This document shows positions 1-33,200 of a DNA stretch of 33,200 nucleotides, piece by piece (position 1 is the stretch's first letter; each line of letters begins with the position of its first letter). The notes under the pieces are model-generated. The model saw only the letters and a program-made list of their open reading frames with translations, searched no databases and was not told where the DNA came from. Origin of the DNA: a virus. Both the position numbers and the translations under genes were made by a program. Location: IMG/VR virus record IMGVR_UViG_3300029319_007864, positions 1-33,200 of that record; one strand, written 5' to 3'.

Positions 1-678
1 AACAACATTCTTACCTGCAGCTAAAGCACCATACCCAAAGTTAACCAACATAAAACTCTTACCACCGCCTGTAGGAGCCATTACAACACCTAACTCACCA
101 TGAGCTAATCCACCATCCAATACACTGCTTTGATCCAAGAGAGGGAATCCTGTGGGGATACAAGACCTTGTATGAACTTGTTGACGAGACTTGAACGAAT
201 CGAAATAGTCGTGACCCATATCTTGTTCAGTACTAATTTTCAGACTATCTTCAATTGTTTTCTGAATCTCTTCAAACTTACCTTCTTTTAGTAAATCTAC
301 TGACTGCAGAATTGCGCCTTTCATAGATTGATTTCTACAAAACTCTAACGACTTATCCTTTGCATATTCAATCTCTTGACGATTAACCTTTGTTTCAATA
401 TCTAACAACACGTTAATAGTAGATTCTTTTAACTCACCTTCGGGGTATTGGGAAATTTCTGTTTTTAAAGTGTCATAGGTGGGTGGTGCGCTATACTTAT
501 TAAATAGTTTTCTTATCTCTAACCAAACTGTTTTGTGTGCTTCAGATGTAAAGTATTCTTCTTTTAAGACTTCAAAACTCTTTTCAAAAAAATCTCTGTC
601 AATCAAAGCCGCCTGAAGAACACAATTCTGAAAATTTGTTCCAAAAGACTTGAAAGAGTCAACATCCGTATACGACAT
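1..678 (-). CDS. 41: Replicative DNA helicase, DnaB/T4 gp41 type (3' part missing)
   Basis: This is the N-terminal 226 residues of a hexameric replicative helicase that would unwind DNA ahead of the phage polymerase and recruit primase. The frame is open to the left edge, so the C-terminal half lies outside the window. The first 150 residues are helical and fit a DnaB-type N-terminal domain. A RecA-type ATPase core then begins, with Walker A APTGGGKS at residues 201-208 preceded by GELGVVM. The start ATG at 678 has a strong Shine-Dalgarno AAGGAGA a few bases upstream. The gene follows RNase H with a 10-base gap and belongs to the replication operon. T4 gp41 is about 475 residues, so roughly half is visible. 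Plain DnaB and gp41-like forms cannot be separated from this part alone; the T4-type neighbours favour gp41. Confidence 0.85.
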   Translation of the reverse strand, partial: MSYTDVDSFKSFGTNFQNCVLQAALIDRDFFEKSFEVLKEEYFTSEAHKTVWLEIRKLFNKYSAPPTYDTLKTEISQYPEGELKESTINVLLDIETKVNRQEIEYAKDKSLEFCRNQSMKGAILQSVDLLKEGKFEEIQKTIEDSLKISTEQDMGHDYFDSFKSRQQVHTRSCIPTGFPLLDQSSVLDGGLAHGELGVVMAPTGGGKSFMLVNFGYGALAAGKNVV

Positions 679-688
679 TATATTCTCC

Positions 689-1660
689 TTACAGTATTAC
701 TGGTTCGCGTGAAACCGACATAAATGATGATACCCAATTGTCAATGTTACTTGGTGATATATCTTCACTCAACAACTTAAGTCTAAGTTGATAAGAATTA
801 AACTTTAAATCCTTATTTTCATAACTTTTTTCTAACGCTTGAATTGATTGTATATTTACATCCACATCCAAGAGTTGTACTATCTTATAATTCCTTCTTA
901 ACAAATCCTCATTATCAATATACTTTTGATACTTCTTATTCTTTTGATTTCGTGCGTAATCTAAAACACTATCCACATCCATATCTTCATTGGTTGATAA
1001 TAGAGGAAAATCCCGTTTAACACTCTTCTCACCAACGCCTGAGATACCATTGATGTTGTCACTCTTATCACCAACGATAGCCTTTAGAAGTGCGTAATTA
1101 GGTGGAAAAACATCCTCTTTATCTACCATGTAACTCATATCTATCATCTCACCTTTTGGATTTTCTTTAGTCTTAACTGGTCGATATACAGAGGTGTTGT
1201 TATCGACTAACTGAAAAAAATCTCTATCAGTAGAGACAATGACTTTTGTTTCATCTTTGAAGAAAGTTCTACAGGAATATGCTATTTGATCATCGGCTTC
1301 TAAATACTGAACTGCCGGTTGATATACAGGTAGTAAATCTAAACACTCTTTAAGTAATTGGAGTTGTCTGGCAAAGGATGCCGACTCGTCTTCTTGTGAG
1401 TATTCAAAGTGTCTATTAAGACCTCTAAACTTTCTACCCTCTTTGTATTCCTTTAGCGTGCGTCTACGCCGTTCTGATGAACCCTTACCTTCCCACACCA
1501 CCGAAACAATATCGGGGTTATGCTTTTTTATCTGCGATTGTAAACTATTGAGAGTGCCATATACACCGCCAACATGCTCACCGTTATCATTTGTTAGTCT
1601 AACCGCAGAAAAGTTTCTAACAAACATATTCATTAAATCAATCAGTAAAACCTTTTTCAT
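689..1660 (-). CDS. rnh: RNase H / 5'-3' exonuclease, FEN-1 family (T4 rnh-like)
   Basis: This 323-residue nuclease should remove RNA primers and 5' flaps from Okazaki fragments. Metal-binding acidic residues of the FEN/5'-nuclease family are visible: D8 in LLIDLMN, EADD at 121-124, STDRDF at 143-148 and GDKSDN at 197-202. A helix-hairpin-helix-type DNA-binding segment GISGVGEK follows at 205-212. Length matches T4 RNase H (about 305). The start ATG at 1660 has only a weak ribosome site. A promoter (TTGACA, 17 bp, TATATT) about 55-80 bases upstream could give it its own transcript together with the helicase downstream. In T4, rnh lies near gene 32 rather than 41, so this phage has compacted two T4 loci. 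The family assignment is secure. Confidence 0.92.
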   Translation of the reverse strand: MKKVLLIDLMNMFVRNFSAVRLTNDNGEHVGGVYGTLNSLQSQIKKHNPDIVSVVWEGKGSSERRRRTLKEYKEGRKFRGLNRHFEYSQEDESASFARQLQLLKECLDLLPVYQPAVQYLEADDQIAYSCRTFFKDETKVIVSTDRDFFQLVDNNTSVYRPVKTKENPKGEMIDMSYMVDKEDVFPPNYALLKAIVGDKSDNINGISGVGEKSVKRDFPLLSTNEDMDVDSVLDYARNQKNKKYQKYIDNEDLLRRNYKIVQLLDVDVNIQSIQALEKSYENKDLKFNSYQLRLKLLSEDISPSNIDNWVSSFMSVSREPVIL

Positions 1661-1664
1661 ATTG

Positions 1665-1910
1665 TTACCATATCACCATATTCGTTAAGAGACGTTTTGC
1701 AAAAACTCTATATAATATAAGAAAGTCTTTCCATGTTGTCAAGCTTTTTCTTTGTTCTGATAACAGTTCTTGTTCTCTAATTTTTGCTAATCTAATAGCC
1801 CATCTTTTCTGCTTTAATTTGCTTATTCTACCACTGCCCGTATACCAAACACCATACTCCATGAATGTCCAAAACCAAATTCTAAGTGTGATTAACATAA
1901 TAAAAACCAT
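1665..1910 (-). CDS. Doubtful small basic protein, 81 codons
   Basis: This open frame encodes 81 residues between the 3D-domain gene and rnh. It begins with a short hydrophobic, tryptophan-rich stretch and continues with a basic helical segment rich in K, R and Q. Its TAA stop lies 4 bases before the rnh start, which would allow translational coupling. Against it, I see no Shine-Dalgarno before either possible ATG (1910 or 1898), and a strong promoter motif lies inside its second half. I recognise no family. It may be real with a weak start, or a chance ORF in a 288-base gap that otherwise holds only the promoter. Confidence 0.35.
   Translation of the reverse strand: MVFIMLITLRIWFWTFMEYGVWYTGSGRISKLKQKRWAIRLAKIREQELLSEQRKSLTTWKDFLILYRVFAKRLLTNMVIW
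1714..1742 (-). promoter_or_regulatory. Sigma70-type promoter, TTGACA-17-TATATT
   Basis: On the minus strand TTGACA (1737-1742) is followed by exactly 17 bases and TATATT (1714-1719). It points at rnh, whose start is about 55 bases beyond the -10 box. The same hexamers with the same spacing occur at 5038-5066, 5768-5796 and 13199-13227, always preceded by C. That makes a genuine early promoter recognised by host RNA polymerase likely. It overlaps the doubtful 81-codon ORF. Confidence 0.7.
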
Positions 1911-1948
1911 TGATTAATATTGTTGAATTATAATATTTGATTACCATT

Positions 1949-2518
1949 TTATATCCCACTATTATAATCTATTTTTCTCATAGAAGCATGATCATACTTA
2001 TAAGGCTTAACTCCTGGCGATTCTAAAATATCTATACGATCTGTAAATCTTGCATTCATCGTATCTCTAACTTGATACACACCAGACTTTTTACCGGCAT
2101 CTACCCAAACATAATCTCCAAACTTAAGAAAACCGCCATTCTTTACAAGCATATTTCTTGAAACCGCTACATATCTATATTCACTTGCTCTCTTTATTTT
2201 AATAACAGTTCCATCGGCTGTGATGTTTGGTGTATCATCTGTTTGATCGGGAACAGGGTGATACATAGTTACAACTATTTTATGTGTGTTTGCCTCAATA
2301 TCCTTTAATCTATTTTGATATGTCATCAATTTATCGGCTAAAATAAGGCCGTTAACCGTGGTGCTTTTAACAAGTGAATCTGCCACCGATACTTTAAGAT
2401 TTAAAAAATCTACTCGGTCATTTAGATCATCTATAATATTTTTCTTCTCTATACTATGTGACACAAAAATCACCGATAGGAGCATAATAACTACGGTTTT
2501 TAAGTTTTCCTTCTTCAT
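1949..2518 (-). CDS. Membrane-anchored 3D-domain (double-psi beta-barrel) protein
   Basis: The 189 residues start with a hydrophobic segment at about 8-21 that can act as a signal anchor. A helical or coiled-coil stretch follows (about 25-75), then a C-terminal domain from about 80. That domain carries features of the 3D fold: TMYHPV, ITADGT, a VAVSRNML stretch and RDTMNARFTDRIDIL near the end, with the spaced aspartates that name the family. 3D domains occur in MltA-like and cell-wall-associated proteins and are related to RlpA barrels. A role at the host envelope or in lysis is therefore possible, but it is inferred. A good ribosome site (GAGGA) lies 5 bases before ATG 2518. Its place inside a replication operon is unexpected. 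Confidence 0.72.
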   Translation of the reverse strand: MKKENLKTVVIMLLSVIFVSHSIEKKNIIDDLNDRVDFLNLKVSVADSLVKSTTVNGLILADKLMTYQNRLKDIEANTHKIVVTMYHPVPDQTDDTPNITADGTVIKIKRASEYRYVAVSRNMLVKNGGFLKFGDYVWVDAGKKSGVYQVRDTMNARFTDRIDILESPGVKPYKYDHASMRKIDYNSGI

Positions 2519-2622
2519 CTTATTCCTCGTTGGTAGTATAAATATAGCGCAAAAATTCCATAAAAATACACTATCATTTAAAAAAATTTAAATTCATTTT
2601 TCGGAAAATATTTTATTAGATT

Positions 2623-2898
2623 TTACTTGAACAACCACTTCGTTAATTTTATACCAGTGAAATAAGCAAACAATAATGCTGCCCCAGTATATGGTGTAAG
2701 TTCATTTGCACCAAATACTGGGGCTACAGAAAAGTTCCACAATAGGGAAAAGAAATAACCTAAAACAAGATATGCAAAAACAGCAAAAAGTCCAACAATG
2801 GTAACACCAATTAAGAAACCAACACACCACATAAACTTTACAAGCCACGGGGTTTCTGTTTTAACGATAGGCTCTTTTATCTTTTCCCAATATTTCAT
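2623..2898 (-). CDS. Small integral membrane protein
   Basis: This protein has 91 residues with two clear hydrophobic segments, at about 20-52 (long enough for one long or two short helices) and about 70-86. It ends in a lysine-containing tail, so it should sit in the host inner membrane. No enzymatic motif is visible. The ATG at 2898 overlaps the UvsX stop by one base (TAATG), and GAGGA just upstream inside uvsX is its ribosome site, so it is translationally coupled to UvsX. The 104 bases between it and the next gene hold no clear promoter or terminator. Function is unknown; a membrane role such as holin or antiholin cannot be read from the sequence. Confidence 0.7.
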   Translation of the reverse strand: MKYWEKIKEPIVKTETPWLVKFMWCVGFLIGVTIVGLFAVFAYLVLGYFFSLLWNFSVAPVFGANELTPYTGAALLFAYFTGIKLTKWLFK

Positions 2899-4058
2899 TA
2901 GATTACTTCATCCTCGCCTAATGCTTCTGTGGTTACTTCTTCCCTTCGTTTGTGTGGGTCTTGTTCTATGATCAATGATTGTTTAACCATTTTCTTACAG
3001 AAAGCGTGCGCCTCTGCGTTTTCTGACTTTCTAATCCATTCAACAAATTTACGGTTTTGGAACTCATAAACCTCACCCGTTTCTGTGTTGGTAATGGCAG
3101 ACTTTTGTTGTGAAATCTTTTCTGCAACATCAGCCTTTAGTAAAACATCAAGCCAGCTTTCTTCATCAATCAATCCACGATTAAAATACATTTTGAGTTC
3201 TGCTTCACGATGCGGCGGACCTAAACGGTTCTTAATAATCTTCGGTTTAATACCAACACCAATTGTATCTTGACCTGCTTTTACTTTACCACCACTGTAA
3301 AGTTTAACCCTTACTGACGAAAAGAATGGAACCGCTTTACCGCCAGGCGATACTGTAGGATCACCAAACACCATACCACCAATCTTTTCTCTAACTTGAT
3401 TCAAAAAGACTAGTGATATTCTCTGATTACCTATGAAACGAATACTCTTGCGTAGACCTTGACCAATAAGTCTTGCACCTAATCCAATGGTAGAGTCACC
3501 ATACTCACCTTGAATTTCTGCTTTGGTTGAAGTACCCGCAATAGAATCCCAAACAATACAACATAGTTTATTCTTATCATTCTCTCGTATTCTACGAACT
3601 ATTTCCTCAATACCTTGAAACACTTCTTCAATGGTTTCGGGTTGCAGATATACAAGGTTACCACCTTCTGCTTGTTCCTTTAATCCAAGCAACTTTAAAA
3701 AACTCCAATTAGCTGCATTTTCCGTATCAATAAGAATTGGTATACCACCTCTATCTTGACAATCTTTCAAAATCATATATGATAAAAGTGATTTACCTGT
3801 GGCAGCTTCACCACTTATTTCTACTAACTTACCAACAGGTATACCGCCAGGAGCTTCGGGGTCATTAGAAATAATCGTGTCTAAAACAGTGGAGCCAGTA
3901 GAAAGCCACTCCTTTACTTCAGCAGGGCTTTCTCCCTTTCCCATAATATAGGCAACATCACCTATCTTCTTATTAAGGGAGTCTACAATAATATCGGTGA
4001 GAACGCTGTTATCAGCATCAACAGCGCTCTCACTAGTGGTCACTTTTTTTCTTGGCAT
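2898..4058 (-). CDS. uvsX: UvsX, RecA-like recombinase
   Basis: This is the 386-residue strand-exchange protein of T4-like phages, which forms filaments on single-stranded DNA and drives recombination-dependent replication. Walker A GEAATGKS lies at 83-90 and a Walker B strand (CCIVWD) at about 166-171, followed by SIAGTSTKA. The DNA-binding loop region with FLNQVREKIGG and SPGGKAVPFF is present, and the acidic C-terminal tail fits the family. Length is close to T4 UvsX (391). It starts 2 bases after the gp32 stop, so the ssDNA-binding protein and the recombinase that displaces it are co-translated. No anomaly is seen. Confidence 0.95.
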   Translation of the reverse strand: MPRKKVTTSESAVDADNSVLTDIIVDSLNKKIGDVAYIMGKGESPAEVKEWLSTGSTVLDTIISNDPEAPGGIPVGKLVEISGEAATGKSLLSYMILKDCQDRGGIPILIDTENAANWSFLKLLGLKEQAEGGNLVYLQPETIEEVFQGIEEIVRRIRENDKNKLCCIVWDSIAGTSTKAEIQGEYGDSTIGLGARLIGQGLRKSIRFIGNQRISLVFLNQVREKIGGMVFGDPTVSPGGKAVPFFSSVRVKLYSGGKVKAGQDTIGVGIKPKIIKNRLGPPHREAELKMYFNRGLIDEESWLDVLLKADVAEKISQQKSAITNTETGEVYEFQNRKFVEWIRKSENAEAHAFCKKMVKQSLIIEQDPHKRREEVTTEALGEDEVI

Positions 4059-4059
4059 A

Positions 4060-4875
4060 TTAGCTCAACAACTTATCAAAAGCATCGCCGATCTTTTCAC
4101 TCACACTATCCTCTTCTGCTGCTACCTTAGTAGGGGTAGCGGCTGCAAAGTTCTTTTCAGTGCCCGCAGAAGAATCAGAATCATCGGCGTTGGGATTAAC
4201 GTGCTTTTCCAACGCTAACTTCATTTCATCAATTGGTGCAAACTGAAAGAGTTCATCAATCGGCTTTACACTATCAATGATAGTTTGAATCTCCTTCTTA
4301 GTTGATGCAAGAGGCGAAGGCTTAAGGGCTGTAATTACCGATGCAGGAACAAGCCAATTATTGAAACCATGCTCCATCTTAACTACTAAATCAAGACCTT
4401 CGTTTTCATCAGTAATGTCTACACCTTGTCGTAATGCACTCTTAACCAAATCAAGAATATCCTTATATGTTGTGCGAGGTGAAACACTCCACCAACGAAT
4501 ACCCTTGTCTTCCTCACCACGCTTAATGACAGGAATATAAGCACGATTCTTAGGAGCCATACTCTTAAACATCTCCTTAAAACTTTCATCATTAGTCGCC
4601 TTATATTGATCCCAACACTTTGTGGCAAAGTCACAGATCGGATCAGACTCTCCCTTCATCTTTGTAGGACAAAGGAATGTGCGACCAGCGATTCCAAAAT
4701 GAAACCACAATTCTTGAAAAGGCATTTCCAAGTCATGCTTATAAGGAGCAATACGAAGAACATGCTCTCCTTCATCCAACTTAATAATGTCATCTTGTGT
4801 GTTGCCATTATTGTTACTTTTAGTCGGATCAAGCTTATCAATTGCCGCGTTGATCTTATCCAAATTAATAGCCAT
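4060..4875 (-). CDS. 32: gp32-like single-stranded DNA-binding protein
   Basis: This 271-residue protein should coat single-stranded DNA during replication, recombination and repair and contact UvsX and the helicase loader. A zinc-binding cluster equivalent to that of T4 gp32 is visible: H59, C69, C81 and C87, with spacing slightly different from T4. A short basic N-terminus (cooperativity region) and a serine/acidic C-terminal tail (about 225-271) complete the usual plan. The start has a strong AGGAGA ribosome site. A promoter at 5038-5066 may feed it after a leader of about 155 bases. The family assignment is firm from the zinc cluster, tail and position before uvsX. Confidence 0.9.
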   Translation of the reverse strand: MAINLDKINAAIDKLDPTKSNNNGNTQDDIIKLDEGEHVLRIAPYKHDLEMPFQELWFHFGIAGRTFLCPTKMKGESDPICDFATKCWDQYKATNDESFKEMFKSMAPKNRAYIPVIKRGEEDKGIRWWSVSPRTTYKDILDLVKSALRQGVDITDENEGLDLVVKMEHGFNNWLVPASVITALKPSPLASTKKEIQTIIDSVKPIDELFQFAPIDEMKLALEKHVNPNADDSDSSAGTEKNFAAATPTKVAAEEDSVSEKIGDAFDKLLS

Positions 4876-4940
4876 TATAATCTCCTATAAATTAATTGAA
4901 ACTACGATTGTGATACATTATAACACTTTTTTACTAAAAA

Positions 4941-5096
4941 CTAAACTACTGATGCGTCGCATCCTAACTGTTCTTCATCAAGGCATTCGCAACTTTCTCC
5001 ACATGATTTAAGGGGTTTATTTCTAATCTTACTTATTAATATAAGTAAAGACGTAGGCAATGTCAAGGCTAAAATTACACAGATGAGAGTTTTCAT
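4941..5096 (-). CDS. Small cysteine-rich membrane or exported peptide (51 aa)
   Basis: This short gene encodes 51 residues. Residues 3-22 are hydrophobic (LICVILALTLPTSLLILI), then comes a basic KIRNK and a tail with four cysteines (CGESCEC, GC). It looks like a membrane-anchored or exported peptide with a metal- or disulfide-capable tail. The start at 5096 has a ribosome site CGGAGA, and it follows the 55-residue gene by 3 bases, which supports it. The promoter at 5038-5066 lies within its coding sequence. I recognise no family. Confidence 0.55.
   Translation of the reverse strand: MKTLICVILALTLPTSLLILISKIRNKPLKSCGESCECLDEEQLGCDASVV
5038..5066 (-). promoter_or_regulatory. Sigma70-type promoter, TTGACA-17-TATATT, upstream of gene 32
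   Basis: Minus-strand TTGACA (5061-5066), a 17-base spacer and TATATT (5038-5043). Hexamers and spacing are identical to those at 1714, 5768 and 13199. It lies inside the 51-codon gene and would give gene 32 and uvsX a promoter of their own. Part of the match (LTLP, LILI codons) could be coincidence, so confidence is lower than for the intergenic copies. Confidence 0.55.
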
Positions 5097-5099
5097 ATT

Positions 5100-5267
5100 C
5101 TACTTTTCTCCGTACGGGCCGAGCAATGAATCTTCCAACATTTTTTCTAATTCAGCTTTCTCTTTTTCTACTTCCAATAGTTTTTCATTCAAGGCGTTTG
5201 ACCATTCGCGTTCCGCCAAGTATAAGTCTTTATAACCCAAAAAACTATCAATCCATTCTCTTATCAT
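5100..5267 (-). CDS. Small acidic coiled-coil protein (55 aa)
   Basis: This 55-residue protein begins MIREWIDSFLGYKDLYLAE and continues as a strongly helical, E/K/L-rich stretch (about 17-47) with heptad-like spacing, so it probably forms a coiled coil. The ATG at 5267 sits 3 bases after the stop of the SufU-like gene, and that gene's last codons supply a GGAG ribosome site. The next small gene follows after 3 bases. The tight packing on both sides supports a real gene. Function is unknown. Confidence 0.6.
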   Translation of the reverse strand: MIREWIDSFLGYKDLYLAEREWSNALNEKLLEVEKEKAELEKMLEDSLLGPYGEK

Positions 5268-5270
5268 TTT

Positions 5271-5735
5271 TTACTCCGTTGTGACGGTATCGTCTTCACC
5301 GTTGATTGCTGCTTTCATAGCGTGCCAACACAAAGTAGCACATTTGACTCTCATAGGAAATTCACGTACACCACCGAATACAACTAACTTACCAAGTTTG
5401 GTTTCATCTATTGGAATAGAAATATCCGACATAACCATGTCGTGAAATTCGTGAAACAGTTGTTCTGCTTCTTCGACATATTTGCCCTTTACAGCGGCGG
5501 TCATTATAGAACCAGATGCTTTTGAGATTGCGCATCCCGAACCTTGAAAAGCGATGTCGTGAATCTTACTATCATTCAACATGACATGCACGTAAAAATG
5601 ATCACCACATAGAGGATTATATCCCTCTTTCGTATAGGTAGGATAGTCACTTGATAACTCCATCGTTCTAAAATTTTTTGGATTTTTATTGTGTTGAAGA
5701 ATTGTCTCTTGATATAAGTCGGTCAACATCGTCAT
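5271..5735 (-). CDS. sufU: SufU-type Fe-S cluster scaffold / sulfur-transfer protein
   Basis: The 154 residues match the IscU/NifU-N family and specifically the SufU branch. Ligand motifs are all present: PLCGD (C43, D45), GSGCAISKAS (C68) and RVKCATLC (C132). The stretch ETKLGKLVVFGGVREFP before the last cysteine is the insertion that distinguishes SufU from IscU. Proteins of this family accept sulfur from a SufS-type cysteine desulfurase for cluster assembly. A second cysteine, C136, follows the canonical one. No desulfurase or other suf gene is in the window, so it would act with host enzymes. It is the first gene after the promoter at 5768-5796 and has a GGGGA ribosome site. I regard it as an auxiliary metabolic gene. 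Confidence 0.88.
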   Translation of the reverse strand: MTMLTDLYQETILQHNKNPKNFRTMELSSDYPTYTKEGYNPLCGDHFYVHVMLNDSKIHDIAFQGSGCAISKASGSIMTAAVKGKYVEEAEQLFHEFHDMVMSDISIPIDETKLGKLVVFGGVREFPMRVKCATLCWHAMKAAINGEDDTVTTE

Positions 5736-5767
5736 TATATATCCCCATTAAAAATTTATTATACTAT

Positions 5768-5796
5768 AATATAGTTAATCTTTTATGGTTTGTCAA
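5768..5796 (-). promoter_or_regulatory. Sigma70-type promoter before sufU and the replication genes
   Basis: In the 69-base gap between thyX and sufU the minus strand has TTGACA (5791-5796), exactly 17 bases and TATATT (5768-5773), followed by ATAGTATA. The copy at 13199-13227 shares the extension TATATTATAGTAT. It is placed to start the transcript sufU, two small genes, 32 and uvsX. Confidence 0.8.
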
Positions 5797-5804
5797 GGCT
5801 TTTT

Positions 5805-6509
5805 TTATATGTCTTGTAAATATATGTCAGACCATATTTGCATTGTTTTGGGATAAAGGGCAAACATTTGCTCTTTTAAAACTTTTGCATACTCTCTAAT
5901 CTCCCACTGAGATGTGGGTTCATCACGAAGCTCTATGAAGTTAACTATAGCTTGAAATGAAGCAGTCCAGTATACTTCTGTGTATTGACTTAAAGGTAAC
6001 ATTATACGAGCTTGTTCCTTAGCGACCCCTAACTCTAAAAGTTTTTCATAATAGTATTTTGTAACTTGTAAGGCTTTTTTATATGTTTCGTTGGCTTCTT
6101 CTTGTTCTTTAACCGATCCAAAACTCGCCTGTTTGTTGTCTTCCGATTGTTGCCTCCAGTTTTCGGGAATATAATATTCCTCAACTGGTACATAACGTCC
6201 ACTAATTTCATTCCAAGCATGATCCTTTGTTGAATGTGATGAGGTGGTTTCAACACCTACTACGTGTTTATACCATTGCCGCATAACAAATTCGGGCGCT
6301 TTTATATGAAACTGTACTACAAGATGTCGGAACGGGGAAAAGTGTTTATGTTTAGCGAGGTATCGTACTAATCTCTCATCAGTTTTATCATACTCAGTTT
6401 TTCTTTTACCAAATGATACTCTTGCAGAATTGGCCACTGTTAGGTCATTTCCCAACTTATCAATTACTTCTATAAAACCTTTGTCTAAAACATTATTCTT
6501 TACTATCAT
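5805..6509 (-). CDS. thyX: ThyX, flavin-dependent thymidylate synthase
   Basis: This 234-residue enzyme converts dUMP to dTMP using methylene-tetrahydrofolate, FAD and NADPH and so supplies thymidylate for phage DNA. The N-terminal VANSARVSFGK, HFSPFRH (about 56-62) and the signature region RQWYKHVVG...WNEISGRY (78-106) are visible. In classical ThyX the signature is RHR-x7-S; here RHR is replaced by KHV and about 11 residues are inserted before WNEISGRY. A later segment (LPLSQYTEVYWTASFQAIVNFIELR) matches the C-terminal ThyX core. It follows the 58-residue gene with 5 bases between stop and start, and an AAGGGG ribosome site lies rather far upstream. Confidence 0.92.
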   Translation of the reverse strand: MIVKNNVLDKGFIEVIDKLGNDLTVANSARVSFGKRKTEYDKTDERLVRYLAKHKHFSPFRHLVVQFHIKAPEFVMRQWYKHVVGVETTSSHSTKDHAWNEISGRYVPVEEYYIPENWRQQSEDNKQASFGSVKEQEEANETYKKALQVTKYYYEKLLELGVAKEQARIMLPLSQYTEVYWTASFQAIVNFIELRDEPTSQWEIREYAKVLKEQMFALYPKTMQIWSDIYLQDI

Positions 6510-6514
6510 ATAGG

Positions 6515-6691
6515 TTAATTATATCCCCTTGTAAAAGACACTTCTTCTTCATCTACATCTATAGCAGAATAATCCATTTTCTTTAGATTGTTTTTTAGAT
6601 TTTTTCTATTTGAACGCCGTTGAATCTTTTTTGTGCCCTTGTTGGGGTTAGTGATATCTTCCGGCTCTCTACGCCGGTTTGTTCGTGCCAT
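6515..6691 (-). CDS. Small basic protein (58 aa) upstream of ThyX
   Basis: This short gene encodes 58 residues. The first 38 are very basic (TNRRRE, KKIQRRSNRKNLK) and the last 20 are acidic and end VSFTRGYN. The charge split suggests nucleic-acid binding, but no fold is recognised. The ATG at 6691 has a good AAGGAA ribosome site and the stop lies 5 bases before thyX, so the two are probably co-translated. It follows the adenylyltransferase-ligase gene after 22 bases. Confidence 0.6.
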   Translation of the reverse strand: MARTNRRREPEDITNPNKGTKKIQRRSNRKNLKNNLKKMDYSAIDVDEEEVSFTRGYN

Positions 6692-6713
6692 TGTCTAATT
6701 CCTTTTGTGATGG

Positions 6714-8546
6714 TTATGCGTATTTTAAACTACCTAAAATTTGGTTAATCGGAGCAAAGGTTCCTGTCAATTTATATGTTTTACCCTTATAGTTAAAGAC
6801 AAGCCCTTCTGATGGAACAATTCTCTTGAACCCACCAGCTTTCTGTAATCTTGTTAAGTGCCTCTTTAACTGTGTTATTTTATTAATATCACCCCCTTGG
6901 CGTAAACTATTAATTGTAGTTTTGAGATCTTTTTTTATACTCCTAACAGAATTTTCTGGAGAAGCAGATATAAGGTTTTCAACATTGGTAAGAACCTTTG
7001 CCCCTAACTCTAAAAACAAATCTTCAAACGGTGCGATATTTTGTTGAGCGAACTTATTAAAGTTCTGTTTATCCAATTTCTTTGCCCATGCCAAAACTTT
7101 TTCATTAGTAAAGTTTTTACTATTGAGTGCTGTAGATTTATTACCAAATACCCATCTATTAATTAAAACATTTTTTGTCTTTTTGTCAAGCTTTATTTTT
7201 GCCTTTCTTGCTTCGGCATTAATTTTATTTAACCACCACATCTCATGGTATCTTGTTACTTTGTCGTTATTACTTAAACCATACTGCTTTTGTAGTTTAG
7301 ATAGTTTCTTTATAAAATACTGCTGATCTTCTTTAAAATCTTTACTTACTGGTAGAGATAAAGCCACTGGGCCTCTTATTTCAAAAGTGTTTTGTATATC
7401 TTGGTTGATTTGTTTTATCATACCAGCTAATTTAGAACCACTCTCTTTATCTTGACCAATAGCGTTACCTTCTTTATCATACTCTAAATTACCATGAAAG
7501 ATAATCATATCTTTTCCATACGGAATAACATTTTGAGTTGGAACATAAATGATTTCCAAGTTCATCCATTTATGACCGTTGTCAAATATATGACCCTTTT
7601 GTTTTTCAGTTAAACCCTTTATGGCGTTTTCTAAATCTTCCATCGTACCTGCAAAAGCTTTTTCTAATTCACCCCTACCTGCAAACATTTTCTTAACCCC
7701 TGCAGTAGTTAATGAATTTTCACCAAAGTTTTTAATTTGACCTTTATTTCTTGCGGCAACTAGTTGACCATTCTTCCAAGACACCATAAGATTTTGACCA
7801 TCAAGTTTTTCAGTTACCCCTTCCACATTTACTCCACCCTTCAGCAATCTAGTAATCATACTTTTAAAATCACCAAAAGTTAAATTACTATCGTCAAAAG
7901 GGTGAGCCATGTGGCCGTAAGCACCACCCATCAGTAAAAGCCTCCTTAACTCCATTTTTTCTTCCCTTAAACTTGTTAGCTTATCTACTACTAGTTTGTA
8001 TATATCTTTTTTACTATGACCAAATATACCCTTAAAGACCTTGAGTTTTTCTGACTCTTCTGTTTCTTTAGACCCTAACGCTGCTCGTATACTAGTTCCG
8101 CTCATTTCTTTACCACCAACCTTTAAAGCAATGTGTGGCAACACAGTAATATATCCGTTTTCTTTATAACCGACTAAATCATCACCTTCTTTATAGTCTC
8201 TAAAATACTTGCCAGATGTTAACCTACCCGCGTCTTTCGCACCAAAACCAAAAACTACCGGTGTGTCTTCGGGTAACTTGGAAGTTATTTCAACAGCTTT
8301 ATACGGGTCTTTTACTTTGATAATACGATTAGACGGTACGCCATATGCTTGGATAATCTTTTTCTTTTCAGCAAAAGTAAATGGCGACTTCGGTCCTGTT
8401 ACACCGCTAGTTGCAATGTATACATTCTTAGCTCCAAATTTTTTTACTAGATTTTGATATGCTTTGAAATGATGTAATCCCATAGGTTGGAATCTGCCAG
8501 GATATATAGCTATGGGTTTTGGGTTTTTAACTTCTTGTAGTTTCAT
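6714..8546 (-). CDS. Fusion of NMN-adenylyltransferase-like and nucleic-acid-ligase-like domains
   Basis: This 610-residue protein has two parts. Residues 1-165 form a nucleotidyltransferase of the HxGH superfamily with YPGRFQP at 15-21 and the C-terminal signature SGTSIR at 149-154, as in NadM/cytidylyltransferase-like proteins. The usual HxGH reads GLHH here. Residues about 200-610 have motifs of covalent nucleotidyltransferases (DNA/RNA ligases): TEKLDGQN at 245-252 (KxDG, with K247 the presumed adenylated lysine), AARNKGQ at 264-270, NLEIIYVP at 329-336, EGLVF and KTYKLTG near the C-terminus. The first half could make a dinucleotide cofactor or activate a nucleotide and the second could join nucleic acid ends. 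Both activities are inferred. It is not a standard T4 DNA ligase. It is transcribed just before the small basic protein and thyX. Confidence 0.78.
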   Translation of the reverse strand: MKLQEVKNPKPIAIYPGRFQPMGLHHFKAYQNLVKKFGAKNVYIATSGVTGPKSPFTFAEKKKIIQAYGVPSNRIIKVKDPYKAVEITSKLPEDTPVVFGFGAKDAGRLTSGKYFRDYKEGDDLVGYKENGYITVLPHIALKVGGKEMSGTSIRAALGSKETEESEKLKVFKGIFGHSKKDIYKLVVDKLTSLREEKMELRRLLLMGGAYGHMAHPFDDSNLTFGDFKSMITRLLKGGVNVEGVTEKLDGQNLMVSWKNGQLVAARNKGQIKNFGENSLTTAGVKKMFAGRGELEKAFAGTMEDLENAIKGLTEKQKGHIFDNGHKWMNLEIIYVPTQNVIPYGKDMIIFHGNLEYDKEGNAIGQDKESGSKLAGMIKQINQDIQNTFEIRGPVALSLPVSKDFKEDQQYFIKKLSKLQKQYGLSNNDKVTRYHEMWWLNKINAEARKAKIKLDKKTKNVLINRWVFGNKSTALNSKNFTNEKVLAWAKKLDKQNFNKFAQQNIAPFEDLFLELGAKVLTNVENLISASPENSVRSIKKDLKTTINSLRQGGDINKITQLKRHLTRLQKAGGFKRIVPSEGLVFNYKGKTYKLTGTFAPINQILGSLKYA

Positions 8547-8571
8547 TTTTTTCTCAACGGTTTATAACGTA

Positions 8572-9549
8572 TTATAAATATCGTTCTACTAAAGAAAGAA
8601 ACTCCTTTGCCCTATATTCGGTTCTATGATACTTTAACAATTTAGTGAACCCATTATTTGCAATTTTCATTGCCTTGTCTGGATTTATTATATAATACTT
8701 TGCTTTATCTAACAACTCCTCATTACTATCGTAGATAACAACATCTTCCTCATCTACAAAAGTATTATTCCATACATAAGGTTCAATTGGTTGATACATA
8801 ACCATACAACCATTAGCTAGACTCTCCCAAAAGCGACCTGTTTGTCGCGCCTCTCCACAACCGTAAGCGTCAACACTTATTCTTGTATCCAATAGTTTTT
8901 TAAAGTAACCACTGAAATGCCGATCACCTGTATCAATAGTAGTAAGTGCATTACCCCCTCTATACTCCCCAACAAAAACAGATTGATTGTTTTCAAACTC
9001 TTTTATAAGTGATTCCATAATGTCATGTCGCCATGGTCGTTTTTCACAAGTAGACATAATACATACTAAATCATTCGTTTTGTTAGACCATATATTTCTA
9101 TGAGAAGAATTAGGTTTGGTAAAATATCTGTCTTCTGCTGCAAAAATAAGAGATTGAATATTTTCACCTATGGGGTTTCCGTTTATCTCTAAAATTGAGC
9201 CGTTTAATTCTCTCTTTATATATAGTTTGTATTTATTCGGGTCATCTTGGTATGTGTAGTAATCACTACCATCTAAAAATATATCTATGTCATTTTGTAA
9301 CTCTGATACCAGTGGCTTTATAATCTGTTGATATTTTGGCTCCAAAGCAGAATGACATAACATCACATAGTCTGCCATCTTGGCTACTTGTATTTGTGTC
9401 TTAAGGTTTTGTATAGTGTTCTTGCAATAGTTATGACTTGTGTTAGAAAACACTTTTATACCGTCTAACTTATTAAGACCCTCAATAAGTGATGCAGTTG
9501 AATGACAGTAATGGTGTGGCGATATTACGAATAAATTTTTGGTTTTCAT
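8572..9549 (-). CDS. CgeB-like glycosyltransferase (GT-B fold)
   Basis: The 325 residues resemble the CgeB/spore-maturation-type glycosyltransferases. The N-terminal half is a divergent Rossmann domain. The C-terminal half has the typical pattern DAYGCGEARQTGRFWESLANGCMVM (about 225-250), then a strand/loop with YDSNEELLDKAKYYIINPDKAMKIANNG and a C-terminal helix containing YRAKEFL. In such enzymes this half binds the nucleotide sugar; the acidic residue before SLANGC contacts it. No signal peptide is present, so it is cytoplasmic. The start overlaps the stop of the preceding small basic gene by 4 bases (ATGA). It probably belongs functionally with the glycan genes that lie upstream in transcription. 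Sugar and acceptor are unknown. Confidence 0.72.
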   Translation of the reverse strand: MKTKNLFVISPHHYCHSTASLIEGLNKLDGIKVFSNTSHNYCKNTIQNLKTQIQVAKMADYVMLCHSALEPKYQQIIKPLVSELQNDIDIFLDGSDYYTYQDDPNKYKLYIKRELNGSILEINGNPIGENIQSLIFAAEDRYFTKPNSSHRNIWSNKTNDLVCIMSTCEKRPWRHDIMESLIKEFENNQSVFVGEYRGGNALTTIDTGDRHFSGYFKKLLDTRISVDAYGCGEARQTGRFWESLANGCMVMYQPIEPYVWNNTFVDEEDVVIYDSNEELLDKAKYYIINPDKAMKIANNGFTKLLKYHRTEYRAKEFLSLVERYL

Positions 9550-9779
9550 CTACGATTAGCCCTTCTACTAGCTTTTGCTACCTTCTTTTTATTCTTGTTT
9601 TTCTTACGCCATGACTTATTGAATTTTTGTTGATGAGCTATTCTAACCTTTGTTGCATGATCTTTTATTTCTTTATCTTGTAATCTTTCCTCATCTAACA
9701 CAGCATCTTTGATATCTTTTGCTTCTTTATCTTTAAATGCATCCATCAACTGAGATTCTAAAGAACCAATCTTATTCAT
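9546..9779 (-). CDS. Small highly basic protein (77 aa)
   Basis: The protein has 77 residues. The first 45 form an acidic/basic helical segment, and the last 30 are almost only lysine and arginine (SWRKKNKNKKKVAKASRRANRR), which suggests nucleic-acid binding or interaction with an acidic partner. The ATG at 9779 has a GGGAG ribosome site and the stop overlaps the start of the CgeB-like gene (ATGA). No family is recognised. Confidence 0.6.
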   Translation of the reverse strand: MNKIGSLESQLMDAFKDKEAKDIKDAVLDEERLQDKEIKDHATKVRIAHQQKFNKSWRKKNKNKKKVAKASRRANRR

Positions 9780-9787
9780 ATTACTCC

Positions 9788-10042
9788 CTATGTTATAATG
9801 TTAGAAGTAGCCTTTTTCATTACCTCTTTAAAAACTTCTTCGGGTAATTGAAAAGTTCTACAGTTGGGGCAAACATAAACCATCATACCACCCATATTTA
9901 ACGGTAACACTTTACTACCTTCTGCTTCGCTCTTTTCCATAGAATCAGTTATTACATGCTTACAAGCCTTACACTCCCATAACACTTCATCTCTGACATC
10001 AGCTTTATGTAGTGGAAAGTCTACCGTTTTTTCATCATCCAT
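9788..10042 (-). CDS. Small zinc-ribbon protein (84 aa)
   Basis: The protein carries two CxxC pairs, CKAC and CPNC, about 35 residues apart, so it should fold as a zinc ribbon, a module common in small phage DNA- or RNA-binding proteins. A longer frame opens at 10078. I choose ATG 10042 (MDDEKTVDF) because AAGGA sits 8 bases upstream and because this start overlaps the preceding 53-residue gene by only 8 bases instead of 44. A C-terminal helix (EEVFKEVMKKA) follows the ribbon. The specific role is unknown. Confidence 0.65.
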   Translation of the reverse strand: MDDEKTVDFPLHKADVRDEVLWECKACKHVITDSMEKSEAEGSKVLPLNMGGMMVYVCPNCRTFQLPEEVFKEVMKKATSNIIT

Positions 10043-10196
10043 TTTTTGTTTCCTTGTCATTAGATTTAAGCTCTTCATCTAATAATAAATTATATATCTT
10101 TTTTAAAGTTTCCGTTTTTATTTTATCAGAGAGTGTCATCAATATGACTTGTTCGCTTTCGTTGTGTAGCACACCTTTTAATATTCTATCACCCAT
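10035..10196 (-). CDS. Small hypothetical protein (53 aa)
   Basis: This short gene gives 53 residues, MGDRILKGVLHNESEQVIL and onwards, with a predicted helix-rich, K/E-rich body. It is read from ATG 10196, which overlaps the stop of the 38-codon gene by one base (TAATG), with AAGGTGG as ribosome site about 10 bases upstream. Its own stop overlaps the start of the zinc-ribbon gene (ATGGATGA). Overlap at both ends supports translation. No family is recognised. Confidence 0.5.
   Translation of the reverse strand: MGDRILKGVLHNESEQVILMTLSDKIKTETLKKIYNLLLDEELKSNDKETKNG
10051..10055 (-). promoter_or_regulatory. Ribosome binding site deciding the zinc-ribbon start
   Basis: AAGGA on the minus strand lies 8 bases before ATG 10042. 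The two longer in-frame starts (10060, 10078) have no comparable site. Confidence 0.6.
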
Positions 10197-10312
10197 TAGT
10201 CTATCCACCTTCTATGGTTTATTAAGTGCCAACATCTATGTTTTAAAACTTCCCATATTAATTTTATTAAACCGTCTGCTTCATAGTGACCTGTGTTAAC
10301 TATAAGTTTCAT
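10196..10312 (-). CDS. Micro-ORF (38 aa) between gmhA and the 53-aa gene
   Basis: A 38-residue frame fits exactly between two genes: its ATG overlaps the gmhA stop (ATGA at 10309-10312) and its TAA overlaps the next ATG (TAATG). The peptide starts MKLIVNTGHYEADGLIKLIW and ends in a tryptophan- and histidine-rich basic tail. The exact fit suggests a translated gene or a coupling peptide. By length alone it could be chance. Confidence 0.4.
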   Translation of the reverse strand: MKLIVNTGHYEADGLIKLIWEVLKHRCWHLINHRRWID

Positions 10313-10875
10313 TCTATCACTAGCTCCTCTACTATTCCGTGTAATATAATTTCACTAGTTAACTCTACGACACCATAATTATAACTATCTATATGAATGT
10401 AATCGTGTTGACTAGTGCCAGGCGAAAATGGTGGTGCTCCATCCATACCAAAAATAGATAAGGTACGAGCATCAAAATCGTTAGCATAATATATCGCATT
10501 AAGAATGTTTTTACTTTTACCCGAAGAAGATATAGCTACAAGATAATCCGTCTTATTAAAACCGTTCATTTTCAACCACTCGACTAATGCATCTTCTTGA
10601 CTATAGTCGTTGGTAAGGGCGGTTTGCAGACTATTATTACTTAGCGTATATGCTTTCACCTTACATCTCTTATTAAGATCAGTTGAGATATGCTCTGCAA
10701 TAGCATGACTTCCGCCGTTACCAATAATAAATATCCTATTATCGCCCAAACGAAAATTTATATTTGTGTTTTGAAACACCTTCCATATACCTATAACCTT
10801 ATCAACGATATCTTGGTCAATGTTTTCGATAGCCTCTTGCATTTCTTCAAAGTATTTTTCTGCATATATTACCAC
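10309..10875 (-). CDS. gmhA: Sedoheptulose-7-phosphate isomerase, GmhA-like (SIS domain)
   Basis: The 188-residue protein has one SIS domain. GmhA converts D-sedoheptulose 7-phosphate to D-glycero-D-manno-heptose 7-phosphate, the first step to nucleotide-activated heptose. The phosphate-binding motifs GNGGSHAIAEH (52-62) and SSSGKSKNIL (116-125) are clear, and a C-terminal helix ELTSEIILHGIVEEL supplies the E and H residues typical of GmhA. The start is a GTG at 10875 with GGAG 8 bases upstream, overlapping the hddA stop by 7 bases. Adjacent hddA makes the heptose assignment much stronger than a generic SIS protein. It is cytoplasmic. Length agrees with bacterial GmhA (about 190). Confidence 0.85.
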   Translation of the reverse strand: MVIYAEKYFEEMQEAIENIDQDIVDKVIGIWKVFQNTNINFRLGDNRIFIIGNGGSHAIAEHISTDLNKRCKVKAYTLSNNSLQTALTNDYSQEDALVEWLKMNGFNKTDYLVAISSSGKSKNILNAIYYANDFDARTLSIFGMDGAPPFSPGTSQHDYIHIDSYNYGVVELTSEIILHGIVEELVIE

Positions 10876-11879
10876 GATAATGTCTCCACATTAATAATAA
10901 CTCTACTTCCATATTTATCTATCTCAAATGGCATTAACTTATACCCACCTAATTCAGTTAACACTTTTTCTACTGGTTGTCGTTCTAACTTATCTATATA
11001 AAACATCATAAAGCCACCACCACCTGCTCCAATAAGCTTACCGCCTTTAGCGCCTGCAGATATGGCTGACTTATATATGTCTATTATAGAGTCGTTTGCA
11101 ATCTTTTTAGAGAATTTTAATTTAAGTTCCCAATTCCTTCTTAACGCTTCACCAATATAATTAAATCTTTTATGATCTATATGATCTCTCAACCAATAGG
11201 ATAGTTCTACATTTTTCATCATTGATTTAATAGCTTCTTTATTATCCACTAAATTTACAGATTGGTCTTCTAAGATGGGTGCGCTTTCCCTTGTTATACC
11301 TGTGTAGAACAAATGAAGGTCTTCGGAAATAGAACGAAGCTCATTATCGGTGTCTACTAATCTGCGAACCAATATGTCATCTGAGTCACTGAAAATTAAT
11401 TCATTAAGGCCACCAAACGCTGCAGCGTATTGATCTTGATACCCAATGGGTTTGTGACACAAAGTCATTTCTATATGTGAAGCTTGATCTGCTAAATCTC
11501 TTTTAGTAACAAGATTACCCTCTAACGTATGAATGGCATTTAGTAGACCGACAAGAAAACTTCCACTACTACCAAGGCCACTTCCTTTGGTTGGTATATC
11601 TGCCCAATTAATAATCTCTAAACCATAATCTATACCAAGATAAATTAAAGTTTCTCTAATAAAATCGTGTTTAATAGCGTGAATAGAATCTACATCAACC
11701 ACTTCATTTTCAGAGTATTTTAGATATATCTTATTGTCACTGCGTTTTTTTACTAAAACATAAACATACTTGTCAATAGCAGCGTTAATACAATGCCCAC
11801 CATGTGACACAAAATATGACGGCATATCGGAACCGCCACCAGTGAATGTTATTCTTAATGGAGTTTTTGTTATAATCAT
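10869..11879 (-). CDS. hddA: Heptose-7-phosphate kinase, HddA-like (GHMP family)
   Basis: This 336-residue GHMP kinase should phosphorylate D-glycero-D-manno-heptose 7-phosphate at C1 with ATP. Family marks are the N-terminal TPLRITFTGGGSDMP (6-20), the ATP-binding loop KGSGLGSSGSF (98-108) and the C-terminal GGKLIGAGGGGFMMF. The opening RITFTGGGSD is typical of HddA and of fucose/galactose-type kinases, and the neighbouring GmhA gene favours heptose. The ATG at 11879 overlaps the preceding stop (ATGA), and the gene runs into gmhA. HddA belongs to GDP-heptose routes in bacteria, whereas the nucleotidyltransferase found in this window resembles the ADP-heptose enzyme, so anomer and nucleotide remain open. 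Confidence 0.85.
   Translation of the reverse strand: MIITKTPLRITFTGGGSDMPSYFVSHGGHCINAAIDKYVYVLVKKRSDNKIYLKYSENEVVDVDSIHAIKHDFIRETLIYLGIDYGLEIINWADIPTKGSGLGSSGSFLVGLLNAIHTLEGNLVTKRDLADQASHIEMTLCHKPIGYQDQYAAAFGGLNELIFSDSDDILVRRLVDTDNELRSISEDLHLFYTGITRESAPILEDQSVNLVDNKEAIKSMMKNVELSYWLRDHIDHKRFNYIGEALRRNWELKLKFSKKIANDSIIDIYKSAISAGAKGGKLIGAGGGGFMMFYIDKLERQPVEKVLTELGGYKLMPFEIDKYGSRVIINVETLSW
10884..10887 (-). promoter_or_regulatory. Ribosome binding site for the GTG start of gmhA
   Basis: GGAG on the minus strand lies 8 bases before GTG 10875 and inside the end of hddA. This supports an unusual GTG start and tight coupling of the kinase and isomerase genes. The next in-frame ATG lies 33 bases further on, with no such site. 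Confidence 0.55.
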
Positions 11880-12178
11880 ATTCGTGCAGTGAGTTCTTTT
11901 ATTCTATTAATTGTATGTGTCAGTTCAACAACTTTAGACTCTAATGAATCTACTTTATCTTTAGCATCACGATACTCTCCCCAAGCCTTTGTGGCCTCTT
12001 CTTGCCAATCAATATCACGATCAAGTTTCACACCAGATACCTCGTCATAGTTTTTTATCTCCCGTCTATAAATGGTCTTACCATTATCGGGGCTTTCGTA
12101 AATATACTTCTTACCATCATTTGTAGCCTTGAGATTATCTATTCTTTCTCTACCTTGTCTATCAACACTAACCGTCAT
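11876..12178 (-). CDS. Small coiled-coil protein (100 aa)
   Basis: The protein has 100 residues. The first half is rich in charged residues and aromatic/K-Y patterns (KKYIYESPDNGKTIYRREI). The second half (about 60-98) is a regular heptad helix, DAKDKVDSLESKVVELTHTI, that probably forms a coiled coil. ATG 12178 has a GGGAGATG ribosome site and overlaps the end of the epimerase gene by 11 bases; its stop overlaps the hddA start (ATGA). No family is recognised. Its position inside the sugar operon does not tell its job. Confidence 0.65.
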   Translation of the reverse strand: MTVSVDRQGRERIDNLKATNDGKKYIYESPDNGKTIYRREIKNYDEVSGVKLDRDIDWQEEATKAWGEYRDAKDKVDSLESKVVELTHTINRIKELTARI

Positions 12179-13157
12179 TTCTCATCTCCCATAAACCTTT
12201 AACAGTTTTTTCTACACCTTCTTCAAATGAAATTTTAGGTTGCCACCCTAATTCATCTTTAGCTTTTTGTATGTTAGCTAATGTAATCTGAGCTTCGTTT
12301 GGTTGATCGTCTTTATATTCTACTAACGCCACAGTGCCATCCATAATTTTTCTACAAGATTCTTGAACTCTGTGATATACCTGTAAGATAGAGTAATTTT
12401 TTCCAAAGCCAGCATTGTAAGTTTCACTTCCAGACTTACCACCTCTTGATTCTAATGCAGCCATATGAAAATCAGTTAGATCGTCAATATGCAAAAAATC
12501 TCTTCGCTTTGAACCATCACCATATATTATAGGAATTTTATTATCAAATAGTCGTGATGCAAAAGACCCAACCACAGGAGGTATGTCTCTCTCAAGATTC
12601 ATAGAGGGGCCATAAATATTGGTGTAACGAAAAAGCGTTGTTCCAAAACCATGTGACTCACCATAACTTCTTACAAATTGTGAAGCTGCCATTTTAGTAA
12701 TAGCATAATAACCCATAGGAGTAATTGTGTTTGGTGCATCGGTTTCTGCAGTGGGATAATTTTCTTCACCTATAATATTATCATACTCTGCAGAGGTATC
12801 GGAAAAATAGAAATGTTTTGCACGGAGTTTCTTTGCTTGTTTTAAAATGTTTAATGTACCGTTAACATTAACATCCAACGCCTCTTCTACATTATCTCTA
12901 CACCAATATGTTTCACCTCTTGCTGCAAGGTGCCACACATAGTCGATGGTTTGATTTATATTATCACAAACATTTTCTGCGCGAATATCAGTAGCTCTAA
13001 ATTTAAAATTTGGGTGATCAATAAAATCGTTCATGTTCTCCATGAAACCACATATCAAACTATCTACTCCCCAAACTTGATGACCTTCTTTTAAAAGTCT
13101 ACGAACAAGATTGCTACCAACAAAACCTGCACAACCCGATATTAGATGTCTAGCCAT
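12168..13157 (-). CDS. NAD-dependent sugar epimerase/dehydratase (extended SDR)
   Basis: This 329-residue extended SDR enzyme acts on nucleotide sugars. The NAD-binding glycine motif GCAGFVG lies at 8-14, the catalytic YxxxK at Y151/K155 (YYAITK), and the region SDTSAEYD at 119-126 replaces the usual SSSxxYG. FRYTNIYGP and a C-terminal TLANIQKAKDELGWQPK segment are typical of UDP-glucose epimerase/dehydratase-type members. It is the first gene after the promoter at 13199-13227 and precedes hddA and gmhA. In a heptose pathway it might act as a heptose epimerase, but no specific substrate can be read from the sequence. Confidence 0.8.
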   Translation of the reverse strand: MARHLISGCAGFVGSNLVRRLLKEGHQVWGVDSLICGFMENMNDFIDHPNFKFRATDIRAENVCDNINQTIDYVWHLAARGETYWCRDNVEEALDVNVNGTLNILKQAKKLRAKHFYFSDTSAEYDNIIGEENYPTAETDAPNTITPMGYYAITKMAASQFVRSYGESHGFGTTLFRYTNIYGPSMNLERDIPPVVGSFASRLFDNKIPIIYGDGSKRRDFLHIDDLTDFHMAALESRGGKSGSETYNAGFGKNYSILQVYHRVQESCRKIMDGTVALVEYKDDQPNEAQITLANIQKAKDELGWQPKISFEEGVEKTVKGLWEMRNDG

Positions 13158-13198
13158 TATTAGTTATCCTTTTTACAAAATTATAATTTACATACTAT

Positions 13199-13227
13199 AA
13201 TATAAGCAATTTTTTTATATATGTCAA
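13199..13227 (-). promoter_or_regulatory. Sigma70-type promoter for the epimerase-hddA-gmhA transcript
   Basis: Minus-strand TTGACA (13222-13227), a 17-base spacer and TATATT (13199-13204), followed by ATAGTATG. It lies in the 66-base gap after the glycosyltransferase stop and about 40 bases before the epimerase start. It shares hexamers, spacing and the TATATTATAGTAT extension with the copy at 5768, so it is very likely the same early promoter class. Confidence 0.82.
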
Positions 13228-14312
13228 GTGGCTTTCAATAATTCTTTGTAAATATCTAATTGAGCATTACCCATAAGCTCTGGTGTTACCTTACACCATT
13301 GCATATATGCATTGTTACTTAGTGTTTCATAGTCTATTTGTTTGTCTATGAAAGCTTTCATTATTCTCGCATATTCTTCTACATCGTTAGGTAGAACTAT
13401 AAACCCTGCATCACCAGTAGTTTCCATGTGACCATTAAAGTTTTCCCCGTAGTGAGATATTAATGGAACTCTATGTGCAAACCCTTCAAAGTGTGCTGCT
13501 GAATTACATTCACCATCACGCCGCGCATGAGCTTGAACGTCTATTGTATTATAGAATTGTGAAATACGAACTTCACTTGTGGTTCGTTCAATAAACTTTG
13601 CATTTTTAATACCAAGTCGCCTAATATCATCTCGACATTTATCGGAAGGCGCAACTAATACAAAGTAAACATTATCACGTTCTACTTGCGCATAAGCTCT
13701 GATATTTATGTTTTCATATATACTTTCATCATCTCTACCAATTCTACCAAACACAAAAGCATCATCGGGTATACCAAGCTCTTCTCTTAAGTTTTCTGTA
13801 GAGTATGGGCTTTCAATTGGGTTTCTAACTACATGATGATTCTTTGTGTCTTGAGTGCCAGCTAACCATTGTATATGTTTTGATACATAAATTACTTTAC
13901 TTATATCAATCGTATTATCTTGATTACCAAATACGGCAGTTGAAACAAAATGGCGAGTATGCTCTTTTATTTCTTTCACGAAGGGAAATTCGGGTATACC
14001 AGCCGAATATCTGTGCAATATAAACGGCTTCTTTTCTTTTATGATGTTTAACAACTCTGAAGGAGACTCGTAACATAACATTTTCTCCGCCCCTACTATT
14101 TCTTTAAAGTAAGGTTCTCTTGTGTTTTCTACACCTTTTTTATAAGCTACATAATGTTCAAAAGTATTATCTTTTACAAAGTGTCTACAAAATATTTGAC
14201 TCATCTTTTCTGTGCCACCCATCGTAAGTTGATTATGATGGTGAATCACAATTGGTTTTCTTCTTGATATATCAGATGTCTGTAATGATAGTGAAGATAT
14301 TGATCGTAACAT
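13224..14312 (-). CDS. GT4-like glycosyltransferase, paralogue of the 916-aa protein's C-terminus
   Basis: This 362-residue GT-B glycosyltransferase has the N-terminal HHNQLTMGGTEK (25-36), a domain-linking region with DDAFVFGRIGRDD (183-195) and a donor-binding region with HARRDGECNSAAHFEGFAH (262-280). It matches, over its whole length, the last 380 residues of the 916-residue protein encoded upstream (LREELGIP, FVFGR-GRDD, VRIS-FYNT, ARRDGEC/SRKDGEC), so the two arose by duplication. The ATG at 14312 overlaps the preceding stop by one base. Its stop lies over the -35 box of the promoter for the next transcript. It is cytoplasmic. Donor and acceptor are unknown; heptose-derived glycan is suggested by context only. 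Confidence 0.82.
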   Translation of the reverse strand: MLRSISSLSLQTSDISRRKPIVIHHHNQLTMGGTEKMSQIFCRHFVKDNTFEHYVAYKKGVENTREPYFKEIVGAEKMLCYESPSELLNIIKEKKPFILHRYSAGIPEFPFVKEIKEHTRHFVSTAVFGNQDNTIDISKVIYVSKHIQWLAGTQDTKNHHVVRNPIESPYSTENLREELGIPDDAFVFGRIGRDDESIYENINIRAYAQVERDNVYFVLVAPSDKCRDDIRRLGIKNAKFIERTTSEVRISQFYNTIDVQAHARRDGECNSAAHFEGFAHRVPLISHYGENFNGHMETTGDAGFIVLPNDVEEYARIMKAFIDKQIDYETLSNNAYMQWCKVTPELMGNAQLDIYKELLKAT

Positions 14313-15178
14313 TAGATTGCCATTGTTGAACCATCTGGTTGGCGAACATCATTCAAAACTTTATGTGGTATCTTCACACCCAAATATTTACAGATGTTAT
14401 GACCCTTGGTAGCATTGTTATCCTTTAACAATTGCTTTTTAATTTCGTCATCATGTTCATGGATAAGCTTATATTTTTCTGTATACCTATATCTTGGGTG
14501 ACCATCCCTTTCCATTTGAAACCACGCCTCTATAATTTTAGGATCAATATTATTCATAAGATCATCATTTGTTTTATTGTTGACAAGAACACGCGGAATG
14601 CCATCACTTACTGCACGATTTAAGGAATAAAGCATCCACTCTTCCATATTTTCAAATCCAAGCTGAGTACCGCTCATTTGTTTCTTAAGCCAATCATTTT
14701 CTTTACGACTATTCAAAACCTTATCTTGTATGGGTAATAGTTTTTCTAAAAACTCTCTTCGGAAAAACATACAATCTGTCATAGCCCAATGATGAGTTTG
14801 GTGATAACCTGCCGCAAACTGCTTACCACTTTCAATAAAATCGCTCATAGCTGTTCTAAAACCATTTTGTGTCAGAAACCAAACATCAAAATTAAATATA
14901 GCTACATAAGGTCTATATCCACAACGTGCAAAATCCAAACCTGCATTAAAAGAATCTAAAGCTCCATATCCATAACCTGTATTTTCAGGCAGATATATAA
15001 AAGTGTTTTCTCCTACACCAGATGGGCAGTGATTTTGATCGCCATTAAAGACGGTGGTAATCCATAACTTAGTGCCTATGTCTGGATAGTTATACCTCAT
15101 AATTTCAAGGTTGTGTCGATAATCTTGGGTTCGTTGGCATCCAATAAGTATTACATGCACATCTTTTGGGTCAAACAT
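14312..15178 (-). CDS. GT2-like glycosyltransferase (GT-A fold)
   Basis: The 288-residue protein has a GT-A pattern: an N-terminal VHVILIGCQR strand, ENTGYGYGALDSFNAGLDFA (about 65-84) like the NxGxGxGxNxG of rhamnosyltransferase-type GT2 enzymes, and FNFDVWF (95-101) in the place of the metal-binding DXD. A later EEWMLYSL helix fits the acceptor side. The frame could be extended to a TTG at 15196, but AAAGGAG lies 5 bases before ATG 15178, so I use that start. It sits between the two GT4-type genes and shares a one-base overlap with the downstream one. Specificity is unknown. Confidence 0.72.
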   Translation of the reverse strand: MFDPKDVHVILIGCQRTQDYRHNLEIMRYNYPDIGTKLWITTVFNGDQNHCPSGVGENTFIYLPENTGYGYGALDSFNAGLDFARCGYRPYVAIFNFDVWFLTQNGFRTAMSDFIESGKQFAAGYHQTHHWAMTDCMFFRREFLEKLLPIQDKVLNSRKENDWLKKQMSGTQLGFENMEEWMLYSLNRAVSDGIPRVLVNNKTNDDLMNNIDPKIIEAWFQMERDGHPRYRYTEKYKLIHEHDDEIKKQLLKDNNATKGHNICKYLGVKIPHKVLNDVRQPDGSTMAI

Positions 15179-15183
15179 ATTTT

Positions 15184-15190
15184 CTCCTTT
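15184..15190 (-). promoter_or_regulatory. Ribosome binding site deciding the start at 15178
   Basis: AAAGGAG on the minus strand is 5 bases upstream of ATG 15178 and would be inside the coding region if the longer TTG start were used. Confidence 0.65.
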
Positions 15191-15202
15191 AAACAAAACT
15201 TA

Positions 15203-17953
15203 TTATGATAATTCTTTATATAAATCTAAATGTTGTTGAGTAATAACTTCTGGTTTAGCCTGTCTTTCCCATCTACTAACACAATTCTTACTCATTGTAT
15301 CGTAATCTATTGTTCCATCTGCAAACGCCCTCATAATTCTTGTATACTCATCTTGGTCGTTCTTAATGGAATTAGTGCTGTCTTCACAAGTAAAATTAGC
15401 AACACCTATACTACGTGAATACTCTAAGATATCTACAATACTAGATGGGTTTAAATCTTGCCACACATTATGAAAGTTATCTCTTCTATTAACAACAAAA
15501 CCACAGTTACCAATTTCTTGTATGTGACCATTGTAAGGTATACCATAATGACTCACGACTGGCTTACCGTGTGAGAAACCCTCCCAAATGTTGCCAGGAT
15601 TACACTCACCGTCTTTCCTACTATGAGCTAATACATTTAGTGTGTTGTAGAACTTACTGATTCTAACGTCATCTAAGGTCTTATCAACGTAACGGATATT
15701 AGTTATACCTAAACTTTCAGCTTTTCTTTTCAGAGTTTCTGACGGTGATAAAGCTACAAAATATAAACTATCATCTTCTAACTGTGCGAACGAAACAAGA
15801 TTAATAGGATCATAAATATCATTATCATCTCTTCCCAAACGACCGAATACAAAAGCATCTTGAGGTATATCTAGTTCTTCTCGTAAGTCTTCATTGGTAA
15901 GAGGAGCTTCTACAGGAATGGCTATCAATCTTGTATTATGATTAAACACACCTGCACAATGTTGCATATTGTTAGAGATATATATAGCTCTACTTAGATT
16001 AATACTTTCATCTACGTGACCAAATATAGAGGTAGATATTACGTGTTTACACTGCTCAACTATAGGTGGAACAAACGGCATTTCTGGTTGACCAGATGTT
16101 TGACGATGCATTATGAACGGTTTTATCTCTTTAATAACTTCGTAAAACTCTGGAACTGATGCATATGGTATTAGATTTTCTCTACCAAGAATTTCTTCAA
16201 AAAATGGTTCTCTTTCTAACTCACCGTGTGCTTTGTATGCCAACACATGGTGAAAATCCTTATCCATCTTCTTAAAGTATTTACATAAAATCTGCACAAC
16301 CTTGGCGGTTCCACCAATACCTAAATGATGAAGATAGTGAACAACAAGTTTTTTATTAAAAGCAAGGTTTATATTTTTCTTAACCTGTTGAGCTGTCATC
16401 TTATATTGATCTTGTTCTCTTTTAATACCGGCCTTTTGTCTCTCTAATGTTTTTGGGTGATTACAATGAACACCAACAATAGCTGCATCTTTTTTAACAT
16501 TGATAATTCTTTCATGGGTTCTGCCAGCGAACCTACAATGAGATTTGAAAATCCTTTGTTGGTAGTCGGGATAATTAACCCAATTAAAATAACTTAAATT
16601 CCAAGCTTGTTGATCAGCAAATTCTTGAGTTATACCTTCTACTGTGTTAATGCGTGGTACATTAATACAATCAACACCACGATTATTTGCATCTCTGATA
16701 TACCAACATAGTTGATTCCAAAATATCGGCTCATAGGTTTCATCAGCATCAATCCAAATTCGCCATTCTTGATTTGCTGCATCCAGTGAATTATTTTTTT
16801 GAATTTCAAAATTATCATCCCATTTTCTATGAATAAGATTAGCGTTATACTCCTCTATAATACTTATCGTTTTGTCTGTTGACCCACCATCCGTAATTAC
16901 AAAATCATCTGTTATATATGGTGTGACATTTTCCATTGTATCTCTTACACATTCTTCATCGTTATACGTAATCATACAAACAGAATATTTTGTATCTGGT
17001 CTTTTGTTGTTTTCATATAAGTAGAAAAACTTATCAAAGATTTCAGACGGCTCTTCTTGCCCCTTCATTATTCTACCGGCTAAACTTGAATCACCTGCAG
17101 GTATTGTGGCTACTTTAGTTTGAACACAATTTGTTTCTATATAACAAGTATTCCAAAATGGGTGATTAGTTGGGGGTGTATGGTTCTGAATAAAGAAATG
17201 ATTTTTAGTATAAAATACAACAGTAGGGATATTAAGACGACTAGTAACTTCCCAATCCCATGAATTACATGCAATACATCCCGATACATTTTTAAGTATA
17301 TGAATAGTGTTTTCTACATCAACACCCATAGCATCAATATAATCTATACGCCGTCTATCACAATATTCTCTTAATCCCCAATCCTCATCATTGATACCAA
17401 CAAATGTTGGCGTTAAACCTTTTTCATTCAATAACTCACAAATCTCTTGCCAAAACTCTTTCTTCCAAAACCTACCATTGTTTACGTCACTTTCAAAACC
17501 TTCTGCATTACCATCTTTGGTCAATGGGTGAATAGCTACGCCACTCTTTTCTTTAACCTGCCTAACAATATCTTTTGCTTGTTCTGTAGGTTCACCTGTC
17601 TTATACTCATAAGGAAACTGCATATCGTAAGGTGCAAAGTGAGGTTTTTTATTCTCAAATATCTCTTCACAAAATGACCAATCTTCAAACTTATCATCTG
17701 ACTTTACGACCTTGTTTAATAAGAAGTCACGCATAGATGCCAGTTGATTATGAAAAGTTAGATTTTTAATTAGAGCAGCTTCGTAACCCTCTCTCTCTAA
17801 TTGCTCTTTAGAGAATTGTGGTGACTTACCAAAACCACCTAACCAAAATTTAATTTTATAGTCGGGATATTTCTCTTTCAAGGCAGGTAGTCTTGTAATG
17901 GCTGATAAAGTATCACCATACCCTGCTAACTGTAGTATATGAAATGTCTTCAT
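15203..17953 (-). CDS. Three-domain glycosyltransferase GT9-GT2-GT4 (916 aa)
   Basis: Three glycosyltransferase domains are fused. Residues 1-300 resemble GT9 heptosyltransferases: GYGDTLSAITRLPALKEKYP near the start and GCIACNSWDWEVTSRLNIPTV (225-245) near the donor site. Residues 322-515 are a GT2 domain, with SVCMITYNDEE, DGGSTDKT (355-362) and IDADE (401-405). Residues 536-916 are a GT4-like GT-B domain with GIGGTAK, DDAFVFGRLGRDD-like and SRKDGECNPG motifs, paralogous to the 362-residue gene downstream. The protein could add several sugars in order without releasing the chain. Its ATG overlaps the stop of the upstream methyltransferase (TAATG). There is no signal peptide or membrane segment. 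The order of action and the acceptor are not visible. Confidence 0.85.
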   Translation of the reverse strand: MKTFHILQLAGYGDTLSAITRLPALKEKYPDYKIKFWLGGFGKSPQFSKEQLEREGYEAALIKNLTFHNQLASMRDFLLNKVVKSDDKFEDWSFCEEIFENKKPHFAPYDMQFPYEYKTGEPTEQAKDIVRQVKEKSGVAIHPLTKDGNAEGFESDVNNGRFWKKEFWQEICELLNEKGLTPTFVGINDEDWGLREYCDRRRIDYIDAMGVDVENTIHILKNVSGCIACNSWDWEVTSRLNIPTVVFYTKNHFFIQNHTPPTNHPFWNTCYIETNCVQTKVATIPAGDSSLAGRIMKGQEEPSEIFDKFFYLYENNKRPDTKYSVCMITYNDEECVRDTMENVTPYITDDFVITDGGSTDKTISIIEEYNANLIHRKWDDNFEIQKNNSLDAANQEWRIWIDADETYEPIFWNQLCWYIRDANNRGVDCINVPRINTVEGITQEFADQQAWNLSYFNWVNYPDYQQRIFKSHCRFAGRTHERIINVKKDAAIVGVHCNHPKTLERQKAGIKREQDQYKMTAQQVKKNINLAFNKKLVVHYLHHLGIGGTAKVVQILCKYFKKMDKDFHHVLAYKAHGELEREPFFEEILGRENLIPYASVPEFYEVIKEIKPFIMHRQTSGQPEMPFVPPIVEQCKHVISTSIFGHVDESINLSRAIYISNNMQHCAGVFNHNTRLIAIPVEAPLTNEDLREELDIPQDAFVFGRLGRDDNDIYDPINLVSFAQLEDDSLYFVALSPSETLKRKAESLGITNIRYVDKTLDDVRISKFYNTLNVLAHSRKDGECNPGNIWEGFSHGKPVVSHYGIPYNGHIQEIGNCGFVVNRRDNFHNVWQDLNPSSIVDILEYSRSIGVANFTCEDSTNSIKNDQDEYTRIMRAFADGTIDYDTMSKNCVSRWERQAKPEVITQQHLDLYKELS

Positions 17954-18624
17954 TAAATTATAACCTTTTGATTGTCAAAACAGATGATACCAGTGCCTGT
18001 ACCAGCAGAGTATATACTATCTGCAATATTATACTTTCTTACATCAATACTATTCCACCAAGCTAACATATCTGGGTGGCTGTTTTCTACTTCCCTACCA
18101 GTGCCAATATCATCGCAAACCATTACCCCTTTCCAATCGTTCTCAATTAAGAAGTCTGATACTATTTTTTCTTGTAAACCATCGTGTGGGTCAACATCAA
18201 GAAATATGAGTTTGCTTGATAAAAATATTTCCTTATCACTTATAGCTTGTTTGGGATTACCTTTTATGTCAGTTTTATCGCCTATACTTGAAAAATATAC
18301 CTTTCTTGGTATATCGTCATCCAAAGTCATTCCATTCCAATTAGACTCTAAACAATTACCTATAATATACTTAATATTATCAAAGTTGTCAAATTTTTCT
18401 GCGGCATCTGCACTATGAGAAATATCATAAGTGTATATACGATTAGTTTTATTATAAGCTAAAGCAACTGCACTGTCACCATCGCGTGTACCTAAATCAA
18501 CAATTATAGAATCATTAAAGTATGTTGATAGGTGAGATAACAATACGGAGTAGTGTGGTCTTTTTACCCCATATTCATCGGGGCTTACATTACGAATATG
18601 GTATTCGGATATATTTAATTCCAT
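17953..18624 (-). CDS. Class I SAM-dependent methyltransferase (Methyltransf_24-like)
   Basis: The 223-residue methyltransferase has SAM-binding IVDLGTRDGDSA at about 41-52, an acidic strand-end RIYTYDIS, and IFLDVDPHDG followed by GVMVCDDI, as in small-molecule or sugar O-methyltransferases of the CmcI/macrocin type. The open frame extends to 18702, but the first 26 residues would overlap the nuclease gene by 77 bases. ATG 18624, two bases after the nuclease stop, begins MELNISEYHIRNV and is preferred. It is coupled to the 916-residue glycosyltransferase by a one-base overlap. A methylated sugar is the likely product; DNA or protein methylation is less likely. Confidence 0.75.
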   Translation of the reverse strand: MELNISEYHIRNVSPDEYGVKRPHYSVLLSHLSTYFNDSIIVDLGTRDGDSAVALAYNKTNRIYTYDISHSADAAEKFDNFDNIKYIIGNCLESNWNGMTLDDDIPRKVYFSSIGDKTDIKGNPKQAISDKEIFLSSKLIFLDVDPHDGLQEKIVSDFLIENDWKGVMVCDDIGTGREVENSHPDMLAWWNSIDVRKYNIADSIYSAGTGTGIICFDNQKVII

Positions 18625-18625
18625 T

Positions 18626-19024
18626 TTAATCTTTGTTTCTTTCGGATAAAATAGCTTGAGCTTTTGCTCTGGCTTCTTCTTTATTTCCACCATGATATTC
18701 ATAAGCGTGACCTTCTTCTATCAAAATATCATTTACATTCCTATCGTCATCTAAAAGTATTTCTCCAAGCACTCTACCAAACTTACCAAGACCATGTGAA
18801 ATCAAGATAAATTGATTTTTGTTTTCTTTGATCAATTCCTTCAATCGTGCTTTTGCAGCTAATCCACGCTTCTTTTCTTCCTTGTCTCTTGTTCTACTTT
18901 CCCATGTGTCAATATTTACCAACCTAACTCTTTTTCTTACCCAAACAGAAAACCCTAAATCTATGTCTGCGTCTAAAGTATCACCATCAACTATTTTTAT
19001 CAAGTTTGCCTGATATTCGTGCAT
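18626..19024 (-). CDS. Thermonuclease-like nuclease (SNase fold)
   Basis: The 132-residue protein is an SNase-type OB-fold nuclease. IVDGDTLDADIDLGF, RKRVRLVNIDTWESR (catalytic R and E) and GKFGRVLGEIL (second catalytic R) match the staphylococcal nuclease pattern, so the active site is intact. No signal peptide is present, so it should act inside the cell, perhaps on host DNA or RNA. The start is ATG 19024 (MHEYQANLIKIVDGDT), not the longer TTG-like opening at 19045, because AAAGGAG lies 6 bases upstream. It sits between two methyltransferases in the glycan operon, with one- to two-base gaps on both sides. Its presence here is probably an insertion of a DNA-metabolism gene into the operon. 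Confidence 0.85.
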   Translation of the reverse strand: MHEYQANLIKIVDGDTLDADIDLGFSVWVRKRVRLVNIDTWESRTRDKEEKKRGLAAKARLKELIKENKNQFILISHGLGKFGRVLGEILLDDDRNVNDILIEEGHAYEYHGGNKEEARAKAQAILSERNKD

Positions 19025-19025
19025 T

Positions 19026-19883
19026 CTAATCTCCTTTACAAACAACCCTTATTTCATTCTTAGCACCGAACAAACTTTCATACTGTTGTTTATTTTTTAT
19101 TTCTTCCATATGAACATCGTACATATTATAACCATACTGTTTTATAGTTTCATATATTTCCATTAAATTATCGTTGTATAACTTTAATAAATGTGAATGG
19201 ATTTCTAAAAAAATTAATGGCCTGTATTTCATTATTGTTTCTTTAGCACCCTTTAACACTCTTTGTTCATAACCTTCTACATCAATCTTTAAAGTATCTA
19301 AGTCAAACCCATTATTAAAACCGGGATAATTTTTATTTTTTCTTTCTCTTTTATCCTCAAAAACCATATCTAACCCATACTCTTCATCTTCATTACCCAT
19401 TTCAGCAATCCAAGTAAAATCGTCAAGAGTGGCTATTCTACCGCCTATCTCTTTCTTTTTTACTATTTGAAAATTAGGGTCTTCTTTTTCAAACCTAACA
19501 ACAAAAGTTCCAGACTCTTCGGTAAGAACACTTACGACTCCATTCTTATCACCAACGAACATAGGAAAAAGTTTAATACGATCAAACCAATCATTGTGAT
19601 TAATAATCTCTACAGCATTAGTTAAACCTTCTGGTGATGGTTCAAAACAATAAGATCTTTTCATTTGATCATCGTTGTTATTTAAACAGAATACATATGA
19701 AAAGAAACCTACATTACCTCCAACATCGTATAAGCTCTTTCTATCTTTAGTTAGCTCAATAAAGTTTTTTACTTCCCAACCTTGCCCGTTCTCCTTATCC
19801 CACTCTTCATTATAGGCATCAACCTTATCTGCATGTCGAATGGGTAAATCTATTTTTAACTTATCTTGTATGCTGTATAACAT
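19026..19883 (-). CDS. FkbM-family methyltransferase
   Basis: This 285-residue SAM-dependent methyltransferase belongs to the FkbM family, which commonly methylates sugar hydroxyls in polysaccharides and natural products. Motif I is LYDVGGNVGFFS (51-62), FEPSPE (80-85) follows, and the family signature LKIDVEGYEQRVLKGA lies at 198-213, followed by PLIFLEIHSH. The ATG at 19883 has AAGGA 7 bases upstream and overlaps the nucleotidyltransferase gene by 23 bases. It is one of three separate methyltransferases, plus a fourth domain in the 807-residue protein, which suggests a heavily O-methylated glycan. Confidence 0.82.
   Translation of the reverse strand: MLYSIQDKLKIDLPIRHADKVDAYNEEWDKENGQGWEVKNFIELTKDRKSLYDVGGNVGFFSYVFCLNNNDDQMKRSYCFEPSPEGLTNAVEIINHNDWFDRIKLFPMFVGDKNGVVSVLTEESGTFVVRFEKEDPNFQIVKKKEIGGRIATLDDFTWIAEMGNEDEEYGLDMVFEDKRERKNKNYPGFNNGFDLDTLKIDVEGYEQRVLKGAKETIMKYRPLIFLEIHSHLLKLYNDNLMEIYETIKQYGYNMYDVHMEEIKNKQQYESLFGAKNEIRVVCKGD
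19031..19037 (-). promoter_or_regulatory. Ribosome binding site deciding the nuclease start
   Basis: AAAGGAG on the minus strand lies 6 bases before ATG 19024, within the end of the FkbM-type methyltransferase gene. Confidence 0.65.
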
Positions 19884-20388
19884 GATTATTCCTTGATATT
19901 TTTTCTACAATATTAGTGGTAGATACACCTTCTACCATAGGCGCTGTTATTACCTTACCACCATAGCTTTCTACAAACTCTTGACCTACTATTTGTTCTT
20001 GGATTGCGCAAGGTTTGGTACTGTAATTACCACCTTTTACTAACACTTTAGGTTTTATTTTTTGTATTAGAGGAAGAACGCTTTCAGTGTCGAACAACAC
20101 AATATAGTCAATAAAACTTATAGCGTTCAAAATAGATAATCTATTATCTTGATCCATTATGGGGCGATCATTACCTTTTAACTTCTTAATAGACAAATCG
20201 CTGTTAACACCAACTATAATCTTACTATGCCAATTATCTAAAGTAAAACCTTTTCGGGCACGATAATTATGACAAAATTGAAATAACTCTATATGACCCT
20301 TATGTATGATGTCAAAACAACCATTTGTAAAAATGCCTCCTTGAATCTGAAAATCTTTTATATCATAAATTTTATCATACCAAGACAT
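19861..20388 (-). CDS. rfaE2: HldE C-terminal/RfaE2-type heptose-1-phosphate nucleotidyltransferase
   Basis: The 175-residue cytidylyltransferase-fold enzyme has FTNGCFDIIHKGHIELF (20-36, HxGH at 29-32), GVNSDLSIKKLKGNDRPIMDQDNRL and a later VKGGNYS. This combination is characteristic of HldE-C/RfaE2, which adenylates D-glycero-D-manno-heptose 1-phosphate to ADP-heptose. The kinase half of HldE is absent; HddA elsewhere in the window supplies a kinase. An ORF start at 20415 would overlap the previous gene. ATG 20388 lies 5 bases after that gene's stop, with GGA nearby, and gives the expected N-terminus. It is a likely step of the phage heptose pathway; other sugar phosphates or glycerol 3-phosphate are less likely. 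Confidence 0.83.
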   Translation of the reverse strand: MSWYDKIYDIKDFQIQGGIFTNGCFDIIHKGHIELFQFCHNYRARKGFTLDNWHSKIIVGVNSDLSIKKLKGNDRPIMDQDNRLSILNAISFIDYIVLFDTESVLPLIQKIKPKVLVKGGNYSTKPCAIQEQIVGQEFVESYGGKVITAPMVEGVSTTNIVEKISRNNHVIQHTR

Positions 20389-20393
20389 TTTAA

Positions 20394-21434
20394 TTATCCG
20401 TTGTGTGGTTGCCACTCAGTTGAACGGCGATATAACTCTTTACAGGTTATATCAATACCTTCTTCAATACTTACTTGATGCTTACCTAAATATTTATGCA
20501 TCTGTGTAACACTAGCACATCTTCTTCTTACAAGATTAGGGTCATGTTCCTCATACTCCACATTAATCTTAGGATTATCCATCAAACTTTTCATTCTATC
20601 AGAGATCAAATGAAATAGCTCTTTAACTGACGTTTCAAAACCGGTACCGACATTTATAAAAACATTTTTACACTCGGTGTTTTCCATCGCTGCTATATTA
20701 GCTCTACCTATGTCTCCGCCAAAAATCATATCCATTGTTTGTTTGCCGTCACCATATATTGTGATAGAACCGCCAGTAGCTATAGCATTAACCCACTTAG
20801 GAACAATTTGTGTATATACATTAGATAAACTTTGTCTCGGACCATAAACATTAAAATAACGGAGGCCGACAATATCTAACCCAAACTCCATAAACGATTT
20901 TGCAATATATTCTAACGCAACCTTAGATGTTCCGTATAATAATTTACAATCATCAAATGGATAATCCTCTGTTGTAGGAGTTATTTCGGGAGTTCCATAT
21001 ACCGAAGCAGAAGAACTATAGACTACCTTCTTTACTCCGAACTCTAAACACAATTCAAACAACAATGCACTAGCGTATACATTTACCTTAACACTTCTAC
21101 TTTTATATTTGTTAGAATCTAAAGTAAGGTATGATGCAGTATGGAAAACATAATTAGGTTTATGTTTTGAGAATATTTCTCTCATTACATCTTCAACGCT
21201 AACATCCGCAACGATAGGAATTATTCTTACATTCTTATTGTCAGCAATAGAATAAGCTTCTTTTAGATTATCTACATTACCATTGTATAGATTATCTACA
21301 CATAAAATAGTAATATCATCTTTTTGTTTAGCTAACTCTTCAACGATATAACTACCAATATGACCATGTGAACCAGTAACTAAATAAACTTCACCTTGTG
21401 GATCGACATTGCCACTAACAAAATTATCTACCAT
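20394..21434 (-). CDS. NAD-dependent nucleotide-sugar epimerase (extended SDR)
   Basis: This 346-residue extended SDR resembles UDP-hexose 4-epimerases (GalE/WbpP type). It has GSHGHIG at 21-27, SSSASVYG at 140-147, catalytic Y167/K171 in YGTSK, LRYFNVYGPRQ and YGDGKQTMDMIFGGD with the ending typical of this group. It differs clearly from the other SDR at 12168. It starts one base into the end of the cupin gene and is followed after 5 bases by the RfaE2-type gene, so it could epimerise the activated heptose or a second sugar. HldD-specific residues cannot be claimed. Confidence 0.83.
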   Translation of the reverse strand: MVDNFVSGNVDPQGEVYLVTGSHGHIGSYIVEELAKQKDDITILCVDNLYNGNVDNLKEAYSIADNKNVRIIPIVADVSVEDVMREIFSKHKPNYVFHTASYLTLDSNKYKSRSVKVNVYASALLFELCLEFGVKKVVYSSSASVYGTPEITPTTEDYPFDDCKLLYGTSKVALEYIAKSFMEFGLDIVGLRYFNVYGPRQSLSNVYTQIVPKWVNAIATGGSITIYGDGKQTMDMIFGGDIGRANIAAMENTECKNVFINVGTGFETSVKELFHLISDRMKSLMDNPKINVEYEEHDPNLVRRRCASVTQMHKYLGKHQVSIEEGIDITCKELYRRSTEWQPHNG

Positions 21435-22015
21435 TACTTTACAACTCTTTCATAGTTCCAACCGGCAATAAAAGGATCTAATCTATCTTCATCTTCACCA
21501 GTATATTTGTTAGTGACATGATAGATAAGTATAGCTGGTTCGTTGGTGTAGTTATAACAACCGTGCCATAAAAAACGAGGAATGAAAAGAGGGCCGTCTT
21601 TCGCGGTTCTTTCAGAAAGATAATGCCACTCTACTTTACCCTCATCAACAGGCCATTGTTGTAGTTGTTGTGAGCTTAGTCGATCAGCTTCTTTCAACTC
21701 TTTCCAATTAGTTAATAACTCTTCTCTTTGTTCATAAACATTAGCCGCATCCTCTTCTGACATTCCAAATTCTTCTAAATCATCACCGCCCATATATGGT
21801 GCATTACACACACCAATTTTCAAACTACCCTTAATAACAAACTGATAATCGTCTTGATACATATGTCTATGCCAAAGCGCTGCAGCTCCTGGCTCTACTA
21901 TTGTAACATTAATATCACCCTTACCAATCTCTGGAAAAATATCACAATATCTTGTTCCTCTATCGTCTACGTGAAACCTTCCACCGTGTTTCATTTCTTG
22001 TGCTGGCTGTGACAT
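21434..22015 (-). CDS. RmlC-like cupin (sugar 3,5-epimerase type)
   Basis: The 193-residue cupin has an N-terminal GRFHVDDRGTRYCDIFPEI, a histidine pair in ALWHRHMYQDDYQF and a C-terminal IPRFLWHGCYNYTNEPAILIYHVTNKY...DP segment that resembles the dTDP-4-dehydrorhamnose 3,5-epimerase ending. Between them is an extra acidic stretch of about 60 residues (ca 75-130) that ordinary RmlC lacks. The reaction is probably epimerisation or isomerisation of a keto-sugar nucleotide. The ATG overlaps the HAD stop by one base with GGAG upstream, and the SDR gene follows in the same way. An RmlD-like reductase lies 1 kb upstream. No RmlA or clear RmlB is present here. Confidence 0.68.
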   Translation of the reverse strand: MSQPAQEMKHGGRFHVDDRGTRYCDIFPEIGKGDINVTIVEPGAAALWHRHMYQDDYQFVIKGSLKIGVCNAPYMGGDDLEEFGMSEEDAANVYEQREELLTNWKELKEADRLSSQQLQQWPVDEGKVEWHYLSERTAKDGPLFIPRFLWHGCYNYTNEPAILIYHVTNKYTGEDEDRLDPFIAGWNYERVVK

Positions 22016-22461
22016 TAGTCATCTCCTCTTTTAAGGTGTTCGTTTGGGTCAATCCCAAGCTCATCAAAAACTTTTTGAGCGTAAGGAAAAAATGGATCAA
22101 AGATTTGAACATTTTTGTGATGTTCTTTTGTTTCTATTCTACTTAAAGCTCTTTCTTCATCTGCTAACCAATCAAGTGCATTAATTGCCTTATCATCTAC
22201 AAAAACATCAACACCGCCAGGCTTTAACCCTACAATCAATTGATCATAAGGAATACCAAAATCGTTTAATTGTTTTTCTGTGAACTCTCTCCAATCCGTT
22301 TTACTACCTGCTCCACGGGCTGTCATAATTATAATATGATCACCACGCTCCTTATATCGTCTTACCTTCTCTATTGCCTTTGGAATAGGTGTGCTATTTT
22401 TATAATCACTACCATTCGTTTTTACAAGAGTATTATCAAGATCCATACACCATCTAATCAT
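22015..22461 (-). CDS. HAD-family phosphatase
   Basis: The 148-residue HAD-type hydrolase has the nucleophile motif DLDNTL (7-12; D7, D9), motif II in IIIMTARG (T47) and a later VFVDDKAI acidic pair (motif IV), with QLIVGLKPGG in between. Such proteins accompany capsule and LPS genes. Its likely job here is to remove the C7 phosphate from heptose 1,7-bisphosphate, the GmhB step, but this is inferred from context; sequence features specific to GmhB are not visible. It is coupled to the cupin by a one-base overlap and follows the methyltransferase gene after 11 bases. Confidence 0.78.
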   Translation of the reverse strand: MIRWCMDLDNTLVKTNGSDYKNSTPIPKAIEKVRRYKERGDHIIIMTARGAGSKTDWREFTEKQLNDFGIPYDQLIVGLKPGGVDVFVDDKAINALDWLADEERALSRIETKEHHKNVQIFDPFFPYAQKVFDELGIDPNEHLKRGDD

Positions 22462-22472
22462 GTCAATTATCC

Positions 22473-23027
22473 TTATTTGCTTAAATCAACCATCCACTGT
22501 CTACCAAGTATCTCTAATTTAGTAGTATCAAAAAACCACTTGACTGCTTCTGAAACTCCGTTAGCACCGATATCATCACCTGCTATAATACCATCTTCTT
22601 TTACTCTTACCATCCAAGATGCTAAGTCAGCTTTAACAGAATCTCTATCATGGCTCGCGTCTATAAAAACAAAATCCAAAGAGTCTGGTTCATACAAGAA
22701 TGATGCCTCTACACTACTCATTCTTACAGGATTAATTACGCCCTTTACCGGCTCAATGTTTTTCAAAAAATCTTCATATAGCGTATCTATGTTTACATTA
22801 TCATTATCACGGTGTTCTTCTGAACCAAGCCAATGATCTACACAATCAAATTTAATATTTTTTCCCGAATTTATAATCTCAACCGCCATATAAACAGCAC
22901 TTTTACCTAAAAAAGTTCCTACCTCTACAAAATGAGAGCCTGACTCAGCTCTATCAATCACATTTTTATATAGAGAAAATAAATCTCCTTGAGAAAAACC
23001 ATATACATCATCGTGAAAATGTTCCAT
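22473..23027 (-). CDS. Class I SAM-dependent methyltransferase (184 aa)
   Basis: The 184-residue protein has motif I FVEVGTFLGKSA (33-44), an acidic strand end FDCVDHW, VRMSSVEAS and FIDASHDRDSVKADL (121-135) with GIIAGDDIG. This is the pattern of Methyltransf_24 proteins that act on sugars and small molecules. The ATG at 23027 directly follows the RmlD stop, and GAGGAAG at the end of that gene is its ribosome site. It resembles the methyltransferase at 17953 in family, but the two are not close duplicates. A sugar O-methyltransferase role is inferred. Confidence 0.75.
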   Translation of the reverse strand: MEHFHDDVYGFSQGDLFSLYKNVIDRAESGSHFVEVGTFLGKSAVYMAVEIINSGKNIKFDCVDHWLGSEEHRDNDNVNIDTLYEDFLKNIEPVKGVINPVRMSSVEASFLYEPDSLDFVFIDASHDRDSVKADLASWMVRVKEDGIIAGDDIGANGVSEAVKWFFDTTKLEILGRQWMVDLSK

Positions 23028-23948
23028 TTATTTTACTTCCTCAAAAAATCTTTTTAGTGCGTCTTTCCAATGTGGTATGTCAACACCAAATGCTTGTTTA
23101 ACCTTTTTAGATTGCAAGGAAGTATCTTTTGGTCTTTTTAGATTAGTATAAAAATCATCTGTTGTGATAGGGTGAATTTTGTCAGCACCGTGTTCTAATA
23201 TATCAGCTATCTCACATGCTACCTCATACCATGTGCAATCACCTTCATTAGTTAAATGATATAGACCATACAAATTATCAGATTCTTTTTTCATCATTTC
23301 AACAATAACATTAGCTAAATCAACTGTATAACCTATATTGACGATTTGATCTGCAACAACTTCAACTGGTTCTGTATAGTCACTTCTCATACTCTTTTCA
23401 ATATTGTTTTTTATGATGTAGGGAAAGTTCATACCATTCTTTGCACGGCTACCCGTCTTACCAAACAAACCACTCACTCTAATGTTGTAGTATTTTTTAC
23501 AGGCAGTAGATACGACCTGTTCTCCCGCTAGCTTGAGTATACCATACAAGTTAACTGGTAGTGGTCTATCAGTTTCAACATAGTGCTCTTGATTAGTTTC
23601 ACGATCTGTGACAGGTTTTAAACCACTAAAAACATAATTAGTGCTAAAGTTTATAAGTGTGGTGTCATATTCATTACATAGGTCTGTCAAATAATGAAGA
23701 GAAGCTATATTAACATCGCAAGCTTGTTTAGGGTTTTTATTGATTTCCTCCACTACATGGTAGCTTGCACCTTGTATGAAAAAATCGGGGTTTATCCTTT
23801 TAAATTCTGTTTGTAAGTGTAACTTATCTGTTACGTCTAATGACTTCCTATTATAAGCTACAACATGAAAATCATCCTCTTTTTGTAGAGTTTTTATAAT
23901 ATCTGTTACTAACTGCCCATCTGCTCCCGAAACCATTATTGTTTTCAT
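23028..23948 (-). CDS. rmlD: RmlD-like dTDP-4-dehydrorhamnose reductase family protein
   Basis: The 306-residue SDR reductase carries the RmlD marks: GADGQL (8-13), the FSTNYVFSG stretch (101-109) where RmlD has STDYVFDG, YGILK (Y135/K139) and the C-terminal RPKDTSLQSKKVKQAFG. RmlD uses NADPH to reduce a 4-keto sugar nucleotide. Together with the RmlC-like cupin it could make a deoxy sugar, but the dehydratase and thymidylyltransferase for rhamnose are not in the window. An AAAAGG ribosome site and a gap of 11 bases follow the DUF4254 gene. Family assignment is good; substrate uncertain. Confidence 0.78.
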   Translation of the reverse strand: MKTIMVSGADGQLVTDIIKTLQKEDDFHVVAYNRKSLDVTDKLHLQTEFKRINPDFFIQGASYHVVEEINKNPKQACDVNIASLHYLTDLCNEYDTTLINFSTNYVFSGLKPVTDRETNQEHYVETDRPLPVNLYGILKLAGEQVVSTACKKYYNIRVSGLFGKTGSRAKNGMNFPYIIKNNIEKSMRSDYTEPVEVVADQIVNIGYTVDLANVIVEMMKKESDNLYGLYHLTNEGDCTWYEVACEIADILEHGADKIHPITTDDFYTNLKRPKDTSLQSKKVKQAFGVDIPHWKDALKRFFEEVK

Positions 23949-23959
23949 ATATAACCTTT

Positions 23960-24409
23960 TTAGTCAATTAGTTCACCCCATATTTTTATCTTCTTTAGAT
24001 CAGCATTAACTATTCTGTCTATCTGTTCGACTAAATCGTTTCTTTTCTTGTTAGTCTGAGAAACTAAATCGGCAGCAGCTAATCTTTCGGTGTCACTATT
24101 ATTTTCTGTATCTCTTCGTTCATCTTCTAAATCCCAAAGCTCTGAGTGTCGTTGATATAGACCCCACAATACTTTTATCAAGTTGTGATTTTTTTCTTCG
24201 TTTACATCCTTATCATAATTTTTATGTTTAGAAAAAATGCCGGGTCTTTTACCTTCACTAACATCTATAAGGTATTTACCAATCTCTTTTAGTAAAAAAC
24301 CATTTTGTTTATTTAAATCATGCACTACATCCAATTCTAAAGTATCAGCTAATTTTTCTTTTCTTACTTCATTAATAATAAGTAGGTCTAACAAATATCC
24401 AACTGTCAT
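23960..24409 (-). CDS. DUF4254-like protein
   Basis: The 149-residue helical protein resembles DUF4254 proteins: NHNLIKVLWGLYQRHSELW, LEDERRD and QTNKKRNDLVEQIDRIV in that order reproduce the LWxxEDxaR...NxxRNDxIExID pattern I associate with the family. DUF4254 proteins often occur beside glycosyltransferases in bacterial LPS clusters, which fits the position. Biochemical function is not known. ATG 24409 lies one base after the stop of the 807-residue gene, with AGAGG as ribosome site inside that gene, so the two are coupled. Confidence 0.7.
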   Translation of the reverse strand: MTVGYLLDLLIINEVRKEKLADTLELDVVHDLNKQNGFLLKEIGKYLIDVSEGKRPGIFSKHKNYDKDVNEEKNHNLIKVLWGLYQRHSELWDLEDERRDTENNSDTERLAAADLVSQTNKKRNDLVEQIDRIVNADLKKIKIWGELID

Positions 24410-24410
24410 A

Positions 24411-26834
24411 TCAACCTCTCTTTGTGCAACGAACGAAAATCATTTCATCTTCTTCGTCTTCTCGGTAATCAACACAATCTAAACCAAAACTATCGGTAAA
24501 CTTGGTAAAACTATCTCTATCAAACAGAGTAATGTTTTCACCAACACCAATACCATCCCACTTATGAAATTCTTTTCTTGCCTTGTCACAACCAAAGTTA
24601 ACAATATTAATATAGATAAAACCATCATCTTTCAATACCTGTAAGGCATTTTTAATTAATTTCACTGGATTACCTACATGACTAAGAATATCACTTAACA
24701 CCACAACATCGTAAACCTTTTCTTCTGTTTGTGGTTGGGTAAAATCTTCTACCGTTAATAACTCTCTTACCTTCGGCCATTGATCTTGACCAGCTTTTAT
24801 ACTTAGACGATTGATATCTAAACCTCTAATATCAAACCCTTCATTGGATGCACCTTCTACCAAAATACCCATATTACAGCCTACATCTAAAATCTTAAGT
24901 TTTTCGCCTTTGTTCCTACGCCAATCTTTAATCATAGGTGTAAAGTTGTTTACCCAAATATTTTGCTTGTCGTTCGCATATACTTGACTAATATCTAATC
25001 TTTGATCGGGGTGGTAATAAGGGTTTTCTCTTTGCACTACACCAGTATCATTACTCTTATAGTAAGCGAACCCCGGCAACACATCTCTCATTACTAAATT
25101 ACCCGATACGTTAAAAAGAAAATTACACTCACTATTATCAACAATACTTAAAGGTTTACTAAAGAATTTATTAATAGCGTCTATTACGTGTTTGGGATAA
25201 ATGTTATTCAAACCACAGCTAGGTTCATCGGGATAGTATGGCATAAAGGTCAAACCTTGATCGGTAAGATTAAAAAACTGCTTATGTTTTATACCAACGC
25301 CAGGATGGGTGCTGTCTTGAATGTAAAAAATATTTTCTCTATACGGGTTACTATAATAAGGTAGTGCAGCGCCAGCGATAATAAAACAAGGTTTCTTAAA
25401 ACCTCTCGCAACATGCATCGGTCCGTTATCAGTACCTACATAGAACTCACAGTTAGCAATAAGATTAACCATCTCATTAAACTCACAACCATGATATTCG
25501 TTTTCACTTTCTTCTGTATGAGAAGCACCAGTTTCGTATACCTTGTATCCCAAAGTTTTTATATACTTAATTACTTCAGCATATTTTTCCATATCCCAAC
25601 TTTTGCCAGGCCAACCAGATCCATCTCCACAAACAACCACATACTTTTCTTTTACTAATGGCTCTTCATCACACACTAAAGATACATACTTATCTTCTTC
25701 ACTATCAAACTCAACGTCAACAACTTGAGCATACGCATCAATAAAAGAAGTTTCTTCTCTTGATTCATAGGATAAATCTAAATCAAACTTTACTTCACTG
25801 TCTACATTAAACAGAGTATCTTTAACTACATCATTTTCATCTATTTGAACCACTTCATCGGGTTGTGTTTCAAAGTATTTAATAACATCTGGTTTCGCAG
25901 AATAAAAGGTTAGTTTTGCGTTAGGATACTTTTGCTTGAGCTTTCTAACAATGGGTTCTGCTACGACAACATCACCCATACCGATAGAACGCTTAAGTGC
26001 AATACTGGTTACATCTTCTGTTTGATTAATGACTTCCAATATACTATCGGTATACTCTTTAAAATGTCTATTACCCACAACCGTTGGCAACACTCTTCTA
26101 ATTTCAATTCCATCTTCTGTCTCAATTGGTTCTTCTTTAATCTCAGTGCTTTGTGGAACACCTACTTGCTGATAGAAATCTTCTAATTCTTTATCGTTCG
26201 GGCCTGTTCCATCTGGCTTAATCCATTGAATCACTGTAATTTCAGAGGGTATTGTTCCTCTGTGATTTTCTTCAATCCAATACTTTACGGCATAGCCGGG
26301 ATAAAACAAAGCGATATCATCCTTTTGAACTAAACAAACAGCCCAATCCACAGGTAATGATTTATAATGACAAATTTCATCTAAAGTAATTTTGTCTGGG
26401 TGTGGAGGATTATCAATCCTAAAACTTAAAGTATTGAATGGGCTATCATGTTGATCAACATTTCTGTTTTCTACATGAGACAACGCCCACTTAGTTCCCT
26501 TATCTCTGTTAAAGCTGTCAATGTGAGATGTAATGTGGCGAGGATACCACAAGCAGTTGTTTACTGTTTTGTAGAAAATTAATTCACCGTCAGCTAAATC
26601 TACCAGCTCTGCGATGAAATCTCCACCGGCAGATTGTTGTGCCCACCTTACATCTAAATGTAATTCTGCACACCTATCTTTGATATCATCAAGATCATCT
26701 CTAAATGTAGAGATAATAATATCAACATTTTTATGTGTCTGTTCGGTGATATTTTTGAAAGTGTTAAATACATCATCATCTACAGCATCTTCAGTTAGAA
26801 GAATAACAGAAACTAAAGTGTTATCATCTACCAT
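24411..26834 (-). CDS. Three-domain GT2-GT9-methyltransferase protein (807 aa)
   Basis: Three domains are fused. Residues 1-210 look like a degraded or divergent GT2 domain (LVSVILLTEDAVDD, EQTHKNVDIII). Residues 275-570 are a GT9 heptosyltransferase-type domain, with IALKRSIGMGDVVVAEPIV (278-296) and FYVGTDNGPMHVARGFKKP (464-482). Residues 645-807 are a SAM methyltransferase, with ILDVGCNMGILVEGA (648-662), RGLDINRLS, and VVVLSDILSHVGNP. The protein may transfer a heptose and then methylate it, or methylate the acceptor. It opens the downstream glycan run; AAAGGT is the ribosome site. GT2 and GT9 domains also occur fused in the 916-residue protein, in the opposite order. Confidence 0.83.
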   Translation of the reverse strand: MVDDNTLVSVILLTEDAVDDDVFNTFKNITEQTHKNVDIIISTFRDDLDDIKDRCAELHLDVRWAQQSAGGDFIAELVDLADGELIFYKTVNNCLWYPRHITSHIDSFNRDKGTKWALSHVENRNVDQHDSPFNTLSFRIDNPPHPDKITLDEICHYKSLPVDWAVCLVQKDDIALFYPGYAVKYWIEENHRGTIPSEITVIQWIKPDGTGPNDKELEDFYQQVGVPQSTEIKEEPIETEDGIEIRRVLPTVVGNRHFKEYTDSILEVINQTEDVTSIALKRSIGMGDVVVAEPIVRKLKQKYPNAKLTFYSAKPDVIKYFETQPDEVVQIDENDVVKDTLFNVDSEVKFDLDLSYESREETSFIDAYAQVVDVEFDSEEDKYVSLVCDEEPLVKEKYVVVCGDGSGWPGKSWDMEKYAEVIKYIKTLGYKVYETGASHTEESENEYHGCEFNEMVNLIANCEFYVGTDNGPMHVARGFKKPCFIIAGAALPYYSNPYRENIFYIQDSTHPGVGIKHKQFFNLTDQGLTFMPYYPDEPSCGLNNIYPKHVIDAINKFFSKPLSIVDNSECNFLFNVSGNLVMRDVLPGFAYYKSNDTGVVQRENPYYHPDQRLDISQVYANDKQNIWVNNFTPMIKDWRRNKGEKLKILDVGCNMGILVEGASNEGFDIRGLDINRLSIKAGQDQWPKVRELLTVEDFTQPQTEEKVYDVVVLSDILSHVGNPVKLIKNALQVLKDDGFIYINIVNFGCDKARKEFHKWDGIGVGENITLFDRDSFTKFTDSFGLDCVDYREDEEDEMIFVRCTKRG

Positions 26835-26855
26835 ATTTAAAACCTTTCTTATTAA

Positions 26856-27287
26856 CTAATTGTCTTCATCAAGATTAACAATACTAATTAATCTTGTTTC
26901 TATTCTCCTTAAAAATTGTTCTCCACTTTCATCATCTTTATATGTAACCAACAGAGTATTACGGTGTGGTTCCCAATCTACTGAAAACTTAGGGTCTTCA
27001 TTACCACCGTTCTGTTCTCTTACTACTTCGTTTAAAGCGTTAAGAGTATATAAAGTATTCGTTTCCTTTTTACGATGCAAGGAAATCGTATTTTTGATTA
27101 CTTCTGAAAAAACAACCTTTTCTTTAACAATGTTATAAGTTAGGATTTTTTTGTATCTATCTGACTCATCCTGTAGAACAAAGATTTTGCCACCGACAAC
27201 TTCAAACTCATCGGTAATCAAATCTATTGTAGTTTTTACATCTCTTGCCTTACAAAATGTAGCCAAGAGTAGCGTATCAGCCATCAT
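26856..27287 (-). CDS. Conserved-looking hypothetical protein of T4-type phages (143 aa)
   Basis: The 143-residue protein has an alternating strand/helix pattern with HRKKETNTLYTLNALNEVV and NGGNEDPKFSVDWEPHRNTLLV. I associate this shape with small proteins of marine T4-like phages, but I cannot name the family. The longer frame begins with a TTG. I use ATG 27287 because GGAG precedes it by 9 bases. It follows a perfect late-promoter word by 29 bases, so it is probably a late, possibly virion or assembly, gene. The stop lies 21 bases before the 807-residue gene. Confidence 0.7.
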   Translation of the reverse strand: MMADTLLLATFCKARDVKTTIDLITDEFEVVGGKIFVLQDESDRYKKILTYNIVKEKVVFSEVIKNTISLHRKKETNTLYTLNALNEVVREQNGGNEDPKFSVDWEPHRNTLLVTYKDDESGEQFLRRIETRLISIVNLDEDN

Positions 27288-27296
27288 AATTTTACT

Positions 27297-27300
27297 CTCC
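27297..27300 (-). promoter_or_regulatory. Ribosome binding site deciding the start at 27287
   Basis: GGAG on the minus strand, 9 bases upstream of ATG 27287. It would be coding if the TTG at 27302 were used. Confidence 0.5.
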
Positions 27301-27308
27301 AACCTATA

Positions 27309-27337
27309 ACCTTATTATTTATATAGTTTAATAAGGT
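27309..27337. repeat. 9-bp inverted repeat enclosing the late promoter
   Basis: ACCTTATTA (27309-27317) and TAATAAGGT (27329-27337) are exact reverse complements around an 11-base loop. The TATAAATA word overlaps the left arm and the loop. It could be an RNA hairpin ending the upstream transcript, a protein-binding palindrome at the promoter, or chance. There is no U-run, so it is not a standard terminator. Confidence 0.55.
27316..27323 (-). promoter_or_regulatory. T4-type late promoter TATAAATA
   Basis: A perfect minus-strand match to the T4 late -10 word TATAAATA, in the 56-base gap between the 836-residue gene and the 143-residue gene. It should start transcription within the gap and drive the gene at 26856. 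It needs a phage sigma factor (gp55 type), which is not in the window. A 9-bp inverted repeat brackets it. Confidence 0.72.
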
Positions 27338-27343
27338 ATTCAT

Positions 27344-29854
27344 TTAGTTTAAACTTCTTTCGTTTAGTTCCTTTATAAATAGGTCAACGGGGTAATCATC
27401 TTCGGCTATTTTCCAATGGTAAGCTAATGTGTTTATCTTTTCTTCAGATAAAATATCACCTAATTTAATTGATACTTCATAAACGCCAGATTGCGGATAG
27501 GCAGCTTTATTACCTTCTTTAAGAGCGTCTTGAAATTGTCTATGTACTTTTAATGTAAACTTAAAACTATTTCCATATCCTTTACCATCTGATCGCGCTT
27601 CAAGTTGAGCAACAGGAATAGATTTTCCTCCAGCCTCGGCTTTATATACTAATGACAATTGCCCACTGTCATCTTCCTCTACTCCCAACTTATCTTGAAT
27701 TTCTTCATAGCTTTCGGCACCACTAAATATTTCTTTTAAAACATTAGGGTCGCAGTTATACTGAGCTAGTGACATTTTTTCTTCGCCTTCAAATAAAGCT
27801 TTTAGAGGAAACTCTTCACGAATTGCATTTAACATACCTTCTCTCATTTGTGGTATATCATTTATTGTACTCATAACAGCGTTAGTGTGTTGAGTAATAT
27901 TTTCCTCTATGCGTTCTCTCTGTTTATTGAGAGATCTACTTTTTGGCGAACCTACAACTGTAGCATACCAAGCTATCTTTTGTATTCTATCAGACCCTGA
28001 GTTTCCTTTTCCGAATATAGCCTCTTTCTCATCTTTTGTTTTAAGCTCTTCGCCGTTTTTATAGACAACCATCGGATCTAATGCATCACCATTTTCATCT
28101 TTTCCAAAAGTAATCCCATCAAGCTTATCACCATCTAATAAAACTTCTACAGCGTTCTTGGCGAAGTCTTCTATAGCCTTTCGGCTTTGACCTCCACCAA
28201 CTAAACTATTTAAAATTCCATTTAGCGGTTCTTCATCTTTAAGTTTTTCAAAATCCTTTGCTGCCGCTCTCATTGATACAAGATTACCTTTATCACTAAT
28301 AGAATCACCTAAAAGGGATCTTTGTTTAACTTTAGCGTTATCCGAATCGGCTAACTTAATTTGCTCGGCTAACTCTGGATTAGATTCTGAAAGTTTACTA
28401 AAAGCTTTTGACCTCATGTCATTTATTTTTGATTGAATTTCTCGTGCAGTTATTTGTTCCCCATCAACATCATATGTTATCTTATTGTTGTTCCTTTTAT
28501 TTGTTGGAATCTCAGACCATAAATCATTTAACTCAGTATATAGTCCGGCATCATCTGAACCTAATATGGCAAAATCTACTAAGGCTGCCGTATTCTTATT
28601 TAAAAAATTAACAGATAAATCTTTTTTTAGTGATATTTCATCAAGTTGAGACTGCCCGTCTACTTTTATTCGCATATAAGTGTCAGTTGAAAATCCTTTA
28701 TTTTTTTTATAATCAGACAACCCCATAGCTTCTACTTCTGTCTTTGAATCCCAACACCCTTTTTCAATTTCCCAGTTACCTTCACCGTATGTTCCGTTAT
28801 ACCTTGCAATAGTGCCGTTTCTAACTTGTTGTGCTGAGTCTACCCAACTTTTATCAATCCAAGAATCTTTAGGGTAGTTTGAATCTTTCACTCTCTCTCT
28901 AAGCATATTAAAAAATTCATTAGCAGATTCATCATCCATAGCTATGGCTGCCATTGTTATTATTTCACCAGCTTGTGATGATGGTTGACCTGCTCCTACA
29001 CCCTCCATAAAATCAGTTACAGTTGACTTACCCTTAGTTTGATTGAGCATTCTTTCTATTACAGTACTGTAAACAGCAGGCACTTTATTAAAAAGTTTTT
29101 CTTTTTGTTCATCAGTAAAGCTAAACGGAGGTTCTATATTTTTAGATTTAGCGGCTTTCATATTTTGTTTAAATTGTTTGTCAGTAACAGCCGGAGGTAT
29201 AGTAGCCGAAAATACATTTTCATCAACATCGCTAAGACTCTTATCTTTTGTATTAGGTTCACCTGCATTTTCAATATTTTCTTGAGCTGTTTCTATATCC
29301 TCTTCAGTTGCTTCGGGTTTAGAAACAACATCTTTACTATCATCACTTTTTCCCTCTTTATCATCGTCATCACTACCTAAAAAATCACCTATCTCTTTAT
29401 CAGCATCTTTTTTTCGATCTTGTGTAGTCTGTGTAGGTTCGGCTGCGGTGGCGGTACTTTGTTTTCTTGCTCGATCTAAAACTTCTTTTTCGTTATCGGG
29501 TATATCTTCTGCTTCTATATTACCCTTTGCTACTGCGTCACCTATTGCAGCTATAGCTTGTCGATAAGCGTCTTTTTCAGAGTCGGTCATTTTGCCTGAT
29601 TTATAAGAGTAATCTATAGCAGTTCCAACTTGCACTTTTTGGCCGTCTTTGTTAATTATTTTTGACCTTAAAAGTTTATCATACTCTTCACTTTCATATA
29701 AAGACTTTATCTTAGCCCAAGTAGAAGATGTAGCAGCAGCGCCTGATGAAGACCCTGTAGAACTTTCGTGGAGTGTTTCTTCTGTATCTCTTACTAAACT
29801 TGTAAGATCAAACTTCTGTGTTTTCTGACTCTGTATTATCTTTTTCAGATTCAT
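27344..29854 (-). CDS. Large unrecognised protein (836 aa), possibly virion-associated
   Basis: The 836 residues fall into an N-terminal helical part (1-130), a long low-complexity linker rich in D, E, K, T and S (about 130-215, with a run of aspartates at 162-165), and a C-terminal globular part (215-836). I recognise no family. A stretch at about 390-418 (TYMRIKVDGQSQLDEISLKK then VNFLN) resembles the acidic-strand/lysine core of some PD-(D/E)XK-type nucleases, but this is weak. The C-terminus contains several beta-like segments (SLVYKAEAGG, YEVSIKLGDIL). The gene overlaps the 248-residue gene by 47 bases and precedes a late promoter, so late expression and an injected or structural role are plausible. 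Only the reading frame is certain. Confidence 0.75.
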   Translation of the reverse strand: MNLKKIIQSQKTQKFDLTSLVRDTEETLHESSTGSSSGAAATSSTWAKIKSLYESEEYDKLLRSKIINKDGQKVQVGTAIDYSYKSGKMTDSEKDAYRQAIAAIGDAVAKGNIEAEDIPDNEKEVLDRARKQSTATAAEPTQTTQDRKKDADKEIGDFLGSDDDDKEGKSDDSKDVVSKPEATEEDIETAQENIENAGEPNTKDKSLSDVDENVFSATIPPAVTDKQFKQNMKAAKSKNIEPPFSFTDEQKEKLFNKVPAVYSTVIERMLNQTKGKSTVTDFMEGVGAGQPSSQAGEIITMAAIAMDDESANEFFNMLRERVKDSNYPKDSWIDKSWVDSAQQVRNGTIARYNGTYGEGNWEIEKGCWDSKTEVEAMGLSDYKKNKGFSTDTYMRIKVDGQSQLDEISLKKDLSVNFLNKNTAALVDFAILGSDDAGLYTELNDLWSEIPTNKRNNNKITYDVDGEQITAREIQSKINDMRSKAFSKLSESNPELAEQIKLADSDNAKVKQRSLLGDSISDKGNLVSMRAAAKDFEKLKDEEPLNGILNSLVGGGQSRKAIEDFAKNAVEVLLDGDKLDGITFGKDENGDALDPMVVYKNGEELKTKDEKEAIFGKGNSGSDRIQKIAWYATVVGSPKSRSLNKQRERIEENITQHTNAVMSTINDIPQMREGMLNAIREEFPLKALFEGEEKMSLAQYNCDPNVLKEIFSGAESYEEIQDKLGVEEDDSGQLSLVYKAEAGGKSIPVAQLEARSDGKGYGNSFKFTLKVHRQFQDALKEGNKAAYPQSGVYEVSIKLGDILSEEKINTLAYHWKIAEDDYPVDLFIKELNERSLN

Positions 29855-30554
29855 TATTGTTCTCTTCTTGCGGTGTATAAGATTCCTTTATTTTATCTAA
29901 TAGCTCTTTTGTTTCAAAAGCAGTTACATTATATTTGTTTAACAACACATATAACTTATTATTAAAGTTATTAAATTGTTGATTGTTAATCTCTAATAAA
30001 TAGTCTGTCGGCACCTCTTTAAGTATAATGTCAGCTATTTCCTCTGCAGTGTGTTCTTTTTGTATCATTCTTGGGGATATATCATTTAGTATTGGTTTGT
30101 TCTTATCTTCATCTTCTTGACCACTTAAAAAACCATTAAGCTCATCTATTATTTTTCTAAACACAGATAATTGTTTATTAAGGTTCTGTACAAAATGTTC
30201 TCTATATTCTTTACTATCACCTTTAAATGTTAATTGATTATTAACCCTAAGATACATAGTGCCGTCTTTTTCAGAACGGATTTTATTACGAACATAGTTT
30301 TCTAACTCACCAACAACTTTATGATACATCTTATCATCGTGTATATATTTTCTTCTTAACTCTATTTTAATTTCACCTATAACCCAATTATATACGGCTC
30401 TTATTTTATCTAATACAAAATAATCCCTATGATTAGCTGAGATTTTACCATGTTTAGGGTTATAATCATCACCTCTCTCGGCATGTTTTTTTACCAAAGC
30501 TCTAAACTTAGAAACAAGGTCTTTTTTATTTATTTGAAAATTTTTATCATCCAT
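29808..30554 (-). CDS. Charged helical protein (248 aa), unknown
   Basis: The 248 residues are rich in K, E, N and D and largely helical. They include VYNWVIGEIKIELRRKY (about 54-70), a central region with LSVFRKIIDELNGFLSG, and an acidic, asparagine-rich tail that ends in repeats of NTESEN type. No catalytic motif or membrane segment is seen. The ATG at 30554 has GGGGA as ribosome site about 10 bases upstream. Its last 47 bases overlap the start of the 836-residue gene, so the two are probably co-translated and may form a complex. An imperfect late promoter lies upstream at 30614. Confidence 0.7.
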   Translation of the reverse strand: MDDKNFQINKKDLVSKFRALVKKHAERGDDYNPKHGKISANHRDYFVLDKIRAVYNWVIGEIKIELRRKYIHDDKMYHKVVGELENYVRNKIRSEKDGTMYLRVNNQLTFKGDSKEYREHFVQNLNKQLSVFRKIIDELNGFLSGQEDEDKNKPILNDISPRMIQKEHTAEEIADIILKEVPTDYLLEINNQQFNNFNNKLYVLLNKYNVTAFETKELLDKIKESYTPQEENNNESEKDNTESENTEV

Positions 30555-30613
30555 AGTTTATATTCCCCGTAATATAACGCATACTAGGTACCACCGTTTT
30601 TACTTTAACTTTT

Positions 30614-30621
30614 TATTTATC
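30614..30621 (-). promoter_or_regulatory. Possible late promoter GATAAATA
   Basis: GATAAATA on the minus strand matches seven of eight bases of the T4 late word. It overlaps the stop of the LamG gene and is about 60 bases before the start of the 248-residue gene, a fitting position for a late transcript of that gene and the 836-residue gene. Confidence 0.4.
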
Positions 30622-32125
30622 CAATTCTAAAATTATCAAGTAAAATATTAGAAGGAATAGTAGAAATAAAATTAAGAAAGACTTCTGAGTCACTTAAGGC
30701 TCTATTAAAAACTCTAGTAACAGCTACATCATGGGCTACATTAGCACCAGCTAATGCTCTATCAGAACCTATAAGTAATCTAGGTGAAGTTAAAGTAGGT
30801 ATTGCAACAACATCAGCAGAAGTAGTCTTATCTTGATCTTGTGAACCAGAAACTGATGCAGATAATGGAATGTTGTTAAGACCTACGGCACCCGCTTGTC
30901 TAGTTCTTGCTAATTGCATTTTATGGCCGTCAACATAAATTCTCATACCAGAATTAGAGCCAGTAGCAGATACAACTCCCGCTACATGATACCAACGATT
31001 TAGTTGAACTGTAAACTGCCCAGCCATATTGTTTGTGGACTTACCAACAGTACCACCTGCAGTAGTGAGAGCACCTGCAGTAATTGAAGCCTTGGGATTA
31101 GAAAAACTTAATCCTCCTCCAATCATTGCAAGATTAAGACCTTCTTCAGCTCCACATATATTCATAAAAGTTTGATTACTACCGGTAGCATGAAACTTTA
31201 CGTAAGTCATTAAAGTCATACCTGTAGTAGTATGATGTCGTGTATTAAATAAAGAAGATGTTACCCCTTCTAAGAAACTATCATTATCTAATCTAAAACC
31301 ACCTTCTATCGGACCTGCAGTCCACCCTGTAACAGTACCTGACCCAGCTCCTTGTAAACCCGCAGCCTGCATCACACCATGACCTGCGGCCTTACCTCTA
31401 ACTGATGCACTCAAACCATTAAAGGATAAATCAAAAACCCCAGTAAGACCAGATGATGCCCACACTTGTTGTTGATCTTGTTGATTATAAAGATATGTTG
31501 TTATGTCAGCACTACCTGCAGCCCCATTCATATCAGTAGTAGCGTTAACAACATATGTGCTGCTTTGTTTACCTTTGGGTCTAATACCATTACCTATAAC
31601 ATGCATATCAGATAATGTTGGTAATCCTGTTATTGTTATGTCAGCAAAGTTTTGATCGCCATCGTTTACAACCACATCAATTCTATCAGTACCTTTCATG
31701 GTAGTGCTTATAACGTATTGTGTGCCTTGAGATGTAGTAGATATTAATGAGCTTGTAAGACCAACATCTGCAGATAACGGGTTTGTTCCATCCCAATTAT
31801 TGACCGCTGCTTTTGACGCTGTAATGGAGTTAGCATTAATTCTATTACTACCTGTAGCGGAAGTTAACCCCATAGAAGAACCTATGGTGATCCCTATAAC
31901 ACCGTCACCACTTACTGCATTACTAGCAGCAGTACTAGATATGGCTGCACTTTCTCTCCACGTTTCTTCTAATGCATGACCTCTTGTTATTCTGTAAACA
32001 GCTATAAAGTCATCACCAGTTAAACCTAAATTGTTGGTCATTACAAATAAAGGTTGCTTTGTAAAATTAGTTTTATTACTCAAAAATCTTGCGGTGTGTT
32101 GAACTGTAAAATCTTTAGTCTGCAT
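30617..32125 (-). CDS. LamG-domain protein, probable virion/adhesin component (502 aa)
   Basis: Residues about 275-495 form a LamG/concanavalin-A-like domain: TLMTYVKFHATGSNQTFM, LNRWYHVAGVVSATGSNSG, RIYVDGHKM, and near the end LLIGSD...VAVTRVFNRALSDSEV, which is the classic closing pattern of LamG. The N-terminal 270 residues are serine-, threonine-, glycine- and alanine-rich, as in phage fibres or decoration proteins. LamG folds bind carbohydrates or proteins. It has no signal peptide. A GGGAG ribosome site precedes ATG 32125, which lies one base after the stop of the upstream structural gene. A tail fibre, decoration or neck protein is likely, not decided. Confidence 0.72.
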   Translation of the reverse strand: MQTKDFTVQHTARFLSNKTNFTKQPLFVMTNNLGLTGDDFIAVYRITRGHALEETWRESAAISSTAASNAVSGDGVIGITIGSSMGLTSATGSNRINANSITASKAAVNNWDGTNPLSADVGLTSSLISTTSQGTQYVISTTMKGTDRIDVVVNDGDQNFADITITGLPTLSDMHVIGNGIRPKGKQSSTYVVNATTDMNGAAGSADITTYLYNQQDQQQVWASSGLTGVFDLSFNGLSASVRGKAAGHGVMQAAGLQGAGSGTVTGWTAGPIEGGFRLDNDSFLEGVTSSLFNTRHHTTTGMTLMTYVKFHATGSNQTFMNICGAEEGLNLAMIGGGLSFSNPKASITAGALTTAGGTVGKSTNNMAGQFTVQLNRWYHVAGVVSATGSNSGMRIYVDGHKMQLARTRQAGAVGLNNIPLSASVSGSQDQDKTTSADVVAIPTLTSPRLLIGSDRALAGANVAHDVAVTRVFNRALSDSEVFLNFISTIPSNILLDNFRIG

Positions 32126-32126
32126 A

Positions 32127-33200
32127 TTAATCTCCCACCATCCAGCTTATTTCACCACCTTTTCTAATTTGATTCGGACCTACAAAGTCAGCGGGGAATG
32201 AACCTTCGTTTAATTGTAACCCATCAATACTAAATAACGCTCCAACATCATTTGAGTTTGTACCTAATGTTTGCACAACAACACTACCTGTAATACTACT
32301 TTCGTTCGGGTCAGCAACTGCAGTATTTCTTAAAACTACCGGCGTCCATGAGTTTCTATTCATCATAGCTGTAGTTGCAACTTTATTTGTAAATTTACCT
32401 AAAGTAAAAGTTACTTGTGCTGTTGGTGAACCAGATGTTAATAGCAATCTCAAGGATACAGTATAGTCATTTTTATCAAACAGTAAGTGACTATAATCTA
32501 TGGTGTGTGTTGCACCTTGACCGGCTTTAGTTGTGTTAACAATAACCGCTGAAGAACCATAGAATATATTAAGATCATCTCTTGTAACACCCGCAGCGCC
32601 TGAAGCAGCCCATGTGTTACTAGCACAAGTTACTAAATTATCTACAGCACTTTGTAAGTTTATAGCGTTTTGATTGTCGTGTATAACTGTCATACCTCCA
32701 TGATCATATGACCCACCTCTTAAATCAGCTAAATTAAGTTGACCAGTTATAGAGTTGTTTAATCCCGATACAGTTTGACCGGCTACAATTGTTTGTTCTT
32801 CTGAAAAGTCAACTGATCCACTAAAGTTTTTAGGGCTAGCGCTATGACCATAATCGGTTGAGTCAACTATTGAGTCAACTATATTTGCAAACAGATCAAC
32901 TGCTGATAATGTTTCAAATCTCCACCACGCCGCTAAATATTCCGCAGATGGAGCAAAGGATAATTTTACTTTATCAGTATCTGTTTGACTACTAAAGGCA
33001 TCAGTGGGAACACCGACATTACCTTTATTAGCTAAAGCTGCAACAGATTCGGTTGTTCCACTATTTAACCACAACCTCATCTCATCAACCTTGCCATCAA
33101 AACTTACTCCTCTACTATAAGCGTTGGCAATTGCTTCTCCAGTAGAAGGAAAAGGTAATCCATCACTGCCCAAAGCTAAATCAGTTAATTTATCAGTTGT
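32127..33200 (-). CDS. Structural protein with LamG end and jelly-roll module (5' part missing)
   Basis: The frame is open to the right edge, so the true start lies outside the window. An apparent start at 33173 is an internal TTG (LGSDGLPF), and nine more codons are open beyond it. The visible 358 residues begin with the end of a LamG domain (VSFDGKVDEMRLWLNSG). A segment AEYLAAWWRFE follows, and then a beta-rich module (about 180-345) ending ALFSIDGLQLNEGSFPADFVGP, as in carbohydrate-binding jelly rolls. Composition is rich in S, T, A, G and N, as usual for virion surface proteins. It is co-translated with the LamG gene that follows. A tail or head-surface adhesin is inferred. Confidence 0.7.
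   Translation of the reverse strand, partial: TTDKLTDLALGSDGLPFPSTGEAIANAYSRGVSFDGKVDEMRLWLNSGTTESVAALANKGNVGVPTDAFSSQTDTDKVKLSFAPSAEYLAAWWRFETLSAVDLFANIVDSIVDSTDYGHSASPKNFSGSVDFSEEQTIVAGQTVSGLNNSITGQLNLADLRGGSYDHGGMTVIHDNQNAINLQSAVDNLVTCASNTWAASGAAGVTRDDLNIFYGSSAVIVNTTKAGQGATHTIDYSHLLFDKNDYTVSLRLLLTSGSPTAQVTFTLGKFTNKVATTAMMNRNSWTPVVLRNTAVADPNESSITGSVVVQTLGTNSNDVGALFSIDGLQLNEGSFPADFVGPNQIRKGGEISWMVGD

Follow-up and report, generated by a model that had tools for sequence, protein, structure and literature searches.

The virus record of an uncultivated marine T4-like phage encodes a glycan-biosynthesis island for which heptose is the best reading, since three of its four core enzymes are nearest to heptose families, the isomerase also by structure, and the bacterial relatives of the kinase occur in heptose-type clusters. 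The explanation we prefer, to which we give about an even chance, is that the phage makes heptose 1-phosphate and uses it to decorate a surface glycan. The window, the whole stretch of DNA analyzed, is the entire 33.2 kb virus record, which also encodes UvsX (less than 40% identical to its best phage matches in our collection), gp32, ThyX and a 5'-3' exonuclease. The sugar genes form an unbroken minus-strand run with LamG-type proteins on one side and replication genes on the other. The reading frames of the island enzymes are intact, and a megablast search of phage records with the island returned zero matches. The genes are as follows.

8572-9549, minus strand: GT1-type glycosyltransferase at the opposite end of the island (PF13524, 51 bits)
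10309-10875, minus strand: GmhA-like SIS isomerase, D-type subfamily with H62, D66, E171 and H179 (SIS_2, 46.7 bits; gmhA, 62 bits)
10869-11879, minus strand: HddA-like GHMP kinase (NF049969, 153 bits; PDB matches WcbL 4usm and HddA 4n3o)
11876-12178, minus strand: small protein without assigned function, encoded between the SDR and the kinase and retained in several relatives (synteny)
12168-13157, minus strand: extended SDR (SDR12), adjoining the kinase in almost every related contig (Pfam Epimerase, 158 bits)
13224-14312, minus strand: GT4-type glycosyltransferase (PF00534, 34 bits)
15203-17953, minus strand: multi-domain glycosyltransferase with a GT2 core and a weakly GT9-like N-terminus (PF00535)
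19026-19883, minus strand: FkbM-type methyltransferase (PF05050, 42 bits)
19861-20415, minus strand: RfaE2/HldC-like nucleotidyltransferase with C-terminal motif MVEGVSTT, lacking the STTR5 Arg (TIGR02199, 143.7 bits; nucleotidyltransferase tree)
20394-21434, minus strand: extended SDR (SDR20; Pfam Epimerase, 151 bits; best solved relative 6dnt)
21434-22015, minus strand: cupin protein that travels with SDR20 (Cupin_2, 25 bits, just under the gathering score; synteny)
22015-22461, minus strand: HAD phosphatase of the EcbF/AfhF family (phrog_1238), candidate omega-phosphatase (TIGR01689, 56 bits)
22473-23027, minus strand: class I methyltransferase (PF13578, 59 bits)
23028-23948, minus strand: RmlD-type 4-keto-sugar reductase (PF04321, 224 bits)
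23960-24409, minus strand: DUF4254 protein adjoining the GT9 protein (PF14063, 30.9 bits)
24411-26834, minus strand: GT9 domain plus methyltransferase protein (PF01075, 47.4 bits; PF13489, 63 bits)

The original prediction had placed isomerase, kinase, nucleotidyltransferase, HAD and two SDR genes here, and all of them are present at the positions claimed, on the minus strand; it had omitted the cupin, the RmlD-type reductase and the DUF4254 protein. It had also named clustering of the isomerase, kinase and nucleotidyltransferase with non-heptose families as the outcome that would speak against it, and all three match heptose families best in NCBIfam. None of the island enzymes reaches the curated cut-off of a heptose equivalog model. 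As all four core enzymes score below the NCBIfam equivalog cut-offs, they are to be classed by sequence as distant members or relatives.

The isomerase has a GmhA fold and an altered active site. Its best NCBIfam model is gmhA, at 62 bits compared to the TIGR00441 equivalog cut-off of 209. The predicted structure (pLDDT 93.6) aligns with GmhA (5i01) over 177 residues (VIA Z 23.6, rmsd 2.0), corresponding to the full-length fold, and is clearly more distant from the arabinose-5-phosphate isomerase KdsD (2xhz, VIA Z 16.4). Closest to the model, at Z 19-24, are the solved structures of GmhA and its relative DiaA, the best solved relatives being heptose enzymes. The protein is consequently nearest to the heptose family by both sequence and structure, as expected for the GmhA-type isomerase that had been proposed. 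The position of the E. coli catalytic Glu65 is occupied by Asp. This substitution is not decay, because the same Asp is carried by 47 of 47 bacterial SIS matches from GmhB-containing loci. GmhA Gln172 is probably replaced by Glu, judging by the spacing from the invariant His; the latter, H179, is equivalent to the catalytic His180 and is invariant in 34 sequences. At one related locus (L177), a protein identified by eye as a TalC-type transaldolase is encoded directly after the SIS gene. Transaldolase is an enzyme of sedoheptulose 7-phosphate chemistry and this neighbor therefore fits a sedoheptulose phosphate substrate.

The GHMP kinase carries the hallmarks of HddA. The HddA model NF049969 is its best NCBIfam match (153 bits, below the cut-off of 600) and the HddA and WcbL structures are its best PDB matches at 123-150 bits. 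R9 and D149 are equivalent to the WcbL catalytic residues R13 and D163 (PMC4691232) and are invariant across 10 phage kinases, in agreement with the HddA-type kinase originally proposed. The loci of its best 80 bacterial relatives encode HddC in 67 cases, SIS in 61 and GmhB in 49, with kinase, HddC, SIS and GmhB found jointly in 44, and an RfaE2-type enzyme in none. This pairing with HddC, SIS and GmhB suggests that the phage kinase belongs to the GDP-heptose branch. Kinase and SIS genes are neighbors, and the pair is conserved in most related phage contigs. An HddC-type guanylyltransferase (PF00483) was not found in the 18 related phage contigs.

The HAD protein belongs to the EcbF/AfhF family and not to the GmhB type. 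EcbF-BcbF (TIGR01689) is its best family, its NCBIfam matches do not include GmhB, and among solved structures 1xpj and 9iqw are nearest. 9iqw bears the PDB title 'phage HY126 encoded D-arabinose 1,5-diphosphate phosphatase AfhF'. The predicted HAD structure matches AfhF with a VIA Z of 12.4 versus 8.3 for E. coli GmhB (2gmw). The family features, namely the DxDxT motif, the Lys, the acidic pair and a profile match to 9iqw, are all present, and D7, D9, T11, K80 and D90 are invariant in 20 homologues. The HAD phosphatase proposed earlier is consequently present, while its assignment to the GmhB type does not hold. Among the 80 nearest viral RfaE2 loci, 22 encode an EcbF/AfhF HAD (a raw count without background control), in most cases no more than some 2 kb away, and in two (L115, L123) the HAD is fused to the RfaE2-type enzyme. 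This distribution makes the family a testable candidate for the missing viral phosphatase step. RB69 gp051 belongs to the same family, matches AfhF and is located among replication genes, near a KdsD-like SIS isomerase, a kinase-like protein and a nucleotidyltransferase. We infer that, in phages, EcbF/AfhF HADs take the terminal phosphate off aldose 1,omega-bisphosphates, with pentose or heptose substrates.

The kinship to AfhF and gp051 could instead mean that the cassette makes another activated sugar, such as a hexose, an octose or a pentose (e.g. D-arabinose), perhaps one used to modify DNA as RB69-type phages do, and the window island likewise adjoins UvsX and gp32. However, the window SIS is GmhA-like rather than KdsD-like and does not match the RB69 SIS, the RB69 kinase-like protein has a different fold family, and the RB69 nucleotidyltransferase is of the NTP_transferase type. 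The many glycosyltransferases and methyltransferases also make a surface glycan a better fit than a DNA base, and we consider another sugar improbable.

The nucleotidyltransferase is RfaE2-like, as had been claimed for an RfaE2/HldE-C-type enzyme. RfaE domain II (TIGR02199) is its best model with 143.7 bits, below the cut-off of 181.5, against only 28.7 bits for the glycerol-3-phosphate cytidylyltransferase model. The HxGH motif (GCFDIIHKGH) and the C-terminal STT motif (GVSTT) can be read directly. MVEGVSTT does not match (F/L)XXGRSTT, the STTR5 motif of promiscuous HENases of Tang et al. 2024, whose Arg is linked to CDP/UDP use in commentaries on that study (PMC11461863, PMC11573728). The L018/L019 nucleotidyltransferase lacks the STT motif; a frameshift was considered and rejected, an intact STT continuation being absent from the other frames. 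A PfkB-type HldA-like kinase, often fused, is present in 62 of the 80 nearest viral nucleotidyltransferase loci, and only the window lineage (window, L020, L011, L018) combines an RfaE2-type enzyme with a GHMP kinase among these 80. L208 and SynMITS9220M01 were discarded as independent cases of this combination, their nucleotidyltransferases forming a separate, long-branched clade in the tree.

The remaining island genes point to sugar modification and transfer. Two extended SDRs are present as predicted, neither with signs of heptose-epimerase specificity: they score 97 and 116 bits against the HldD model heptose_epim (TIGR02197, cut-off 274.6), and GalE or dTDP-glucose dehydratase models fit better. 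SDR12 is 37% identical to an SDR of a bacterial cluster (L060) that is encoded beside a GHMP kinase and HddC. One of the two claimed GT9 proteins is confirmed, 24411-26834, which lies outside the region originally delimited, is the only protein over the PF01075 gathering score (47 bits) and aligns with E. coli WaaF at 97% hhalign probability. The N-terminus of 15203-17953 was rejected as a second GT9 domain, giving a weak profile-profile match and no Pfam GT9 match. Glycosyltransferase proteins, four in total, and several methyltransferases ring the core. With these and the SDRs, cupin and RmlD reductase around it, the product is more likely to be a modified glycan of the surface or virion than a DNA base. 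Overall, the proposed near-complete route to activated heptose stands for its isomerase, kinase and nucleotidyltransferase as nearest to heptose families, and not for a GmhB-type phosphatase, a specific epimerase or a second GT9 enzyme.

In the preferred explanation, SIS would produce heptose 7-phosphate from sedoheptulose 7-phosphate, the GHMP kinase would add a 1-phosphate and the EcbF/AfhF-type HAD would take off the 7-phosphate to give heptose 1-phosphate. The RfaE2-like enzyme may then activate this product in phages that have it, a host nucleotidyltransferase otherwise taking this role. Modifying the sugar nucleotide would fall to the SDRs, cupin and RmlD reductase, and the modified sugar would be built into a surface glycan by glycosyltransferases and methyltransferases of the phage. 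The analysis establishes family assignment, catalytic residues, gene neighborhoods and the predicted folds of SIS and HAD, while all substrates, the step order, the enzyme responsible for activation and the glycan itself are inferred. The RB69 set of HAD, isomerase, kinase-like protein and nucleotidyltransferase supports this explanation, representing the same four-step logic on a pentose. Counting against it are the loss of the catalytic Glu65 and probably of the GmhA Gln in a SIS scoring 62 versus 209 bits, and the action of the nearest characterized HAD on arabinose 1,5-diphosphate according to its PDB title. Also against it, HddA yields an alpha-1-phosphate while RfaE2/HldC takes the beta form, and three islands have a kinase without a recognizable nucleotidyltransferase while two show the reverse.

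These islands come from a comparison of eight related loci (window, G009, G016/17, G003, G015, G011-13, G023, G020/22), represented by fragmentary contigs. Nucleotidyltransferase, kinase, SIS and HAD are all present in the window, G009 and G016/17. G003 and G015 contain kinase, SIS and HAD with no nucleotidyltransferase found, and G011-13 have the kinase in all contigs and the HAD in two of three, with neither SIS nor nucleotidyltransferase found. G023 encodes nucleotidyltransferase, SIS and HAD without a kinase, and G020/22 a nucleotidyltransferase without kinase or HAD. Searches with PF00483, PF12804 and PF01467 in the nucleotidyltransferase-free relatives returned only part of a different large protein, and no PfkB-type kinase was found in the window or related contigs. 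Kinase and nucleotidyltransferase co-occur in three of the eight islands compared to about 3.75 expected under independence, which is not above chance. The HAD tracks the kinase/SIS set and not the nucleotidyltransferase, and is found in the well-covered kinase-bearing islands. Absences represent weak evidence, as contigs are fragmentary and one nucleotidyltransferase (L110) is located elsewhere in its genome, outside the island.

Kinase and nucleotidyltransferase thus come and go independently, and a single mixed route using both is possible. Alternatively, the island could hold two half-pathways: SIS, kinase and HAD would supply alpha-heptose 1-phosphate to a host HddC for GDP-heptose, and the RfaE2-like enzyme would turn host beta-heptose 1-phosphate into ADP-heptose for the GT9 enzyme. 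This agrees with the opposite specificities of the HddA family (alpha anomer) and RfaE2/HldC (beta anomer; PMC4691232, PMC10680097), with bacterial kinase relatives that pair with HddC and never RfaE2 in the best 80 loci, and with the island counts above. L129/L133 have nucleotidyltransferase and GT9 with kinase and HAD not found, and a distance of 6-8 kb separates kinase and nucleotidyltransferase. Set against this, the host enzymes are hypothetical, the absences are soft, and the window itself carries all four predicted activities. We hold two half-pathways to be a tentative possibility, overlapping with the preferred explanation in its first three steps and differing on activation. A stricter version of the mixed route seems rather unlikely to us; here, HddA-type kinase and EcbF/AfhF HAD would feed the RfaE2-type enzyme, the anomer logic being broken or the specificity of one enzyme changed, and the HAD would serve viral sugar-nucleotide routes in general as their omega-phosphatase. 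If true, a mixed route would connect the alpha (GDP) heptose branch with the beta (ADP) branch, which are regarded as separate.

That the enzymes have decayed or act elsewhere, with no working pathway, is very hard to believe. Every score is below its equivalog cut-off, SIS is missing in several relatives and the L018/L019 nucleotidyltransferase has no STT motif, but kinase and HAD have catalytic residues that do not vary even among distant homologues, the reading frames in the window are intact and island order is conserved.

Phage-encoded routes to activated heptose are already known and not new in themselves, because virus-encoded isomerase, kinase and nucleotidyltransferase were reported to make ADP-heptose, according to commentaries on Tang et al. 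2024 (Science; PMC11461863, PMC11573728), and cyanophage SynMITS9220M01 was described as carrying LPS genes related to heptose (PMC7378029). gmhA is also listed among well-characterized viral metabolic genes (PMC9238414). The Tang set shares with the window a virus-encoded isomerase, kinase and nucleotidyltransferase, but a phosphatase is absent from virus heptose sets according to a commentary (PMC11461863, PMC11573728), whereas here the EcbF/AfhF HAD could fill this step and the kinase is of the GHMP type. SynMITS9220M01 similarly has contiguous HddA-like kinase, SIS, HAD and SDR genes, while its nucleotidyltransferase is fused to a HAD and belongs to another clade. The Campylobacter jejuni and B. 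pseudomallei WcbL systems share SIS and GHMP kinase with the phage, whose kinase relatives lie in such clusters, yet HddC was not found in the 18 phage contigs and the phage HAD is not GmhB. The RfaE2/HldC branch shares the nucleotidyltransferase and GT9 enzyme and differs in its PfkB-type kinase and specific HldD. The HY126/RB69 arabinose route (AfhF, 9iqw) shares the logic of SIS, kinase-like protein, EcbF/AfhF HAD and nucleotidyltransferase, but uses a KdsD-like SIS, another kinase fold and an NTP_transferase-type enzyme, with no glycan island. New here are the mixed kinase-nucleotidyltransferase set and a candidate enzyme for the phosphatase step described as 'absent' in viruses.

The PHROGs label for the HAD family is 'phosphoheptose isomerase', which RefSeq also carries for proteins of P-SSM2, P-TIM68, Bellamy and RB69. 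Their sequences align to the HAD family but not to SIS. Due to this mislabeling, viral 'gmhA' counts based on the PHROGs label may be inflated.

The HAD phosphatase of the island belongs to phrog_1238, which carries the name 'phosphoheptose isomerase' in PHROGs and also on RefSeq phage records. Members of this family are HAD phosphatases with a DxDxT-type motif rather than SIS isomerases, and were found at window 22015-22461 and in the RB69, P-SSM2, P-TIM68 and Bellamy records. In other viral contigs, HAD and nucleotidyltransferase domains are fused in a single protein:

L115:6417-7079, HAD fused to an RfaE2-type nucleotidyltransferase
L123:7992-8702, HAD fused to an RfaE2-type nucleotidyltransferase
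L022:16370-17122, HAD fused to a nucleotidyltransferase of another clade than RfaE2-type

Canonical GmhB-type HADs adjoin the viral RfaE2 loci L127, L134 and L169, the last of which additionally encodes a PfkB kinase and a SIS protein, a full canonical set on a single virus contig. Cyanophage Bellamy (NC_047838) encodes an HddA-like kinase (279 bits) close to an NTP_transferase protein at L026:9552-11525, where the annotation mentions a kinase only; the two genes possibly represent a GDP-heptose cassette.

In a related phage island, a putative TalC-type transaldolase, identified by eye, immediately follows the SIS gene at L177:12976-14269, and in the related sugar island of L011 an apparent ammonium transporter (L011:3389-4519, also by eye) is inserted between the nucleotidyltransferase and SNase genes. 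The nucleotidyltransferase at L018:2958-3425 and its counterpart on a second contig, L019, lack the C-terminal STT motif and are possibly inactive.

Two proteins encoded inside the window island have no significant match in Pfam, NCBIfam or PHROGs:

14312-15196, kept in most relatives read
17953-18702

Adjoining ThyX in the replication block is a further window gene:

5271-5735, NifU-like Fe-S assembly protein
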